Shown here piece by piece: positions 1 through 64,000 of a stretch of DNA of 64,000 nt. Origin of the DNA: Actinomadura mexicana. Lineage in GTDB: Bacteria > Actinomycetota > Actinomycetes > Streptosporangiales > Streptosporangiaceae. Position 1 is the stretch's first letter. The number at the start of each line of letters is the position of its first letter. Location of the stretch: NCBI RefSeq assembly GCF_900188105.1, contig NZ_FZNP01000011.1, positions 186,001 through 250,000 of the forward strand. Reading direction: 5' to 3'. Position numbers and translations under genes: made by a program. The notes beneath the pieces are model-generated. The model saw nothing but the letters and a program-made list of their open reading frames with translations, had not been told where the DNA came from and ran no database searches.

Positions 1-1
1 A

Positions 2-1651
2 GTAGGGCGGGCCGCGCGGGCGACCGACGAGCAGCGGCGGTTGCGGCGCCGGTTCGAGAGCCTGGTGTGGCTGAGCGCGCAGCTCGTGTGGGTAGCGGAC
101 CCAGCCGGCCAGGTGATCGAGTCGAGCGGGGCATGGGAGCGGGTGACGGGGCAGCGCTGGGAGGACTATCGCGGCGAAGGTTGGTTGCAGGTGCTGCACC
201 CCGAGGACCGCGAAGCGGCGATGCGGTCGTGGGAGGAGACGCGCCGGCACGCTCGCCCCTGGCAGTACACCTACCGGGTGCGCACGCGGGAGGGCGAGTA
301 CCGGCATTTCGACATGCGCGCGGCGCCGGTGTTCGAGGACGGCGCCGTCGTGGAATGGGTCGGTACCGGCATCGATGTCGAGCAGCTGTGGCAGGAGCGG
401 CAGCGCCAGGCGTTGCTCGACCGTGCCGCGGTGACGGCCGCTGAGCAGACCGGACTGGCCGAGACGTTCACCGCGCTCGCCGACGTGCTCGTTCCCGCCC
501 TCGCCGACGGGTGCGGCGTGCATCTACTTCCCGATCTCCTCAACCGGCCGTCAGGAGCCCCGATCATCGCCTGGCGCGTCGCGACCGCTGCCGGCGGCGG
601 CCTGAGCCGCCAACCGCCTGCCGGGGAGGAGCGGTTCGCTCCTGACAGCGGGTTCGCTCGTGCGCTGCTGGAGCACCGTGCGGTGCATCGCACCTTCCCG
701 CAGGGCCGGCCGCCGGCCGATCTGCTGCCCCAGAGCACCGCGACCTGGCTGACCGAGGCAAGGGCCACCAGTGTCGTGCTGGTGCCGGTCATCGTCGACG
801 GTGTCGTGGCGGCAGCGGTCACCGCCGCCCGACGCGACGACCGCGCTCCCTTGGGACCGGACGACATCGCGCTCATGAGGCAGATCTTCGAGCACACCCA
901 CGACGCGCTCAGCAGGGCCATCCAGTTCAACCGCACCCAGCAGGTGGCCCTGGCACTGCAGCACGGCCAGCTCGCCGACCCGCCCGAACTCCCCGCCCTG
1001 GAGATCGTCGCCCGCTACGTGGCCAGCCCCACGGCGGGCGAGGTGGGCGGCGACTGGTACGACTCGTTCGTCCTCCCCGACGGTGCGACCGTGCTGACCA
1101 TCGGCGACGTCTCGGGCCACGACCTGGCCGCCGCCGTCGGAATGAGCCAGCTCCGCAACATGCTGCGGGCCCTGATCGCCGACCACATCGCCCCACCCTC
1201 CGAGATCCTCCGCCGGCTCAACCTCGCGATGGAAACGGTGGCCCCGAACGCCACGGCGACCTGCGTGCTGGCCCGTGTCGAAGAACCCGAACCCGGCCTA
1301 TGGCGGCTCCATCACTCCGTCGCAGGGCACCCGCCGCCGCTCCTCGTCGCACCCGACACCGGCGGCCGCTTCCTCGACGGCGCCGCCAACCCCTTGCTGG
1401 GCGTCCCGTTCGACCAGCCCTACCGCGGCTCGACCGAACCGCTGCCTCCCGGCTCCACCCTGCTGCTGTACACCGACGGCCTTGTCGAACACCCCGGAGA
1501 AGTCCTCGACGACGGCCTCAACCGGCTCCGCCAGCAGGCATCCACACTTGCGCACAGCCCCTTGGCAGACTTCTGCGACGGCCTCCTGGGCAACCTCCCC
1601 ACAACCGGCACGGACGACATCGCCCTCCTCGCCCTCCGCATCAAGTCATAG
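2..1651 (+). CDS. PAS-GAF-SpoIIE (RsbU-type) serine phosphatase, 5' end cut by window
   Basis: The reading frame is open to the left window edge, so the true start lies outside and the visible 549 residues are the C-terminal part. In order it shows a PAS fold (about residues 20-125, ending in the typical VEWVGTGIDVEQLW exit), a GAF-like domain (about 150-300), and a PP2C/SpoIIE phosphatase domain (about 320-545). The metal-binding motifs are visible: EVGGDWYD near 350, GDVSGHD near 368, LYTDGLVE near 489 and DDIALL near 538. Proteins of this build dephosphorylate anti-sigma antagonists (STAS proteins) in response to a ligand or redox signal. No anti-sigma partner is visible downstream. Function class is secure; the signal and target are unknown. 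Confidence 0.9.
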   Translation, partial: VGRAARATDEQRRLRRRFESLVWLSAQLVWVADPAGQVIESSGAWERVTGQRWEDYRGEGWLQVLHPEDREAAMRSWEETRRHARPWQYTYRVRTREGEYRHFDMRAAPVFEDGAVVEWVGTGIDVEQLWQERQRQALLDRAAVTAAEQTGLAETFTALADVLVPALADGCGVHLLPDLLNRPSGAPIIAWRVATAAGGGLSRQPPAGEERFAPDSGFARALLEHRAVHRTFPQGRPPADLLPQSTATWLTEARATSVVLVPVIVDGVVAAAVTAARRDDRAPLGPDDIALMRQIFEHTHDALSRAIQFNRTQQVALALQHGQLADPPELPALEIVARYVASPTAGEVGGDWYDSFVLPDGATVLTIGDVSGHDLAAAVGMSQLRNMLRALIADHIAPPSEILRRLNLAMETVAPNATATCVLARVEEPEPGLWRLHHSVAGHPPPLLVAPDTGGRFLDGAANPLLGVPFDQPYRGSTEPLPPGSTLLLYTDGLVEHPGEVLDDGLNRLRQQASTLAHSPLADFCDGLLGNLPTTGTDDIALLALRIKS

Positions 1652-1888
1652 GAGCCGGGCAGGACTCGGACACGGCCGATACGACAAGCTCGGCGACGCC
1701 AGCATGCTGGTCAACCTGCGGCGGCGCTCGGTTACCCCGCCACCCAACAGTTGCAGTTCATGCCCATGGACTGCTGCGGGTGCGGGCGCCGACGCGCTCG
1801 ACGGCGCTGGGCGCCAAGTCGGGTTCTGCTGTCTGGTGACCTGCGGTAGCGCCGCCGCGTATGGGCCGGTGAAGCCCATGTACGGGTG

Positions 1889-2322
1889 GGAAGCATGGCA
1901 AAGGTCCAGCAGAACTTCATCGGCTACTCGACCATGCGGCCCGTGTCTCCCGTCTGGGCGGGCGGCGCGCTTATGAGCTGGGGCCGTGTTCCTACGGAAC
2001 GCGTGGCGATCAGGTCGCCGACGGCCTGGCCGAACAGATACGGCGATGGGAACGCGAGAGCGGCTCAGCTTACGAGATTTGGATCGAGGTCCGCCCAGCT
2101 GGGGCGGCGCAGGAGGCGAAGAGTGTCTTAGGGCCGACAAGCGGCACACCCACGCCGTCGTCCGAACTGACACCTTCGGGGGTGCTCGGCGCGGTGGTCG
2201 GGATCGGCGGTCTGGTGTTGGCGGTGTACGGGGCTGCCAACGCCCACCGCAACAGCACCGCACGGACCGGACAACGAGGGGCGTTCTCGTCCCTCATGAC
2301 CCTGTTTCATCCTGGCCAGTGA
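1889..2322 (+). pseudogene. Relic of a protein-isoaspartate-O-methyltransferase-like protein (C-terminal part, frame-broken)
   Basis: One frame reads FIGYSTMRPV (1916-1945). After a frame change, a second frame reads YELGPCSYG followed by GDQVADGLAEQIRRWERES (about 1972-2050) and an IEVRPAGA stretch. This matches the C-terminal end of the long actinobacterial PIMT-like methyltransferases found with FxLD-type peptide clusters (pattern: SxAYxTxRP, then ELGxxxxGPxGxxxADxLxEQIRxWDR). The second frame has no start codon; it continues through a hydrophobic stretch (VLGAVVGIGGLVLAVYG, about 2190-2240) to a TGA at 2320-2322. No SAM-binding motif remains upstream. Positions 1652-1888 hold nothing I can identify. 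Best read as a decayed fragment; an alternative is a frameshift in the assembly, but the N-terminal two thirds are absent. Confidence 0.5.
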
Positions 2323-2649
2323 CCGGACGGCCACGCCGAGCGACAGTGGCCGTACCGGACCAAGCCGCGGGAATCGAAACCTGGCCCGGCTTCGACGACA
2401 AGCCCGCCGGCACTGTGACGGATGCCGACGCCAACTTTGAACCCGACTTCTCCGCATGCCTGGCTGCACCGTCCCGACAGGGGCTTGGCGCTATCGATCG
2501 CGCACAAGTGCTCGGCAGGACACCCTGAACAATCTGTCCACATGCGGTCAAATGGCCGAGCGAGGCGCGCAGGACTCCTATCCGGATCTTGAGATGCCCG
2601 CTTCCAGCCACTTCAACCGTTTGTCATGTCGGGCGGTTATCCTGCAAGT
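2323..2649. other. Spacer with no identifiable gene
   Basis: Open frames cross this stretch but none shows a recognisable domain, a good ribosome site or actinobacterial third-position GC bias. I see no clear promoter or terminator apart from short imperfect repeats. Confidence 0.4.
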
Positions 2650-3102
2650 ATGGATGCGCCTGTGGCTCTCAGTCTCATCTCCCCGACGGTCGCCCTGCTT
2701 GTCGCGGTCTGGGGGTTTCGGCGCTCGCGGCGTTCAGACAAACTCCGCGCGTTCTTCGAGATTCAAGATCGTTATTTATCGCCCGAAGTGCGCGACGGCA
2801 GGAGAATCGTGCACCGGTCGTTAGCGGGGTTGTCGGCGAGCGAAATGGATGCGGTGGACAAGGATGAACGCGACCGGGCGAGCTATGCACTGGCTGTAAT
2901 GAACTCGATCGCTATCGGCTGCCAGGGCGGCTACGTCGACAGATCCATGGTCAAGGAGAACATGGGCCGGTCCTTCGTCACGACGGTCAGGGCTGCGCGT
3001 GAGTTTATCGACTATCTGGAGAAGACTCGAGGGTTCCGACCTTACGGGGCTGCGGAGAAGCTCGCGGTCAGCCTCGACTCTGGTGCTGGAGGCCGCACGT
3101 GA
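2650..3102 (+). CDS. Small membrane-anchored protein of unknown function
   Basis: 150 residues from ATG 2650; an ATG at 2626 in the same frame is an alternative. I prefer 2650 because the single transmembrane helix (about residues 5-22, LSLISPTVALLVAVWGF) then begins right after the start, followed by a positive RRSRRSDK stop-transfer run. The rest is a soluble helical domain (about 25-140) with a conserved-looking IGCQGGYVDRSMVKENMG segment. The layout recalls short N-anchored DUF4760-like proteins, but I cannot assign a family. It sits 64 bp upstream of the nitrilase-HerA gene on the same strand, so the two may be co-transcribed. GC content is lower than in the downstream catabolic cluster, in keeping with acquired DNA. 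Confidence 0.65.
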   Translation: MDAPVALSLISPTVALLVAVWGFRRSRRSDKLRAFFEIQDRYLSPEVRDGRRIVHRSLAGLSASEMDAVDKDERDRASYALAVMNSIAIGCQGGYVDRSMVKENMGRSFVTTVRAAREFIDYLEKTRGFRPYGAAEKLAVSLDSGAGGRT

Positions 3103-3166
3103 CCGAGTGCTGTACCCACCGTCTCGACAGGCTCCACGGCGGATAGAATAGATGGAAGGAGAAGTG

Positions 3167-6100
3167 ATGACAGAATCGACCGAGCAAGCTCCGGCGACTA
3201 GCGACCACCTCCTTCGCTTGGCAGCCGTGCAGCTGGATTACATCCCGAACATGCGCACCCGTCAGGCTGACTATTGGCTGCCCGACGAACCGTTGATAGG
3301 GATTAAGTCCATACCTGTAGAATCAGACGACACTGCACTTAATGATCTCGACCTCGGGGACGAGTTCGAGGATCAGACGGATACGGCGGTATCCGTAATC
3401 AGAAGAGCCAGGCATCGCTCATCCGAGCTGAAACTCAAGCAGATCCTGGAATTTTGCTCCGACCACCAGGTCGACGTTGTGGTTTTTCCCGAATGCTCGG
3501 TATCCGCGGAACTCATCCACGTTCTGACCGGCTACCGGAACGAGTTGACGATTTTCGCCGGCGTCGGCCAACTCCGCGAGATGGACGCGGCCATCCTGGC
3601 CGACCAGGGGTTCTCAGCGGCTACCGAGGCGCTCGGCTGCAACTCGGCGGTATTCGTCTCTAAGGATCGACTTGCCCTCGTCACCAAGGCGGACCACGCT
3701 CAGGGCGAGTACATCGAGCGCGGCGAGGGGCCCGTGCGGGTGTCCCTGTCCAAAGGCGAACGGAGGTATGACGTCGGCCTGGCCATCTGCATGGACTACG
3801 TCAACATCCGACGTGACTTCGACGGGCAAGACCGGCCACCCGACCTGGTCCTCACCACCGCCCTGTCCAGCCCCACTGAGGATTTTCTAAAACGGCCGCG
3901 TAACTTCGCGACCGTCTTCTCTAACCATGCGCAGTTCGGTGGCAGCGCCGTTCTCGCCCCAGACGTCGCCGGCATCTTCGTGGACAGGACGCTGGGAACC
4001 GAGCCGCTCCCGCCCGGCGAATCGATCGTCGTGGCGGACTTCACCGGATTTCAGCAGCGACCCAAACGCACCAAGACGCCTCAGAACCGTATTCATCTGC
4101 GCGCGGCAATCCTTTACGAGGACGCCGAAACCAGCGACGCCTCGGGAACCATCAGCGGTCTCGCTAGGCCGATGCACAACTGGTCCCTGGAACAGTACAA
4201 CGCTGGCCGGTATAGGGAGTTCCTCAGCACCGCCGAAGAGCGCCTCGAAGAGATGAGACCACCGGCCGTCCTGCTTGAGGCGGTCAAAAGATTGCGCAGG
4301 CGACAGAAGCGGCAGGTGTTCCTCGAATCGGATCTTCTGCTGCTGACCACGCACCTCATCCTGTCCAACGTAAAGTCGGAGCCGGAGCTACGCTACGCTG
4401 CCCTGACTACGCTGCATGAGCACTGGCACCCGTTGCTCGGAAAAATCGAAACGGCTGGCTTGGGCGGCCTCACCGATAAGTTGAACGTGGCACGCCGACA
4501 GCTGGAATCACAGATTCGCCCGGAGTACCAGCAGATTACTCCGCCGACCCGAAGACCCTTGCGGAACTCCGAAGCTGAAACGGAGTTCACCGTCTTCTAC
4601 GCCGCTCGGCTCGGGCAGTACAATGTCGATCGTGCTGTGCAGAGCCTTCCTAGGCAACTCGGAGTACTGCGGACCTTGTCCCTCCTGAACGATGAAAGCG
4701 TACGGCTCCTCTATCGGGTGTCCACCGCCCGCCAGACCACGGGAAATCTCGCGCCCTTTTTTGACATCGTCGCGCTCACTGAATCCAACGATCCCGATGT
4801 GATCGACGATTTGGCCGAAGGCATCGGTCAGCAACTCGGGGTGGCCTTCAGTAACGGCTGGGACATCCTGGCTACGACCGCCTCCAGTTCGCTGAACACG
4901 CCCTTCCTGGTCGAGTTGAGACCCAGAGCGAACACCGTCCCGCTCATCCAGGAGGACTGGGGCGGCCTGATCGACTACCTACGCGCCCTCAAACCGCAGA
5001 TCTCCGTTCAGTTGGTCTGCCGCAGGGCGCCCGAGGCCGCGCGCGAGCCAACCGGCGGGCCGAGCCCCTCGCTTACCCTCAGCGGCACCGGGTTCGTAGG
5101 AGACCATGACGGGGTCGTCGCGCCGTTCCTGAGTCGAGCCAGCAACGAGGAAGCCGACCCGGCCAATCTGGCCTTGCAAATCCACGTGGGCGCGGACGAG
5201 ACGCTCGGTGACTCTGTGCTGCGGAGTATCGGTCTCTGGCTATTCCGTGGCGTCCCCTTCGACATCGTCTCTGATGAGTCAGCGCGCTCGGCCCTACTGC
5301 CGAACGGGCCACTCCCGGACTCGACGACGCCGCTTACCCCAGCCGAAGCGTTGCGGATTTTCCACCCCCCGCACGGCCGCATGGAGGGCCGTGGGCTCTC
5401 CCATGGCGTACCCAGGGCGATCTCCCTACCGGACGTCGCCGTCCTAGCCGAGGGCATCAGCCTCGGGACGGCTCGGTCGAGTCAGGCCCGCCACGACCAG
5501 CGCGTCGATGTGCGGTTCGCCGAGGAAGCCCGTCTCCGCCACACCTACATCGTCGGCCGCACCGGCTCCGGCAAGACGAACATGTTGAAGCTGATGGCCA
5601 TGCAGGACATCAGGGAGGGCCGCGCCGTCGCGGTCATCGACCCGCATGGCGACCTAGTCGACTTCCTCCTCGGCCACACCGCCGGTCGAGACGACGAGGT
5701 CCTCTTCCTCGACTTCGGTGATCCGGACTACCTGCCCGTGCTCAACCCGCTCGACCTTGACGTTCACGGCATGGCGGACCTCGAACTGGCGATCGAGGAG
5801 TTCATCCAGCTCATCGAGCGGCAGTCCTTCCACGAGTTCTATGGGCCGCGCTTCGAGGAGATAGTCCGTCTCGCACTCGAATCCATCACCAACGATGACT
5901 ACCCGATCAAGCCTCCCAGCGTCATCGACCTAGTCCGCGTCCTGCGCAGTAAGGAGCGGCGCACCTGGATCAGGAACATTCTCACCGACCCGGACCTGAA
6001 GGAACGCTGGGGGGTCTTCGAGCAACAACGCGATGATGCGATCGGAGAGGTCCTGCACTGGACGCTTTCCAAGTTCAGCGAGATGCAACAGGACGGCGTG

Positions 6101-6934
6101 CTCGGCCAAGTGCTCACGGGCGGAAGTTCCACAGTGTCGATCGAGGATTGCGTTGGTCGCGGCGGAATCCTGTTGGTCAAGATTCCCGAATGGGAGATGA
6201 GTAAATCCGCGGCGAGAATGCTCGGATCGTTCATTCAGGAACGCATTCGAAAGGCCGTTTACGGACGCTGGCGGCAGAATAGGAACAAGTCGGATCCGAT
6301 TTATATGTACGTGGACGAGTTTCAAGCGTTCGCTGTGACCGGATTCGACGAGATTGTTGCCGAAGCCAGGAAGTTCGGCCTTGGCTTGATCTTGGCGCAC
6401 CAGAACGTGGGCCAGCTCAAATCGTTTTCACGTTTCACTGGGGCCGTCGCTGACAATTTAATGTCCGCGATTCTCGGCAATGTGGCCAACCGTATTCTCT
6501 TCGGTGTCTCCAACCATGATGCTAACCTGCTGGCTGCGGAGTTCGATGTGGAGCCGCAGGTGTTGCGGAGTCCGGGAAACTACCAGGCGATCACCCAACT
6601 TCTTTACAACGGGGAAGCGCACACCTTTACTCTTCAGCCCCCGAAGGCGGACGCCGACGCCGGACTGCCCGCCGGCCGTGCCACCGTTCGGCGACGGATG
6701 ATCGAGGGCGGCGCCTGGAGGTCACGCGACGGATTGCGTGCCGAGGACGAGGAACGCGAGAAAAGGACCAGGGCCGCGGTGCGCGACTCGAAACCCACCC
6801 CAAAGGAACGCGATAAATCTGAGAATTCATTTTTGGACGAATGGTTGGAGAAACGCAAGAATGTGCAGGACCAGGAGGAATTGGTAGGCGAGGAGGACGG
6901 TGATGCGGGAGGGGAAGTAATTTCTTCCGATTGA
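3167..6934 (+). CDS. Nitrilase-like amidohydrolase domain fused to a HerA/VirD4-type ATPase
   Basis: 1255 residues from ATG 3167, chosen because GGAAGGAG (3154-3161) sits 5 nt upstream; the in-frame ATG at 3152 lies before this site. The N-terminal part is a carbon-nitrogen hydrolase fold starting LLRLAAVQLDYIP, with a plausible Glu-Lys-Cys triad at E109 (VVVFPECS), K174 (LVTKAD) and C208 (GLAICMDYVN). A middle region (about 340-770) has no recognised domain. The C-terminal part is a hexameric-type DNA/protein-pump ATPase with Walker A GRTGSGKT (797-804), then VIDPHGDLVDF, Walker B YMYVDEFQAF (D1050/E1051) and a LILAHQNVGQL sensor segment. The tail is charged. HerA-family ATPases pump DNA or assemble with nucleases; nitrilase domains cleave amides. 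I know no named system with both in one chain. A defence role is inferred from the neighbourhood only. Confidence 0.85.
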   Translation: MTESTEQAPATSDHLLRLAAVQLDYIPNMRTRQADYWLPDEPLIGIKSIPVESDDTALNDLDLGDEFEDQTDTAVSVIRRARHRSSELKLKQILEFCSDHQVDVVVFPECSVSAELIHVLTGYRNELTIFAGVGQLREMDAAILADQGFSAATEALGCNSAVFVSKDRLALVTKADHAQGEYIERGEGPVRVSLSKGERRYDVGLAICMDYVNIRRDFDGQDRPPDLVLTTALSSPTEDFLKRPRNFATVFSNHAQFGGSAVLAPDVAGIFVDRTLGTEPLPPGESIVVADFTGFQQRPKRTKTPQNRIHLRAAILYEDAETSDASGTISGLARPMHNWSLEQYNAGRYREFLSTAEERLEEMRPPAVLLEAVKRLRRRQKRQVFLESDLLLLTTHLILSNVKSEPELRYAALTTLHEHWHPLLGKIETAGLGGLTDKLNVARRQLESQIRPEYQQITPPTRRPLRNSEAETEFTVFYAARLGQYNVDRAVQSLPRQLGVLRTLSLLNDESVRLLYRVSTARQTTGNLAPFFDIVALTESNDPDVIDDLAEGIGQQLGVAFSNGWDILATTASSSLNTPFLVELRPRANTVPLIQEDWGGLIDYLRALKPQISVQLVCRRAPEAAREPTGGPSPSLTLSGTGFVGDHDGVVAPFLSRASNEEADPANLALQIHVGADETLGDSVLRSIGLWLFRGVPFDIVSDESARSALLPNGPLPDSTTPLTPAEALRIFHPPHGRMEGRGLSHGVPRAISLPDVAVLAEGISLGTARSSQARHDQRVDVRFAEEARLRHTYIVGRTGSGKTNMLKLMAMQDIREGRAVAVIDPHGDLVDFLLGHTAGRDDEVLFLDFGDPDYLPVLNPLDLDVHGMADLELAIEEFIQLIERQSFHEFYGPRFEEIVRLALESITNDDYPIKPPSVIDLVRVLRSKERRTWIRNILTDPDLKERWGVFEQQRDDAIGEVLHWTLSKFSEMQQDGVLGQVLTGGSSTVSIEDCVGRGGILLVKIPEWEMSKSAARMLGSFIQERIRKAVYGRWRQNRNKSDPIYMYVDEFQAFAVTGFDEIVAEARKFGLGLILAHQNVGQLKSFSRFTGAVADNLMSAILGNVANRILFGVSNHDANLLAAEFDVEPQVLRSPGNYQAITQLLYNGEAHTFTLQPPKADADAGLPAGRATVRRRMIEGGAWRSRDGLRAEDEEREKRTRAAVRDSKPTPKERDKSENSFLDEWLEKRKNVQDQEELVGEEDGDAGGEVISSD

Positions 6935-7169
6935 TGCTGCTGAAACTGATCAGGCATCGTCGTCCACGGCAAAGGGACATGCGAAGTACATGGCGCTTTT
7001 GAGTCAAGTATGGGCGGTCCGGGCAGTGTGACGCGCTGGTTCTTGATTATTTATCTCGACGGATCTACGCACTGGCCGTCTCGTTTCACAATGCGACGTC
7101 GGCGACTAATGCTCACTCGTCCGCTCGTGCCTCGACGCCTTGTGTGAGGGCCGTAGCGCTCTGTGGAAC

Positions 7170-7945
7170 GCCGTGGTGGGCGCCGATCCGTGACGTTTGC
7201 GAGGTCGCGGTAGCGCTGGGCATCGCCGAGTCGTTCCTGTACCGGTGGCGTTCACGCGATCTCGTCGAGTGAAGACTCAGAGCTCCCAGCGCCGGAGCGG
7301 TGGAGTCGGCAGTCCTGGCCGCGGCCAACCAGCGGATCCGAGAGCCGGAGAACGAGGTCAAGATCCTTCGCAAGGCGGCCGCCGCGGTCGAGGAGGTGGT
7401 GCCCCCAAAACGGCGGTTCGAGCTCGTGACCGAGCTCGCCGGTGAAGGCGTTCCGGTCAGGCAGTCCTGCCTGGCCCTGGGCGTCCTCCGCTCGGGATAC
7501 TCCAACGCCCGGTCCCGGCCGCCCTCGGCGCGAGCGATCAGGCATGCCTGGCTCGCAGACCTGATCGGCACCGTCCACCAGGCCTCACGCCGAACCTACG
7601 GGTCACCGCGCGTCCACGCCGAACTGGTGCAAGCCCACCAGATCACGGTGGGGCGCAACACCGTGGCCATGCTGATGCGGCGCCGCGGCCTGTCCGGCCT
7701 GCCGCTACGGCGCTGAGCCAAGCAGGTCCCGGCATCGACCACCGTCACCGACCTGGTCAAACGCAACGTCCACCGCGACGGCCCGAGCCGGCTGTGGGTC
7801 ATCGACATCATCGAACACCCCACCCGCGAAGGCAAGATCTACTGCTGCGTGGTCATCGACGCCTTCTCCCTGCGGGGCGTCGGCTGGGCCATCGACTCGC
7901 GCCGGCGAAGCGACCTGGCCACCAGCGCCCTGGGGATGGCTCTGG
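7170..7945 (+). mobile_element. IS3-family insertion sequence relic (orfA/orfB, inactivated)
   Basis: The orfA part reads DVCEVAVALGIAESFLYRWRS with a stop at 7270-7272. A shifted frame then continues ANQRIREPENEVKILRKAA and VVPPKRRFELV. The orfB part gives the IS3 signature SRRTYGSPRVHAELV and MLMRRRGLSGLPLRR. It is cut by an in-frame TGA at 7714-7716 and resumes with PSRLWVIDIIEHPTREGK, which carries the first catalytic Asp, to VVIDAFSLRGVGWAID (second Asp region). Homology ends near 7945, so the last catalytic Glu region is missing. No terminal repeats were found. At least two stops, a frame change and a 3' deletion make this a dead element. Confidence 0.85.
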
Positions 7946-8030
7946 TGGCGGGTGCCGTGGCCGTCCGGGAAGCACCAGCCTCGGCCGAAATTCCGTGGAG
8001 AGTAATACGACGGGTCGGTAGGGTCTCACG

Positions 8031-8861
8031 ATGATGATCTTCGGTCGGACCATCGACGTTCGTCCCCTGTTCCCACGCGAACGGCAGGCCATGCTCGACC
8101 TGCTCAGCGCTCTGAGCCCCGCCGAGTGGGCCGTGCCCACGGTCTGCCCCGGTTGGGACGTGCACGACGTCGTCGGTCATGTGCTCAATGACTACATGCG
8201 GCGCTTGTCGGGCAGCCGCGACGGCTACGGCGGCGGGATATTCGCCGATGATGAGACGCTTCCCGCCCATCTGGCACGTACCAATGAGGAATTCGTCCGG
8301 GCGTCCCGCCAGCTCAGCCCGCAACTGATGATCGAACTGCTGGGTCACCTGGGACCGCGGCTCGACGCCCTGTGGGCGGCACGAGACCTCCAGGCCGCCG
8401 CCGACCTGAACGTCTCCTGGGCGGCCACCGACATCGACAGCCCCGTTTGGCTGGACATCGGCCGCGAGTACACCGAGTTCTGGGTTCACCAGCAGCAGGT
8501 GCGTGACGCCGTCTCCATTCCGGGCGCCCAGGAACCCGAGCTCATGGCTCCGGTGCTGGACATCTTCGCGCGCGGCCTGCCGTACGCCCTGCGGATGCAC
8601 GACCGCCCCGAAGGCACGACGGCTCACCTGGAAGTACTCGGCCCGGCGGGCGGACGGTGGGGGGTGGTCCGGCAGGAGGCACGATGGCGGATGACCCAAC
8701 CCCTGGGGGAGCCGTCTGCACGCGTCTCGATGGACCAGGACACCTTCTGGCGGCTGGCGACCAGAGGCATCACCGTGGAGCAGGCCCGTCAGCGATCGAC
8801 GGCGAGCGGCGACGCCGAGCTCACCGGGTCCATTACAGAACTACTCGCAGTCATCGCTTAG
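8031..8861 (+). CDS. Maleylpyruvate isomerase family mycothiol-dependent enzyme
   Basis: 276 residues. The N-terminal half is the four-helix DinB/MDMPI_N fold with its hallmark PTVCPGWDVHDVVGHV (about 37-52), carrying the metal-binding His after the CPGWDVHD motif. Two further His candidates lie in EFWVHQQQVRD (about 155). The C-terminal part is a small alpha/beta (SCP2-like) lobe ending in TGSITELLAVIA. The family includes mycothiol-dependent isomerases and many uncharacterised thiol-transfer enzymes, so the substrate cannot be named. It starts about 85 bp after the IS3 relic homology ends and stands alone. ATG 8034 is an equally possible start. Confidence 0.8.
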   Translation: MMIFGRTIDVRPLFPRERQAMLDLLSALSPAEWAVPTVCPGWDVHDVVGHVLNDYMRRLSGSRDGYGGGIFADDETLPAHLARTNEEFVRASRQLSPQLMIELLGHLGPRLDALWAARDLQAAADLNVSWAATDIDSPVWLDIGREYTEFWVHQQQVRDAVSIPGAQEPELMAPVLDIFARGLPYALRMHDRPEGTTAHLEVLGPAGGRWGVVRQEARWRMTQPLGEPSARVSMDQDTFWRLATRGITVEQARQRSTASGDAELTGSITELLAVIA

Positions 8862-9004
8862 AAGCCTGTTGAAGATCTTGGTGTTCCGGCCCCACGGCGG
8901 ATGCGGCGGGGCCGGGCTGGTTCCCGCTCGCCTAGCGAGAACGGCAAGCGGACTCGATGACTGCTTTGCGCGACAACGGCGAGGTCACGCGTCTCGTCGT
9001 GCCC

Positions 9005-9300
9005 TTTGAATGGTCCGGGTTCATGCCGTCAACCTGACCTACCGCACCGATGATTCGAGCGGTACAGGGTGCACATTTTGGGCGTCACCACCAACCCGGC
9101 CGGCCCTTGGACCGCGCAGCATCCCTTACCTGTTGGGCGGTCCAGGGGGAGCGGGCCGACCGGTCCGGGACCGCGACGCCGCGTTCACCGCGGTGTTCGA
9201 CGTGGTGTGCGCCGCGGACAGCATCCGGGTGGAGAGGACACCGCTGCGCTCGCTGCACGCGAACGCCGAACGGTTCGTCGGCAATCAAATCGGTAACCAT
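9005..9300 (+). mobile_element. Integrase-core (rve) transposase fragment, frame-broken
   Basis: One frame (from 9069) reads VHILGVTTNPAGPWTAQ and another (from about 9163) reads RDRDAAFTAVFDVV, VERTPLRSLHANAERFVG. Together these follow the order seen in actinobacterial integrase-core transposases (RRVHILGVTxxPTGxWVTQQ ... FLIRDRDxKFTxxFDAVF ... PPRxPRANxYAERFVG). The first Asp region and both flanks of the protein are missing and at least one frameshift separates the parts. It is an inactive remnant lying between the isomerase-like gene and a small membrane protein. Confidence 0.7.
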
Positions 9301-9337
9301 CTAGCCTGAAGCCCGCGTTGGAAGAAAGATAGGCCTG

Positions 9338-9688
9338 GTGAAACATCAGGAGTTCTATACGACCCTTGCCCAGGTCTACCCTGTGCTTCTGCTCGCGTTG
9401 CTGTGGGACTCCCGCTACCTGGAGAACCTGCGCGTCCGGGAAAGGCGGCACCGCCGCGACGATCCGGTTGACGGCGTGTGGTTCTGGACGAAGGGGCGGG
9501 TACGGGCCTACACCATCGTGCTCACCGTGCTGATCCTCGGCGGGCTCGGTACCGTGGTACTCGGCCTGGCCGGGCTCTTCGAGGACAGCGTCGTTCTGCG
9601 GACCTCCCTCGGCGGGACCTTTGTGCTGACCCTGGTGACGCTCCTGGTACGGGTCTGGGGCCAGGTCGTCGTTGCCACCCGGAGTTGA
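9338..9688 (+). CDS. Small integral membrane protein
   Basis: 116 residues from a GTG start. There are three hydrophobic helices: about 9-24 (LAQVYPVLLLALLWDS), 58-80 (YTIVLTVLILGGLGTVVLGLAG) and 89-107 (LGGTFVLTLVTLLVRVW). A basic loop (RVRERRHRRDD) lies between the first two. No family recognised. The ribosome site is weak. The gene converges on the defence-like operon, whose last gene ends 22 bp away. It may be a stand-alone actinobacterial hypothetical or a leftover of a larger locus. Confidence 0.6.
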   Translation: MKHQEFYTTLAQVYPVLLLALLWDSRYLENLRVRERRHRRDDPVDGVWFWTKGRVRAYTIVLTVLILGGLGTVVLGLAGLFEDSVVLRTSLGGTFVLTLVTLLVRVWGQVVVATRS

Positions 9689-9709
9689 CGCCCTGAGCAC
9701 CGCCGCGGG

Positions 9710-11959
9710 TCATTCTGCGTCCGCCAGCGGAAGGATGAGGTCGAAGTGGGCGCCGACGTAGACGGGGTGGCCGTCGGTCGCGGAGGCGAGCAGCAACTCG
9801 CCCCCGAACTCGCCGGCGAGCCGCCGGGCCAGGTAGAGCCCCTCCCCGTCGGCTGCCGGGCGGTTGCCCTCCCCGCGCCGGAAGATCAGGTGCTCGCTGC
9901 CGGGGTAATCGACGCCGGGTCCGGTGTCCTGGACGGAGATGATCACGTCCTTCCGGACCGTTCGGGCGGCGAACCGGACGGTTCCCCCGCCCTCGCCCAG
10001 GGCGTCGAACGCGTTGCGGAGCAGTTCGCGCAGTGTGGCCCGCAGCGGTAGATCGCTCGCGGCGACGAGGATGCCGGATCCGACCTCCACCTCGATCATC
10101 ACCTTGGAGTTGAGGGACGCGGCCTCGGCGGCCAACCTCTTGACGAGCTCGCCGATGTCGGTGACGCCGTGGGGGTCGGCGGCGAGCGCGGCGTTGGTCT
10201 CCTCGCGCCATGTTCCCATCGGGTCGGGTGCGGCCTCCCCGGCCTCACTCAGCCGGTCGAGGGCCGCGGTGAGCAGGTCGTCGGACTGCTCGGCCAGCAG
10301 GATCAGTGCCCCGCACTCGCGAAATTGCAGGCTCGTGCCGGTTCGCTCGACGAGCGGGACCGTGGAGAGTTCGGCGAGCCCCGCCGGGAAGAACCGTTCC
10401 AGCTCCGAGTCGTCGCAGGCCAGCGCCATTTCCAGGACGAGGTCCTCCTCGTTCACCGGGTCGCCGGGCGGCGCGGCGGCCAGCAACGCCCAGAAGGCCG
10501 CCTCCCCGGCGGCCGAACCGGCGAGCGGTTCCAGGAGGGCACTCGCAACGGCCGCCGCCAACTGGGGCCGCAACACGTTGTCCATTGAGGGTGTGCGCAT
10601 CCGGGACTCAGCGAGGAACTCCAGGTAGAGGTGCACGAGCGCCGGTTCGAGTGCGGTCTCGAAGGCCAGCGCCGCGGTGAGCGCGAGATCGCCGAGCCCG
10701 GTCAGGTCGACGATCCAGGAAAGGCGCGCCCACCGCTCGCCGGGCGCGCCGAGCCGCTCGGCGAGTTCGGCCGGTGATCCACCGGTGAACGCGGCCAGCG
10801 GCCACCACTCACCGACGGTGCGCAGCAGCACGGCGGACCGCTTCGAGCGCAGCCGGCCGAGCCCGATCAGATCGTCAAGGGTGATGAGGGCGCAGTCGGC
10901 ACGGCCGGCGCGGGCCTCTGGCCCCAGCGCCGGCCCGACGGCGACGTGCGGGCCCAGCTTCTGCAGCTCGGGAAGGGTGCGCCGCTCGGGCTCGCCGACG
11001 AACAGGTCCACCGTGCCCGTGGGCCGGAAGATCTCGGTCCCCGGTTCGCCGAACAGCCCGTTGAGGGTCGTGAGGTAGCCGCCCTCGACCGGGTGCACCG
11101 TCCGTGCCCCGGGCTCCAGGCCGAGGAACCTTTCGAGCGCGTCGGCGAAGGCCGCGGCCGACTCGTTTCCTCCCTCGCGGAGCCGGTCGTAGGCGAGGAA
11201 CAGTTCGTTCTCGGGGCTGCCGGGTTGGGAGGCCCAGGACTGGAAGGCCGGGAGAGCGTCGCCGGCCGCGGTCAGGTGCCACCGCAGCAGGGTCTCGGCG
11301 GACTCCTTGCCCGCCCAGTGCGGCAGCCGCGGCACGGTGGCAGGCCCCGAGAGCCGGTCCTCGGGATGGGCGAGAAGCTGCTCCACTGACTGCCATTGGC
11401 CGTTCTCGACCAGTGCGGAGCACGCCGCCGCCCAGTCTCCGTCCGCCGTTCCGAAAGCGTCGATCCGCTTGCGGAGGTCGCTTCGCTTCGCCTCGACCCG
11501 CTCGCCGAGATCCTGGGCGAGCTCGGCCAGCCGGCGCTCGGCGTCGGGCCAGGAACGGTCGGCGAGCGCGACGAGCGCCTGCCGATCGTAGGTGAGGTCG
11601 AGGCCCGCGCGCTCGGCGGAGCCGGCCAGCTCGTCCAGGCGTTGCAGGAGCTGCTGGCGGCGTCCGGCGCGGGCCGATTCCACCAGTTTGGCCGGCGACG
11701 CGAGCGCTTGGGACTTCAGCGTGTCGGACGCGTCGAGCATCACCGCTTCGGCGACGTGGAACCGGCCCGCCTTGACGATCGCCTCGAACGCCCCGCGCTC
11801 GCCGAGTCCTCGGGCGAGTCCCATGAGCGCGGCCCTGGCCAGTTCCGCGTGCTCCGGAGGATCGGCGTCGCCGGCGAGCCTCTCCATGAGGTCGGGCAGC
11901 CGGAACCGGAGGGGCCATCGCTCCAGCAGCCGCACCAGCGGATCCGATCGTTCGGTCAC
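9710..11959 (-). CDS. Large protein with C-terminal GHKL (HATPase_c) domain, last gene of the candidate defence operon
   Basis: 749 residues from GTG 11959, which overlaps the stop of the upstream gene by 4 nt (GTGA). The final ~150 residues are a GHKL ATP-binding domain: N box LRELLRNAFDALG (about 640), G1 VQDTGPGVD (about 676) and G2-like EGLYLARRLAGEFGG (about 707). The first ~580 residues are mostly helical, contain no transmembrane segment, no PAS/HAMP and no phospho-acceptor His box, and match nothing I know. It is therefore not an ordinary sensor kinase. GHKL domains also drive MORC, Hsp90, MutL and gyrase-type machines, some of them in defence loci. Strict coupling to the PLD-like gene suggests they act in one complex. 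An upstream in-frame extension is rejected because it would overlap that gene by more than 260 nt. Confidence 0.75.
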   Translation of the reverse strand: MTERSDPLVRLLERWPLRFRLPDLMERLAGDADPPEHAELARAALMGLARGLGERGAFEAIVKAGRFHVAEAVMLDASDTLKSQALASPAKLVESARAGRRQQLLQRLDELAGSAERAGLDLTYDRQALVALADRSWPDAERRLAELAQDLGERVEAKRSDLRKRIDAFGTADGDWAAACSALVENGQWQSVEQLLAHPEDRLSGPATVPRLPHWAGKESAETLLRWHLTAAGDALPAFQSWASQPGSPENELFLAYDRLREGGNESAAAFADALERFLGLEPGARTVHPVEGGYLTTLNGLFGEPGTEIFRPTGTVDLFVGEPERRTLPELQKLGPHVAVGPALGPEARAGRADCALITLDDLIGLGRLRSKRSAVLLRTVGEWWPLAAFTGGSPAELAERLGAPGERWARLSWIVDLTGLGDLALTAALAFETALEPALVHLYLEFLAESRMRTPSMDNVLRPQLAAAVASALLEPLAGSAAGEAAFWALLAAAPPGDPVNEEDLVLEMALACDDSELERFFPAGLAELSTVPLVERTGTSLQFRECGALILLAEQSDDLLTAALDRLSEAGEAAPDPMGTWREETNAALAADPHGVTDIGELVKRLAAEAASLNSKVMIEVEVGSGILVAASDLPLRATLRELLRNAFDALGEGGGTVRFAARTVRKDVIISVQDTGPGVDYPGSEHLIFRRGEGNRPAADGEGLYLARRLAGEFGGELLLASATDGHPVYVGAHFDLILPLADAE

Positions 11960-14900
11960 GAGAGCTCCTTCGCCCACTCGGACAAGGGGCCGAGCTTCTC
12001 CAGCAGGGCGATGAACGGCATGTTGTACGGATGCGGCATCGCCTCGGCCTCCGTGAACAGATCGTCCCAGCGGCGGGCCATCTCGCGGCCGAACCTCCGG
12101 CTGGCGTCGAGGACCCGTTCGCGGTCGACGGCATGCCCGGCGGCCGGTTCCGCCGGACACAGGTTCCTGGCCGTACTGACGATGGCCTCCGTCTTCTTCA
12201 GGAAGCCGCGCTGCCGCCCCCACTGCACCGAGTCCATTCCCGCCTCGCGGACCAGCCCGTCCAGGAACTCGATCACCCGGACCGGGAGGGCGCCGCGCAG
12301 TTCAGGCCGGAGCCCCGGGGTGTCGCAGGCGGCACGGATCCGGGTGAACAGCCCGTCGGGGGCGAAGAGCCGGTCATGGATCTCCCGACCCGAGACGAAG
12401 GAGAAGCGCTGCCGCAGCCGGCCCAGCTGGTCGATCGCCGCCGCCAGTTCGCGCCAGGTCTCCTCGGCCGCGAGCCGGTCGTTGAGGTCGGTCAACTCCA
12501 TGCTGATCACCGACAGCGGCAGGGCCGCGCCGACCCGGTCGTGGAAGCCCAGCGCCTCGTCGCCGAGCTCCCGCCACGCGCACGGGAGCACCTGGGCGGT
12601 TTCGCGCAGCATGTAGTCGCCCTCGTCGCTGCCCCACAGCAGCAACTCGGCGAGTGCCGAGAGCGCGCCGGTCTGGCCGGCCGGCCCCGGCGCATTGGCG
12701 AGCTCGGTGACCTCGTCGAAGATCAAGGCTCCGAGCGGGCCGACCTCCAGTGCCGCGGCCGCGATGCAGGCGTGGGCGCGGGGCCCTGCGGGCAGGAGCG
12801 TTCCGGCCAGGGCGGCCTCGACGAACGACCGGCGACCCCAGGCATCGTCGGCCAGCCACTCGGCCCATCGTGCCCGCGGCCCGGGCGGGGCCCACGCCTC
12901 CCGGGAGAGGAGGACCGCGACCCCCTTGCGCATCTCGGCAGCCGGGATCTCTGCCCGTTCCCAGCGGTCGAGGACCTCCCACGGGTCGGCGAGCCGCGCG
13001 AACCCGTCCACGACCACCGCGGCGAAGCCGCCGGGGGCGCGGGCGCCGCGGGCCTCGATCAGCAACGGCAGCGCGGTCGCGGCGGCGGCGGGCTGTTGCC
13101 GGACCTCGGCCGGTTCGGTGCGCGCCGGCGCGGTGGGAAGGGCGATGGCGGCCGCGACGCTGTCGGCGAAGACCGCGCTGTGGATCTTCAGCCCGACCTG
13201 GGTGCGCCGGCTCCGGCCGATGCCCTCCCCCTCGGCCAGCGGCGAGAAGCACCCCATCAGGACCTGGTCGTCGGACAGGACCGCGCGAATCCCGGCCCGC
13301 CCATGCCGGACGTGGATCGGGCCGGCACCGAGCCGGTCGAAGGCCTCGTCCAGCTTCGCCCCCGCGGGGCCGGGATGGAGGAGGCAGGTCAGGACCCCGG
13401 CCTCCGCACGTGCGGTCAGGACACGGGCGAGCCTGTCGTTGGCCACCCGCGGGTCGATCCGGTCGTCGGTGACCGCCAGCCGCCGCGCGGCGTCGGAGAC
13501 CGCATCGGACACGACCTTGCGGTGCGCGTTGTCGCGGACCAGTTCCACGCTCGGCACCGCGTTGGTCATCCGTCGCGCCACATCCACCAGCGCCGCGTGA
13601 TGCTCTGTCCAGCTCTCGGCCCACAGCCGCACGGTGGAGGCGTCGGCGCCCTCCGCGTCCCACTCGGGCAGGAGCGGAGCAGAGGTCTCCACCGGCTCGG
13701 CGACGTCACTGCGGGGGGTGTCGCTCAGCAGGTCGATACGCTGCCCCTTCCCCCAGGTCGGGTAGCTGTCCCGAGCCCAGACCAGCAGATCGGTGACGCA
13801 TCGGGGCGTCGCCGGGCCGTCCGCGGCCGGCTCGACCAGAACGGCGATACGGGACGAGTCGCGTTCGTGACCGCGCGCCAGCGGGCCGGTGGACCCCACC
13901 AGTGCCCGCAGGTTGTCCTGGATCACCACGCAGGCGTTCGTCTGCGCGCTGAGCGTGTCGATCGAGACCTGCGCCGGGTACCTGGCCAGCATCTCGCTCA
14001 GGGCCGCGTCGACCCGCTGCGGCAACGTCTCTTCCGGCTGGCGGCCCCAGAGCAGCGCGAGCTGAACGCCCCGCCGGAGCGCCTCGTCGAGGACGGGGAG
14101 GAATCGGTGCAGGACCTCGTATTCGATCTGGGGACTGGAAATCACTATCTGCCGCTCGGCCCGTTTGATCAGGTCCGTTGTGGCCCACAGCTGACCGGAC
14201 GAGCGTTCCACGATGTGCGCCGAGGCGCGGGAGTCGGCCAGCTCGTCCAGCCGCTCCTCCAGGGCGAACGCCAGTTCCTGGAGCTCCTCCTGGTCAGCGG
14301 CGATCTCACTTGCGGGCGACCGGGAAAGACCGGCGACCTTGCGTTCCAGCCGCGCCAGCTGCGCGCCCAGTCCCACCGGCTCCGGCGGGGTGGGGCCGGC
14401 GATCTTGGTCAGCGTCCGGGTCAGGACGTGCTCGGGATACCGCTCGACGAAGTCGGCCAGGTGATCGGTCAACCGCCTGCTCGCTCGCGCGCCCCACTTG
14501 TGCCCCTCCCGCACGGTGAAGGCCATGCGGCCGGTGGCCGGCTCGGTGTGCGCGCTCACCCTCGTCCGGAGATAGCGCAGCTCCGTCGGCGGACGCAGCA
14601 GCGGGTTGCCGAAGCTCACGTCGCGGACGTTGGACCGTTTCCCGGCCGCGCGCTCGCGCTCCAACACTCGCCGGACCGCGACGAGAAGGTCCCCATGCGG
14701 CAGGTCCGACGCATCGGTGTCGCTCTGCAGCGGAACGCCGAGCAGCCCTTCGTGGATGCTCGGAACACCGTCGTCCTCCGCGAAGAACTGGCCTGATATC
14801 GGTTCGAGGAGGAATTTCTGCCAGGTCCGCTTGTCGGACTCCAGCCTCTTCTCCTCGTCGACGAGCGCGGCCTGGGCGCTCTCGGTCAGCTCGAGGAGGC

Positions 14901-15132
14901 TGGAGTCGAAATCGATGCTCACGTGCCCGGCGCTCCACAGGTCCCGCACGACGTCCAGGACGATCCGGTCGGGCAGCACGAAGAGCTCGCCCAGCTCCTC
15001 GATGGTGTCGATGCCGCCGCTGATCGCCCGGGCCACCAGTTCGGTGAGCGTCGTCATGCCGCGCTCCGGCCCGAGCATGACTTGCAGTGTGACGAAGCGG
15101 CAGGGGAGGGCGAGCGTGATTATCCGGTCCAC
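11956..15132 (-). CDS. Winged-helix protein with two degenerate phospholipase-D half-sites (MkoB-like position)
   Basis: 1058 residues from GTG 15132, with GGAGGAG about 4 nt upstream; it overlaps the helicase gene stop by 13 nt. The N-terminal part (about 25-90) looks like a winged helix (TIEELGELFVLPDRIVLDVV). A coiled-coil stretch lies near 270-305. Then comes a PLD-type fold: QLWATTDLIKRAERQIVISS (about 315), a first half-site NACVVIQD followed by GSTG, and a second half-site GIRAVLSD followed by MGCF. In the HxKx4D consensus the first site has N399/C401/D406 and the second G614/R616/D621. Both catalytic His and the first Lys are thus lost and the second Lys is Arg. In Mokosh type I the partner of the helicase is a PLD protein; here it may be a structural or nucleic-acid-binding pseudo-enzyme. 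The C-terminal 400 residues are unassigned. Confidence 0.75.
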   Translation of the reverse strand: MDRIITLALPCRFVTLQVMLGPERGMTTLTELVARAISGGIDTIEELGELFVLPDRIVLDVVRDLWSAGHVSIDFDSSLLELTESAQAALVDEEKRLESDKRTWQKFLLEPISGQFFAEDDGVPSIHEGLLGVPLQSDTDASDLPHGDLLVAVRRVLERERAAGKRSNVRDVSFGNPLLRPPTELRYLRTRVSAHTEPATGRMAFTVREGHKWGARASRRLTDHLADFVERYPEHVLTRTLTKIAGPTPPEPVGLGAQLARLERKVAGLSRSPASEIAADQEELQELAFALEERLDELADSRASAHIVERSSGQLWATTDLIKRAERQIVISSPQIEYEVLHRFLPVLDEALRRGVQLALLWGRQPEETLPQRVDAALSEMLARYPAQVSIDTLSAQTNACVVIQDNLRALVGSTGPLARGHERDSSRIAVLVEPAADGPATPRCVTDLLVWARDSYPTWGKGQRIDLLSDTPRSDVAEPVETSAPLLPEWDAEGADASTVRLWAESWTEHHAALVDVARRMTNAVPSVELVRDNAHRKVVSDAVSDAARRLAVTDDRIDPRVANDRLARVLTARAEAGVLTCLLHPGPAGAKLDEAFDRLGAGPIHVRHGRAGIRAVLSDDQVLMGCFSPLAEGEGIGRSRRTQVGLKIHSAVFADSVAAAIALPTAPARTEPAEVRQQPAAAATALPLLIEARGARAPGGFAAVVVDGFARLADPWEVLDRWERAEIPAAEMRKGVAVLLSREAWAPPGPRARWAEWLADDAWGRRSFVEAALAGTLLPAGPRAHACIAAAALEVGPLGALIFDEVTELANAPGPAGQTGALSALAELLLWGSDEGDYMLRETAQVLPCAWRELGDEALGFHDRVGAALPLSVISMELTDLNDRLAAEETWRELAAAIDQLGRLRQRFSFVSGREIHDRLFAPDGLFTRIRAACDTPGLRPELRGALPVRVIEFLDGLVREAGMDSVQWGRQRGFLKKTEAIVSTARNLCPAEPAAGHAVDRERVLDASRRFGREMARRWDDLFTEAEAMPHPYNMPFIALLEKLGPLSEWAKELS

Positions 15133-18100
15133 GGCTCCTCCAACGCGGTGGCCTTGACGACCCTGCCGTAGAGGTTGACCGTCTCGGCGACGTTCTGCCA
15201 GGACTCCCCGCCGTGCCGGCCGAACAGGTCAAGGTTGCCCACCAAGACGAGCAGGCGCTTGGCCCGGGACAGCAGAACGTTGGCGACCTCGTCCCTTCCC
15301 ACGTGACCGACGTTGCTCTGGACGGTGTCGCCGAAGGGGGTCGAGCGGACCAGGGACACGATGACGCGATCGGCCTCTCTCCCTTGGAAGGAGTGGACCG
15401 TGTGCACCCGGTCCTTGAGCAGTGGCCGCTTCGCGAGCCGCAGGCGCTGCATCCGGTACGGGGTGAGCACGACAAGGCCGCCCTTGTCCTCTGGAGGCTG
15501 TGCCGACGGCAGGGGCGCGGGCGTCATCAGGGCGACCAGGCGTTCGACGAGCTCGACCTCGCCTTCGTTGAACCAGCACCGCGTGTCGCGGAAGCCGGCG
15601 CAGCCGGCGGTGTCGATCCAGACCAGCGGGGCCCCGGCGATGCACTCCGGCACGGTCACCCCGTGGTCCTTGTCGGTCTCCGGCCGCTGGGTGTCGAGGA
15701 AGCTCAGCGAGAGGCCGGTGCCGTCCACTTTCTCCGGGACGACGGGGTAGAACGTCCGGCCGACCGGCTCCGCGATGGTCGAGTGCATGCGGAACTGGAG
15801 CTTCAGCCGATCCAGTGGGACCGCTGGGGTGTCGGAGCCGGAGTCGTCCCGCCGGGTCTCGAAGATCGAGCCGAAGAGCCTGAGCGCCTTCATGCGCTCC
15901 TTCCGCAGCTTGTAGTGCCGCATGATACGAGGATCGCGGTTGCCGTCGAGGCTCTCCAGGAACTGCTCCAGCTCCAGCTCGCGGTGGGCGCCGAGCTGAC
16001 GGTGGTCGCCGATCAGCGACCACCGGAAGCCCAGGACCAATGGCACGATCAGCTCGGTGGGCCATGCCTTGGCGGCCTCCTCCACGATGATCCAGTCGAA
16101 GACGTCGCTGTGCCCGTCCTCGCCGTGCCCGAGCATGGCGGCCTGGGAGGTGGTGGCCAGGATGACGCTCGCGCCGGCGTTGATCCGGTCGGCCAGCTCG
16201 ATCTGGTTCGTGCGGACCAGTCCAAGCCAGCGTTCGGCGATCTCGCTATGGACGCCGTTCAGCGGAGTGGGCAGGCGGGACGGGGGATTCTTCTGGAACC
16301 TCCGCCGGGTGTCCTCATCGAGCTGATCGGGGTGGAGCAGCCAGGTCAGCGTGTCGGTTATCTTCGTCGTCAGCTGCTCGGTCAGTTCGACCAGCGTGTG
16401 CTTCTTGACGGCGTCCACGGCGATCTTCTCGGGGTTCGACGTCTCCCGCAGGATCAGGGTCGTGTCCGGGAGGATCTGGATGAGGTTCTTGGCCAAATGG
16501 TCGAGCGCGTAGTTCGACTGGGCACTCACCAGGACCCGCGCACCTCTCTCATGCTCCAGGAACCGGCGGATCGCGACGGCGGCCACGAGGGTCTTGCCCG
16601 TTCCCGGTGGGCCTTGGAGAGCGTAGAAGGGCTGCAGCGAGAGCATGTTCTGGATCACGGATGGAGCTTCGCCCTGCAGCTTCTTGTGGAGTCCGGGCTT
16701 GATCTCATCGCTGAACTCCCACCGTCCTCGTCCGAGGTCGATCGCCCAGGGAGTGCGCAGCATCCGCAACAGGCCGGATTGGAACTTCAGGAGGCTCACC
16801 GCTCGCTCTTGGCGAAGAAGGCTGACGAAGCTGCCCCCGTCGTCGGAGGGCCGGATCCACCCGGAATCCGGGACGGCGACGACCTTGTCGCGGGGACGGA
16901 CGACAGCCGTAAGGTCGTCCTTGCGCCGTACGAAGTCGACCACCATCGAGCTGCGCGAGAAGCGTGGTCCGGACGTTTGCGCCTCCTCGATCTGGAAAGC
17001 GTCCTCCTTGTCGGTCTCCATTTCTTCGAGGAACAGGCCCAGGGGCGGTCGCCGCCGCTTTTCGCTGGTGTAGGCGGACAGTAAGGGGTTGTCGTGTTTC
17101 CACGTGTCGTCGCGGGCCTTGTCGAACTGGATGGTGGCGTCGCCCAGGGCGCCCGATGCGCCGTCGACGCGTTTGAAGGCGTACTTGCGGGCGTCCAGTT
17201 CCGCACGCTGGTAGGAGAGGAGGAAGTCGATCGACTCGGCGAAGTCCCGGTCCTCGTCGCGCTGGCGCTCGGCCGCCTCCAGCTCTTCGGTCAGCGGGCT
17301 CCAGCTCGGCCGCCCGCTGCGTTCGGCGGTGAGGTCCTGCCCTTTTCGGAACGCCACCAGCTTGAGCGGGCTGACCTTCTTGAACACTTTTGAGTTGACC
17401 AGGTTCTTCGCGCGCGAGTGCTCGCTCAGGTACTTGATGATAAGAGTGTCCTTGTGGGTCTCACCTCGCCCTCTGGCTCGCTGGTACTCGTCGTAGTAGA
17501 AGGCGCAGAACCATACGGCGCGTGCTCCGACGAGAACCCATCTGGCCTCCCGGAGGCGTTGCTCGTCGTCGATGGCGTAGCCGAGGGCGCCGTCGGGGGA
17601 GTAGACCAGCTTTGCGTCTCCCAGTTCCTTGGTAAGGAAATCTCTGAGCTCGTCCCTGCCGATCGGATCGGCCGGACTGTGCGAAAGCCATTTTCGTTCC
17701 TGGTAGAGCGGGGTGACCGATTCTTTCGGCATGAACGCGACCAGCCGGGGCGTCTCATCGGTCTCCTTCTCCCAGTAGGCGCGAATACCCTGCCAGTGCC
17801 TGTCCAGGTGCGAGAGAACCTGGAACGCGGTGTCGCGCACCTGGTTCGAGTGGCGCATCATGCGTAGCAGCACCTGGATCAATGGTCTTGGCAGGTGGTT
17901 GTGCTGCCTCCCGAGGTGTCGCCGCATCTCGGCGTGGAGTTCGTTGAGTGCGGCGGCCTTGGCGGGCCCGTCGGGCGCCTCCTCCACTTTCTCGTACGCC
18001 TCCGGCAGCACCTCCGGAATAGCGCCGCAGAACCACTCCCAGCCGAGGACGCCCAAGCCGAACACGTCGGTGGTGAAATACTCGCGGCGAACTCCGGGCC

Positions 18101-18782
18101 GATTGTTGAAGAGCAGCTCGTGGGTTTCCGGGGCCAGAAAGGCCAGGTGCCGGCTCAGTTCGACGTTCGGCGGCGGCACCAGGTACAGTTCGCGGATCAC
18201 ACTCCAATGGCGGGACGAGTCGCCGATCGGTCCTCGCCGGACCAGGTTCCCGATGAGCGTGCTCATCTCGAACCGGCTGATGACGATCTCGTCGTTCTCC
18301 CCCTCGCGGAGCGCGCCCAGGCTCAGATTGCGGTGCATCATGCGGGCGTCGTTGATTCTGGACAGCCCGTCGATCAGCATGGTGAGCCGGTCGAGCGCCT
18401 CCAGGGGATCCGCTGCGGCGAGCTCGATCCATTTTCCGGCGTCGAGAGGGCGGCCGGGAATCCTGGTGAGGGTGAACGCGATTCTCTCCGCCGCCTCGAA
18501 GCTGCCCGTGACGATCTCGGGTAACGCTGGATGGCGCAGTGCCTGGAAGCGCAGCAGGCTCCGGACCTCCTGCTCCCAGAGCTGACCCGCGAAACCGCGG
18601 ATCTGGTGGAAGATGGTCAGCTCGAAGGTGTCGGTCTGGTCTCCGGGCCGTTCGAGTTCCGCGCGCGACAGAATGCCCGGCACGACGTACTCCGGACCGG
18701 AACGGAGCTCGTACGGGCCGTGGATGGCCGTCGGCCGGCAGAACAGGCGCTGCACCAGATCGGTGAGCTCGCTAAGGTCCAT
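15120..18782 (-). CDS. Upf1/DNA2-like SF1 helicase with N-terminal kinase-like domain (MkoA-like)
   Basis: 1220 residues from ATG 18782 (GAGAGGTGGGG just upstream). About residues 40-330 form a protein-kinase-like fold: MHRNLSLGAL in the catalytic-loop place (HRD to HRN, near 150), no DFG, but a kept FLAPETHE and TTDVFGLGVLGWEWFCG. It is probably a pseudokinase. About 700-1200 is a COG1112-type SF1 helicase with motif I QGPPGTGKT (near 725), Ia VLVSAQSNYALDHL, II VEEAAKAWP (near 897), III GDHRQLG, IV QFRMHSTIAEPV (near 994), V HTVHSFQGREADRVIVSLVRS (near 1129) and VI LLSRAKRLLVLVGN. Helicase residues look intact, so ATP-driven RNA or DNA translocation is expected. Kinase-like domain plus SF1 helicase followed by a PLD-fold gene is the Mokosh type I layout. 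It lies 52 bp after the caspase gene. Confidence 0.88.
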   Translation of the reverse strand: MDLSELTDLVQRLFCRPTAIHGPYELRSGPEYVVPGILSRAELERPGDQTDTFELTIFHQIRGFAGQLWEQEVRSLLRFQALRHPALPEIVTGSFEAAERIAFTLTRIPGRPLDAGKWIELAAADPLEALDRLTMLIDGLSRINDARMMHRNLSLGALREGENDEIVISRFEMSTLIGNLVRRGPIGDSSRHWSVIRELYLVPPPNVELSRHLAFLAPETHELLFNNRPGVRREYFTTDVFGLGVLGWEWFCGAIPEVLPEAYEKVEEAPDGPAKAAALNELHAEMRRHLGRQHNHLPRPLIQVLLRMMRHSNQVRDTAFQVLSHLDRHWQGIRAYWEKETDETPRLVAFMPKESVTPLYQERKWLSHSPADPIGRDELRDFLTKELGDAKLVYSPDGALGYAIDDEQRLREARWVLVGARAVWFCAFYYDEYQRARGRGETHKDTLIIKYLSEHSRAKNLVNSKVFKKVSPLKLVAFRKGQDLTAERSGRPSWSPLTEELEAAERQRDEDRDFAESIDFLLSYQRAELDARKYAFKRVDGASGALGDATIQFDKARDDTWKHDNPLLSAYTSEKRRRPPLGLFLEEMETDKEDAFQIEEAQTSGPRFSRSSMVVDFVRRKDDLTAVVRPRDKVVAVPDSGWIRPSDDGGSFVSLLRQERAVSLLKFQSGLLRMLRTPWAIDLGRGRWEFSDEIKPGLHKKLQGEAPSVIQNMLSLQPFYALQGPPGTGKTLVAAVAIRRFLEHERGARVLVSAQSNYALDHLAKNLIQILPDTTLILRETSNPEKIAVDAVKKHTLVELTEQLTTKITDTLTWLLHPDQLDEDTRRRFQKNPPSRLPTPLNGVHSEIAERWLGLVRTNQIELADRINAGASVILATTSQAAMLGHGEDGHSDVFDWIIVEEAAKAWPTELIVPLVLGFRWSLIGDHRQLGAHRELELEQFLESLDGNRDPRIMRHYKLRKERMKALRLFGSIFETRRDDSGSDTPAVPLDRLKLQFRMHSTIAEPVGRTFYPVVPEKVDGTGLSLSFLDTQRPETDKDHGVTVPECIAGAPLVWIDTAGCAGFRDTRCWFNEGEVELVERLVALMTPAPLPSAQPPEDKGGLVVLTPYRMQRLRLAKRPLLKDRVHTVHSFQGREADRVIVSLVRSTPFGDTVQSNVGHVGRDEVANVLLSRAKRLLVLVGNLDLFGRHGGESWQNVAETVNLYGRVVKATALEEPWTG

Positions 18783-18834
18783 CCCCACCTCTCGATTATG
18801 GCTTTCCGTAGTGGCCCTTCCTTCGATCCGGGGA

Positions 18835-21800
18835 TCAGTGTCCGCGTATGGCCAGGTTGCCGAGCGGCCGGAGGGCGAAGAGACCTTCGTCGGTACCGAC
18901 GATGAGGTCCTCACCGTTCACGGCCAGCGCTTCGCAGCGGAGACCGATCGGGATCCGGTGCAGCAGCCTCGCCGCGACCGGGTCCCAGAAGCAGATCGCG
19001 CGGTCATGGCCGGTGGTCGCCAGGAGAGGCCGCCGACCCGGTCCCTGGTACGCCGCGATGGCCACGATCGAGTCCTCGTGGCCGACGAGCGGTGTGCCCC
19101 AAGGACCTCCGGTGAACCGCCAGAACCGCACCTCGGGCGCGTGGGCCGTGGACGCCAGGACGGGGGAGCCGTCGGCGAGGCGAAACGCGGCGACGGCCCG
19201 CGGGATCCCGTGCTCGCCGGCGTCGATCTCGTGCTCCAGTGCGAGATTCTTCGTATCCCAGATCCGCAGGCGCCTTTCCAGGTCGCCGGTCAGCAGCAGC
19301 GCGCCGCCGGGAGCGTCGAGCGCGCCGATCGCCCGGACGGCGTTGACGCGCAGGCGGTTGACGGCGGTCCCGGCGGCGGGGTTCCACAACCGGACCTCTG
19401 CGGCGTTCGCATCGGCCAGGGCCAGCAGCGACGAGCCGTCCGAAGTGCCGAACGCCGTGCAGGCCGTCACGGTCCCCGCCGCCTCCAGCCGGGCCGGTGA
19501 ACCCTCGTCGCCGGCCTCCCAGAGATGCAGGGCCCCTTCCGAGCAGAACGCGAGGCACCCGCCGTTGAGAGCGGCGATCGCCCCGGTCCGTTCCCCGACG
19601 GCCCCCGCGGCGGGCGCGGCCGGGCTCCCCACCGTGGGGTACCAGATCTTCACGGTCTCATCGGTCCCGCAGGTCGCGAGATAGTCGGCGCCGTCCGCAG
19701 CGGGGAAGGCGGCAAGGGCCCTCACGGGGCCGCGGTGCCCGGTGAGCGGCTCCCGGAGTTGCCTGCCCAGGTGCGGGTCCCAGAGCGACACCGCCCCGGA
19801 GGCGTGCCCGCCGGCCAGGTACCGGCGCCCTGCCGTACCGCTGAAGACCGTGAGCGCACGGACCGCGCCGAGGCGCGACGTCATCCGCCGCAGCAGCAGG
19901 CCCTCCTCGGGGTCCCACACGCAGACGGCTCCTTCCTCTCCGCCGGTGGCGAGGAGGCCGTCGAGCATGGTGATCGACTCGATGCCGCCCGTGTTCGCGG
20001 CGGGCAGGCTGCGGTCGTACCGCGCGGTGCCCAGGTTCCATATGTGGACGCTTCCGTCGTGCCCAGCGCCGGCCAGCAGGGGAGCGTCGTCGCGGGACCG
20101 GAAGACCGCCAGTCCCGTGACGCCGCCCTGGGGGCACGGCAGCGTCCGTAACCGCGCCGGGGACGTGGGGGACGAGGCCGGATCGATGAGGTGGACGTCC
20201 CCGTCGATGGTGGCGAGTGCGAGGGAGGCCGGGCCGGTCGGGGTGCCTGCGAGGTACAAGTGGTGCTGCCCGTCAGGCAGCGGGATCTCCTGCCGCGATC
20301 GAACGTCCCACATGCGCAGTGTCGGTCCCCCATGGCCCGCCTTCTGCTCGGTGGAGGTGACGAGCAGGGGGCGCCCGCCGACGCCCTCAAGAGCGGTGAC
20401 GGTGAGGACCGGCCCCCGGTGCCCGTCGAGCAGGAGGCCGGCCGGCAGGCCGGTGGCCGGGTCCCAGAGACGTACGGTGGAGTCGCCGCCGCCCGTGGCG
20501 AGCAGGTGCGTCCCGCCGGCCCCCGGCACGACGGCGATTCCCGTGACCGGGCCGCGATGGCCCGCCAGGGTCAGGTGCGGGGGATGGGATCGCAACCGCG
20601 ACCAGCGGATCTCCCAGGCCGCGGCGTCCTGTGACGCCGCCTCGGGGGGCCCGCCGGTCTGGGCGCTTCCCAGCTGGCGCAGCCCCGGCCGGTCACCGGG
20701 TGTGGCACGTTCCGCCAGGTGCGCGGTGTGCAGGGTACCGAGGACACCGGCGGGAAGCCGGCTCAGCCCGGCGCCGGCGCGCATGGCGTCGGACGCGACG
20801 GCCCGCGGGTCGAGGAGGTCGAGCACGTGCGGGCGGGCGGCGAGCAGGTCCCATTCGCCTATCGCGGCAAGATGGCCGGACAGGTGCCGGACGAGGTACG
20901 GGTTCAGCGGGCCCGGCCGTTCGCCGTCGGCCGCCGCGGTGGCCAGCTCGAACAGGGCCAACCCGACCTCCCGCCGGCGCTCCCGGTCGCCCTGCTCGGC
21001 GAAGGACTCCTGGAACAGCCGGTGCGCCAGCCGGTACACGCCCTGACCGTCGGCGGCGTCGAGCATGATGTACGGACCGGCCGCCTTCAGCACGGCGGCC
21101 ACGTCGCGGTCGTCGAGCGCCGCCGCGCCCAGCGCGGTGGCGGCCCGAGCCCAGATGCGGTCGGCGCGTGGCAGGCCGCGGCCCTGGGCGGCCGACAGGG
21201 CGGCCAATGCCTGCCGGGTGGCCGGTACTTCCCGTTCCAGGCGAGCGAGCGCGGTACGGAACAGGGCCCGGCGGTCGGAGCCGAGGAGCGCCGCGCGCTC
21301 AGCCGCCCGGTCCGGTGCGAGCAGCCCGGGGTCGGCGAGTATCTCGTGGACGGCCAGGGAGGCGTCGAAGAACTCGCGCTCGTCCGCGGTGACCAGCCGG
21401 ACGACGTCGGCGACGGCCTCATCGAAGGCAGGGGAGGGCTGCCCGAGCGGAGCCAGGCTCAGCCGGACGAACTCCGCGATGTCTTCGGGGACGCGCTCGA
21501 TCCACGTGACCTGGGTGTTCCGGCCGAGTCTGTCGAGTAGACCGGTGCCGTCCGGGTTCGCGGGATCCGCGCTTGGCCGGGTGCCAAGGACGATCCGGAC
21601 GCCCGGCAGCTCAGCCAGCCGCCGGAACAGGTCCGCCATGGCCGTCGGCTCTTGCGCCTCGTCCAGTGCGTCGGCGAGGACGGTGAGACCGTTGCCCTCC
21701 CGGGACGCCAGCGTTTCGACCAGCTGGTCGGTCAGCTGACTCGGCGACAGCGCGGCCGCGGGCGCCTCCGTCCCGAACGCTTGCGCCAGCGAGGTGGCGA

Positions 21801-22890
21801 GAGCGTCGATGGTGGAGCCGGTCAGGTGCAGTGAGAGATCGAACGCGGGAACGGGGTCCGGCGCCCAGGGGACGACCTCGAGCTCGGCGACGAGGTCCGC
21901 CAGCTCGGGGGTGCTGTGGAGGAGCACGTTGCCGAGGACGGCCGACTTGCCGGACCCGGGCCTCCCGGTGACCGCGAGCAGGCCGTTGCGGCGGCCGTCC
22001 AGCCAGGAGGTGATGGCCGAGCGCTCGTCCCGGCGGCCGACGAAGTTCCAGGCGAGCTCGCCGGTGAGGGTCCCGGCGGCTTTGCGCGCGAAGTGCCCTC
22101 GTTCGTGCTCGGGGCGTCGTTCGAGCAGTTCGGTGAGCCGTTCGTAGACGTCCATCGAAGCCGTGATGGGTTCAGTGACCTTGGGTGTGCGGGAGATGGG
22201 GCGGACCCCCCGGATGTCGAGATCGTGGACGCGGCCGAGGTCGGGTTGGAGGCCGTCGTGGATTCGGCCGAGCAGATCGTGCAGTCGGATCTCGGTGTGG
22301 TTGGCGAAGCCGTCGAGTACGTCAGCGAGGACGCGGCGGAACGTCGCGAGGTAGCCGCGGCCCTGGTCCCGGCCGGACGCGATCAGGGAGACGCCCGTCC
22401 TGGTGCGCTTGTCGAGGAGCTCGTTGCTGAGGCGATCCAGGAACATCTTGGCGCCGCACGCCTCGACGACGATCAGGGTCCAGTCGGGGTCGTCTCCCCG
22501 ATTGAGAAGATGGGTACTGACATACTCGGCCAGTTCGCCCGGCCGGTACCACTTGACCGGGTTCTGGCCAGGGATGGCGAGGGCCGCGTCGGTCCGGTTG
22601 GACCGGCCGTGTCCCAGCCACAGCAGGACGCTCCGTTTGCTCGATGAAGCCCGCGCCCATTCGCTGAGCCGGGTGTGGACCGCGTTGAGGTGGCGCCCGT
22701 CCTCCGGCGCCCACGGGACCGCCGTGCCGCCGAACTCGGCCAGCAGGTCCCCGATGGCCGCGGCCTCGGACGTGCAGTCGATCTTCCCGTGCTCCGTGCA
22801 GGTGTCGCCCGAGAGGCAGGTGTCGAAGCCCTCGCACGTGTCGAAGGGGAGAGGGACGATGTCGAAGCCGGCGGCGTCTCGTGCACCCAC
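18835..22890 (-). CDS. Caspase-like peptidase - STAND NTPase - WD40 protein
   Basis: 1351 residues from GTG 22890, 4 bp after the lipase gene stop; no strong ribosome site, so coupling is likely. Residues 1-215 are a caspase-fold (C14) domain with catalytic dyad H94 (LLWLGHGRSN) and C145 (LIVVEACGAKMF). About 270-560 is a STAND/NACHT-type NTPase: NFVGRRDERSAI entry, Walker A GRPGSGKS (about 306-313) and Walker B VLADALDEA (about 403). A helical ARC/winged-helix-like linker follows. From about 770 to the end there are 13 recognisable WD40 blades (LLATGGGDSTVRLWDP, LAGAGHDGSVHIWNL, YLATCGTDETVKIWYP, LLATTGHDRAICFWDP and others), fitting two propellers. STAND proteins of this type oligomerise when a ligand meets the repeats and switch on the N-terminal protease. 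Partners and substrate are unknown. Confidence 0.88.
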   Translation of the reverse strand: MGARDAAGFDIVPLPFDTCEGFDTCLSGDTCTEHGKIDCTSEAAAIGDLLAEFGGTAVPWAPEDGRHLNAVHTRLSEWARASSSKRSVLLWLGHGRSNRTDAALAIPGQNPVKWYRPGELAEYVSTHLLNRGDDPDWTLIVVEACGAKMFLDRLSNELLDKRTRTGVSLIASGRDQGRGYLATFRRVLADVLDGFANHTEIRLHDLLGRIHDGLQPDLGRVHDLDIRGVRPISRTPKVTEPITASMDVYERLTELLERRPEHERGHFARKAAGTLTGELAWNFVGRRDERSAITSWLDGRRNGLLAVTGRPGSGKSAVLGNVLLHSTPELADLVAELEVVPWAPDPVPAFDLSLHLTGSTIDALATSLAQAFGTEAPAAALSPSQLTDQLVETLASREGNGLTVLADALDEAQEPTAMADLFRRLAELPGVRIVLGTRPSADPANPDGTGLLDRLGRNTQVTWIERVPEDIAEFVRLSLAPLGQPSPAFDEAVADVVRLVTADEREFFDASLAVHEILADPGLLAPDRAAERAALLGSDRRALFRTALARLEREVPATRQALAALSAAQGRGLPRADRIWARAATALGAAALDDRDVAAVLKAAGPYIMLDAADGQGVYRLAHRLFQESFAEQGDRERRREVGLALFELATAAADGERPGPLNPYLVRHLSGHLAAIGEWDLLAARPHVLDLLDPRAVASDAMRAGAGLSRLPAGVLGTLHTAHLAERATPGDRPGLRQLGSAQTGGPPEAASQDAAAWEIRWSRLRSHPPHLTLAGHRGPVTGIAVVPGAGGTHLLATGGGDSTVRLWDPATGLPAGLLLDGHRGPVLTVTALEGVGGRPLLVTSTEQKAGHGGPTLRMWDVRSRQEIPLPDGQHHLYLAGTPTGPASLALATIDGDVHLIDPASSPTSPARLRTLPCPQGGVTGLAVFRSRDDAPLLAGAGHDGSVHIWNLGTARYDRSLPAANTGGIESITMLDGLLATGGEEGAVCVWDPEEGLLLRRMTSRLGAVRALTVFSGTAGRRYLAGGHASGAVSLWDPHLGRQLREPLTGHRGPVRALAAFPAADGADYLATCGTDETVKIWYPTVGSPAAPAAGAVGERTGAIAALNGGCLAFCSEGALHLWEAGDEGSPARLEAAGTVTACTAFGTSDGSSLLALADANAAEVRLWNPAAGTAVNRLRVNAVRAIGALDAPGGALLLTGDLERRLRIWDTKNLALEHEIDAGEHGIPRAVAAFRLADGSPVLASTAHAPEVRFWRFTGGPWGTPLVGHEDSIVAIAAYQGPGRRPLLATTGHDRAICFWDPVAARLLHRIPIGLRCEALAVNGEDLIVGTDEGLFALRPLGNLAIRGH

Positions 22891-22894
22891 GTGC

Positions 22895-24349
22895 TCAGGC
22901 CGCCGATGCCGGTGGGACCGCGAGGACGAGCCTGGTGACGGGATCGACGCCCGCCGCCACGGCCACTCGGTACAGTCCGGCGTCATGGACCGTGGCCGTC
23001 CCGGCGACGGTCTCCGCGTCACCCGTCCGCAGGAGCCGTGGCGTGTCGACCGGCGGCCTCCTCTCGTGCCGGGCGTCCTCGACGGTGCAGGTGACCGCGA
23101 GCGGGTCCTGCACCGAGTCGACGGAGATCTCGAAGGGCTCGCCTACCGTCACGAGGTCGGGAACGCGCACGCGCACGCCCGTTCCGTCGAGCGCCGAACC
23201 CCGTGGGATCTCCTCCAGGACGCCGCGGACGATGTCCAGAGCCGAACCGGTGGCGGCCAGCGCGCCGTGGTCCTGGACGATCGGGACGGCTTTGCGGCCT
23301 GGCGGGGTGGCCGAGTAGCGGAAGACGGTGCCGTCGCCGGTGTGGTCCACGGGAACCGGACGGCCGTCTTCGCCGCGGTGGACGCGGTCGGCGCCGTCCC
23401 GGCGGAAGCCGTGGAAGAGCGCTTCCACCGTCCCGTTGCGCAGCCGCAGCGACTGTGCGGTCTCCTGCCCATATCCGACCACCGCGGTGTGCTCGGGCAG
23501 TGCCGCGGCGTCCAGGTGCCGGTGGAAAACCGCCGACCGCTCGGCGAGGTCGGGATCGGCGCCCAGCGCGGCCAGGTCGCCCCGGCTCAGCGCCACGACG
23601 TCGTCATCGGTGACCAGGCATCGGTAGGTGGGCAGCAGGTCGTGCAGCCCGGGAAGGGTCCTGGCCAACTCCTGCATGTGCTTCTTGTCGAGCCGGACGG
23701 GCAGGCCGCGCCCCGCGTTGAGTATGACCGTCGCCTTCACCGCGCCCTCGAACGGTGTGCCGAGCGTCACCGACGCCCTGACCTGCGCGGCGAGGTCCGG
23801 ACGCCGCGCGCACATCGACGCTGCCACGAGCCCGCCCATCGAGTGCGCCACCAGGACGACCCGGGCGTCGCCCTCGTCCGGAGCGCTCCGCCGCGCCGCC
23901 ATCTGAGCGGGGTGCTCCCGCCATCGTTCAAGGTGCCGTGACAGACGTTCTGCGAGCAACCCGGCGTTGAACTCGACCGAGAGCCGCCAGTCGTAGTCGA
24001 AGGGCAGCACCGCGTCCGGATGCACCACACACGCGCGGATCTCCCGCATCAGGTTCGAGTACGGTTCAAGTCCCAGCGAGGGCGCCCATTCCGGCGTGGA
24101 CAGCAGTCCGTCCGGCCTGATCCTCCCGACCTTCCCGTCCCGCTCGTCCTCCGTGACGGCGAGCGTCGCCAGATCTCGTCCGTCCCGCCAGCGCGCTGTG
24201 AGCCGGGCAATCTCCAGGACACCCCACAGTCGTCGCCCGGTGGCGTCCTCCACGAGGTTGCTCCCCATGACCCCTGGGAGCACCACGACCGCGTCCCGCG
24301 TTGCGTGCCGCCGTGCCGCCGATGACTGCGCAAGCCGGTCTTCCCCCAT
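22895..24349 (-). CDS. LCAT-like alpha/beta-hydrolase (lipase/acyltransferase), first gene of the candidate defence operon
   Basis: 484 residues from ATG 24349. It begins VVVLPGVMGSNLVED, the oxyanion strand typical of lecithin:cholesterol acyltransferase-like and PGAP1-like hydrolases. The nucleophile elbow is VLVAHSMGGLVAAS (Ser near 169). LGTPFEGAVKA follows, then DHTGDGTVFRYSA (catalytic Asp candidate, near 345) and IVQDHGALAATGS (His near 370). The last ~90 residues form a small beta-sandwich-like domain (VRVRVPDLVTVGEPFEISV). No signal peptide or membrane helix, so it should stay in the cytoplasm. Next to a caspase-STAND gene, a lipase is a plausible membrane-attacking effector or protease target; this is inference. 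The region before the ATG has no good ribosome site, so translation may be leaderless or start elsewhere. Confidence 0.8.
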   Translation of the reverse strand: MGEDRLAQSSAARRHATRDAVVVLPGVMGSNLVEDATGRRLWGVLEIARLTARWRDGRDLATLAVTEDERDGKVGRIRPDGLLSTPEWAPSLGLEPYSNLMREIRACVVHPDAVLPFDYDWRLSVEFNAGLLAERLSRHLERWREHPAQMAARRSAPDEGDARVVLVAHSMGGLVAASMCARRPDLAAQVRASVTLGTPFEGAVKATVILNAGRGLPVRLDKKHMQELARTLPGLHDLLPTYRCLVTDDDVVALSRGDLAALGADPDLAERSAVFHRHLDAAALPEHTAVVGYGQETAQSLRLRNGTVEALFHGFRRDGADRVHRGEDGRPVPVDHTGDGTVFRYSATPPGRKAVPIVQDHGALAATGSALDIVRGVLEEIPRGSALDGTGVRVRVPDLVTVGEPFEISVDSVQDPLAVTCTVEDARHERRPPVDTPRLLRTGDAETVAGTATVHDAGLYRVAVAAGVDPVTRLVLAVPPASAA

Positions 24350-24528
24350 GGGAGATCAGCCTAGGCGGGCGAATACTGACAGAGGCTGGTCTTCCTGGAG
24401 TTGTCTGACATCGGCCACTGATGTGCACGACTCGGCTGATGTACCCCGCGTTTCGCGGTGTCGGGAACGGCGATGGTGCCTGTGACACCGGGCTAATACG
24501 CAAGCCGCATCTAGAGGTCTTAACAGAA
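24350..24528. promoter_or_regulatory. Upstream region of the five-gene minus-strand operon
   Basis: 179 bp before the lipase start. It contains a short hairpin CCGCG-TTT-CGCGG (about 24447-24459) and repeated ACATCAG-like words read on the minus strand. I cannot place a convincing -35/-10 pair; TCAGTAT about 25-30 bp before the ATG is a weak -10 candidate. The IS5 relic begins directly behind it, so the original upstream DNA may have been replaced. Confidence 0.3.
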
Positions 24529-24652
24529 TCAGCGGACGAGGCGGCGCCGGCAGATGATGGCTGCGGCCAGGGTCATGAATGCTTCGTGGATGTTGTCGCG
24601 CGTCTCCCAGCGGATGCGCAGGCGGCGGAACCATTGCTGGCCGCCGTTACCT
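24529..24652 (-). mobile_element. IS5-family transposase, C-terminal remnant
   Basis: The minus strand reads QQWFRRLRIRWETRDNIHE, then AFMTLAAAIICRRRLVR and a TGA at 24529. This is the standard end of IS5/DDE_Tnp_1 transposases (FRRLRIRWExRxDIHEAFLxLxxxLICxRRL). Only about 40 residues remain; the rest was lost, with the junction some 30 bp before the stop of the neighbouring TPR gene. No inverted repeats identified. Confidence 0.75.
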
Positions 24653-24685
24653 GGCCACCGTGCCAACATCCACGCTCTCGGAGGC

Positions 24686-26089
24686 TTAGGGGCGGCGGAG
24701 TTTCGCCGCGTGCGATCGGGCGGTGGTCGCGGTGGCCGCGTCGCCGAGGGCTTCGGCCACGTCGGCGTGCTTGAGCCAGTTGAACGGGCTGGACGGTCGA
24801 ACGCTGATCCGCTCGCTGACCAGGACGCGGGCCAGATCGAGGCGGCCGGAGCGGAGTGCGGCCTCCAGCAGGGTCTTCTGCACCGCGTCGCGCTGCGCGT
24901 GACTGCCGCCGAATTCGTTGACGTGGTGCCTGATGGGGGCGAGGAGGTCGACGGCGGTGGTGTGGTCGCCGCGGCCGAAGGCCACCAGAGCGCGGCAGAC
25001 CGGAAGGCCGACGCGTGCGGTCGTCGCCTGGTTGGTGACGTCGGGCAGGGGAGCGGCCAGGTAGGCCTCGCGGTCGGCGATCAGCCGGTCGGCGTCGCTG
25101 AAGCGGCCGGCGCCCACGAAGGACATCACCGCGTGCATGTCATTGAACGCGTAGAAAGGCTCCGGGGTTTTGGACGCCCAGGCGTCGGCCAAGGCGTTCC
25201 ACCTCGCGGTCTGGTCATCGCCTTCGAGAAGCAGGCGCCAGAGCAGGGCGGCGGCGTCCAGCAGTTCCATCGCGGTGCCTGTCGACTCCGGGCCGTGGAG
25301 TACGGCGTCGTAGATCTCCAGTGCCCGGGCCGCGTCTCCGGCCTCCAGTGCGTAGAGCGCGTAGTGCCACCATGCGTGCACTTTGAAGAATGTGCCGGTC
25401 GACCAGTCGGTCAGACGTTCGTCCATGTAGGCGATTCCTCGCCGGAATCGGCCTTGCATCTCGTAGGTGTGGACGACCGCGTGGATGCCCCACACGTCCT
25501 TGGGGTTGAGCTCGACCGCGCGCAGGCCGACCTCTTCCGATCGGTCGTAGTGCCCCGCCTCCTCCAGCCCGAAGGCGTACATGCCGAGCAGGTGACCGAA
25601 ATGCCGGTCGGTCTCGCTCCATGCCGTCAGTGCACCGCCGACCCGGTCGCGCAACGCGCGGGCGTCCCCGGTGAAGTAGTCGATCTGATGGCCGGCGAAC
25701 AGCGCGAGGACGTCGCGCGGGTACTCCTCGCTGATCTTGCCGAGCAGGCGGCCGCAGCCGGGGAAGTCGCCCTCCACCAGGCGTTCGAGCGCCGCGACGT
25801 GTGCCCGCTCCCTGGGGAGGAGCCCGGAGTCGTCCACGCGCGAACGGAAGCGCCGGAACCGCTCCGCCGCGGCCCGTGCGCCCTCGGGCTCGGTGCTCAG
25901 CAGTTCGAGGTATACCGACAGGACGTTGCCCAGCGGGAAGTCGGGATCCGCTTCGAGTGCCCGCTTCGCTTCGGCATCGACCTCCGGCCGGAAGTGCAGC
26001 AGCTCATGGATGGCGTTGTCGTAGTGTTCGACTGCGGTGCGGCTGCCCGCCTCGACGGCCAGCCCGTGCTCGTCGGTCTTCATGGCCAT
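24686..26089 (-). CDS. TTC38-type tetratricopeptide repeat protein
   Basis: 467 residues. Start ATG 26089 shares its A with the stop of the cupin gene (TGATG), so translation is coupled; an ATG six nt further is also possible. The sequence is a continuous array of helical TPR-like units (for example FGLEEAGHYDRSEEVGLRAVELNP and YALYALEAGDAARALEIYDAV). It carries the family hallmarks DVWGIHAVVHTYEMQGR and KVHAWWHYALYALEAGD of the tetratricopeptide-repeat-38 family, whose usual length is 450-480. Its molecular role is unknown; bacterial members are often next to small-molecule enzymes. The gene ends close to the IS5 relic and appears intact. Confidence 0.8.
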   Translation of the reverse strand: MAMKTDEHGLAVEAGSRTAVEHYDNAIHELLHFRPEVDAEAKRALEADPDFPLGNVLSVYLELLSTEPEGARAAAERFRRFRSRVDDSGLLPRERAHVAALERLVEGDFPGCGRLLGKISEEYPRDVLALFAGHQIDYFTGDARALRDRVGGALTAWSETDRHFGHLLGMYAFGLEEAGHYDRSEEVGLRAVELNPKDVWGIHAVVHTYEMQGRFRRGIAYMDERLTDWSTGTFFKVHAWWHYALYALEAGDAARALEIYDAVLHGPESTGTAMELLDAAALLWRLLLEGDDQTARWNALADAWASKTPEPFYAFNDMHAVMSFVGAGRFSDADRLIADREAYLAAPLPDVTNQATTARVGLPVCRALVAFGRGDHTTAVDLLAPIRHHVNEFGGSHAQRDAVQKTLLEAALRSGRLDLARVLVSERISVRPSSPFNWLKHADVAEALGDAATATTARSHAAKLRRP

Positions 26090-26541
26090 CAGGTGTTCGT
26101 CGGGCGCTCGACGCCCGCCCACAGACTGGGAAGGTTGACCACGATTCCCTCCTGCGTGCTGCGGGCGATGACCACGACCGCCTCCTCGTCGGGGGAGGGG
26201 TTCTCCTCACGGTGCGGGACATAGGGCGGGACGAAGATGTAGTCGCCAGGCTCGGTTTCGACGCGGACCTCCTCGGCGCCTTCGGCGAAGACGAAGACCG
26301 GGCGGCCGGAGACGATGTAGATCGCCGTTTCCGCCGCGCCGTGGTGATGGTCGCCGGAGCTGGTCGCGGGCTCGACGTGGGTACGGCCCATCCAGAGCCG
26401 TTGCGAGCCCACGCTCCTGCCCGAGATCGCCTCGTACCTTCGCATTCCCGAGGTCTGTGCGGTGTCGGGGTCCATGTCGGCGCCGCGGACATGCTCGATG
26501 CGGCCATGCCAGGCGGCCGTCCCCCGTGCGTGATCAGTCAC
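26089..26541 (-). CDS. Cupin-domain protein
   Basis: 150 residues from GTG 26541, preceded by a GAGAGA-type site; longer in-frame starts give arginine-rich, low-likelihood sequence. It contains a single cupin barrel with motif 1 GDHHHGAAETAIYIVSG, three adjacent His for metal binding, and motif 2 PGDYIFVPPYVPHREENPS. Small cupins of this type are dioxygenases, isomerases or ligand-binding proteins, so the reaction cannot be set. It forms a two-gene unit with the TPR protein through a one-base stop/start overlap. Confidence 0.75.
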   Translation of the reverse strand: MTDHARGTAAWHGRIEHVRGADMDPDTAQTSGMRRYEAISGRSVGSQRLWMGRTHVEPATSSGDHHHGAAETAIYIVSGRPVFVFAEGAEEVRVETEPGDYIFVPPYVPHREENPSPDEEAVVVIARSTQEGIVVNLPSLWAGVERPTNT

Positions 26542-27091
26542 TTGTGTCTCTCGTCGGTCATTTCGGTGGGGAGGGACCCCGGCGTGTCCCGGTTCCTCGT
26601 GCCTTGCTCGTGGTCGTCGCCGGCGGCACAAGCGGCAGCGATCTTCGCGTGCTTGTGCGCCGTCCCGTCTGAGAGGGCGCGGGGTGGAGGCGGAAGAGAT
26701 TCTTTCGAGAACGATTCAGCCTTGCATGCGGTACTCCGTTCGGGCAACGGGCTCCGCCGGCTGGTACGGCCTCGTTTCCGTACCGGCGTGCCGCGGCAGC
26801 CCCTCTTCGAGGATCGACGATAACGCCGGTTGGCCGGTGCCTCCCTGAGGCGCCGGCCCGGCGTGGACGAAAAAGGGGGACGCGCGTCGCCGATGGGCTC
26901 CTGCGGGCGCTCGTTGAGCCGGAGCGCATATGGATACTGACTGTCCAGTTGGTCGTCTACGGAGATACGACTGGGGAGTGACGGCCTGTGGATGCGGGGC
27001 CACTTCCGGATCGAAAGGCCTCGCGTCCGGGCGAAGGCGCGAGTGCAGCGGCGCGGAGGATCCCTCTGGAAATCGCTGGAGTGGAGCAGAG
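26542..27091. other. Intergenic stretch without a supportable gene
   Basis: Several open frames cross it on both strands but all are arginine/serine-rich and lack domains or ribosome sites. Near 26930-26960 there is a GATACTGACTGTCCAGTTGG stretch resembling a degraded promoter with half of the CCAACC-N4-GGTTGG operator described below. Nothing else was recognised. Confidence 0.35.
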
Positions 27092-27107
27092 CCCACCAGC
27101 TGGTCGG
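27092..27107. promoter_or_regulatory. TetR operator candidate upstream of the tetR-type gene
   Basis: CCCACCAGCTGGTCGG matches 10 of 12 fixed positions of CCAACC-N4-GGTTGG. TACACT directly follows and could be a -10 element, so a bound repressor would block it. It lies 150 bp before the TetR gene, suggesting autoregulation. Confidence 0.5.
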
Positions 27108-27258
27108 TACACTCAGGTCGGTTTGATCTCGCAATGGCGGGTCGTGAGGTCCGCCCGGACGCCGGCGTGCACAGGCGCATGGTGGAGCGAAGCGGGGCAT
27201 CCTCGCGGGAAGGACGAGAGAGTGATCGGCAGCAGTTCGGAGCGGAGGCGGGTGCGGT

Positions 27259-27888
27259 ATGCCTAGGCCGTCGCGCCGCGTCGACGTGCGCGCCACAGCC
27301 GCGCGCATCTTCCGCGAACACGGATACCTCGCCGCGACCATGGACCAGATCGCCGACGAGGTGGGGCTCAACAAGGGGACCCTGTACCACTACTACCCTT
27401 CCAAGAGCGCGATCCTGTACGAACTGCTGTCCGAGCAGGTCGACGCGACCCTGGACATGCTGGCGCGGGTGCCGCTGACGGGCAGCAGCACCGAGCGCAT
27501 GCGCTTCTTCGTCCGCGAGCAGGTGGCACATGTCGCTACCAGCGATGACGAACTGGTCGTGTTCTTCCAAGAGGTCCCGTGGATGGACCAACGGCTGTCC
27601 GCCGAGGACGCGCGGTCGATCCGGCAGCGGATCTACCGCTACGAGGAGTTCGTGAAGTCGCTCCTGGCCGAGGGGGTGCGCACCGACGAGTTCCGGCCGC
27701 TCGCGCCGTCGACGACCCTGTATTCGATCATCGGGATCCTCGCCTATGTGCCCAACTGGTATCGCCGTCCGGAGGACGGTACGGACGACCTGCTGGTCGA
27801 GGAGGTCACCGACTTCGTGATGGGCGGCATCTGCGCCGGACGGCCCGAGAAGCCGGCCATCGGCGCCCCCCGCGGCTCGGGGAACTGA
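27259..27888 (+). CDS. TetR/AcrR-family repressor, likely regulator of the catabolic cluster
   Basis: 209 residues from ATG 27259. Residues about 6-52 are a TetR helix-turn-helix: AARIFREHGYLAATMDQIA then DEVGLNKGTLYHYYPSKSA. The C-terminal ligand domain contains EQVAHVATSDDELVVFFQE and EEFVKSLLAEGVRTDEF. The overall form is like the KstR2/FadR-type TetR regulators that bind acyl-CoA intermediates. It is the only clear TetR gene in the window, and it opens the region in which a common palindrome recurs before operons. I infer that it binds CCAACC-N4-GGTTGG and releases it on binding a CoA thioester made by the pathway; neither is shown by sequence alone. Confidence 0.85.
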   Translation: MPRPSRRVDVRATAARIFREHGYLAATMDQIADEVGLNKGTLYHYYPSKSAILYELLSEQVDATLDMLARVPLTGSSTERMRFFVREQVAHVATSDDELVVFFQEVPWMDQRLSAEDARSIRQRIYRYEEFVKSLLAEGVRTDEFRPLAPSTTLYSIIGILAYVPNWYRRPEDGTDDLLVEEVTDFVMGGICAGRPEKPAIGAPRGSGN

Positions 27889-27948
27889 CGTCCGGTTCCG
27901 CGGCGGGGCACCTCGCTCATCGGCGGAGCATCTTCGTCTCCGGGATTG

Positions 27949-27964
27949 CAAACCGACTGGCTGG
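27949..27964. promoter_or_regulatory. TetR operator candidate before the SnoaL-like gene
   Basis: CAAACCGACTGGCTGG fits 10 of 12 fixed positions of the shared palindrome. TTAACT follows at 27968, fitting a -10. The gene it would control starts at 28060. Confidence 0.55.
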
Positions 27965-28059
27965 TTGGTTAACTTTGGGGAGCCGAGGGACCGTCACCGT
28001 CCCGACGGCCGCCCGCTCGGGACGACGAGCGCCGGAGCGAGAGTGAGGAGCCAGAGCCC

Positions 28060-28596
28060 ATGGACGCCGAGATCGAAGCGCTGCGCCGCGAAGTGCGGTG
28101 GCTACGCGATCACGAGGAGATCCGCCGGCTGCTCTACCGGTACGCCCGCGGGGTGGATCGGGCGGACCTCGACCTGATCAGGTCCGTGTACGCCCCCGGC
28201 GGGACGGACCGGCACGGTCCGTTCGACGGCCCGGGAGAGGAGTTCGCGCAGGTCGTCGTGAGCGGCGCCGAGAAGGCGTGGGATCACGTGGGCAACCACA
28301 ACATCACCAACACCGTGATCGAGCTCGACGGCGACCGGGCCCGTGCCGAGGTCTACTTCCTCGCCTTCCATCCGCACGCCGACAACGGGTCCCCCGAGTT
28401 GGGGGTCATCTCCGGGCGGTACCTCGACCACCTCGAACGGCGCGACGGCCGGTGGGGCATCGTGCGGCGGGTCGTCGTCTCGGACTGGACGCGCACCGAC
28501 CTGCCCGGGGCCGAATGGGAGCGCACCACCGAACGAGGCGGCTACATCGGCGGTCGCCGGGGGAGTACCGACGCGTCCTATGAGTTCTTCGGCTGA
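28060..28596 (+). CDS. SnoaL/NTF2-like protein
   Basis: 178 residues with GAGGAG about 9 nt before ATG. It opens with a coiled helix (EIEALRREVRWLRDHEEIRRL) and LYRYARGVDRADLDLIRSVY, the typical entry of SnoaL-like (NTF2 fold) proteins. A curved sheet follows (HNITNTVIELDGDRARAEVYF, GRYLDHLERRDGRWGIVRRVV). Catalytic relatives include dehydratases and ketosteroid-isomerase-type enzymes; the conserved DxxxxxxxYxP-like pocket residues D40/Y47 are present. Its stop overlaps the start of the thioesterase gene by 17 nt, so it is part of the operon. A dehydratase or isomerase step in the pathway is likely but not provable. Confidence 0.75.
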   Translation: MDAEIEALRREVRWLRDHEEIRRLLYRYARGVDRADLDLIRSVYAPGGTDRHGPFDGPGEEFAQVVVSGAEKAWDHVGNHNITNTVIELDGDRARAEVYFLAFHPHADNGSPELGVISGRYLDHLERRDGRWGIVRRVVVSDWTRTDLPGAEWERTTERGGYIGGRRGSTDASYEFFG

Positions 28597-29257
28597 GCAC
28601 GGCGGCGCCGCCTCCGGGCGCGCCGCCGCGGACGTCCCGGCCGGCGGGCCCGCGCTGAGCCCGCACTGGGCCGCGTGGAGCAGGGAGGCGGCCGAACGGG
28701 CCGCGGACGGCTGGCCCGCGATGATCGAGGAGCTGCGCGCGCTCCAGGACGCCGCCGCCGGAACCGTCCCCCCGGCGGACGCCGTGCGGGAGGCGAGCGC
28801 GCTGCTCGCACGGGTCCGAGAGCTGCTGGAACCGTACCGGGTCGCCGCGGCGGACCAGATCTTCGGCCGCCTGCTGGAACTGCCCGGACGCGGACAGACC
28901 CTCAGCCCGCCGCTGTGGATCACCCGCCATGCCGACGACGAGATCACCGCCACCACCTGGTTCGGGCCCTTCCACGAGGGCAGCCACGGCGCGGCGCATG
29001 GTGGCGCGGTCTCCCTGATGTTCGACGACGCGCTCGGCCGAGTCGCGGACCTGGGCGGAAGGCCGAGATCGCGCACCGCGAACCTGCACGTCGACTTCCG
29101 CAGCATCACCCCGCTGCGGCGCCGGTTGGCGGTCCGGGTGCGGATGACCGAGCAGGCGGGACGCAAGCGGTACCTGCAAGGCACGCTGCAAGACGGCCCG
29201 CGCCTGTGCGCGGAGGCCACCGGACTGTTCGTGGAGATGCGCCCGGGCCACCAGTGA
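28580..29257 (+). CDS. PaaI/hotdog-fold acyl-CoA thioesterase
   Basis: 225 residues from ATG 28580, overlapping the SnoaL-like gene. After a variable ~100-residue N-terminal extension comes a hotdog domain: HEGSHGAAHGGAVSLMFDDAL (helix with the HGG motif, about 133-153), RTANLHVDFRSITPLRRRL (about 170) and RKRYLQGTLQDGPRLCAEATGLFVEM. The HGG...D pattern and the LHVDFRSITPL strand are those of 4HBT/PaaI thioesterases that free CoA from dead-end thioesters. The N-terminal part (about 1-95) has no assigned domain and is longer than in plain PaaI proteins, as in THEM4-type relatives. Confidence 0.8.
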   Translation: MSSSAEHGGAASGRAAADVPAGGPALSPHWAAWSREAAERAADGWPAMIEELRALQDAAAGTVPPADAVREASALLARVRELLEPYRVAAADQIFGRLLELPGRGQTLSPPLWITRHADDEITATTWFGPFHEGSHGAAHGGAVSLMFDDALGRVADLGGRPRSRTANLHVDFRSITPLRRRLAVRVRMTEQAGRKRYLQGTLQDGPRLCAEATGLFVEMRPGHQ

Positions 29258-29302
29258 GCGACGCCCGCCGCGGGGCCGATGCCAGTCCCCCGAGGGGTGA
29301 GA

Positions 29303-29324
29303 CCCCACCCCCGGGGGAGTGGGG
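29303..29324. terminator. Hairpin between convergent genes
   Basis: CCCCAC-CCCC / GGGG-GAGTGGGG forms a GC-only near-perfect stem at the convergence of the thioesterase (+) and CaiB-type (-) genes. It can serve both directions. There is no U-tract, as is common in high-GC actinobacteria. Confidence 0.5.
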
Positions 29325-30419
29325 CTAGGACTGGTCGGTCGGCACCTCTTGGACGGGGACCGGGGCCGAGGGGGGCTCGGGGAGCCGGGTGGGTGTGCGG
29401 GAGAAGCGGGGCGCGGGAGCGGCCTGGGTGAGCCCATCGCGGGTGACGGTCGTGGCGCGCGCGGCGACGTGCGGATGGCCGGGTACCTCGGAGAAGGAGA
29501 GGACCGGCGTGACGCACGCGTCGGTGTCGGCGAAGGTCTTCGCCCAGTCGTCCCGCGTCCGGGTCGCGAACACCGCGGCGAGGGCGGCCTTGAGCTCCGG
29601 CCAGCGCTCCCGGTCGTCCTGCGCCGGGAGTTCGGTTTCCGCGAGGCCGAGCCCCTCCAGGAGCGCGGCGTAGAACTGCGGTTCGATCGCGCCGACGGCG
29701 ACATGGCGCCCGTCCGCGCAGGTGTAGGTGTCGTAGAACGGGGCGGCCCCGTCGAGCAGATTGACTTCGCGCTCATCGGCCCAGGCGTCCTGGGCGAGCA
29801 GGTTCCAGACCATCTGTGAGAGCAGGGCGGCCCCGTCGATCATCGCCGCGTCGACCACCTGCCCCTGCCCGGACCGCTGGGCCTCCCACACTCCGGCCAG
29901 GACGCCGATCACCAGGAGCATGGACCCGCCACCGAAGTCCCCGACGAGGTTGAGCGGGGGCACGGGACGTTCCCCGGCGCGCCCGATCGCGTGCAGCACA
30001 CCGGTCAGCGAGATGTAGTTGATGTCGTGGCCGGCGCGCTGCGCCAGCGGACCGTCCTGACCCCACCCCGTCATCCGCGCGTACACCAGCCGGGGGTTGC
30101 GGGCGTGGCACTGCTCCGGGCCGACCCCGAGGCGTTCGGTCACTCCAGGGCGATAGCCCTCGAGCAGGACGTCGGCCCATTCGGCCAGCCGCAGCACGTT
30201 CTCCCGATCAGAGGGGTCCTTGAGGTCGGCCGCGACGCGCCGGCGGCCGCGCAGCGTCGGATCCCGGTCCTCGGCTCCGATCTGGAAGCCGCTCGACGGC
30301 CGATCCACCCGGACGACGTCGGCTCCCAGATCGGCCAGGATCATCGCGGCGTGCGGCCCGGGACCGATGCCGGCGAGCTCCACGACCTTGAGTCCGCTGA
30401 GGGGTCCTTCTCGATGCAC
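29325..30419 (-). CDS. CaiB/BaiF-family CoA-transferase or alpha-methylacyl-CoA racemase
   Basis: 364 residues from GTG 30419, with AGGAGG 7 nt upstream. It begins [33 protein letters not shown], the family III CoA-transferase/racemase opening. [28 protein letters not shown] holds the racemase catalytic His, and [19 protein letters not shown] the catalytic Asp, both as in alpha-methylacyl-CoA racemase. I therefore favour racemase over transferase. Such an enzyme would fix the stereochemistry at a 2-methyl branch so that acyl-CoA dehydrogenases can act, as in sterol side-chain and branched-chain breakdown. It is followed by a separate three-gene minus-strand block upstream. Confidence 0.82.
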
Positions 30420-30485
30420 CTTGGCCTCCTGGCCATCTGTGAGTTGGTGGGAGAGCGGTCCGGCACGGACCTGGGGGCGGAGCGG

Positions 30486-31541
30486 TCAGGTCTGGTCGAA
30501 GTGCGATCGGGCCAGGTCGGTCCAGTGGTCGGTGGTCGAGGCGAACCGGCGCGGATCCTCCCCGTCGTCCATCGCGCCGGAACCGAACCGCATCGCCGTG
30601 CGCAGGCACAGGCACGCCAGCCGCCAGGCGGCCAGTGAGCGGTACAGGTTCAGGTGGCCGAGGTCGGCCTGTGACGTCCGGGCGTAGACCGCGATCGCCT
30701 CCTCCTCGGTGACGGAACCGGGCGCCGCGGTCGGCACCGTCACACCGAGCATCGCGCCGGGCGGCGGGTTCCAGTAGTTCAGGAGCATCCCGAGGTCCGC
30801 CAGCGGCTCACCGAGCGTGACCAGCTCCCAGTCCAGGACGGCCCGGACGGAGCCGTCCGCGCCGATGATCGCGTTGCCCAGCCGGTAGTCACCGTGGACG
30901 ATCCGGCCGCCCGCGTCCCGCGGCAGCCGGTCCGCGAGCTCGGCCCCCAGCCGGTCGAGGCGTGCGGTGCGGCCGCCGTCGAGTGGGGAGTCCAGTGCCT
31001 CCAGATCGGCGAGGACCGCACGGAAACGGCGCAGCTGCCTGCCGTTGTAGTCGGCGCGCGGGCCGAGGTCCCCCAGCCCGACCGCGTCCGGATTCACCGC
31101 GTGGAGCTCGGCGAGCACCGAGACGATCTCGATGGACGCGCGCCGCAGGCCGGCGGCGGTGAGCACCCGCCGCGCCTGCTCGGCGCGGTCGAGCACGAAG
31201 CCTTCGACGAAGTCGGTGACGTGGCAGGGCACACCGAGGGGGTCTGCCGCGCCGCCGGTCATCCGGACACGGGGCACGGGCACGACGGTGTCCCGCAGAG
31301 CCGCCATGGCGCGGGCCTCGCGCGCGGCGTCGTGGGCGCGGCCGCCGGAGTGACCGGCGGGGGCGTGGCGGAGTGCCCACGCGTGCCCGGCCCGGTCGGT
31401 CATGCGGTAGGTGAGCATGCTGTAGCCGCCGGTGATCCTGTCGAAGGCGAACGGAGGGTCCGCCTCGGGCAGGCCGGCGCGGAGCCAGTCCGCGACGTCT
31501 CGGGGGACGTGGTCGGCCAGCGGGGGAGGGGGCGCCGTCAT
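30486..31541 (-). CDS. Phosphotransferase family protein (APH/choline-kinase fold)
   Basis: 351 residues; ATG 31541 overlaps the stop of the upstream gene by 4 nt. The kinase-like fold shows FDRITGGYSMLTYRM (glycine loop), ALRHAP in the ATP-Lys region, catalytic loop GGRIVHGDYRLGNAIIG (about 215-230) and metal motif AVLDWELVTLGEPLADLG. Actinobacterial and human ACAD10/11 homologues pair such a domain with acyl-CoA dehydrogenases and phosphorylate hydroxy-acyl-CoAs, allowing elimination to an enoyl-CoA. Presence in this cluster supports a hydroxyacyl-CoA kinase role. The exact substrate is unknown. Confidence 0.78.
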   Translation of the reverse strand: MTAPPPPLADHVPRDVADWLRAGLPEADPPFAFDRITGGYSMLTYRMTDRAGHAWALRHAPAGHSGGRAHDAAREARAMAALRDTVVPVPRVRMTGGAADPLGVPCHVTDFVEGFVLDRAEQARRVLTAAGLRRASIEIVSVLAELHAVNPDAVGLGDLGPRADYNGRQLRRFRAVLADLEALDSPLDGGRTARLDRLGAELADRLPRDAGGRIVHGDYRLGNAIIGADGSVRAVLDWELVTLGEPLADLGMLLNYWNPPPGAMLGVTVPTAAPGSVTEEEAIAVYARTSQADLGHLNLYRSLAAWRLACLCLRTAMRFGSGAMDDGEDPRRFASTTDHWTDLARSHFDQT

Positions 31542-32566
31542 GCGGGCTCGGTGGTCTGCCGCATGCCGAGCGGGAGCCCATCGACCAGCTGGTCGAGGAT
31601 CTCGACGACGCCGAGTCCGGTCCGCCCGTCGTCGGTCCTGAACTCGTACACCGAGTAGCCGATCCGCGTGTCCAGCGCCGCTCCGTCATCGTCCCGGCGG
31701 TGGTGGCGCAGGGGAAAGAAGCGGTGGGGCGTCGCGGCCGTCGCGGTCAGGGTCAACGGGCCGTCCGGGGTCGAGAGCACGATCACGACCTCTTCGCCGA
31801 AGCCGTCCCCGGTCCAGCGGACGCGGACGTCCTCGAGCCCGGCTTCGGTGAGCGCGCCGCCCTTGACGAGGGCGGCCTCCCTGATCGTCTCACCGGTGCG
31901 GCGCGCCACGAAGAGCCCCATGACCTGCGTCCCGTCGTCCAGGTTCGCGATGGCCCAGCGGTACCAGCACGGTCCGGCCCAGTCGCGAGGCCCCCACGAG
32001 TGGTCGCGCAGTCCGCGCCCGTTGACCTCGATGCCGCGACCGTCCACGGTGATGGTCCCCCGCACCGCGATGAACTGCTCGAAGTGCCCGAGCGCCATCG
32101 ACTCCTCGACGTAGTTGGCCGGGTCGTCCCCGTTCGTGCCGAACGCCGGGCCCTGGCCGCGGACGTCGAGTTCGATTCGCACGGTGCGGCGCGGCGCCTC
32201 GCGGAACGCCGACGAGGGGGTGGTGAGCACGCGCGGGTCGGCGAACGACGCGAGCCGTCCGTCGAAGGTCAGTCGCTGCCGCCGGAGCGGCTCGACGATC
32301 TCGAAGGTGAGGTCGCCGGCCGTGAGCCCGCCGGGTGCGGCCGCGGAGAGGCGCCGGTAGTCGAAGAGCGCCTCGCCGGGCAGGAACAGCATCACTCCCG
32401 CCTGGGCCGCCAGCCGGTTCTCCTGGATGGCGACGCGCAGCCAGCCGACCGCACCGCTCTCCGGACAGGCGAAGTTGTAGTAGGTGCTTTCGTTGTACGC
32501 CGGATCGTCGTCGGCGCGGTGCCGGTACTCGTGGTGCGGTTCGATCTGCTCGGCGAACATCGACAC
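31538..32566 (-). CDS. CrtC/DUF7064-like beta-barrel protein of unknown function
   Basis: 342 residues from GTG 32566, with AGGAGG 6 nt upstream and an operator directly behind. The sequence is beta-rich with no signal peptide. It carries YYNFACPESGAVGWLRVAI near the start, then a RDHSWGPRDWAGPCWYRWAIAN motif in the middle of the chain (split here: RDHSWGPRDW, then CWYRWA) of the type found in hydroxyneurosporene-synthase-like (CrtC) and tocopherol-cyclase-like barrels. Such proteins hydrate or bind apolar polyprenyl or steroid-like molecules. A second protein of perhaps the same broad type lies at 59879-60808 under the same operator type. I cannot assign a reaction. Confidence 0.65.
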   Translation of the reverse strand: MSMFAEQIEPHHEYRHRADDDPAYNESTYYNFACPESGAVGWLRVAIQENRLAAQAGVMLFLPGEALFDYRRLSAAAPGGLTAGDLTFEIVEPLRRQRLTFDGRLASFADPRVLTTPSSAFREAPRRTVRIELDVRGQGPAFGTNGDDPANYVEESMALGHFEQFIAVRGTITVDGRGIEVNGRGLRDHSWGPRDWAGPCWYRWAIANLDDGTQVMGLFVARRTGETIREAALVKGGALTEAGLEDVRVRWTGDGFGEEVVIVLSTPDGPLTLTATAATPHRFFPLRHHRRDDDGAALDTRIGYSVYEFRTDDGRTGLGVVEILDQLVDGLPLGMRQTTEPA

Positions 32567-32577
32567 GGCAGGCCTCC

Positions 32578-32593
32578 TAAACCAACTGCTTGG
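32578..32593. promoter_or_regulatory. TetR operator candidate before the CrtC-like gene
   Basis: TAAACCAACTGCTTGG fits 9 of 12 fixed positions and continues as TTGAT, giving an outer AACCAA/TTGGTT repeat. It lies between a TTAGGT -10 candidate and the AGGAGG ribosome site of the minus-strand unit 32566-29325. Confidence 0.5.
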
Positions 32594-32760
32594 TTGATGA
32601 CCTAAGAAGGGTGGGCGACGGTCGAGGCCATCAGCGGCGGCGGCCACGGGCTCGCCGACTTCGCCGCCTCACTGGACCGCTGCGGCGTGCCGGCGGAACT
32701 GGTCGAGCGTCACCTGAGCGCCCGAGGTGATCCGTCCCTGTACGACCCGGGGGATATGAC

Positions 32761-32792
32761 GAGCGGGGCACCTCCGAAGGGATGCTCCGCTC
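32761..32792 (-). terminator. Terminator of the substrate-binding-protein gene
   Basis: GAGCGGGGCA (32761-32770) pairs with TGCTCCGCTC (32783-32792) with a single G-U pair and a 12-nt loop. It lies 18 bp after the stop codon at 32810 on the minus strand. The rest of 32567-32809 shows no supportable gene. Confidence 0.55.
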
Positions 32793-32809
32793 GCCGGGGT
32801 GCCGCGGGC

Positions 32810-34012
32810 TCAGCCGGGCGGGACCACCATGCCGTTCTTGACCGGGCTGTACGGCACGAAGACGAAGTCCTTGGGCGTCACGTCGGGGAAGTGGTTCTCG
32901 CTGGAGAAGCCGACCGGCATGACGTAGTTCGGCATGTCCTCGGGCTTGGCGTTCTCCACCGCCTTGGCCATCTGCTTGGGGTCGAAGCCTCCCGCCAGGT
33001 CGGCGGCGTACGCGGCGAGCAACACGTCGTTGTACGCGACGAGGTAGGTGTTGATCGGGAACGGCAGCTTGCCGCCCCCCTCCTTGAGCACCGCTTGGTA
33101 GAAGGTCTTGAACGCCTTCGACTCCGTCTGCGGCGTGCCCTTCACGTTCGCGGCCAGCTGCTGGAACTCGATGCCCTCGAACGCCGACGGGTCGGCGATG
33201 TCGGCCAGGTTGTTGGCCGAGAAGGTCTGGGCCGAGTACGTCGGGAGGGTGAGGCCGAGCTTGGTCCGCGCCGAGACCACCGCGGCGGCGCCCGGGAAGT
33301 AACCGGCGAAGACGAGCGCGTCCGGCTTGCCGGCCAAGGCCTGCTGCAGTTGCGCCGTGGCGTCCACCGCGCTCGGCGGGACGCTCACGAAGGTGGCCTT
33401 GATGCCGGCGTCCTCGAAGGCCGACTTCGCCACCGCCTCGAACGCCTGGCCCGAGGAGTCGTCGGAGTCGACCACGCCGACGCTGGCGTGGCCCTTCTCC
33501 TTGAGCTTCTCCACGAGGCTCTCGGTGTAGTCGGGGATCGTGTGCGCGTTGCCGAACACGAGCGGGTACTTCTTCGGATCGTTGAAGGTGTTCGCCGTGA
33601 AGTGCTGGGACACGAACACGCCGGTGTTGGAGAGGATCGGGATGCCCGCGGGGATCTCGGCTGCGCTGCCGGGAAGGACCGCGTGGGGCTTCCCGCCGCT
33701 CAGCCGCTCCTGGAGCTTGGCGGCCAGCTGGTCCGGGCTGCCGGCATCGTCGGTGATGTTGACTTCGAGGTCCTTGCCGAGCACGCCGCCGTTGGCGTTG
33801 ACGACCGCCACGGCGGCCTTGTTGCCGACGGACATGGCCTGGCCCACGGGCGCCACGGGGCCGCTCAGCGCCTGGAAGATCTCGATCTTCATCGGGCCCG
33901 CCGACCTTGATGACGCGCCGCCGTCACCGCCCTCGCCGGAGCTCCCGCACCCGGAGGCGGCGAGCGTCGCGACGGCGGCGGCCGCCGCCAGTCGAGTCCA
34001 GTTCGACCTCAT
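32810..34012 (-). CDS. Branched-chain-amino-acid-type ABC transporter substrate-binding lipoprotein
   Basis: 400 residues from ATG 34012 with AAGGGG upstream. The N-terminal signal peptide ends in the lipobox LAASGC (Cys about 22), so the protein is anchored outside the membrane. The mature part is a Leu/Ile/Val-binding type I periplasmic fold: FQALSGPVAPVGQAMSVGNKAAV, then VVNANGGVLGKDLEV and ITDDAGSPDQLAAKLQERL. In catabolic clusters such receptors bind aromatic, steroid or other carboxylates rather than amino acids. The permease and ATPase genes lie divergently at 34305-37779. The 292 bp between holds an AT-rich palindrome. Confidence 0.88.
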   Translation of the reverse strand: MRSNWTRLAAAAAVATLAASGCGSSGEGGDGGASSRSAGPMKIEIFQALSGPVAPVGQAMSVGNKAAVAVVNANGGVLGKDLEVNITDDAGSPDQLAAKLQERLSGGKPHAVLPGSAAEIPAGIPILSNTGVFVSQHFTANTFNDPKKYPLVFGNAHTIPDYTESLVEKLKEKGHASVGVVDSDDSSGQAFEAVAKSAFEDAGIKATFVSVPPSAVDATAQLQQALAGKPDALVFAGYFPGAAAVVSARTKLGLTLPTYSAQTFSANNLADIADPSAFEGIEFQQLAANVKGTPQTESKAFKTFYQAVLKEGGGKLPFPINTYLVAYNDVLLAAYAADLAGGFDPKQMAKAVENAKPEDMPNYVMPVGFSSENHFPDVTPKDFVFVPYSPVKNGMVVPPG

Positions 34013-34041
34013 GGGCCAACCCCTTCTGATTCATACAAATG

Positions 34042-34061
34042 ATCATATACCTCTATATGAT
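34042..34061. promoter_or_regulatory. AT-rich perfect palindrome between divergent liv-type genes
   Basis: ATCATATA-CCTC-TATATGAT: 8-bp perfect arms with a 4-bp spacer in an otherwise GC-rich region, 30 bp before the substrate-binding-protein start. The word CTATATGATT recurs at the promoter of the acyl-CoA dehydrogenase operon (38056-38065). This differs from the CCAACC palindrome, so a second regulator is likely. Confidence 0.5.
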
Positions 34062-34304
34062 TCGGTGTGACCGTAGCCACATCGCGGAAGCCGAGTCAAG
34101 GTCTGCAGCCCTGTGAGCAGCTGCGGACGGTGTCCCCGCCAGGGCCGGCGCCGCGCGGCCGGCGCCCGGCTCCCCCGCAGGGGAGGGGGCCGTCCGCCGG
34201 CATCAAGTTAATGATTTAGTTGATTTAGATGTGATGTGCGGCATATGGTGCCGCCACCAGCGCGGTCCGGGCGACCGCGGAACCGTCGTACGGCAGGGGC
34301 ACTC

Positions 34305-35171
34305 ATGACGATCGTGTGGGCGGGGCTGTCGTTGGGCGCGGTCTACGCGCTCATCGCCATCGGCTACAACATCACGATGACGTTCGGGGGCGTCTTCAAC
34401 CTCGCCCACGGCGCCTTCGTGGTCCTCAGCGCCTTCTTCTCGTGGTTCATCATCGTCGACCAGGGCTGGCCGTGGTGGACTGCGGCGCTCCTCGGGTTGG
34501 CGGGCGGCGCCCTCCTGGCGGGGATCGAGGAACTGGTCGCGGTGCGCCCGGTGCTCCGGCGGGAGAACGGGCACGCGCTGCTCGTCACGACGGTGGGCGC
34601 TTTCGTGGTGATCGAAGGGATCCTGATGGCGACCTGGGGCGAGGAGCCCAAGTCGATCCCGTTCTTCGGAGGTCAGGAGGCGCTGACCCTGCTCGGCGGC
34701 CGGGTCGCACGGGTGGACCTCTGGCTGATCGCCGTCGCGGTGGCGGCCGGAGTCGGGCTGCACCTGTTCTCCCGCCGCAGCCTCTGGGGGCTGGCCGCGC
34801 GCGGCGCGACCACCGACCCCGAAGCCGCCAAGCTGCGCGGCATCGACGTCGCCGCGTTGCGCACCGGCTCCTTCGGCCTCGCCGGGGCGCTCGCGGGGCT
34901 GCTCGGCCCGCTCATGACGCCGAAGACGGGCGCCAGCGTGAGCATCGCGATCACCCTTACGGTGTTCGGCTTCGTGGCGCTCGCCGTGGGCGGCTTCGGC
35001 AACTTCCTCGGCTCGATCGTCGGCGGTCTCGTCATCGGGCTGGTGCAGAGCTACAGCAGCCGGTATCTCGGGGTGGAGTACCCGCCGCTGCTCCTGTTCG
35101 CGCTCCTGCTCGCCGTGCTCGTCGTGCGGCCCACGGGCCTGTTCGGCCAGCGCGGCCTGAGGGCGGTGTGA
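34305..35171 (+). CDS. LivH-type ABC transporter permease
   Basis: 288 residues from ATG 34305 (GCAGGGG upstream). It has about eight hydrophobic helices and the LivH-family hallmarks GLSLGAVYALIAIGYNITM at the start, FNLAHGAFVVLSAF and the EAA-like loop AKLRGIDVAALRTGSFGLAGALAGLLGPL. It forms the membrane channel with the LivM half of the next gene, which it overlaps by 4 nt. An AT-rich promoter region (34204-34235) precedes it. Confidence 0.88.
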   Translation: MTIVWAGLSLGAVYALIAIGYNITMTFGGVFNLAHGAFVVLSAFFSWFIIVDQGWPWWTAALLGLAGGALLAGIEELVAVRPVLRRENGHALLVTTVGAFVVIEGILMATWGEEPKSIPFFGGQEALTLLGGRVARVDLWLIAVAVAAGVGLHLFSRRSLWGLAARGATTDPEAAKLRGIDVAALRTGSFGLAGALAGLLGPLMTPKTGASVSIAITLTVFGFVALAVGGFGNFLGSIVGGLVIGLVQSYSSRYLGVEYPPLLLFALLLAVLVVRPTGLFGQRGLRAV

Positions 35172-37045
35172 CCATGGCGGACAGGCTTCGTTCACTGGTG
35201 ACCGGGACGCCCCTCCTCGCGGTCCTCGGCTTCCTCGTCGTCCTCATGCTCCCGGCGATGGGACTCGACTTCTACTGGCAGCGCCAGGTCATGCTGATCG
35301 CCGTCTTCACCCTGATCTGCAGCGGGCTCAATCTCAGCTTCGGGTACGCCGGCGAGCTCGCCCTGGGGCAGGTCGCCGTGTTCGCGTCCGGTGCGTACGT
35401 CGCCGCGGTGCTCTACAACCACGGCCACACCGACATCCTGCTCGCCTTCCTCGCGGCGGTCGCGGTCGCCGCCGTCGCGGGCCTGGTCTCGGGGATCCCG
35501 GGCCTGCGGCTGAGTCACTGGTCGCTGGCGCTCGTCTCCTTCTTCTTCATCCTGCTGATCCCCAGCCTGGTGTCGATCTTCGAGGAGCAGACCGGCGGCA
35601 GTGCCGGGCTGCCCGGGGTGATCGGCCCCACGATCTTCGGTCACCAGCTCCTGGGCCCGGACTTCTACCGGCTCGCGATCGCGGTCACGTTCGTCTGGAT
35701 GCTGGTCTTCCGGAACATGGTCGTGTCACGGTTCGGCGCCATGCTCCGTGTCCTCGCGTCCAGCACCACCCTTGCGGAGACCATGGGCGGCTCGGTCTAC
35801 CGGCTGCGCCTGCAGGCCTACGTCCTCGGCGCACTGCCCGCGGGAATCGCCGGCGTCCTCTACACGTACATGACGGGCTTCATCAGCCCGGAGGCCTTCA
35901 CCATGACGCTGACCATCGCGTTGCTGGCCGCCACCGTGCTGGGAGGCGCGGACAGCGTGTGGGGGGCACCCGTCGGGGCGGCCGTCCTGGTGCTGGGGCC
36001 GCTGCAGGCGGCGTCCTTCGAGCAGTACTCGACCGCGGTCTACGGCGGCTTCCTGGTCGTCGTCGGCGTCGCGTTCTCGGCGGGCCTGGCGGGCATCAGC
36101 CGGCGGCTGCTCCGGGGGGTCGACGTGCGCCGGCCCAAGCGGTACGCGGCCGCGGACGCCCCCGAGGCCGGGGCGGAGAAGGGCGAGCTCACGATTCCGG
36201 GCGAGCAGCTCCAGATCACCGGCGTCACCAAGGCCTTCGCCGGCCTCAAGGCGCTGAACGGGGTCGACCTCACCGTCGAGCCCGGGACCATCACCGCCAT
36301 CATCGGCGCCAACGGCGCAGGTAAGACGACACTGCTGAACGCGGTGTCCGGGGTCCTCCGCCCGGACACCGGAAGCATCGCCCTCGCCGGCCGGGAACTG
36401 ACCGGGCTGCGGGCCAACAAGGTCGCGCGCGTGGGGGTGGGGCGCACCTTCCAGACACCGCTCATCCCCTCCGGCATGTCGGTACTGGAGGTCGTCGAGA
36501 CCGGACGGCTCCGGCACGGCGGGCTCGGGCTGATCGGCGCCATCCTGCGGTCGCCGCTCTTCCGCCGGGTCCGCAGGCACGACCGGGAGGCGACCCTGGC
36601 CGCACTGTCGTTCGCCGGGCTGGAGCAGCGTGCCCACGAAAGTGCCCACTCGCTGCCGCTGGGCACGCGCAGGCTCCTCGAGGTCGTCCGCGCGGTGGCC
36701 GGCGAACCGCACGTCCTGCTGCTCGACGAGCCGGCGGCGGGACTCGACGACGACGGCCTGAACGAACTGGCGACGCTGATGCGGCGCACCCGGGACGCGG
36801 GCGGGACGGTGGTCCTGGTCGAGCACAACGTGCCGTTCGTCATGGACATCGCCGATCACGTCTTCGCCATGGAGCTGGGCGAGGTCATCGCGTCGGGGGC
36901 GCCGGAGGCGGTGCGCCGCGACCGGCGGGTCATCGACAGTTACCTCGGCCGCCGGGGCGAGGGCCACGGGCCGCCCGGGGCGGCGGGAGCCCCACCCCCG
37001 TCCGCCGGCGAGCCGGCATCCAGCGGGACGGAGGTCGGGTCATGA
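35168..37045 (+). CDS. LivM-LivG fusion: ABC permease joined to ATP-binding domain
   Basis: 625 residues from GTG 35168 (GTGA overlap with the permease stop); ATG 35174 is the other candidate. Residues about 1-310 are a LivM permease (LNLSFGYAGELALGQVAVFASGAYVAA split over helices 2-3, and LGGADSVWGAPVGAAVLV near the end). A ~40-residue charged linker (RRPKRYAAADAPEAGAEKG) leads to a LivG ATPase: Walker A GANGAGKTT (about 380), VGRTFQTPLIPSGMSV (Q loop), signature-like SLPLGTRRLLEVVRAVAG and Walker B HVLLLDEPAAGLD. The signature LSGGQ is changed to LPLGT, usual for LivG-type ATPases in this position. Separate LivM and LivG are the norm; fusions are known in actinobacteria. Confidence 0.88.
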   Translation: MTMADRLRSLVTGTPLLAVLGFLVVLMLPAMGLDFYWQRQVMLIAVFTLICSGLNLSFGYAGELALGQVAVFASGAYVAAVLYNHGHTDILLAFLAAVAVAAVAGLVSGIPGLRLSHWSLALVSFFFILLIPSLVSIFEEQTGGSAGLPGVIGPTIFGHQLLGPDFYRLAIAVTFVWMLVFRNMVVSRFGAMLRVLASSTTLAETMGGSVYRLRLQAYVLGALPAGIAGVLYTYMTGFISPEAFTMTLTIALLAATVLGGADSVWGAPVGAAVLVLGPLQAASFEQYSTAVYGGFLVVVGVAFSAGLAGISRRLLRGVDVRRPKRYAAADAPEAGAEKGELTIPGEQLQITGVTKAFAGLKALNGVDLTVEPGTITAIIGANGAGKTTLLNAVSGVLRPDTGSIALAGRELTGLRANKVARVGVGRTFQTPLIPSGMSVLEVVETGRLRHGGLGLIGAILRSPLFRRVRRHDREATLAALSFAGLEQRAHESAHSLPLGTRRLLEVVRAVAGEPHVLLLDEPAAGLDDDGLNELATLMRRTRDAGGTVVLVEHNVPFVMDIADHVFAMELGEVIASGAPEAVRRDRRVIDSYLGRRGEGHGPPGAAGAPPPSAGEPASSGTEVGS

Positions 37046-37779
37046 GCCGCCCGGTCGAGAACGGACCGAAGCTCGAGGTCTCGGGCCTGTCGGTCGCCCA
37101 TGGCGACCTGGTCGCCGTCTGGGACGCGTCGTTGACACTCCGCCCCGGGAGCGTGACGGCTCTTGTCGGGCGCAACGGAGCGGGCAAGACCACCCTGCTG
37201 TCGGGGATCTGCGGGCTGCTGCCCATCCGGTCGGGGACCCTGACGCTCGACGGCGAGGACATCGGCTCCCTGCCACCGTGGCGGCGGGTCGCCAAGGGAC
37301 TGTCGGCGGTCCAGGAGGGCAAGCGGGTCTTCCGCGACCTCAGCGTGCGGGAGAACCTGGTGCTCGGCCTGCGCGGCGGCGGCGTCCGCCGCGCCGCCCT
37401 GGAGGCCGAACTGGACGCCCTCTACGAGCGGTTCCCGATCCTGGGGGAGCGGCGCGCACAGCGTGCGGCCGACCTCTCGGGCGGGCAGCAACAGATGCTC
37501 GCGATCGCCACCGCCCTCGCCGCCAGGCCCGCCGTCCTGCTGGTCGACGAGCCGTCGTCGGGCCTGGCCCCCGTGTTCGTCGACCTGGTGTTCGAATGCC
37601 TGGAGCGGCTGCGGGACGACGGCCTCGCCATCCTGCTCGTCGAACAACTCGTCGAAGAGGTCCTGGGCGGGATCGCCGACGAGGTCATCGTGCTGGAGCG
37701 CGGGCGCGTCACCCTGCGCGACTCGGCGGCGAACCTGACGGTCGAGGACGTGGCCGAGAGCATCTATTCGTCGGGCTGA
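37042..37779 (+). CDS. LivF-type ABC transporter ATP-binding protein
   Basis: 245 residues; ATG 37042 overlaps the preceding stop (ATGA). Motifs: Walker A GRNGAGKTT, Q-loop region LSAVQEGKRVFRDLSVREN (the LivF hallmark), signature ADLSGGQQQMLAIATALA, Walker B PAVLLVDEPSSGLAP and the switch region LLVEQLVEEVL, with Glu-Gln in place of the usual His two residues on. It pairs with the LivG half of the fusion gene. It ends 10 bp before a strong hairpin, so the liv-type operon has three genes plus the divergent receptor. Confidence 0.88.
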   Translation: MSRPVENGPKLEVSGLSVAHGDLVAVWDASLTLRPGSVTALVGRNGAGKTTLLSGICGLLPIRSGTLTLDGEDIGSLPPWRRVAKGLSAVQEGKRVFRDLSVRENLVLGLRGGGVRRAALEAELDALYERFPILGERRAQRAADLSGGQQQMLAIATALAARPAVLLVDEPSSGLAPVFVDLVFECLERLRDDGLAILLVEQLVEEVLGGIADEVIVLERGRVTLRDSAANLTVEDVAESIYSSG

Positions 37780-37789
37780 CGCCCCGGGG

Positions 37790-37818
37790 CGCCCGGTCCC
37801 GGATCGAAGGACCGGGCG
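37790..37818 (+). terminator. Terminator of the liv-type operon
   Basis: CGCCCGGTCC (37790-37799) and GGACCGGGCG (37809-37818) are perfect 10-bp complements around a 9-nt loop, immediately after the LivF-type stop codon. Confidence 0.65.
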
Positions 37819-37861
37819 GGAGGCGGGCAGTCGCCCGGCCGCAGCTTGGAGAGGAGGGACG

Positions 37862-38008
37862 ATGCCGCGAGACGACGGGAAGCCGCGCCAGGTGCGCAAC
37901 GCTCCACCAAGGCTGAACACCATGAGCGTGTCCGAGGCCGTCGCGTCCCAGTTCCGTGCGCGGATCCTCGACGACTACGGCGGGCGGCGGCAGTCCAGGG
38001 CGGTCTGA
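37862..38008 (+). CDS. Short ORF, possible N-terminal remnant of a GntR-family regulator
   Basis: 48 codons with a strong ribosome site (GGAGAGGAGGGACG directly before ATG 37862). The sequence PPRLNTMSVSEAVASQFRARI then LDDYGG resembles the first helix of FadR-type GntR proteins (PxxLxxxVAxQLRxRILxGEL). It stops where the helix-turn-helix should begin. It could be a truncated regulator, a small real protein or chance. No GntR remainder is visible in the 90 bp that follow. Confidence 0.4.
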   Translation: MPRDDGKPRQVRNAPPRLNTMSVSEAVASQFRARILDDYGGRRQSRAV

Positions 38009-38053
38009 CCGTGCGGGGGCCCGACCGTGCAGGACAGGCACCGTCAGCAAAAT

Positions 38054-38072
38054 ATCTATATGATTAATAGAT
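38054..38072. promoter_or_regulatory. AT-rich palindrome in the promoter of the acyl-CoA dehydrogenase operon
   Basis: ATCTAT-ATGATTA-ATAGAT, perfect 6-bp arms, 29 bp before GTG 38101. It shares CTATATGATT with the palindrome at the substrate-binding-protein promoter. Confidence 0.5.
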
Positions 38073-38100
38073 TAACATCCAGCGAAGAAGGAGCAGGGGC

Positions 38101-39240
38101 GTGGACGTGGAGATGGACGAGCGGGCCGAGGAGCTCCGCGCACGACTGCGCGCGATCCTCCGCGAGCTCCTTCCGGACGACTGGTCGGGCCCGTTCTCCG
38201 AGGATCCGCGCGTCCGGCTCGTCACCCGCCGGGTCATCGACCGGCTGGTCGCGGAGCGCCTGCTGACCATCGACTGGCCGGAGGAGTACGGCGGCGCGGG
38301 AGCCACGCTGTGGGAGTCAGCGGTGCTTCGCGAGGAGATGTGGGCCCATCTGGAGCCCCGCGGAGCGCAGTACATGGGACTCAGCTGGGTCGGCCCGACC
38401 ATCATGGAGTTCGGCACAGGGCCGCAGAAGGCCAGGCACCTGCGCCCGATCGCCGCCGGTGAGGTGGTCTGGTGCCAGGGGTTCAGCGAGCCGGAGGCCG
38501 GGAGCGACCTCGGGTCGCTGTCGCTGCCGGCGGTCCCGGACGGCGACGGCTGGCTCGTCCGGGGCCAGAAGATCTGGACGTCGTACGCGACGCTCGCCGA
38601 CTGGTGCTTCCTGGCCGCCCGCACCACGAGCCGCGAGCGCTCGAAGACCGGCGGCATCACGATCTTCCTGGTCCCGATGGACCGTGCCGGGGTGAGCGTG
38701 CGCCCGATCGCGTCGATCATGGGTCCGCAGCACCTGAACGAAGTGTTCTTCGAAGACGTCCGGGTCGCCCCGGACGACGTGCTCGGGCAGGTCGACAACG
38801 GCTGGGCGGTGATCCGGTTCGTCCTCGGCCACGAGCGCATCGGCATCCCGAGGTACGCGCGGGACGAGCGGCTGCTCGCCGAGCTGGGAGCGGTGGAGGC
38901 CACCGCTGCCGGCGGCCTGGGCGAGGACTTCGTCACCGCCCTGGTGCACGCCCGCACGGCGCGGCTGCTGAACCACCGGGCCATCGCCCGGCGGGAGGCC
39001 GGCGGGCTCACCGACCGGATCGCGTCAGGTGCGCGGATCGCCTCCATCGAACTCGACCAGGAGGTCGCCGGGCTCGTCCTGGACGCCCTCGGCGCACCGG
39101 GGCTGCGGCCGCATGGGGGCGGGGTGCTCGGCCACGCCGAGGACGTCTACCGGTATGCGCGCTCGGCCACGATCGCCTCGGGCACCATCGAGATCCAGCG
39201 CATGCTGGTCGCTCGCTCCCTGATGCAGGACGCTTCGTGA
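38101..39240 (+). CDS. Acyl-CoA dehydrogenase, large-type subunit
   Basis: 379 residues from GTG 38101 (AAGGAG 9 nt upstream). Standard three-domain ACAD: helical N-terminal part ending WPEEYGGAGATLWE, the FAD-binding segment WCQGFSEPEAGSDLGSL (about 122-138) and GWLVRGQKIWTSYATLADW, and C-terminal helices with ARSATIASGTIEIQRMLVARSLM, the phosphate-binding loop. Next to it is a smaller ACAD-like subunit overlapping by 4 nt. In mycobacterial steroid catabolism such adjacent FadE pairs form alpha2beta2 enzymes acting on bulky ring-bearing CoA esters. I infer the same arrangement here. Likely controlled by the AT-rich palindrome upstream. Confidence 0.85.
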   Translation: MDVEMDERAEELRARLRAILRELLPDDWSGPFSEDPRVRLVTRRVIDRLVAERLLTIDWPEEYGGAGATLWESAVLREEMWAHLEPRGAQYMGLSWVGPTIMEFGTGPQKARHLRPIAAGEVVWCQGFSEPEAGSDLGSLSLPAVPDGDGWLVRGQKIWTSYATLADWCFLAARTTSRERSKTGGITIFLVPMDRAGVSVRPIASIMGPQHLNEVFFEDVRVAPDDVLGQVDNGWAVIRFVLGHERIGIPRYARDERLLAELGAVEATAAGGLGEDFVTALVHARTARLLNHRAIARREAGGLTDRIASGARIASIELDQEVAGLVLDALGAPGLRPHGGGVLGHAEDVYRYARSATIASGTIEIQRMLVARSLMQDAS

Positions 39241-40196
39241 AGCGGGAATGGGCACCGGCGGCGCTCGCCCTGCGGGACGCGGTGCGCGCGGTGCTGGCCG
39301 ATCGCGGCGGGGTCGAGATCGCGCGCTCGGCCGAGGAGCGGCCGCGGGTTCGCGGCGATGACCTGCGGCCGGCGCTGGAGTCGGTCGGGGTGCTGGACCT
39401 CGATCCGCTCGGTGACGCCGAGGAGTCGGAGGCGGCGATGCTCGCCGTCAGGGCGTGCGGCGCGGTCGTCGCGCCATGGCCGGTGGCCCGCGCCCTCACC
39501 GTTCCCGTGAAGTGGCGGGCGCGCTGGCAGGCGCTGTACGTCGTCGACGGCCCGGTCTCGCACCTGGAGCATGCCGACCTGTTCGAGAACGCCGGGGCGG
39601 TGCCGCTGGGCGGTGACCCGCTGCCCCGGGCCGCGTCGCCCACGGGTTCCCGAGGCCGGGCGCCCCTCGACCCCTTCGGAGTCCCGGTCGAGATCCGCGG
39701 ACCGGTCGGCGCTGCCGCGCTGCCCGACCGCGCGCTGCTGATGTCGTTCGTCCTCGACGGTTTCTGGATGGCGGGTGCGCTGGAGACGGTCGCGCTCCAG
39801 GCGGCGGGCTACGCGGGGACGCGGCGCCAGTTCGGCAAGCCGATCGGACGGTTCGGGGAGATCCGGTGGCGGCTGGCCGACATCGCCGTCGCGACGGACG
39901 GTCTCGATGAGCTCGCGACCTACACCTGGTTCCAGGTGCATCGGGGCCGCGCGACCCTCGCGGACGCCTTCGCGTTGCGGCTCGGGATGCTGGAGGCCGC
40001 GGACTCCGTGCTGCGGCACGCGCACCAGGTGTTCGGTGCGATCGGGCTCTGCGAGGAGCACGACCTCACCCTCCTGGACCGGCACCTGACCCCGGCGCTG
40101 CTGCGTCCGGCGAGCCTGAGCCGCACCCGCGCGCTCCTCCTGGAGGCGGTCAACCGGCACGGTTTCCGCGGCACGTTCGACGTGCCTCACCGGTGA
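39237..40196 (+). CDS. Acyl-CoA dehydrogenase, small-type subunit
   Basis: 319 residues from GTG 39237 (GTGA overlap). Only the C-terminal half is clearly ACAD: LQAAGYAGTRRQFGKPIGRFGEIRWRLADI (split at the usual RxQFGKPIG motif) and VLRHAHQVFGAIGLCEEHDLTLL. The N-terminal ~180 residues are short and weakly conserved, and the usual FAD-loop WCxTEPxAGSD segment is absent. This matches the partner subunits of heteromeric FadE pairs, in which one subunit lacks part of the FAD site. It forms an obligate pair with the gene before it. Confidence 0.8.
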   Translation: MKREWAPAALALRDAVRAVLADRGGVEIARSAEERPRVRGDDLRPALESVGVLDLDPLGDAEESEAAMLAVRACGAVVAPWPVARALTVPVKWRARWQALYVVDGPVSHLEHADLFENAGAVPLGGDPLPRAASPTGSRGRAPLDPFGVPVEIRGPVGAAALPDRALLMSFVLDGFWMAGALETVALQAAGYAGTRRQFGKPIGRFGEIRWRLADIAVATDGLDELATYTWFQVHRGRATLADAFALRLGMLEAADSVLRHAHQVFGAIGLCEEHDLTLLDRHLTPALLRPASLSRTRALLLEAVNRHGFRGTFDVPHR

Positions 40197-41137
40197 CCGG
40201 GGAGCGGGCGGCCCCGCAGCTCACCTGGGGGATGCGCAACTACGCCGCCACGCGACCGGAGAGCTGGCGCCATTTGCTGGACCAGGCCCGTGCCGCGGAG
40301 GACGCCGGGCTGGACCGGGTCTTCGTGAGCGACCACATCGTGTTCGGTTCCGACCTCAGCGCGTACGGAGACCCCGGCAGCGGAGGCAGGGCGGGCGGCC
40401 GCCAGCCGACCGGCCCCGACGGCGACTGGCTGGAGTCGCTGACCGTGCTGGCCTCCCTCGCGGCGGTCACCTCCCGCATCCGGCTCGCCACCAACGTCCT
40501 GGTGGCGCCGCTCCGGCCGCCGGTCCTGCTCGCCAAGGTGGCCGCCACGATCGACGCGCTCAGCGGGGGACGGCTCGAACTCGGCGTCGGCGTCGGCTGG
40601 CAGGAGGCCGAGTACCGTGCCCTCGGCGTCGACTTCTCGAAGCGGGGGCAGGCGCTCGACGAGCTGCTCGCCGCCTGCCGGGAGTTGTGGACCAGCCCGG
40701 TGGCCGCCTTCGAGGGCCGGCACGTGCGTTTCGCGGAGGTGCACATGATGCCAAAGCCGGTGCGGGCGGCCGGTGTGCCGGTGTGGATCGGCGGCTCCGC
40801 CAAGCCGGTCGTGGCGCGCCGGATCGTCCGCCACGGCGTCGGCTGGATTCCGTGGGGGGTCACCGCCGGGACCTTCACCGGCGCCCTCGGTGAGATGCGG
40901 AGGCTGGTCGAGGCGGAGGGCGGGGACTTCGGCGACGTCCAGGTCGCCTACCCGCTCGCCAACGCCTTCACGTCCCGCGGCCGGGTCGACTACCCGGCAA
41001 TGTTCGCCGAGACCGGTGCGCTGGCGGAGCAGGGCGTCACCGACTTCCGGACCTTGCTGCGGGTCCCCCACCGGTACGACGAGGCGCGCCCGATGCTCGA
41101 CGAGATGGTCCGCGAATTCGCCGGCGCGGTCGGTTGA
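40193..41137 (+). CDS. Luciferase-like F420-dependent oxidoreductase
   Basis: 314 residues from GTG 40193 (GTGA overlap with the ACAD stop). TIM-barrel LLM family: ARAAEDAGLDRVFVSDHIVFGS, TSRIRLATNVLVAPLRPPVLLAKV and DALSGGRLELGVGVGWQEAEYRALG, the hallmark strand of F420-dependent members. The later GVPVWIGGSAKPVVARRI is also typical. Probably a dehydrogenase or reductase of a ring alcohol/ketone or enoyl substrate. The last gene of a three-gene operon with the ACAD pair. Confidence 0.83.
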   Translation: MTGERAAPQLTWGMRNYAATRPESWRHLLDQARAAEDAGLDRVFVSDHIVFGSDLSAYGDPGSGGRAGGRQPTGPDGDWLESLTVLASLAAVTSRIRLATNVLVAPLRPPVLLAKVAATIDALSGGRLELGVGVGWQEAEYRALGVDFSKRGQALDELLAACRELWTSPVAAFEGRHVRFAEVHMMPKPVRAAGVPVWIGGSAKPVVARRIVRHGVGWIPWGVTAGTFTGALGEMRRLVEAEGGDFGDVQVAYPLANAFTSRGRVDYPAMFAETGALAEQGVTDFRTLLRVPHRYDEARPMLDEMVREFAGAVG

Positions 41138-41148
41138 CCTCTTGTCAA

Positions 41149-41164
41149 CCAACCGTACGGTTGG
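41149..41164. promoter_or_regulatory. TetR operator candidate, perfect 16-bp palindrome
   Basis: CCAACCGTACGGTTGG is fully symmetric and matches all 12 fixed positions of CCAACC-N4-GGTTGG. TATACA (41166-41171) follows as a good -10. It controls the operon starting at 41226. Confidence 0.7.
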
Positions 41165-41225
41165 GTATACAGAACGGGACGCACTCCACCGTGCGCTGCG
41201 AGAAGACCGAGGCAGGGAGGGCCGG

Positions 41226-42245
41226 GTGGACCTGGAGCCGACTCCGGAGCAACGTGACGTCGCCGCGACCTTCGAACGCCTACTCGCGCGCGAGTCGTCC
41301 GCGGAGCGGGTGCGCGCCGTCGAGGACGCGGGCTTCGACCCGGCGCTCTGGACGGTCCTCGTGGAGACGGGCGCCGTCGGGATCGCCGTACCCGAGCCGG
41401 CCGGCGGTACCGGCGGCGGCGTCGTCGAACTCGGCCTCGTGACCGAGGCCGCCGGGCGTCACCTGGCGTGCGCGCCGCTCGTCGAGGCGGCCTCCGCGGC
41501 GATGCTCCTCGCCGCGGTGGACGGTCAGGAGGCGAGGTCCGCGCAGGCCCTGGCGGGAGGACCCCCGGTGGTCCTCTGCCCGCGGCCGGCGGCCGCCGGC
41601 ACCGCGGTGCTGGTGCCGGGCGGCGGAGCGGCGCGAGGCGTGATCGCGCTCGACGGCGTCGACCTCGTCCTCGCGCAGGGCCCACCGGCCGCGCCGCCCG
41701 GTGATCTCGGCTTCCTGGCCTGTGCCGACCGGCCGCTCGGCGGTGGCGCCGTCGAGCGGACCGTGCTCGCCCGCGGCGACGAGGCGCGGGACCTCTTCCG
41801 CGCGGGGCTCGGCTGGTGGCGGCTGGGCACCGCTTCGGTGCTGGTCGGGGTGGCGGATCAGGCGCTCGCCGTCGCCGTGGACTACGTCATGGCGCGCGAG
41901 CAGTTCGGGGTCAGGATCGGAAGCTTCCAGGCGATCCAGCACCTGCTCGCGGAGGTGGTGATGGCCGTGGACGGCGCGCGGCTGCTCGTGCGCGAGACCG
42001 GGTGGCGCCACGACGAGGGCGACGCGGGGTGGCGCGATGCCGCCGACATCGCCTTCGCCCACGCGGCCGAGACCGCCGTCCGGTCCGCGGAGGCGTGTCT
42101 CCACGTGCACGGCGGCTACGGCTACACGCTGGAGTACGACGCGCAGCTCTACCTGCGGCGGGCGAAGGCGCTCCAGCTCCAGGGCGGCGACCCCGAGGCG
42201 ATCTGGGAGTCGATCGGCGCCGCGACCATGAGGGGGGCGGGCTGA
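41226..42245 (+). CDS. Acyl-CoA dehydrogenase, small-type subunit
   Basis: 339 residues from GTG 41226 (GGGAGGG upstream). ACAD-like, with IAVPEPAGGTGGGVVELGLV early and YVMAREQFGVRIGSFQAIQHLL in the C-terminal half, then CLHVHGGYGYTLEYDAQLYLRRA. The central FAD-binding strand is replaced by an Ala/Gly-rich shortened segment without the TEPxxGSD motif. As with the pair at 38101-40196, this is the form of the non-FAD-complete partner. Its stop shares an A with the start of the next ACAD gene, so they are coupled. Confidence 0.82.
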   Translation: MDLEPTPEQRDVAATFERLLARESSAERVRAVEDAGFDPALWTVLVETGAVGIAVPEPAGGTGGGVVELGLVTEAAGRHLACAPLVEAASAAMLLAAVDGQEARSAQALAGGPPVVLCPRPAAAGTAVLVPGGGAARGVIALDGVDLVLAQGPPAAPPGDLGFLACADRPLGGGAVERTVLARGDEARDLFRAGLGWWRLGTASVLVGVADQALAVAVDYVMAREQFGVRIGSFQAIQHLLAEVVMAVDGARLLVRETGWRHDEGDAGWRDAADIAFAHAAETAVRSAEACLHVHGGYGYTLEYDAQLYLRRAKALQLQGGDPEAIWESIGAATMRGAG

Positions 42246-43408
42246 TGGACTTCGCCAACGGCACCGAGGCGGAAGGGCTCCGGGAGGAGGTGCGCGCCTT
42301 CGTCCGCGAGCACCTCACCGCCGACGTACTCGGACGCGTCGCGGCCACGGGCGACTACCACGACCGCGAGTTCCACTCGGGGCTCGCCGGCCGGGGCTGG
42401 GTGGGCGCGCACTGGCACGTCGAGGAGGGCGGTCGCGGCTGGGACCGCGCCAGGACCGACATCATCTACGAGGAACTCGCCTCGGCCGGTGCGCCGACCG
42501 AGGGCCTCGCGATCACGCAGATCGTGGGGGAGGCCATCCGGCGCGTCGGCACCGCGGAGCAGCGGCGTCGGCTGCTCGCGCCGATCTGCCGGGGAGAGCT
42601 GCTGCTCGCCCTCGGCTACACCGAGCCCGGCTCGGGGTCCGACCTGGCCTCGGTCCGGACCCGGGCGACCCGTGACGGCGCCGGATGGATGATCAACGGC
42701 CAGAAGATCTTCACGACGCTCGCCGGTGAGGCCGACCACGTCTTCCTCCTGGCCCGCACCGACCCCGACGCGCCCAAGCACGCCGGTCTCACGATCTTCC
42801 TGGTCCCGACCACCGCCGAGGGCTTCTCGGTGGCACCGATCTTCACGCTGAGCGGCCAGCGCACCAATGTCACCTACTACTCCGATGTCCGCGTCGGCGA
42901 CGAGGCGCGCGTCGGCGCGGAAGGGCAGGGCTGGGAGATCGTCAACGTCGCCCTCGCCTTCGAGCGCGGCGGTGAGTTCGCGGCACAGCTGCGCCGGCTG
43001 GTGACGGCGGCGGTGAACTGGGGCCGCGACCGGGAAGCCGTCGCCGGGGCCGGGTTCAACGCCCGGCTCGGCCGCGCCGTCGCCTCCGCCGAGGTCGCCC
43101 GCCTGCTGGGTCTGCGGGCGTCCTGGTCCCGCTCCAGTGCCGCGGCGGGAGCCGTCGAGGGGACGATGGCCAAGGTCTACGGCACCGAGGCGCTGCTCCG
43201 CGAGAGCCGTGCGCTGCTGGACGCGACCGGCGTCCAGGGGCTGCTGAACCGAGGCGCCGCCGGAGCGGCGGCCGCCGGCGAGCTCCAGCATCTGTACCGC
43301 GAATCCCAGATCGCCACGATCTACGGCGGCACCTCAGAGGTGCTGCTCGACCTCATCGCCCAGCAGCGGCTCGGGCTGCCGCGCGGGCGGCGCTCCACCG
43401 GGGCGTAG
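42245..43408 (+). CDS. Acyl-CoA dehydrogenase, large-type subunit
   Basis: 387 residues; ATG 42245 overlaps the previous stop (TGATG). Complete ACAD domains: LLLALGYTEPGSGSDLASVRT, GWMINGQKIFTTLAGEADHVF, FERGGEFAAQLRRLV and the C-terminal ATIYGGTSEVLLDLIAQQRLGLPR. It is the full FAD-binding partner of the preceding small subunit. Two adjacent ACADs plus the CoA ligase downstream suggest a module that activates and desaturates one acyl-CoA. Confidence 0.86.
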   Translation: MDFANGTEAEGLREEVRAFVREHLTADVLGRVAATGDYHDREFHSGLAGRGWVGAHWHVEEGGRGWDRARTDIIYEELASAGAPTEGLAITQIVGEAIRRVGTAEQRRRLLAPICRGELLLALGYTEPGSGSDLASVRTRATRDGAGWMINGQKIFTTLAGEADHVFLLARTDPDAPKHAGLTIFLVPTTAEGFSVAPIFTLSGQRTNVTYYSDVRVGDEARVGAEGQGWEIVNVALAFERGGEFAAQLRRLVTAAVNWGRDREAVAGAGFNARLGRAVASAEVARLLGLRASWSRSSAAAGAVEGTMAKVYGTEALLRESRALLDATGVQGLLNRGAAGAAAAGELQHLYRESQIATIYGGTSEVLLDLIAQQRLGLPRGRRSTGA

Positions 43409-43471
43409 CGGCCGGGCACCTCAGCGCGGCCACGTTTGTGCAGAGTCACGTCAACTCACGAGGAGGCTCAG

Positions 43472-45097
43472 GTGGGTACGTCGAAGTTCGACTGGAACCC
43501 GGCCACGGTCTGGGAGACCATCGCCGGTCAGATTCCTGAGGCGCCGGCCCAGGTGCACGGCGATCGCACCTTCTCGTGGGCCGCGTTCGACCGCCGGGCG
43601 AACGGGCTGGCCGCCGCCCTGCTCGACGCCGACGCGAGCAGGGACGACCGGGTGGCCCTCTACCTGCGTAACAGCCCGGAGTACATGGAGGTCCAGCACG
43701 CCGCGTTCAAGATCGGAATCCCGGCCGTCAACACCAACTACCGTTACCGGGACGAGGAGCTCCGCTACCTCTTCGACGACGCGGACGTGACCTCCGTGGT
43801 CTTCCACGGGTCCTTCACCGAGAGGCTGGAGGCGATCCGCGGGGGCTCGTCGCGGCTGCGCCGGTTCTTCCATGTCGACGACGGAACCGATCCATGTCCG
43901 GAGTGGGCGGTCCCGTACGAGGAGGCGGCGGGGTCCGGGGGAGGGGCCGTGCGCTCGTCATGGGGGCGCGGCGGCGACGACCTGTTCCTGCTCTACACCG
44001 GCGGGACGACCGGGATGCCCAAGGGCGTGATGTGGCGCGTCGAGGACATGCTCCGCCAGATCAACGATGTCGCGGAGCTGTCGTTCGACCTGGACGACGC
44101 GGACGCCTCCATCCGGGCCGCCGTCAACGGCCCGGGCCCGGTCCACGTCTCCTGCAGCCCGATGATGCACGGCAGCGGCTGGTTCGGGGCCGCCATCGCG
44201 ATGCACCAGGGCGGAAGCGTCGGCTCGCTCGTCCAGCCGAACCTGGACGCCGGGGAACTGCTCGACCTCGTCGACCGGCTCGGCGTGGCCAGCCTCACGA
44301 TCGCGGGCGAGGTCTTCGCCCACAAGATCCTCGCGACGCTGGACGAGCAGCCGGGCCGCTGGGACAGCACCTCCGTCCGCCACGTCCTCACCTCGGGCGG
44401 GATGCTGAGCGAGGCCAGCAAGCGGGCCCTCCTGGAGCACTGGCCGCATGCCTCGATCCTGGACGGCTTCTCCTCCTCGGAGGGGTTCGGCATGGGCTGG
44501 TCGGTGGCCACGCGGGGGAACGTCCCGCCGACCGGGAGGTTCACCCCGGGGGCGAACCTTCGCGTGCTGGATCCGGACGGCCGGCCGGTCGCCCCCGGCT
44601 CCGGGGTGGTCGGGAAGCTGGTCGTGAGCAACCGCCTGCCCCTCGGTTACCACAAGGACCCCGGCAAGACCGAGCGCACCTTCCCGGTCATCGACGGCGT
44701 CCGCTCGGCGATCCCCGGTGACCATGCGCTCGTGCTGGAGGACGGCACCATCCAGCTGATGGGCCGGGACTCCCTCTGCATCAACTCCGGCGGTGAGAAG
44801 ATCTTCACCGAGGAGGTCGAGGGCGTCATCCTCGACCACGAGGCGGTCGCCGACGTGCTGGTCGCGGGCATCCCCCACCCGACGTGGGGGCAGGTCGTGG
44901 CGGCGATCGTCAGTCTGGAGCCGGGCCGGTCACTCGGTGCGGACGACGTGGTCGCGCACGTCAAGGCGCGGCTCGCCGGTTACAAGGCGCCGAAGGTCGT
45001 GGTCTTCGTCGACGTCGTCCCGCGCGGGCCCAACGGCAAGGCCGACTACGGCGCCGCGCGGGGCTTGGCCGAGGCCCACCGCCGGAAGGCGTCTTGA
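43472..45097 (+). CDS. Acyl-CoA ligase (AMP-forming), FadD type
   Basis: 541 residues from GTG 43472, with GAGGAGG about 5 nt upstream. The ANL motifs are clear: A3 LLYTGGTTGMPKGVMW (about 180), A5 DGFSSSEGFGMGW in place of the usual YGxTE, A8 region MGRDSLCINSGGEKIFTEEVE and A10 PRGPNGKADYGAAR with the catalytic Lys. The changed A5 motif and the MWR after motif A3 are shared with FadD3-like ligases acting on ring-bearing propanoates in sterol breakdown; this is a resemblance, not proof. It ends just before a perfect hairpin shared with the convergent thiolase gene. Confidence 0.85.
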   Translation: MGTSKFDWNPATVWETIAGQIPEAPAQVHGDRTFSWAAFDRRANGLAAALLDADASRDDRVALYLRNSPEYMEVQHAAFKIGIPAVNTNYRYRDEELRYLFDDADVTSVVFHGSFTERLEAIRGGSSRLRRFFHVDDGTDPCPEWAVPYEEAAGSGGGAVRSSWGRGGDDLFLLYTGGTTGMPKGVMWRVEDMLRQINDVAELSFDLDDADASIRAAVNGPGPVHVSCSPMMHGSGWFGAAIAMHQGGSVGSLVQPNLDAGELLDLVDRLGVASLTIAGEVFAHKILATLDEQPGRWDSTSVRHVLTSGGMLSEASKRALLEHWPHASILDGFSSSEGFGMGWSVATRGNVPPTGRFTPGANLRVLDPDGRPVAPGSGVVGKLVVSNRLPLGYHKDPGKTERTFPVIDGVRSAIPGDHALVLEDGTIQLMGRDSLCINSGGEKIFTEEVEGVILDHEAVADVLVAGIPHPTWGQVVAAIVSLEPGRSLGADDVVAHVKARLAGYKAPKVVVFVDVVPRGPNGKADYGAARGLAEAHRRKAS

Positions 45098-45102
45098 CGC
45101 CG

Positions 45103-45134
45103 GTCGCCGGGACCCGGCTTCGCGTCCCGGCGAC
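45103..45134. terminator. Bidirectional hairpin terminator
   Basis: GTCGCCGGGAC (45103-45113) and GTCCCGGCGAC (45124-45134) are perfect 11-bp complements around a 10-nt loop, between the convergent ligase and thiolase genes. Confidence 0.65.
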
Positions 45135-45184
45135 CCGCGTGGACGGCCGGTGCACGGCCCGCCGGCGCTGCGCCGCGCGTCGGC

Positions 45185-46408
45185 TCACACCCTCTCGATG
45201 ATGGTGGCCGTTCCCATGCCCCCGCCGGTGCACATGGTGACCAGTCCGGTGGACAGATCACGCCGCTCCAGCTCGTCGAGCAGGGTGGCGAGCAGGATCG
45301 GGCCGCTGGCGCCGATCGGGTGACCCAGCGCGATGGCGCCCCCGTTGACGTTGATCCGGTCGGGGCCGACACCGGTCTCCCGCGCGAACCGGAGCACGAC
45401 CGACGCGAACGCCTCGTTGACCTCGAAGAGGTCGATGTCGTCCAGCGACATCCCGGCGCGCCGGGCGCACAGCTCGGCCGCGGGGCCGGGCGCGGTGAGC
45501 ATGATGACCGGCTCCGCGCCGGCCGTCGCCGTCGCGACGACACGCGCCCGCGGCCGCAGGCCCCGCTCGCGTGCGTACCGCTCGCCGGTCACCAGTACGG
45601 CGCCCGCCCCGTCGGCCAGCCCCGACGAGTTGCCGGCATGGTGGACGTGCGTGATCTCGCCGGCGCGCGGATAGACCTCGCGCGCCATCGCGTCGAAGCT
45701 GCGCTCATAGCCCTCGACGGCGGCGCCGCCGAGCCGCTCGAAGGATGGGGGCAGGGCCGCGAGCGCCTCCTGCGTCGTGTCACGCGGCAGTTCCTCGCGG
45801 TCGAGGACGACCCGGCCGCCGGCGTCCGTGACCGGGACCGTCGAGGCGGCGAAACGCCCCTCGGCGATCGCGGTGGCCGCCCTGCGCTGCGACTCCGCGG
45901 CGAACCGGTCGACGGCGGTGCGGCCGAACCCCTCGACGGCGGCGATCAGATCGGCCGAGATCCCCTGGGGGATGATGGGGTAGCGCTCGCGAAGGCGCTC
46001 GTTGCCCCCGTCGAGGGTCATCCGCGAGGGGGGCGGGTAATGCGACATCATCTCGACGCCCGACGCCACGACGGCATCGGCCTGCCCGGCCTCGACCATC
46101 ATGGCGGCCGAGTTGACGGCCTGCTGGCCCGAGCCGCACGCGCGGTTGAACGTCACGCCGGGCACCTCGACCGGCCATCCGGCCGCGAGCACGGCGAGCC
46201 GGCCGATGTTGTCGCCGTGGACGCCCACCGCGTTCGCGCACCCCGTGAGCACGTCCGCGACCTCCGCGGGGTCGAGCCCGGTCCGCTTCCGCAGTTCCAC
46301 CAGCACTCCGGCGAGGAGCTCCTGCGGGTGGAGCGAAGAGAGCGCCCCTCCGGGCCTGCCCTTGCCCCGGGGCGTCCTGACGATGTCGACGATCACGGCG
46401 TTCCTCAT
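45185..46408 (-). CDS. Thiolase (acetyl-CoA acyltransferase)
   Basis: 407 residues from ATG 46408. It begins MRNAVIVDIVRTPRGKGRPGGALSS (in two parts: AVIVDIVRTPRGKG, LSSLHPQEL). Catalytic Cys in TFNRACGSGQQAVNSAA (about 90), then HHAGNSSGLADGAGAV, NGGAIALGHPIGASGP with the catalytic His, and VTMCTGGGMGTATI with the second Cys. All active-site residues are present. It would cleave beta-ketoacyl-CoA in the last beta-oxidation step. A much longer open frame runs upstream on this strand but crosses the SDR and crotonase genes antisense. A TACAGT -10 only about 6 bp from ATG suggests leaderless transcription from the operator-bearing divergent promoter. Confidence 0.9.
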   Translation of the reverse strand: MRNAVIVDIVRTPRGKGRPGGALSSLHPQELLAGVLVELRKRTGLDPAEVADVLTGCANAVGVHGDNIGRLAVLAAGWPVEVPGVTFNRACGSGQQAVNSAAMMVEAGQADAVVASGVEMMSHYPPPSRMTLDGGNERLRERYPIIPQGISADLIAAVEGFGRTAVDRFAAESQRRAATAIAEGRFAASTVPVTDAGGRVVLDREELPRDTTQEALAALPPSFERLGGAAVEGYERSFDAMAREVYPRAGEITHVHHAGNSSGLADGAGAVLVTGERYARERGLRPRARVVATATAGAEPVIMLTAPGPAAELCARRAGMSLDDIDLFEVNEAFASVVLRFARETGVGPDRINVNGGAIALGHPIGASGPILLATLLDELERRDLSTGLVTMCTGGGMGTATIIERV

Positions 46409-46426
46409 GCCCGCGACTGTACCCAC

Positions 46427-46442
46427 CCGACCAGTCGGTTGG
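46427..46442. promoter_or_regulatory. TetR operator candidate in a divergent promoter
   Basis: CCGACCAGTCGGTTGG fits 11 of 12 fixed positions. TATACT (46444-46449) lies directly beyond it for the + strand SDR operon and TACAGT (minus strand) for the thiolase. One site could therefore repress both directions. Confidence 0.65.
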
Positions 46443-46495
46443 CTATACTCCCCGCTACCAGCGGTCGTCCGGCCGTGGCACGCGAGGGGTGAGTG

Positions 46496-47362
46496 ATGAC
46501 GGAACTGCGGTTCGACGACCGCGTGGCGGTCGTGACGGGTGCCGGGGGCGGTCTCGGCCGGGCGCACGCGCGGCTGCTCGCGGCGCGCGGAGCCAAGGTC
46601 GTGGTGAACGACATCGACCGCGCGGACGGCGCCGGCCGGACCCCCGCCGCGGTCCTGGCCGAGGAGATCGAGTCCGCGGGTGGCACGGCGGTCGCCCACA
46701 ACGCGTCCGTGGGCGGGCCCGGAGCCGCCGCCGGCGCGGTCACGACGGCACTCCAAGCGTTCGGCCGCCTCGATATCGTGGTGAACAACGCCGGCGTCGT
46801 CCGCGACCGCTCCTTCCTCAAGATGAACGACCAGGAGCTCAAGGACGTCCTCGACGTGCACTTCCACGGAACCTTCGACCTCACCCAGGCGGCGTGGGGT
46901 CTCTTCCGCGACCAGGGGTACGGTCGTGTCGTCATGACGACCTCGGTGGCGGGGCTGTTCGGCAACCTTGGCCAGGCCAACTACGCCTCGGCCAAAGCGG
47001 CCGTGGTGGGCTTGGGGCGCACGCTCGCCGTGGAGGGCGCGCGCTACGGGATCAAGGTGAACCTCGTCTCCCCCGGGGCCGCGACCGCCATGACGGCCAA
47101 GATGCTGCCCGCGGACCTCCACGAGGAGATGTCGCCGGACCGGGTCGCTCCGATGGTCGCCTACCTGTGCCACGAGTCGTGCGCCGTGACCGGTGAGATC
47201 TTCCACGCGGTCGCGGGCCGGTTCGCCCGCAACTTCGTCGCGGTGACCGACGGCTACACCAACCCCGGCGCCACGGTCGAGGACGTGGCCGAGAACCTCG
47301 GGGCGATCATGGACACGACGTCGTGGAGCATCCCCTCGCAGGCAGTCGAGTTGCCCCGATGA
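46496..47362 (+). CDS. SDR-family 3-hydroxyacyl-CoA dehydrogenase-like protein
   Basis: 288 residues from ATG 46496 (GAGGGG 6 nt upstream; GTG 46493 is less well spaced). Rossmann motif VAVVTGAGGGLGRAHARLLA, NNAG in LDIVVNNAGVVRD, catalytic Ser in VVMTTSVAGLFG and the Tyr-x3-Lys in QANYASAKAAVVGLGRTLA. The form GGGLGRAHA and FGNxGQANY is that of the dehydrogenase part of multifunctional enzyme 2 (HSD17B4-like). It likely oxidises 3-hydroxyacyl-CoA before the thiolase encoded divergently. Its stop overlaps a 33-codon ORF. Confidence 0.85.
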   Translation: MTELRFDDRVAVVTGAGGGLGRAHARLLAARGAKVVVNDIDRADGAGRTPAAVLAEEIESAGGTAVAHNASVGGPGAAAGAVTTALQAFGRLDIVVNNAGVVRDRSFLKMNDQELKDVLDVHFHGTFDLTQAAWGLFRDQGYGRVVMTTSVAGLFGNLGQANYASAKAAVVGLGRTLAVEGARYGIKVNLVSPGAATAMTAKMLPADLHEEMSPDRVAPMVAYLCHESCAVTGEIFHAVAGRFARNFVAVTDGYTNPGATVEDVAENLGAIMDTTSWSIPSQAVELPR

Positions 47363-47460
47363 CCGAGCGGACGCCCGCCGGGACGACGACCGAGCAAGGA
47401 GGTCCCCGCATGACCATCGACCACGAAGCGACGTCCCGGGCCCGCGGCGGTGCGGCATGA
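47359..47460 (+). CDS. 33-residue ORF bridging SDR and crotonase genes
   Basis: ATG 47359 overlaps the SDR stop (ATGA) and its own stop TGA 47458-47460 overlaps the crotonase start (ATGA). An internal AAGGAGG precedes a second in-frame ATG at 47410. It is in frame with neither neighbour. The product (MTERTPAGTTTEQGG...) has no recognised domain. It could be a translational-coupling leader, or the fused ends of a gene deleted between SDR and crotonase. Confidence 0.4.
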   Translation: MTERTPAGTTTEQGGPRMTIDHEATSRARGGAA

Positions 47461-48221
47461 GCGTGGACGTCGATCGCGACAGGGGCCTGGTCCGCATCGT
47501 CCTCAACTCGCCCGAGCGGCGCAACGCCCTGACCTGCGAGGAATTCGAGCGGCTCGGCGCCGAGCTGACCCGGATCGCCCGGACGCCGTCGGATCGCGCG
47601 GTGCTCCTGACGGGCGCGGGCTCCGCGTTCTGCGCCGGCGCCCAGCTGGCCGAGGCCGTGCCGGAGGAGCCGACCCTGGCGATCATGGGACGGATCAACG
47701 AGGCCGCCCGCGCGCTGCACCGGCTGCCGCAGCCGATCGTGGCGGCGGTCAACGGGCCCGCGTACGGCGCGGGGATGAGCATCGCGCTGGGCTGCGACAT
47801 CGTGCTGGCCGCGGACAGCGCCACCTTCTGCCAGGTCTTCGTGAAGCGCGGCCTGGTGCCGGATTTCGGGAGTTCCTGGTTGCTGCCCCGCATCGTCGGG
47901 CGGCAGGCCGCGAAGCGGCTGGTGCTCACCGGTGAGCCGGTCGGCGCCGCCGAGGCGCTCGCACTGGGGATCGCCGCCCAGGTCGTGCCCGCCGGCGATC
48001 TCCCGGGCACGGCGGAGTCGCTGGCCCGCAGCCTCGCCGACGGCCCGCCCATCGCCCAGCGGCTGGCCAAGAGACTCCTCGACGCCTCGTCCACGAACGG
48101 GTTCGACGACCAACTCGACGCGGAGGCGGCCGGAGCCGCCGTCGCGTCGGCGTCCGAGGACGTCGCGGAGGCCTTCGCGGCCTTCGCCGCCAGGCGGCCG
48201 CCCGTCTTCCGCGGCCGCTGA
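47457..48221 (+). CDS. Crotonase-family enoyl-CoA hydratase/isomerase (PaaG-like)
   Basis: 254 residues from ATG 47457. Oxyanion-hole segments GSAFCAGAQLAE and AAVNGPAYGAGMSIALGCD are present. Both glutamates of true hydratases (in GGGCExA and QPEI) are replaced (GAGMSIA, QVFV), while KRGLVPDFGSSWLLPRIVG keeps the Asp found in PaaG-type isomerases. I therefore favour a double-bond isomerase (or a PaaG-like oxepin isomerase) over a hydratase. It is the last gene of the unit led by the SDR and converges with the CoA-transferase-like pair. Confidence 0.82.
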   Translation: MSVDVDRDRGLVRIVLNSPERRNALTCEEFERLGAELTRIARTPSDRAVLLTGAGSAFCAGAQLAEAVPEEPTLAIMGRINEAARALHRLPQPIVAAVNGPAYGAGMSIALGCDIVLAADSATFCQVFVKRGLVPDFGSSWLLPRIVGRQAAKRLVLTGEPVGAAEALALGIAAQVVPAGDLPGTAESLARSLADGPPIAQRLAKRLLDASSTNGFDDQLDAEAAGAAVASASEDVAEAFAAFAARRPPVFRGR

Positions 48222-48255
48222 GCCTGAGCGGGTCGCGGAAGGCCCGGCGGGCGGG

Positions 48256-49092
48256 TCAGGCGGGCGCGCGGAAGCCTCGCTTGCGGTAGCCCTCCGGGTC
48301 GATGACGCGCCGGATGAGGTCCACCTGCCGGACGGTCGGCACCGCAGTCGTGGTGACCTCCGCCGGGAGGACCGGTTCGAACCCGGTGGCGGCGAGTACC
48401 CGCTCGACGGTCACGCCGGGATGCACCGAGCGCAGCCGCATCCGCTCGGAGACCGGCGCGAAGTCGAGCACCGCCAGGTTCGTGACCACCAGCTCCGGGC
48501 CACCGCCGAGCCCGAGCCGCCCGCGTTCGCCCCCGCCGCCCAGGTAGCCGGCCGCGGAGCGGAAGTCCACCCGCTCGACGAGCGTGCGGGGAGAGTGGTC
48601 GGTCACCCAGTAGACGATCCGCTTCGAGAGGGACCCCATGTCGCCCAGGCCCGCGGTGCCGGGCAGCCGCACCCGCGGCCGGTCGAAGGACCCGATGACG
48701 CTGTTGTTCGCGTTGCCGTAGGCGTCGATCTGGGCGGCGCCCGCGCAGAACGTCCGCAGCAGCCGCTCGTCGGCCACCCAGTCCCACAGCTCGGTGGCGA
48801 CGTCGACGTACATCACCGAGTCCTGCCACAGCGGCCACTCGAAGGTGGAGGCCGTCAGGCGCGGCGAGCGCGGGGAGACCCCGGAGCCGCCGGCGATCCA
48901 CACCAGGTCCGGCGCGTGGGTCCGGCGCGCCAGCTCGATCGCGCAGACCGGGATGAACGACGAGATGCCGTTGAGCACCTGCTCGCCGTCCTGGAAGCAG
49001 GCGGCGAGCACGCACACCATCAGCTCGTCGACCGTGTGGTCCTCCGAAGGGCGGTCGGCCGGGGCGGCGCGGCGGTCCGCCCGGTCGCTCAT
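48256..49092 (-). CDS. CoA-transferase-family beta subunit, IpdB-like
   Basis: 278 residues; ATG 49092 overlaps the alpha-subunit stop (ATGA). Sequence features are those of family I CoA-transferase beta chains of the IpdB group: DGEQVLNGISSFIPVCAIELARR near the start, GAAQIDAYGNANNSVIG, DMGSLSKRIVYWVTDHSPRTLVERVDF and SVHPGVTVERVLAATGFEP. IpdAB of mycobacteria is not a transferase but opens the last steroid ring of COCHEA-CoA by hydrolysis, and the family Glu is accordingly changed. By this resemblance the pair here may open a ring in a CoA-bound intermediate. Confidence 0.8.
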   Translation of the reverse strand: MSDRADRRAAPADRPSEDHTVDELMVCVLAACFQDGEQVLNGISSFIPVCAIELARRTHAPDLVWIAGGSGVSPRSPRLTASTFEWPLWQDSVMYVDVATELWDWVADERLLRTFCAGAAQIDAYGNANNSVIGSFDRPRVRLPGTAGLGDMGSLSKRIVYWVTDHSPRTLVERVDFRSAAGYLGGGGERGRLGLGGGPELVVTNLAVLDFAPVSERMRLRSVHPGVTVERVLAATGFEPVLPAEVTTTAVPTVRQVDLIRRVIDPEGYRKRGFRAPA

Positions 49093-49976
49093 CGCGCGCC
49101 GCCCGGGGTGAGACCGGCGAGGCGCTCGAGCCCGATGAGCGTGACGTAGTCGCCGTGCGTCGCCGCGCCGTGGACGACGCGGTCGAGGAACCGCGCGGCG
49201 CCCGCCTCGTCTCCGGCGGCGGCCACCCAGGACCGGATGAACTCCGCGTCGTAGTCGTACACCGGGAAGAGCGAGTTCGGATGGGCGCCGTACGGCGCCT
49301 CGACGACGGCGTCCACCAGGAAGGCGGGGAGGACGGTCCGCTCAGGGGCTCTCCGGAGCACGTCGGTGTCGACGATCTCCTCGACGGTCACGACCACGCG
49401 CCGCGCCGCCCGGGGGAGGAGCGCCGTCATGGGGTGGCGGGGGCCCGGGTCCACGGCGACGTTGCCGAACCGGTCGGCGCGGTGCGCGTGGAGGAGCGCG
49501 ACGTCGGGGTGCAGGGCGGCGCACGCCACCACCGGCGGCCCGCCGAACGGATCGAGGACGACCTTCACCGCGGGGTTGCCCACGCTCAGCAGGTCGGTTC
49601 CGATCATCCCGGCGGTGGGCAGGAACGGCAGCCCCCGGGCGGCGGCGCCCAGCCGGGCCAGGAAGGCGGTCTCCGAGAGCTCCTCCACGCCGACGGCACC
49701 GGCTTCGACCGCCCGGCGGAACCGCCGGCACATGCCGAAGTGCTCCATCGTGGCGGCCGCGAACGTGACCCGGCCGACGCCGCCCGCCGCGACCAGCCAG
49801 TCCAGGGCGATGCCACCGCTCAGGCTCACGATGTGCAGGTCGCGGGTTCCGCGGCGGATCAGCTCCCGCACCAGGGTCATCGGTGCGCACTGCGTCGGCC
49901 CCGACTGGAGGCCGACGACGTCCCCGTCCCGCACGAGACGCATCGCCTGCTCGGCCGAGGTGAGTTTCTCGATCAC
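49089..49976 (-). CDS. CoA-transferase-family alpha subunit, IpdA-like
   Basis: 295 residues from GTG 49976 (GGAGG 7 nt upstream); an in-frame ATG further upstream lies inside the operator and is rejected. Family I CoA-transferase alpha chain: EQAMRLVRDGDVVGLQSG, FGMCRRFRRAVEAGAVGVEEL, GLPFLPTAGMIGTDLL and LHPDVALLHAHRADRFGNV. The end VDAVVEAPYGAHPNSLFPVYDYD matches the IpdA hallmark VDAxVEAPxGAH. It acts as one enzyme with the downstream beta chain. Transcribed divergently from an acyl-CoA dehydrogenase across a perfect operator. Confidence 0.82.
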   Translation of the reverse strand: MIEKLTSAEQAMRLVRDGDVVGLQSGPTQCAPMTLVRELIRRGTRDLHIVSLSGGIALDWLVAAGGVGRVTFAAATMEHFGMCRRFRRAVEAGAVGVEELSETAFLARLGAAARGLPFLPTAGMIGTDLLSVGNPAVKVVLDPFGGPPVVACAALHPDVALLHAHRADRFGNVAVDPGPRHPMTALLPRAARRVVVTVEEIVDTDVLRRAPERTVLPAFLVDAVVEAPYGAHPNSLFPVYDYDAEFIRSWVAAAGDEAGAARFLDRVVHGAATHGDYVTLIGLERLAGLTPGGAR

Positions 49977-50050
49977 CCGCCGTCCTCCGCGCCGGGCGGT
50001 CGTGCGCTCCGTGGGGGGATGTCGTACGGGGACATCAACCTCACCTCTTC

Positions 50051-50066
50051 CCAACCAACTGGTTGG
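50051..50066. promoter_or_regulatory. TetR operator candidate, 12 of 12 match
   Basis: CCAACCAACTGGTTGG, with outer C/G also symmetric, lies between the IpdA-like gene (minus) and the acyl-CoA dehydrogenase at 50114 (plus). It probably represses both directions. Confidence 0.7.
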
Positions 50067-50113
50067 GTGGCAAAGTAATCCCGAAGCTGCACACCGGTCA
50101 ACAGGGGCGGGCG

Positions 50114-51268
50114 ATGGACTTCCAGGAGACGGCGGAGCATTCGGCGATGCGCGAGGCGGTGGCCTCGATCGGCGCTGGGTTCGGGCACGGGTACTTCGCC
50201 GACTGCGCGCGGGAGAAGCGGTTCGCCGGCGAGCTGTGGGCCGCGATCTTCGACAACGGGTTCGGCGCCGTCAACCTGCCCGAAAGGTACGGCGGGGGCG
50301 GCGGCGGCATCCACGAGATGGCGATCGTGATCGAGGAGCTGGCCGCCCAGGGGTGCCCGCTGATCCACCTGATCGTCGCCGGCATGTGCGGACCGATCAT
50401 CGAGGAGTTCGGCACCGACGAGCAGAAGGAGCGCTGGCTCCCCGGCCTCGCCGCCGGCACCGTCAAGGTGGCCTTCGCCATCACCGAGTCCGGGGCCGGC
50501 TCGAACGCGCCGAACCTCTCGACCACGGCCCGGCGGGACGGTGCCGGCTGGGTGCTCAAGGGTGCCAAGCAGTACATCACGAACATGGACGTCGCCGACG
50601 CGGTCCTCGTGGTGGCCCGTACCGGCACCGACGACCGCGGCCGCGGCCTGCTGACGATGTTCATCGTCGACACGGACGCCGAGGGGCTGGAGTACCGGCC
50701 GATCCCCATGGAGATCAAGGAGCCGGACCAGCAGTTCTCGGTCTACCTCGACGACGTTGCGGTGCCGCGCGAACGGCTGGTCGGCGGCGTGCCCGACCAG
50801 GGGCTGCGGCAGGTGTTCTCGGGACTCAACCCGGAGCGGGTGAACGTCGCGGCCCAGGCCAACGGGCTCAGCCGCTACTTCATCGGCAAGGCGGTCGGCT
50901 ACGCGCGGGAGCGGAACGTCTGGGGCCGGCCCATCGGCGCGCACCAGGGGGTCGCCCATCCGCTGGCGGAGGTGAAGATCCGGCTCGAGCTCGCCCGCCT
51001 GATGACCCACAAGGCGGCCTGGCTGTTCGACCGTCGGCTGCCCGAGGTCGGCGAAGCGGCCGCCGTGGCCAAGCTGGCCGCCGCCGACACGGCGCTCGCC
51101 GCCTTCGACCAGGCCATCCAGGTCCACGGCGGAAACGCCTTCGCCAGCGAATACGGAATCGGCGACCTGTGGGGACTGACCCGGCTGATGAGGTCGGCCC
51201 CGGTGAGCCGGGAGATGGTGCTCAACTACGTCACCCGGCACTCGCTGGGCCTGCCGCGCTCGTACTGA
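50114..51268 (+). CDS. Acyl-CoA dehydrogenase
   Basis: 384 residues from ATG 50114 (AGGGGCGG upstream). All ACAD domains are present: FGAVNLPERYGGGGGGIHEMA, VKVAFAITESGAGSNAPNLST (FAD loop), GWVLKGAKQYITNMDVADAVLV, and the C-terminal QVHGGNAFASEYGIGDLWGLTRLMRSAPVS (in parts). The last helix has SREMVLNYVTRHSLGLPRSY in place of the usual GTSEI. Unlike the other ACADs of the cluster it has no adjacent small partner, so it may be homotetrameric. It faces the fragmentary SDR gene on the opposite strand. Confidence 0.87.
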   Translation: MDFQETAEHSAMREAVASIGAGFGHGYFADCAREKRFAGELWAAIFDNGFGAVNLPERYGGGGGGIHEMAIVIEELAAQGCPLIHLIVAGMCGPIIEEFGTDEQKERWLPGLAAGTVKVAFAITESGAGSNAPNLSTTARRDGAGWVLKGAKQYITNMDVADAVLVVARTGTDDRGRGLLTMFIVDTDAEGLEYRPIPMEIKEPDQQFSVYLDDVAVPRERLVGGVPDQGLRQVFSGLNPERVNVAAQANGLSRYFIGKAVGYARERNVWGRPIGAHQGVAHPLAEVKIRLELARLMTHKAAWLFDRRLPEVGEAAAVAKLAAADTALAAFDQAIQVHGGNAFASEYGIGDLWGLTRLMRSAPVSREMVLNYVTRHSLGLPRSY

Positions 51269-51358
51269 TGCCCGGGCCTGGCCGGGCCCCGCGTCAGCGG
51301 ATCCGTTCCGGCACGGCGCGCGGCCGGCGCGCGAGCGGATCGGGAACCGCGCGCAGGT

Positions 51359-51498
51359 CTGGCGGCGAGGGCCGCCTCCCCGCGCCTGGTGATCATCACG
51401 CGGACGCCGGCGGCCACCAGCTCGCGGGCGATGGCGCGGCCGATGCCCCGGGAGCCGCCGGTGACCAGGGCGACCTTGCCGTCGTGTGAGGCGTCCAC
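51359..51498 (-). pseudogene. Truncated SDR-family gene (N-terminal fragment)
   Basis: The minus strand from GTG 51498 reads VDASHDGKVALVTGGSRGIG, then RAIARELVAAGVRVMITRRG, a normal SDR Rossmann start with TGGSRGIG. After about 47 residues the similarity stops and the frame becomes Arg/Pro-rich, running into the ACAD gene antisense. Catalytic Ser-Tyr-Lys regions are missing. It still has its own operator site at 51516-51531. A 3' deletion is the simplest explanation. Confidence 0.7.
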
Positions 51499-51515
51499 GC
51501 GGCGGAAGATATCAG

Positions 51516-51531
51516 CCAACTGGTCGGTTGA
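51516..51531. promoter_or_regulatory. TetR operator candidate before the SDR fragment
   Basis: CCAACTGGTCGGTTGA fits 10 of 12 fixed positions, 18 bp from the start of the broken SDR gene. TATAAG follows on the plus strand. Confidence 0.5.
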
Positions 51532-51631
51532 ATATAAGGATGGACGATTCGAGGCAATGCTGATCTCGCAGGTGAAGAGGAAGTGGGTCCGGCCGACTCT
51601 TGGCGGGACCCGGTATTTGGGTTAAGGTAAC

Positions 51632-51647
51632 CCAACCAACCGGTTGG
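51632..51647. promoter_or_regulatory. TetR operator candidate, 12 of 12 match
   Basis: CCAACCAACCGGTTGG lies 14 bp before GTG 51662 and abuts the GAGGAGG ribosome site. A repressor here would cover the transcription start of the long ligase-to-oxidoreductase operon (51662-59729). Confidence 0.7.
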
Positions 51648-51661
51648 CAGAGGAGGATGCG

Positions 51662-53251
51662 GTGGCTGACGAAGTCACGACGATCCCCGCACGGCTGGCC
51701 GCGCGTGTCGCGGCGGACCCGGACGCCCATCTGGCCGCGGCCGGTGGCGACTGGATGACGGTCGCCGAGGTCCAGGACCGCGCCCGCCGCCTGGCCACGG
51801 GCTTGCACGGACTCGGCGTCTCGCACGGTGACCGGGTCGCGTCGATCATGCCGAACCGGCCGGAGGCGATCGACCTGTTCTTCGCGTGCGCCGAGCTCGG
51901 TGCGGTCCAGGTACCGCTGAACGTGTTCCTGAAGGGCGAGTTCCTCCGCTACCAGCTGGCCGATGCCGACCCGAGCGTCCTGGTCGTGGACGCCGCCGCG
52001 TTCGACATGGCGACCCGGCTGGTGTCGGGCTCGGGGATGGACATCCGCGTCGTGGCACTCGACGACACCGACGGCGACCCCGGCGCCGGCGTCGTCGCGT
52101 TCCAGGACCTCGCCCTGCCCCCGGAGCGGACGTGGCCCGACCCGGGCCCGGACTCGCTGCTCAGCATCCTGTACACGTCGGGGACGACGGGACTGCCCAA
52201 GGGCTGCATGATCAACCAGGGCTACTTCCTGCACATGCCCAAGGCGCACATGAGGTTCGGGTGGTTCAAGCCGTCGGACACCTCGATCACCACCCTGCCG
52301 CTCTACCACGGCTTCGGCCTGAGCGCCCTCATGGACGCGCTCGTGGCGGGGTGCCGGGTGGCCTTCGAGCCCGAGTTCAGTGCCTCGACCCTGATCGCCC
52401 GCGCCCGGGAGGTCGGCGCCACCCAGCTGTGGGCCGTCGGGGCCATCGGGGCGGCCCTCCTGGCCACACCCGCCGGTGACGCGGACAGGGACCACGAGCT
52501 GGAGCGGGCCGTCTTCATCCCGATGGCGCCCGTACCCCAGCACGAATTCGAACGCCGCTTCGGCGTCCACGTGCTGGCCGAGGGCTACGGCCAGACCGAG
52601 GTCCTGCCCGCCACGATGGACGGCGTCCGGGAGGGCCGCGACCGCCCCAGCTGCGGCAAGGCGCTGCCCTGGCTGGACGTCCAGGTCGTCGACGACGGCG
52701 ACAGAGTGCGGCCGGCCGGCGAGGTGGGGGAGATCGTCGTCCGGCCGCTCGAACCGTACTCGATCTTCTCCGGGTACTGGCGCAACGAGGCCGCCACGAT
52801 GGACGCCTGGCGGAACCTGTGGCACCACACAGGCGACCTCGGCAGCTTCGACGAGGAGGGCACGCTCCACTTCGTCGACCGGAAGAAGGACGCCCTCCGC
52901 AGGCGGGGGGAGAACGTGTCCTCGGTCGAACTGGAGGCGGCGATCGTCCGGCACCCCGGCATCGTCCAGGCGGCGGTCCACGCGGCGCCGTCCGAACTGT
53001 CCGAGGACGAGATCAAGGCGTGCCTGGTGTTCGAGCCGGGCGCCGACCCCGCTCCGGAGGAGCTGTTCGAGTACTTCCGCGAGAACCTCCCGTACTACGC
53101 CGTGCCGCGGTACGTCGAGGTGATGGACGAGCTGCCCGTCAACGCCATGGGCCGTGTCCAGAAGCACAAGCTCCGCGAGGCGTGGAACACGCCCGGCACG
53201 CTGGACTTCCAGGACTTGGGGCTGACCATCGAGAAGAGCTCGCGCCGGTGA
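51662..53251 (+). CDS. Acyl-CoA ligase (AMP-forming), CaiC/FadD type
   Basis: 529 residues from GTG 51662 (GAGGAGG 6 nt upstream). ANL motifs: A3 ILYTSGTTGLPKGCM (about 173), A5 LAEGYGQTEVLPATM, A7 HTGDLGSFDEEGTLHFVDRKKD with A8 RRRGENVSSVELEAAI, and A10 VNAMGRVQKHKLRE with the catalytic Lys. It activates a carboxylate to its CoA thioester. It is the first gene of an eight-gene run in one direction. The neighbouring second ligase is a clear paralogue (about the same motifs and length), suggesting two related carboxylates or a specialised pair. Confidence 0.87.
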   Translation: MADEVTTIPARLAARVAADPDAHLAAAGGDWMTVAEVQDRARRLATGLHGLGVSHGDRVASIMPNRPEAIDLFFACAELGAVQVPLNVFLKGEFLRYQLADADPSVLVVDAAAFDMATRLVSGSGMDIRVVALDDTDGDPGAGVVAFQDLALPPERTWPDPGPDSLLSILYTSGTTGLPKGCMINQGYFLHMPKAHMRFGWFKPSDTSITTLPLYHGFGLSALMDALVAGCRVAFEPEFSASTLIARAREVGATQLWAVGAIGAALLATPAGDADRDHELERAVFIPMAPVPQHEFERRFGVHVLAEGYGQTEVLPATMDGVREGRDRPSCGKALPWLDVQVVDDGDRVRPAGEVGEIVVRPLEPYSIFSGYWRNEAATMDAWRNLWHHTGDLGSFDEEGTLHFVDRKKDALRRRGENVSSVELEAAIVRHPGIVQAAVHAAPSELSEDEIKACLVFEPGADPAPEELFEYFRENLPYYAVPRYVEVMDELPVNAMGRVQKHKLREAWNTPGTLDFQDLGLTIEKSSRR

Positions 53252-53274
53252 GCGGTCGGGCTGGAGACCAGGGA

Positions 53275-54894
53275 GTGACCGTGGACGACTACGGTGCGGC
53301 GGCCTTGACGCAGACCACGGTCGACGCGGAGTTCCGGCGGCGGCTCGAAGCGGAACCGGACAGCCCGTTCGTCCGCTGCGGCCCCGACCGGCGCACCTTC
53401 GCCGACCTCGACGACCGCACCGACCGGCTGGCGGCGGGCTTCCTTCGCCTGGGCATCGGTCCGGGAGACATGGTCGCCACCCTCCTTCCCAACTGCATCG
53501 AGACCGTCGAGATCATGCTGGCCGCCGCCAAGCTCGGCGTGGTCCAGGTGCCGCTCAACTACTACCTGAAGGGCGACTTCCTCACCTATCAGCTCAACGA
53601 CTGCGGTGCGTCGGTCCTGGTGACGGACGAGGGGGGCTACGACGCCGCACGCGGCCTGCTCGGCGCGACCGGCATCCGGCACACCCTGCTGGTGGACGAG
53701 CCGCAGGCGGGGACGCTGCCGTACGGCGAGCTGCTGGCCGGACGCGGCAGGCCGGAGCACGTGTCCGCGCCGGGCGACATGCTCGCGATCATGTACACGT
53801 CCGGGACCACCGCCGCCGCGAAGGGCTGCATGCTCGGCTCCGGCTACTACGTGGCGGTCGGGAGGGCCTACGGGGTGCGCGGATGGGTCGTCCCGGGGGA
53901 CCGGATGTTCACCGGCTTCCCGATGTTCCACACCAGCGGGCAGATGGTCGCGTTCATGTCGGCGCTGGTGAACGACGCGACCATCAGCATCGCACCGGAG
54001 TTCCATGCCTCGACGTTCATCGCCGACGCGGCGGCCGACGGCGCCAGCCTGCTCGTGGGGGTCGGGCCGATGGCCCACATGCTGCTGGCGCAGTCGCCGC
54101 GGCCCGACGACGCCGCCCACCGGTTCCGTCTCGCCGTGTGGGTCCCGCTGGGGGAGCCCGAGCAGCGCGCCTTCGAAGAGCGATTCGGCACACCCGTGAT
54201 GTCCGAGGGCTACGGGCAGACCGAGTGCGTGCCGATCACCAACAGCGCGCCCGGCGGCTTCCGGGACCGGGCGACGTCGGGAATCGTCTCGCCGCTCCTT
54301 GAGGTGCGCATCGTGGACGACGCCGACGACGAGGTGCCGCTCGGCGAGGCCGGGGAGATCGTCGTCCGGCCCAAGGTGCCCAACGCGATGTACGCGGGCT
54401 ACTGGAAGAAGCCCGAGATCACCACCGCGACCTGGCGGAACCTCTGGCACCACACGGGCGACCACGGGCGGATGGACGCCAACGGCTGTGTGACGTTCGT
54501 GGACCGGAAGAAGGACGTCCTGCGCCGTCGCGGCGAGAACGTCTCCGCGCTCGCCCTTGAGAACACCATCCGGCGGCACCCCGCCGTCAGGGACGTCGCC
54601 GTGTCCGGAGTCCCGGCGGACGTGGGCGACGAGGAGATCAAGGCGAGCATCGTCCTGGCGGAAGGTTCGGAGCTCACGCCCGAGGGCTTCTTCGAGTTCA
54701 TCCGCTGGGAGGTCCCGTACTTCGCCGTGCCCCGGTACGTCGACATCCGGGCCGAGCTCCCGGTGAACGCGCTCAGCCGCGTGATGAAGCACGTCCTGCG
54801 GGACGAGGGCGTCACCGGTGCCATGTGGGACCTCCCCGGGCTCGGGCTCGTCGCGAGCCGCCATGACCGGCGGCCCGAGGGGGCCTCGGCGTGA
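53275..54894 (+). CDS. Acyl-CoA ligase (AMP-forming), paralogue of the preceding gene
   Basis: 539 residues from GTG 53275; GTG 53281 (better spaced to AGGGAG) and GTG 53248 (overlapping the previous stop) are alternatives. Motifs: A3 IMYTSGTTAAAKGCM, where the usual Gly-Leu-Pro before the Lys is Ala-Ala-Ala, A5 MSEGYGQTECVPITN, HTGDHGRMDANGCVTFVDRKKD, RRRGENVSALALENTI and A10 VNALSRVMKHVLRDE. The C-terminal Lys is present but the preceding Gly is Ser. The relaxed P-loop is unusual and could slow adenylation or shift specificity. It overlaps the next gene by 4 nt. Confidence 0.85.
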   Translation: MTVDDYGAAALTQTTVDAEFRRRLEAEPDSPFVRCGPDRRTFADLDDRTDRLAAGFLRLGIGPGDMVATLLPNCIETVEIMLAAAKLGVVQVPLNYYLKGDFLTYQLNDCGASVLVTDEGGYDAARGLLGATGIRHTLLVDEPQAGTLPYGELLAGRGRPEHVSAPGDMLAIMYTSGTTAAAKGCMLGSGYYVAVGRAYGVRGWVVPGDRMFTGFPMFHTSGQMVAFMSALVNDATISIAPEFHASTFIADAAADGASLLVGVGPMAHMLLAQSPRPDDAAHRFRLAVWVPLGEPEQRAFEERFGTPVMSEGYGQTECVPITNSAPGGFRDRATSGIVSPLLEVRIVDDADDEVPLGEAGEIVVRPKVPNAMYAGYWKKPEITTATWRNLWHHTGDHGRMDANGCVTFVDRKKDVLRRRGENVSALALENTIRRHPAVRDVAVSGVPADVGDEEIKASIVLAEGSELTPEGFFEFIRWEVPYFAVPRYVDIRAELPVNALSRVMKHVLRDEGVTGAMWDLPGLGLVASRHDRRPEGASA

Positions 54895-55775
54895 CCGCGC
54901 GGGACGGGGACGTGCTCGTCGAGCGGCAGGGCCACGTGATGCTGGTGCGGCTGAACCGCCCGCACCGCCACAACGCCATCGGCGGGACGATCCTCCGCGA
55001 CCTCGCCGCCGCCTTCGGCGAGGCGGCGGACGACGACGACGTTCACGTGGTCGTCACGACCGGTGCCGGCGACAGCTTCTGCGTGGGGGCCGACGCCGCG
55101 GAGCTGGCGGGCGGCCCGCGGCCGCCCGCCCGCGAGTTGCTGTCCGGTGACCGCATCGGAGGCGAGACGGGACTGGCGCCGCTCACCGAACGGCAGCGGA
55201 GCGCCGACCGGCTCGGGAACGCCGGGCGCTGGACGGAGCGGATGTGGGCCCTGGAGAAGCCGACGATCGCGGCGGTCAACGGGCCCGCCGTCGGTGGCGG
55301 CTTCGGCGTGGCGCTGCTCCACGACGTGCTGATCGCCGGGGCCTCGGCGCGGCTGGGCACCGGGTTCGCCCCGATCGGGCTCTCGCCCGAGCTCGGCATC
55401 AGCCTGTTGCTCCCGCGCGTCGTCGGCCTGTCGGCCGCCGCGGAGCTGCTGTTCACCGGGCGCCTGCTCGACGCGTCCGAGGCGCGGGAGCTGAGGCTGG
55501 TCTCCCGGGTGGTGCCCGACGAGGAACTGCTGGAGCACGCCATGGAGCTGGCGGCCCGGATCGCCGCCATGCCGCCGCTCGGCGTCCTGGCCACCAAGCG
55601 GCTGCTCCGCGCCTCGTTCGCCGACGGCATGGCGGACCAGTTGCGGGCCGAGTACGCGAGCCACCTCGTGCTGTTCGACCATCCGGACACCCATGCCGCC
55701 ATGGACGCCCTGGCCGAGCGGCTCGCGAGCGGACGCCGCGACCGGCCCGGCGCCACTTCCGAGGTGCGTCCGTGA
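54891..55775 (+). CDS. Crotonase-family enoyl-CoA hydratase/isomerase
   Basis: 294 residues from GTG 54891 (GTGA overlap). Crotonase motifs: VTTGAGDSFCVGADAAEL, AAVNGPAVGGGFGVALLHD and GFAPIGLSPELGISLLLPRVVG. The first hydratase Glu is Gly (GGGFGVA) and the second site has TGF, but a Glu is present in SPELG, the place used by isomerases. A Gly/Pro-rich insert (GGPRPPARELLSGDRIGG) makes it longer than the usual 255-265 residues. Probably a double-bond isomerase or a specialised hydratase for bulky substrates. Confidence 0.82.
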   Translation: MTARDGDVLVERQGHVMLVRLNRPHRHNAIGGTILRDLAAAFGEAADDDDVHVVVTTGAGDSFCVGADAAELAGGPRPPARELLSGDRIGGETGLAPLTERQRSADRLGNAGRWTERMWALEKPTIAAVNGPAVGGGFGVALLHDVLIAGASARLGTGFAPIGLSPELGISLLLPRVVGLSAAAELLFTGRLLDASEARELRLVSRVVPDEELLEHAMELAARIAAMPPLGVLATKRLLRASFADGMADQLRAEYASHLVLFDHPDTHAAMDALAERLASGRRDRPGATSEVRP

Positions 55776-56851
55776 GCCCGGCGGAGGAGCGGTGGCCGGG
55801 GAGCGTGCTCGAATCCTGGCGTGACCTGGTCCTCACCGACGAGCGTCGTGAGCTGACCGAGACGGTGCGCCGCCATCTCGGGGGCGGATTCCCGCTGGAG
55901 GCCGTCCGTGCGTGCTTCGCCGGCTCGCAGCCCGAGGGTGCCTGGGCCGCGGTGTCCGGTGCCGAGTACACGTCCATCGGACTGCCCGAGTGGGCGGGCG
56001 GCCTCGGGACGCTCGTGGACGCGGCCGCGCTGCTCGAGGCCGCGGGGGAGGTGCTCGTCCCCGCACCGCTGCTGGCCACGGCGATGTCGCTGCAGACACT
56101 GTCGCAGGCCGGCGGGGTGCTTCCGCTCGACCCCGCGCGTCCGGCGGCGCTCGCGGTGGCGGACGGCGTCAGCGGACCGGGACGCCCCGCCATCGGGCGC
56201 CTGGTCGTCCTCGACGGCGTCCTCGCCGAGCGGCTCACCGTCGTGGTGCCGCGAGAGCAGGGGGTGACCGTCGCGCAGTTCGACGCCGCGGCCCTCGGCC
56301 CGGCCGAGGTCCACCGGCACGTGGACCCGAGCCGGCCCGTGGCCGTCTTCGACGCGGGAGAAACGCCGCCGCTGTCGCACGCGGACGACCCGCGGCCGCT
56401 CGACGCCGTGCTGGCGCCCGCGCGCACGGCCGTCGCGGCGGACCTGACCGGCACGGCGGCGGGGGCGCTGGACCGGGCCGTGCGCCATGCGCTCGACCGC
56501 GAGCAGTTCGGGCGGAAGATCGGCGCTTTCCAGGCGGTGAAGCATCGGCTCGCCGACGTGTACGTCGCGGTGGAGCGCGCTCGGTCGCTCACCCGGGCGG
56601 CGGCCGTCGCCCTCGCGGGGGCGTCCGCGCCCTCGGGGGCCGAGCTGTCGCTCCTGGCGAAGGCGGCGGCGTCGGAGGCGGCGGTCGACGCCTCCCGCGC
56701 GCTCGTGCAGGTGCTCGGCGCGATGGGGATGACCTTCGAGTCGGACGCGCACCTGTTCTTCCGGCGGGCTCAGCAGACCGCGCCGTTCCTGGGCTCGGCG
56801 GCCGTCTGCTACCGGCGGGCCGTGGCGGCGCGGCGGGGGGTGCCCGCATGA
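55772..56851 (+). CDS. Acyl-CoA dehydrogenase, small-type subunit
   Basis: 359 residues from GTG 55772 (GTGA overlap). The ACAD C-terminal half is clear (HALDREQFGRKIGAFQAVKHRLADVYVA in parts, and VLGAMGMTFESDAHLFFRRAQQ). The middle lacks the TEPxxGSD FAD loop and is made of Ala-rich short strands. It is the third such small subunit in the window, again placed directly before a full-length ACAD with an overlap, supporting a heteromeric enzyme. Confidence 0.82.
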   Translation: MSPAEERWPGSVLESWRDLVLTDERRELTETVRRHLGGGFPLEAVRACFAGSQPEGAWAAVSGAEYTSIGLPEWAGGLGTLVDAAALLEAAGEVLVPAPLLATAMSLQTLSQAGGVLPLDPARPAALAVADGVSGPGRPAIGRLVVLDGVLAERLTVVVPREQGVTVAQFDAAALGPAEVHRHVDPSRPVAVFDAGETPPLSHADDPRPLDAVLAPARTAVAADLTGTAAGALDRAVRHALDREQFGRKIGAFQAVKHRLADVYVAVERARSLTRAAAVALAGASAPSGAELSLLAKAAASEAAVDASRALVQVLGAMGMTFESDAHLFFRRAQQTAPFLGSAAVCYRRAVAARRGVPA

Positions 56852-57951
56852 GCGACGTCCTGGCCGAGTACGCCGCCTTCCTCGCCGGCGTGCTGCCCGA
56901 TGACTACGCCGAGCGCGTGGACCACTACCGTCACGACGACCGGCTCCGTACCGACTTCCAGGTCGCCCAGTTCGAAGCGGGCTGGCTGGTGCCGGACTGG
57001 GAGCCGGGCCTCGGTGGCCGCTCCCTCGCGCCGGGCGATGCCCTCTCGGTGCGGATCGAGGGCGCCCGGCGCCGGGTGCCGCGGCTCCACAACGTCCAGG
57101 GCGTCGGCGTGGTCGCGCCCGGCCTGCGCCGATTCGGCACGCCGCAGCAGCAGGACCGGCTCCTGCGGCCGGTCCTGCGAGGCGACGAATGGTGGGCGCT
57201 CGGGATGTCCGAGCCCGGCTCCGGCTCGGACCTGGCCTCCATGCGAACTCAGGCGTGGCGGGAGGGCGCGGACTTCGTCGTCACGGGCGCCAAGATCTGG
57301 ACGACTCAGGCCCACCAGTCCCGCTGGGCCACGCTCTACGCGCGGACCGACCCCGACGCCCGCCGGCACGCGGGCATCTCGTGCCTCATCCTCGACCTCC
57401 ACTCCCCGGGCGTCGACATCCGGCCGATCCCGCGGGCGGCCGACTCGGTCGACGCGTTCTGCGAGGTGTTCCTGGACGAGGTACGGATTCCGGCGGAGGG
57501 TCTCCTAGGTCCGCTCAACGAGGGCTGGCGCGTCGCGTCGGAGAGCCTGGAGCACGAGCGCGACATGATCTGGGTCGGCAACTGGCTGGAGATCGAGCAG
57601 GCCGTGGACCCCTTGCTCAGGAGCGGCACTCTCGACGACGAGCAGCTCACCGGGCTCGGCCGCCTCCTTGCGGACTCCGAGGCGATCCGGTTCACCGGGC
57701 TCCGCAGCGTCTTCGAGCGGATGGCCGGCCGGGAGGCCCCGGAGTTCCTCGTCCTCAAGGCGTTCGGGTCGGAGACCGCGCAGCGGGCCACGCGGTTCGC
57801 GATGGAGGCGGCGGGTCCCGACGGGCTCACCGACCCGCAGCTGATCGAGGACCGCATCGAGTCGCTCGGCGCCACGATCTACGGCGGGACGTCGGAGATC
57901 CAGCGCGACATCATCGGCGAGCGCGTGCTGGGGCTGCCGCGGAACCGCTGA
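56848..57951 (+). CDS. Acyl-CoA dehydrogenase, large-type subunit
   Basis: 367 residues; ATG 56848 overlaps the previous stop (ATGA). Full ACAD: WWALGMSEPGSGSDLASMRT (FAD loop), FVVTGAKIWTTQAHQSRWATL, VFLDEVRIPAEGLLGPLNEGW and the terminal ATIYGGTSEIQRDIIGERVLGLPRNR (in parts). Partner of the preceding small subunit. Confidence 0.87.
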   Translation: MSDVLAEYAAFLAGVLPDDYAERVDHYRHDDRLRTDFQVAQFEAGWLVPDWEPGLGGRSLAPGDALSVRIEGARRRVPRLHNVQGVGVVAPGLRRFGTPQQQDRLLRPVLRGDEWWALGMSEPGSGSDLASMRTQAWREGADFVVTGAKIWTTQAHQSRWATLYARTDPDARRHAGISCLILDLHSPGVDIRPIPRAADSVDAFCEVFLDEVRIPAEGLLGPLNEGWRVASESLEHERDMIWVGNWLEIEQAVDPLLRSGTLDDEQLTGLGRLLADSEAIRFTGLRSVFERMAGREAPEFLVLKAFGSETAQRATRFAMEAAGPDGLTDPQLIEDRIESLGATIYGGTSEIQRDIIGERVLGLPRNR

Positions 57952-57962
57952 AGGGGCACGAC

Positions 57963-58739
57963 ATGAGCTACGAGACCATCGCGGTGCACGCCGACGGGCC
58001 CGTCCTGCACGTGGCACTGCACCGCCCGGACCGGCTGAACGCGTTCGATCGGACGATGACCGGTGAGCTGACCGAGCTGTGGCGCGGCACGGCGCGGGAC
58101 CGGTCGGTACGCGTCGTGGTCCTCACCGGCACCGGGCGCGCGTTCTGCTCCGGAGCGGACATGGGGGACCTGGCGGGCGAGCGCGGCCCCCGCGGGGCCG
58201 GCGTGGACGACGAGCTGGCGTTCCTGCCCGGACCGCACCTGGACGTGCCGGTGATCGTGGCCGTCAACGGGATCTGCGCCGGAGGCGGCCTGCACTTCGT
58301 GGCGGACGCGGACATCGTGATCGCCTCCGAGTCCGCGGCTTTCGTCGACCCGCACGTGTCGGTGGGGCAGGTGAGCGCGCTCGAGCCGGTTTCGCTGGCG
58401 CTCCGCGTCCCGATCCCCCGGCTGCTGCGCCTGGCCCTCCTCGGCCGGGGCGAGCGGCTCGACGCCGCCGCGGCGCTGGCGTGCGACCTGGTCAGCGAGG
58501 TCGTCCCCGGCGTGGACCTGCTCCAGCGTGCACGCGAGCTGGCCGCTCTGGTGGCGGCGAACTCACCGGCGGCCGTCGCGGCCACCCGTGGAGCGCTGCG
58601 GTCGCTGGAGGGGAGGCTCCTGCGGTCGTCGATGGAGGAGGGCTGGCAGACGATCATGGACCACTGGCGGCACCCGGACTCGGCCGAAGGCCCCCGCGCC
58701 TTCGCCGAGCGGCGGGCGCCCCGCTGGGCGGGGGACTGA
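57963..58739 (+). CDS. Crotonase-family protein (enoyl-CoA hydratase-like)
   Basis: 258 residues from ATG 57963 (AAGGGG upstream). Crotonase fold: VVLTGTGRAFCSGADMGDLAG, IVAVNGICAGGGLHFVADADIVIAS and AAFVDPHVSVGQVSALEPVSLAL. The two standard Glu positions are His (GGLHFVA) and His (DPHVS), so it is not a classical hydratase. The DPHVSxG motif marks a distinct actinobacterial crotonase group of unproven activity. It sits between an ACAD and a luciferase-like oxidoreductase in the same operon. Confidence 0.8.
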   Translation: MSYETIAVHADGPVLHVALHRPDRLNAFDRTMTGELTELWRGTARDRSVRVVVLTGTGRAFCSGADMGDLAGERGPRGAGVDDELAFLPGPHLDVPVIVAVNGICAGGGLHFVADADIVIASESAAFVDPHVSVGQVSALEPVSLALRVPIPRLLRLALLGRGERLDAAAALACDLVSEVVPGVDLLQRARELAALVAANSPAAVAATRGALRSLEGRLLRSSMEEGWQTIMDHWRHPDSAEGPRAFAERRAPRWAGD

Positions 58740-58757
58740 GCGAGTGGTGGCCGGACC

Positions 58758-59729
58758 ATGAGGCGGATCGGGCTCACCCTGCCGATCGGCGAGGAGCCCC
58801 TCGGCGAGCTGCCCGGAATCCTGGCGGACGTGGCCGCGGCGGGGTACACCGACGTCTGGACGAGCGAGCTGACCGCCGCGGACGCGTTCGCCCCGCTGAC
58901 GGTGGCGGCCCTGTCCCAGCCCGGGCTCCGGGTCGGGACGTCGATCGCCGGCGTCTTCACCCGAAGCCCCGCGCTGCTGGCGATGCAGGCGCTCGGCCTC
59001 GCCGAGCTGAGCACCGCGCCGATCCGCCTCGGCATCGGCACCTCGAGCGAGAACATGGTCACCCGGTGGCACGGCGCGGAGTTCGAGCGGCCCTATGGCC
59101 GGATGCGCGACACGATCCGGTTCCTGCGGCGGGCCTTCGAGGGCGAGCGGGTCGCGTTCGAGTCGGACACCATCCGCATCGACGGCTTCCGCCTGGGGAG
59201 GACGCCCCCGCACCGGCCCCGGATCCTGGTCGCCGCGCTCCGGGAGCGCATGCTGCGGCTGGCGGGTGCGGAGGGCGACGGCGTGATCCTCAACTGGCTG
59301 AGCGCCGACGACGTGCGCACCGTGCTCCCCTTCGTGCTCGACGCGAATCCCGGCGCCGAGGTCGTGGCGCGGCTGTTCACCGTCTGCGCCGAGGACCTCG
59401 GCGCGGCCCGCGACCTGGCGCGGCCGCTCGTGGCGGCCTACCTGAGCACCGGTGTCTACGGCGCCTACCACCGCTGGCTCGGCCGCGGGCCGGCGCTGGA
59501 GCCGATGTGGCGGTCCTGGCGGGCGGGGGACCGGCGCGCCGCCGTGGCCGCCGTGCCGGACTCGGTGATCGACGAGCTGTTCCTCACCGGCACCGAGGAG
59601 GACGTCCGGGCCGGGCTCGCGGCTTACGTGGCCGCCGGCGTCACGGTGCCGGTGGTGTCGGTGATCGGCACGGATCCGGCCGCCGTGCGGCGCCGGGCAC
59701 TCGCGCTCGGTGCCCCGTGCGGGGCCTAG
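58758..59729 (+). CDS. Luciferase-like F420-dependent oxidoreductase
   Basis: 323 residues from ATG 58758. LLM barrel: MRRIGLTLPIGEEPLGELPG, TDVWTSELTAADAFAPLTVAA, RVGTSIAGVFTRSPALLAMQALGLAEL (in parts), APIRLGIGTSSENMV and RPRILVAALRERMLRLAG, GVILNWLSADDV. These last two are typical of F420-dependent LLM enzymes of the TIGR03617/TIGR03559 kind. Last gene of the operon that begins at 51662. Probably reduces or oxidises a ring carbonyl/alcohol or enoyl group. Confidence 0.82.
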   Translation: MRRIGLTLPIGEEPLGELPGILADVAAAGYTDVWTSELTAADAFAPLTVAALSQPGLRVGTSIAGVFTRSPALLAMQALGLAELSTAPIRLGIGTSSENMVTRWHGAEFERPYGRMRDTIRFLRRAFEGERVAFESDTIRIDGFRLGRTPPHRPRILVAALRERMLRLAGAEGDGVILNWLSADDVRTVLPFVLDANPGAEVVARLFTVCAEDLGAARDLARPLVAAYLSTGVYGAYHRWLGRGPALEPMWRSWRAGDRRAAVAAVPDSVIDELFLTGTEEDVRAGLAAYVAAGVTVPVVSVIGTDPAAVRRRALALGAPCGA

Positions 59730-59846
59730 ATCCTGATCTTGCGGATGTCCCAGGAGAACGGCTCCCGCAGCGGCACCACGCGCAGCACGCGCGGCAGCGC
59801 ACGCGGCCGGCGGTCCAGCGGTGGCGCGTGTCCGTGGGCAGTGTAG

Positions 59847-59862
59847 CCAGCCGACTGGTTAG
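59847..59862. promoter_or_regulatory. TetR operator candidate before the 59879 gene
   Basis: CCAGCCGACTGGTTAG fits 10 of 12 fixed positions. GGTAACCT follows and lies only about 10 bp from ATG 59879, so the transcript is probably leaderless and directly blocked by a bound repressor. Confidence 0.55.
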
Positions 59863-59878
59863 TTGGTAACCTGCCCGC

Positions 59879-60808
59879 ATGCTGCGTGATGTTCCTGTCG
59901 AGCAACCGGAGTCCGCCGCCCCGCACTGCGACTGGGTGTTCGTGTGCGCGCACCCGGGGGCGGTGATCTCGGTGTCCGTCCGCGGGGAGGGGCGGACGCG
60001 GGCGGCCCGGGTGGTGGCCTTCCTGGACTCCGGCCAGACCCTGTGGTCCGAATCGGGACCGGGCGGCGGCCGGAAGGACTTCGACATGGTGGTCGCGGAG
60101 GCCGCCGGGCGCTCCGCGCTGCGGATCGCGGTCGGCGCCCGGGAAGCGGGAGAGCCCGTGGAACTGGGTGGGGACGCGCGGCCTCGGCGGGCGGGCCGGA
60201 TCCCCCTGCTCCTCGACGTCGCGCTGGCGCCGCTGGCGCCGCCGGCCCGGCTCGGGGACGCGACCGGAGGCGGGGTGGCGGTGACCGCCCAGGCGCACCG
60301 CCTCACCGGCACTCTCGCGGTGGGCAGTGTGATCCACCGGGTCTCCGGTCAGGCGTGGTCGAGCCGGAGCCCGTTCGCGAGCACCGCCGTCCGCGCCGGA
60401 TCGCGCGTCCACGCGGTATTCCAGGACGATTCCGGTCTGTACGCGGCCCGCACCGATGCGGTGGCCGGCGGCCGGCTGGCGGCGCTCCAGCTTCACAACG
60501 CGATGAAGCGCCTGGACGTCCCGGCGATCCGGGTCGCGGGCCCCGAGCGCGGCGTCCCGTGGGGCGTGACATGTGAGCTGGGAACGGCGACCGTGGTCAC
60601 CGGTGCGCCGCGGCACTCCGAGGGCTACCAGCACGTGGCGTTCCTGCGTCCCGACGGCGGCTCGGACACGTGGGTCAGGGCCGGGTACACGCCGTTCGAC
60701 TTCGTGCGGGCCGGGAGGACCGGCCTCGGGCTGCTCGAGCACGTGACCCGCGTGCCGGGGCCCGAGCGGCCGGAGCCCGGGCCCCGGCTGCCCGACCCCT
60801 GGGACTGA
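59879..60808 (+). CDS. Beta-rich protein of unknown function (CrtC-like candidate)
   Basis: 309 residues from ATG 59879. No signal peptide or membrane helix. The sequence is a string of short beta strands with conserved-looking elements (RIPLLLDVALAPLAPPARLGD, HRLTGTLAVGSVIHRVSGQAWSS in parts, WVRAGYTPFDFVRAGRTGLG). The order 'LDVALAPLAPP ... GTLxVGSxxHRVSGQAWSS' recalls lipocalin-like/CrtC-type double barrels such as the product of 31538-32566, but I see no firm family. It has its own operator, so it belongs to the regulon. It may bind or isomerise an apolar substrate. Confidence 0.6.
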   Translation: MLRDVPVEQPESAAPHCDWVFVCAHPGAVISVSVRGEGRTRAARVVAFLDSGQTLWSESGPGGGRKDFDMVVAEAAGRSALRIAVGAREAGEPVELGGDARPRRAGRIPLLLDVALAPLAPPARLGDATGGGVAVTAQAHRLTGTLAVGSVIHRVSGQAWSSRSPFASTAVRAGSRVHAVFQDDSGLYAARTDAVAGGRLAALQLHNAMKRLDVPAIRVAGPERGVPWGVTCELGTATVVTGAPRHSEGYQHVAFLRPDGGSDTWVRAGYTPFDFVRAGRTGLGLLEHVTRVPGPERPEPGPRLPDPWD

Positions 60809-60895
60809 GCGCGGTCCGCGCCCGGCGGAGCGGGACGGCGCTCGGCCGGACCGCCGTGCCGCTTGACTTGCCGCCCCCTGTCTTGGTTCACTTAA

Positions 60896-60911
60896 CCAAC
60901 TAGTCAGTTGG
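60896..60911. promoter_or_regulatory. TetR operator candidate before the Rieske oxygenase gene
   Basis: CCAACTAGTCAGTTGG has perfect 6-bp arms (CCAACT/AGTTGG) and fits 10 of 12 fixed positions, 25 bp before ATG 60936. Confidence 0.6.
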
Positions 60912-60935
60912 TATCGATCTGATCGGAGCCCGTTG

Positions 60936-62012
60936 ATGAAGGATTGGCCCTACGACGTCTTCCCGACCGGGTGGTACCAGATCGGATACTCCGAGGAACT
61001 GGCGCCGGGCGATGTGCGTCCGGTCAAGTACTTCGACAAGGACCTCGTCCTCTTCCGTACCGAGGGCGGTGAGGTCTCGCTGCTCGACGCGTACTGCCCG
61101 CACCTGGGCGCCCACCTGGGCCACGGCGGCAGAGTCCGCGGTGAGTGCATCGCCTGCCCGTTCCACGACTGGCGGTTCACCGCCGGCGGCGAGCTGCACG
61201 AGATCCCCTACGCGCCCGCGGCGACCCGCCGGGTCGGACTCGACCGGTGGCAGACGCGCGAGGTGCAGGGGATCATCCTGACCTGGTACGACGCGTTCGG
61301 CCGCGAGCCGTTCTGGGAGTGGCCGGGCATCCCGGAGTTCGGCGACCAGGTGAACAACTACCCGATCTATCCCTACGGCGCCGACCACGTCGGCATCCGC
61401 AGGATCGTCGTGCAGTCGCCGGTCGAGAACACCCCCGACTACTTCCACTTCCCCGTCGTGCACGGCGCCGGCCAGCCCGGCCGACCGCTCCTCTGGAAGG
61501 AGGAGAAGCACTACCTGCACACCCGCATCGGCTACTGGTTCGGGTACGGACGGCCCGCGACCTGGCTGACCCCGGACGGCCCGGTCGACGGCGAGACGGA
61601 GACGGAGGCCTGGGGACTGGGCCTGTCCAACGCCCGGTTCCACATCGACGACATGGTCAACAACCAGCTGACCGCGACGACCCCCGTCGACGGGGAGCAC
61701 TCCCAGATCTTCTGCACCATCTCGGTGACCCGCGAGCCGGGCAGCGACTCGGACGAGCCGACGGGACGGGCGAAGAAGATGATCGAGTTTCAGAACGTCC
61801 AGATCCGCCGGGACTTCGCGATCTGGGAGAACCAGCGCTACGTGGAGCACCCCCCGTTCGCCGGCGGGGAGGACCTGTACTACGGGCGGTTCCGGCGGTG
61901 GTCGAAGCAGTTCTACTCCGACGAGCCGTACGTCGACGGGAAGACGATCGAAGGGGACGTCCGCAAGCCCGACTCGTTCGTCGTCCCCGAGTACGAGCAC
62001 AACCTCACCTGA
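60936..62012 (+). CDS. Rieske non-heme iron oxygenase, KshA-like
   Basis: 358 residues from ATG 60936. The Rieske [2Fe-2S] site is CPHLGAHLGHGG ... CIACPFH (Cys-x-His and Cys-x2-His, about 54-77). The mononuclear iron site is ENTPDYFHFPVVHGAG (Asp and two His, about 166-180). The overall layout resembles KshA-type and related actinobacterial monooxygenases that hydroxylate steroid or terpenoid rings. It would need a separate ferredoxin reductase (KshB-like), which is not in the window. It is a single-gene unit with its own operator and a strong terminator. Substrate not determinable. Confidence 0.87.
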   Translation: MKDWPYDVFPTGWYQIGYSEELAPGDVRPVKYFDKDLVLFRTEGGEVSLLDAYCPHLGAHLGHGGRVRGECIACPFHDWRFTAGGELHEIPYAPAATRRVGLDRWQTREVQGIILTWYDAFGREPFWEWPGIPEFGDQVNNYPIYPYGADHVGIRRIVVQSPVENTPDYFHFPVVHGAGQPGRPLLWKEEKHYLHTRIGYWFGYGRPATWLTPDGPVDGETETEAWGLGLSNARFHIDDMVNNQLTATTPVDGEHSQIFCTISVTREPGSDSDEPTGRAKKMIEFQNVQIRRDFAIWENQRYVEHPPFAGGEDLYYGRFRRWSKQFYSDEPYVDGKTIEGDVRKPDSFVVPEYEHNLT

Positions 62013-62030
62013 CGGACCAGCACCCACGAA

Positions 62031-62063
62031 GGCGTGGCCCCGGGCGAAGCCCGGGGCCACGCC
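62031..62063. terminator. Perfect bidirectional hairpin terminator
   Basis: GGCGTGGCCCCGGGC (62031-62045) and GCCCGGGGCCACGCC (62049-62063) are exact 15-bp complements with a 3-nt GAA loop. It touches the stop codon of the convergent ligase gene and follows the Rieske gene by 18 bp. Confidence 0.75.
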
Positions 62064-63629
62064 TCACTGCCGCGTGGACCGGTCCCCGGCCCGGTACTCC
62101 TCGCGCAGCTCGCGCTTGAGCACCTTGAGCGCCGCCGACATCGGCAGCGGCTCGGTGCGCAGCTCCACGGACTTGGGCACCTTGTAGCCGGCCAGCCGCT
62201 CGCGCGCATGCCCGATCAGCTCCTCCTCGGTCACCTCGTGGCCGTCCCGCACGACCACCACGGCATGGACCGCCTCCCCCCATGCCTCCGACGGAACGCC
62301 GATCACGGCCGCCTGCTGCACGGCGGGATGGCTCGACAGGACGTTCTCGACCTCCGTCGAGTACACGTTCTCGCCGCCCGAGATGATCATGTCCTTGAGC
62401 CGGTCGGTGAGGAACAGGTAGCCGTCGTCGTCCAGGTAGCCCATGTCGCCGGTGCGGTACCAGCCGTCCCGCAACGCGTGGCCGGTCTCGTCCGGCCTCT
62501 CCCAGTAACCGAGCATGGCGCTGCCGGAGCGGGCGACCACCTCGCCGACCCCGCCCCGCGGCACCGGGCGCCCCGAAGCGGGGTCGTGCACCTCGACGCG
62601 CACGCCCGGAAGCGCCCGCCCGGCGGAGCGGGCGCGCTCACCGCGGTGCTCCGCGGTGCGCAGGCACGTCAGGACGGCCGCCATCTCCGTCATCCCGTAC
62701 ACCTGGAAGAGCTCGCAGCCCGGGAAGACCTCCAGCACCCGCTGGATCAGCGCCTCGGGCATCGGGGATCCGCCGTAGGCGAGGCCACGCACGGTGCGGA
62801 ACTTCTCGGGCGTGAAGTCCGGGTGGGCGAGCAGCATGGAGATCATGGTGGGGACGAGGCCGAGGAGGGTGACTTCGTGCTCCTCCACCGCGGCGATGGT
62901 GCTCGCCGGGTCGAACGACCTCTGGATGACGGCCACGTTCCCCGCCGCCGGGGTGCCCATGGTCCCGAGGCAGCCGGCGACGTGGAACATGGGGGTGTTG
63001 AGCAGGCACACGTCGTCGTGGCTGAAGTATCGGTACATGAAGTCCATGTGGTAGATCGTCGAGACCTGGGCCCTCTGCTGGAGGAGCACCCCCTTGGGGG
63101 TCCCGGTCGTGCCGCCGGTGTACATGAGCACGACCACGTCGTCCTCGTCCGGCTCGTCGGCGGCGGCCGGCGCGTGCGCGGAGACGAGGTCCTCGTAGCG
63201 GATGTCGTGCGGGAGGTCGCCGTCGTCGAGCAGGACGACCTTCTCGATGCCGGTGGTCGACCGGAGACGGTCCGCCACCGGTGCGTGCTCGCTGTCGACG
63301 AAGATCACCCGCGTGCGCGAGTCCCGCAGGATGAACTCCAGTTCCGATGCGGCCAGCCTGGGGTTCAGGGGATTGATCACCCCGGCGCCGAACAGCGCCG
63401 CGTGCCAGAGTTCGAGGAAGCGGTGGCTGTTGCCGGCGAGGACGGCGAAGCGGTCCTGCTCGGCGAGCGAGAGCTCGCGGCCGAAGGCCGCCTTGAGCCG
63501 CAGGACCCGGTCGAGGTGCTCCGCGTAGGTGGCCCGGTAGCCGCCGTCGTACGCCCCGATCACCGCGAGGTGGTCGGGCTGGCGCTCGACGACGGGGATC
63601 AGGAGCCGGGGAAAGTTCGCTTCTTGCAC
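62064..63629 (-). CDS. Acyl-CoA ligase (AMP-forming)
   Basis: 521 residues from GTG 63629 (GAGG about 8 nt upstream); the longer in-frame start at 63695 adds only an Arg/Pro-rich lead. ANL motifs: A3 VLMYTGGTTGTPKGVLL, A5 LFQVYGMTEMAAVL, A7 YRTGDMGYLDDDGYLFLTDRLKD with A8 IISGGENVYSTEVENVL, and A10 MSAALKVLKRELREEY with the catalytic Lys. It is a fourth ligase and more like long-chain/aryl FadD proteins (IISGGENVYSxEVE) than the pair at 51662-54894. It lies 89 bp after the partial crotonase gene, without an operator in that gap, so the two are probably co-transcribed. Confidence 0.86.
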   Translation of the reverse strand: MQEANFPRLLIPVVERQPDHLAVIGAYDGGYRATYAEHLDRVLRLKAAFGRELSLAEQDRFAVLAGNSHRFLELWHAALFGAGVINPLNPRLAASELEFILRDSRTRVIFVDSEHAPVADRLRSTTGIEKVVLLDDGDLPHDIRYEDLVSAHAPAAADEPDEDDVVVLMYTGGTTGTPKGVLLQQRAQVSTIYHMDFMYRYFSHDDVCLLNTPMFHVAGCLGTMGTPAAGNVAVIQRSFDPASTIAAVEEHEVTLLGLVPTMISMLLAHPDFTPEKFRTVRGLAYGGSPMPEALIQRVLEVFPGCELFQVYGMTEMAAVLTCLRTAEHRGERARSAGRALPGVRVEVHDPASGRPVPRGGVGEVVARSGSAMLGYWERPDETGHALRDGWYRTGDMGYLDDDGYLFLTDRLKDMIISGGENVYSTEVENVLSSHPAVQQAAVIGVPSEAWGEAVHAVVVVRDGHEVTEEELIGHARERLAGYKVPKSVELRTEPLPMSAALKVLKRELREEYRAGDRSTRQ

Positions 63630-63718
63630 GGGCGATTCCTCAATGTCGGTGCCGAAGCCGGTGGCACGCGGCCGCGGTGCTCTCGCGCGGTCCATGTCGT
63701 GGTGCGGGCTGGAAGGTG

Positions 63719-64000
63719 TCAGAGGTCGGGGAAGCGGGGATCCGTACGGGACGTGAACGCGGCCTGTCCGATCTTCATGTCGGGCCGATGCCGGTGCTCC
63801 TGGAGAAGCCGCCCTTCCAGATCGAGCCCCGCGCCGAGGGCGGCCCCGTCGGATCCGGCCCGGACCGCCTGTTTCATGGACGCGACGGCCGCCGGGCTTC
63901 GGGCGGCGATCGTGCGGGCCATGTCCCGTACGTGATCGAGCAGCTCTTCCGGAGGGACGACGGCGTTCACGAGACCGATGGCCAGCGCCTCCCGGGCGTC
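63719..64000 (-). CDS. Crotonase-family enoyl-CoA hydratase, N-terminal part beyond window
   Basis: The frame stays open to the right window edge; the visible 93 residues begin DAREALAIGLVNAVVPPEEL and end SRTDPRFPDL. AxEALxIGLVNxVVPxxEL, followed by ARTIAARSPAAVASMKQAV, is the standard C-terminal helix region of enoyl-CoA hydratases. Catalytic residues lie outside the window, so hydratase versus isomerase cannot be decided. Confidence 0.8.
   Translation of the reverse strand, partial: DAREALAIGLVNAVVPPEELLDHVRDMARTIAARSPAAVASMKQAVRAGSDGAALGAGLDLEGRLLQEHRHRPDMKIGQAAFTSRTDPRFPDL

What the first reader, a model, noticed from the sequence alone, without database searches (positions are those of the whole stretch)
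11956..18782. Mokosh type I-like core whose two accessory catalytic sites both look dead
The helicase motifs are intact. The kinase-like domain has HRN instead of HRD and no DFG, and the PLD-fold partner has N399/C401 and G614/R616 where HxK is expected at both half-sites. If real, this is a Mokosh variant working without PLD catalysis or phosphorylation, which would make the helicase ATPase and the added GHKL protein the likely active parts.
Basis: partly seen in the sequence, partly recalled or inferred. Interest (0 to 1): 0.75.

Follow-up and report, generated by a model that had tools for sequence, protein, structure and literature searches.

The report
Mokosh variant with two dead enzymes
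A bacterial gene cluster related to the anti-virus system Mokosh has lost the catalytic residues of both its kinase and its nuclease, and its three closest relatives found here share with it an adjoining caspase-like protein and a lipase-like protein, which suggests that it may have swapped cutting nucleic acid for killing the infected cell.

Summary
In detail: window MkoA (18782-15120) and MkoB (15132-11956) match PADLOC's MkoA and MkoB profiles, and both accessory sites lack catalytic residues. The dead kinase is not special to this locus: all 17 operons found of a 'long' MkoA type are pseudokinases (HR[N/S/C/G/L], invariant RFE for DFG, no beta-3 Lys), against intact kinases in 12 of 12 short-type relatives. 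The dead PLD is separate: 9 of 17 long-type MkoB keep both HxK, 7 (window included) lost both, 1 is half lost. In two PLD-dead pairs of relatives the dead domains are under purifying selection: pseudoenzymes, not decay. The GHKL protein belongs to the long type (14 of 17), mostly with an H-box and a convergent receiver-like gene. The window's sub-clade lacks H-box and receiver gene, is PLD-dead, and in 4 of 4 members (four family codes) has two upstream genes with intact catalytic residues: an LCAT-like hydrolase and a caspase-like/STAND/WD40 protein. Best reading: a Mokosh-derived sensor rewired to a protease/lipase output. Motifs and synteny are shown; the mechanism is inferred; no activity was tested.

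The parts
22895..24349 (-). LCAT/PGAP1-like alpha/beta hydrolase, 484 aa, AHSMGG nucleophile elbow; candidate lipase effector
   Evidence: Pfam LCAT 6.2e-10; 41-42% identity, same position in L164, L165, L166; Ser and a downstream His conserved 4 of 4
18835..22890 (-). caspase-like (GHG...EACG) / STAND NTPase / WD40 protein; candidate protease effector and amplifier. Start at GTG 22890 inferred
   Evidence: Pfam AAA_16, NPHP3_N, WD40; 33-36% identity and synteny in L164-L166, in L166 over residues 127-1035 only; His, Cys and Walker A conserved 4 of 4; the caspase-like label rests on motifs, recalled, no profile hit
15120..18782 (-). MkoA: pseudokinase plus SF1 (UPF1/SMUBP2-like) helicase, 1220 aa
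   Evidence: PADLOC PDLC03920 E=5.1e-245; AAA_11 and AAA_12; the A1 profile hits SMUBP-2 at 1.2e-38 and GCN2 kinase at 2e-7
18267..18335 (-). dead kinase catalytic core: HRN (18327-18335) and RFE (18267-18275) in place of HRD and DFG
11956..15132 (-). MkoB: N-terminal wHTH-like region, two PLD halves, C-terminal extension; 1058 aa from GTG 15132
   Evidence: PADLOC PDLC03922 E=3.5e-121; PLDc_2 in 5 of 8 members of A2, not in the window; weak Foldseek hits to PLD2, Zucchini, NucT, none at E 0.001 or better
13930..13938 (-). first PLD half-site: N399-A400-C401 where 9 of 17 long-type proteins have HxK
13285..13293 (-). second PLD half-site: G614-I615-R616 where 9 of 17 long-type proteins have HxK; Lys is Arg in all 8 non-intact members
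9710..11959 (-). third gene, GHKL ATPase protein (749 aa from GTG 11959, overlapping the MkoB stop); N box, G1, G2 present; no aligned H-box
   Evidence: Pfam HATPase_c 6.4e-9; family alignment; junction

Best explanation
This is a Mokosh-derived five-gene system. The SF1 helicase of MkoA senses or remodels foreign (probably RNA-containing) nucleic acid. Its pseudokinase and the pseudo-PLD MkoB serve as docking and nucleic-acid-binding platforms without catalysis, and the GHKL protein gives an ATP-gated conformational switch. Nuclease output has been lost; the output is passed to the co-encoded caspase-like/STAND/WD40 protein and the LCAT-like hydrolase, so that detection leads to proteolysis and membrane damage (abortive infection) instead of transcript cleavage. 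Shown: domain composition, loss of catalytic residues, intact motifs in helicase, GHKL, caspase-like and hydrolase parts, conserved synteny, purifying selection in relatives. Inferred: complex formation, ligand, order of events, anti-phage role.
For: Pseudokinase in 17 of 17 long-type MkoA, intact kinase in 12 of 12 short-type. PLD HxK lost in 7 of 17, half lost in 1, intact in 9. Dead domains constrained: dN/dS 0.19-0.43 for the PLD halves of two PLD-dead pairs (L164/L165, L072/L073) and 0.12-0.26 for their pseudokinases, no higher than in three PLD-intact pairs. LCAT plus caspase-like/STAND/WD40 directly upstream in 4 of 4 members of the window sub-clade (window, L164, L165, L166; four family codes; sub-clade support 100/99) and 0 of 12 other long-type loci with upstream sequence (Fisher p=0.0005 if loci were independent). 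Catalytic residues of both added proteins conserved 4 of 4. The same sub-clade lacks the receiver-like gene and the aligned H-box seen in the 10 other GHKL-bearing loci, consistent with a changed output. The pair also occurs without MkoA (8 loci), so it is a separable module that could be recruited.
Against: No activity was tested. The four loci are related, so 4 of 4 may be a single acquisition kept by inheritance. The pair occurs without MkoA in 8 other loci, so it may work by itself. The other PLD-lost branch (L072, L073, L077 and half-lost L084) has no such pair, so PLD loss does not require it. The 52-nt gap between the WD40 gene and MkoA is compatible with one operon but does not prove it. 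dN/dS was not computed for the window proteins themselves.
Confidence: 0.45

Rival explanations
1. MkoA, MkoB and GHKL act alone as a catalytically minimal roadblock: the helicase loads on foreign nucleic acid and GHKL closes as a clamp, blocking replication or translation without cleavage. The upstream pair is incidental.
For: Helicase and GHKL motifs intact. The second PLD-lost branch keeps helicase and GHKL with no LCAT/caspase pair. Precedent: DISARM DrmAB is proposed to block phage DNA physically, and its PLD protein DrmC is dispensable (PMC9142583, passages).
Against: Does not explain the conserved upstream pair in 4 of 4 nor why GHKL is missing in 3 of 17 long-type loci.
Confidence: 0.22
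2. Two independent defence modules lie side by side: an LCAT/caspase-like/STAND/WD40 module and a pseudo-Mokosh module, kept together only as an island.
For: LCAT-like genes beside STAND genes occur without MkoA in 8 other loci of the order.
Against: Same order and orientation in genomes with four different family codes at only 41-45% MkoA identity to the window, which I judge more than chance island neighbours would keep.
Confidence: 0.2
3. Cryptic catalysis: MkoB recruits another PLD-family nuclease as partner, or uses unusual residues, so nuclease output persists.
For: PLD proteins with one HKD can act as dimers (Nuc; PMC6008594, passages), and short-type MkoB has a single HxK.
Against: Both His are lost in the window; the only HxK is off-site; the substitutions at site 1 vary among the lost members (NxC, ExC, DxC, AxS, NxT), which does not suggest a new common active site.
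Confidence: 0.08
4. A decaying relic with no function.
For: Two active sites are dead.
Against: Open frames and overlapping genes, dN/dS far below 1 in related pairs, invariant RFE in 17 of 17.
Confidence: 0.05

Closest known systems
Mokosh type I (MkoA + MkoB; PADLOC PDLC03920/PDLC03922)
   Same: Same two-gene core; profile matches along nearly the whole MkoA and residues 2-658 of the 1033-aa MkoB that was submitted.
   Different: Kinase and PLD sites dead, motif II EEAA, MkoB with two PLD halves and a C-terminal extension, third GHKL gene, two upstream effector-like genes.
DISARM DrmAB(C)
   Same: Helicase-centred defence whose PLD nuclease is dispensable (PMC9142583, passages).
   Different: DUF1998 partner DrmB; no kinase-like or GHKL part in the passages seen.
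FAM83 pseudo-PLD proteins
   Same: PLD-like domain without HKD catalysis that anchors a kinase, CK1 (PMC6008594, passages).
   Different: Vertebrate, one pseudo-HKD per chain, no helicase.
STAND/WD40 caspase systems (APAF-1 type) and conflict systems of multicellular bacteria
   Same: WD40 sensing, STAND assembly and caspase output are described for APAF-1, and kinase domains with disrupted catalytic residues for actinobacterial conflict systems (PMC7159879, passages).
   Different: LCAT, GHKL, PLD and UPF1 occur 0 times in that text; here the pair is syntenic with a pseudo-Mokosh core.

Membership tests
Mokosh type I | MkoA: N-terminal kinase-fold domain plus SF1 helicase, matching the family profile | tested here: met
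   PDLC03920 E=5.1e-245, residues 57-1212; Foldseek of the low-confidence model lists only kinases in its 50 rows
Mokosh type I | MkoB: PLD-family protein encoded next to MkoA | tested here: met
   PDLC03922 E=3.5e-121; overlapping gene; PLDc_2 in 5 of 8 members of A2
Mokosh type I | catalytic kinase residues (K, HRD, DFG) | tested here: not met
   0 of 17 long-type including the window; short type 12 of 12 with K and HRD, DFG in 11 and DFA in 1. Whether catalysis is part of the definition is not stated in any source read here
Mokosh type I | PLD HxK residues | tested here: not met
   Window 0 of 2 half-sites; 9 of 17 long-type have both; 9 of 12 short-type have their single HxK
Mokosh type I | anti-phage activity | not testable with these tools
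   bench assay needed
Two-component system (GHKL protein with receiver) | GHKL ATPase plus phospho-accepting His plus receiver partner | tested here: not met
   GHKL present, H-box and receiver-like gene not found in the window; all three in 10 of 17 long-type loci. The receiver call rests on weak Pfam hits below cut-off (4 of 8 proteins, best E 0.0075) and motifs
Caspase-like/STAND/WD40 effector | His/Cys dyad, Walker A, WD40 repeats | tested here: met
   WD40 and AAA_16 profiles; His, Cys, Walker A by alignment of four proteins; no caspase profile hit; protease activity untested

The most novel reading that the evidence does not exclude
A nucleic-acid-sensing helicase system (Mokosh) was converted by stepwise enzyme death into a pure sensor scaffold and wired to an apoptosome-like caspase/STAND/WD40 protein and a lipase: an effector swap from nuclease to cell-suicide output within one defence family.
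Probability: 0.35. Interest if true: 0.82.

Novelty: new variant of a known kind. Interest (0 to 1): 0.62.

Why it matters
It shows a defence family in which kinase and nuclease catalysis were lost separately while the scaffold stayed under selection. That makes testable whether Mokosh enzymes are really the effectors or whether the helicase complex is mainly a sensor whose output can be exchanged. It also means that annotation by profile (MkoA/MkoB) does not predict the mechanism.

Tried and rejected
A shifted active site was looked for and not found. Decay was rejected on dN/dS of related pairs. A single PLD loss in the long type is marginal: holding the 8 lost/half-lost rows as one clade costs 6.88 lnL, AU p=0.048, because PLD-intact L085 (a long branch) falls among them; the tree needs at least 3 changes of state, counting the short-type loss. 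An association of GHKL with PLD loss was tested and is not significant (8 of 8 against 6 of 9, p=0.21). tblastn of MkoB in plasmids gave nothing; MkoA gave partial matches in 167 records, none covering 80% of it. The AlphaFold models are poor (mean pLDDT 52 for MkoA 1-640; 44 for MkoB): weak support for folds, no use for placing residues. The MkoB model also matched non-PLD chains (MITD1, TrmBL2 and others) at similar E-values, and the A2 profile also hit a de novo designed protein at E=0.0079. The name PLuB (NCBIfam hit) led to no relevant paper among the 10 listed of 26.

Rows dropped and limits: 50 of 297 genomes passed 1e-60, but only the 17 places at E below 1e-200 were counted; the others start at profile position 453 or later. 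Of those 80, L084 and L085 entered the 17; L090, L129 and L147 entered the tree; ten more were read for motifs only and the rest only scanned by profile. L080-L083 were fetched and left out of the motif counts. Short-type L168 and L169 are identical in the tree alignment. The profiles for the third gene were built from 12 (N-terminal part) and 10 (GHKL) of the loci that they then found, so only the other hits are independent.
Full report
Identity. The window lies in an unnamed 8.79-Mb genome. Genes at 18782-15120 and 15132-11956 match PADLOC MkoA (E=5.1e-245) and MkoB (E=3.5e-121). In the window proteins Pfam sees only helicase/AAA families in MkoA and nothing above cut-off in MkoB, so the kinase and PLD labels had to be tested through relatives.

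Relatives. PDLC03920 and PDLC03922 were searched in 297 genomes of the order, PDLC03920 also in 65 of the genus, 394 of the class and 396 of the phylum; the draws overlap, and genus and phylum gave no locus that was not already known. One capped genome-contig scan was run. This gave 17 operons of a 'long' type, the window included (12 order, 3 class, 2 genome contigs), and 12 'short-type' pairs (5 order, 7 class). In a tree of the region after the kinase (32 rows) the long type plus L090 is one side of a branch with support 100/100; the root is not inferred.

Kinase. All 17 long-type MkoA lack the beta-3 Lys (Thr in the window), have HR followed by N, S, C, G or L, and RFE instead of DFG; all 12 short-type keep K and HRD, with DFG in 11 and DFA in 1. 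The fold is kinase: Pfam Pkinase in 11 of 12 members of A1 at E up to 0.1, the window being the miss; the A1 profile finds GCN2 (2e-7), RIPK1 and the pseudokinase MLKL (7.5e-5); Foldseek of the weak model lists only kinases in its 50 rows, best E 1.4e-6 but query TM-scores of 0.20-0.28.

PLD. Nine of 17 long-type MkoB keep HxK at both half-sites; seven, the window among them, lost both; L084 keeps one His. At the second half-site Lys is Arg in all 8 non-intact proteins. Short-type MkoB has one HxK, intact in 9 of 12, so loss has happened there too. The fold is PLD: PLDc_2 in 5 of 8 members of A2, the A2 profile finds human PLD2 at E=2.4e-4, and the poor model gives PLD2, PLD1, Zucchini, NucT and BfiI at E 0.004-0.12 among some non-PLD hits, none at 0.001 or better. 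The strongest argument is the alignment of the window with PLD-intact members of its own clade.

Not decay. dN/dS for PLD halves is 0.19-0.43 in two PLD-dead pairs and 0.19-0.46 in three intact pairs; for pseudokinases 0.12-0.38 over the five pairs. dS is above 1 in some comparisons, so values are rough, and the window protein itself was not in any pair.

GHKL and its history. The third gene's N-terminal part is found by profile in 16 of 17 loci (L085 has a positional 526-aa frame without a hit) and the GHKL domain in 14 of 17, missing in L064, L068 and L085. No third-gene match was listed for the 12 short-type loci (L070 ends just after MkoB). The third gene is fused to MkoB in L064 and L074. 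Ten of the 14 have an H-box-like His and a convergent gene with winged-helix-like and receiver-like parts (Pfam support weak). In the window and L164-L166 no receiver-like gene was found and no His aligns; L164 has a His four columns away where L165 has Gln.

Upstream pair. Window P0005 (LCAT-like) and P0004 (caspase-like/STAND/WD40) have syntenic homologues in L164, L165 and L166 and in none of the other 28 loci searched, 12 of them long-type with upstream sequence; L085 has almost no upstream sequence and cannot tell. The four form a sub-clade (100/99), carry four family codes and are all PLD-dead. Catalytic residues of both proteins are conserved. Among 297 genomes, 9 have P0005 homologues at 1e-25; the 8 besides the window have a gene similar to P0004 nearby and no MkoA in the 11-19 kb read. 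In three of these (L185-L187) only the STAND part matched, and the caspase-like part was covered only in L183 and L184, so the module is variable.

Reading. The order of events that I find most likely is: pseudokinase first, at the base of the long type; PLD loss later, perhaps twice; in the window's line also loss of H-box and receiver gene and gain of the pair. One paper states that Mokosh degrades viral transcripts (PMC11291487, passages); its source I could not read. This line cannot do that with MkoB by known PLD chemistry, and the acquired pair is the most economical effector. Helicase roadblock action alone remains possible.

Literature. Searches for Mokosh, MkoA and MkoB (4 of 4, 40 of 41 and 10 of 30 papers listed) and for GHKL, pseudokinase and LCAT/STAND/caspase combinations showed, in the titles, abstract openings and passages seen, no paper on pseudoenzyme Mokosh, a GHKL third gene or this five-gene set. 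The original Mokosh paper is not held. No whole paper was read.

Noticed in passing
window 15120-18782 (motif II, residues near 901): Helicase motif II is EEAA in all 17 long-type MkoA instead of the DEAS of the short type, so the first acidic residue is Glu throughout the clade.
   Followed up: partly
L065, L066, L067, L069, L072, L073, L074, L077, L078, L084 downstream of the third gene: A convergent gene with winged-helix-like and receiver-like parts accompanies GHKL proteins that have an H-box: a possible two-component branch of Mokosh.
   Followed up: partly
L071, L075, L076 MkoB: Short-type Mokosh with intact kinase but degenerate single HxK (HPH, GTN, NPN): a separate loss of PLD residues.
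   Followed up: no
window 3152-6934 (+): Protein with a nitrilase-like N-terminus (recalled motif) and a TraD/HerA-like ATPase C-terminus, near ORFs that look like IS3 transposase remnants at 7113-7716 (recalled).
   Followed up: no
L183-L190: LCAT-like hydrolase beside a STAND gene, in five of eight with WD40 similarity, without MkoA; possibly an undescribed defence module.
   Followed up: partly
L085: Long-type operon on a contig labelled Hyphomicrobiales MAG; PLD intact; could be mis-binned actinobacterial DNA or transfer.
   Followed up: no
L141 (Citrobacter sp.): 1654-aa MkoA of another type with two kinase-like regions (HRDI and HGDI motifs) and a 475-aa MkoB whose HAK lacks the usual spacing to Asp.
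   Followed up: no
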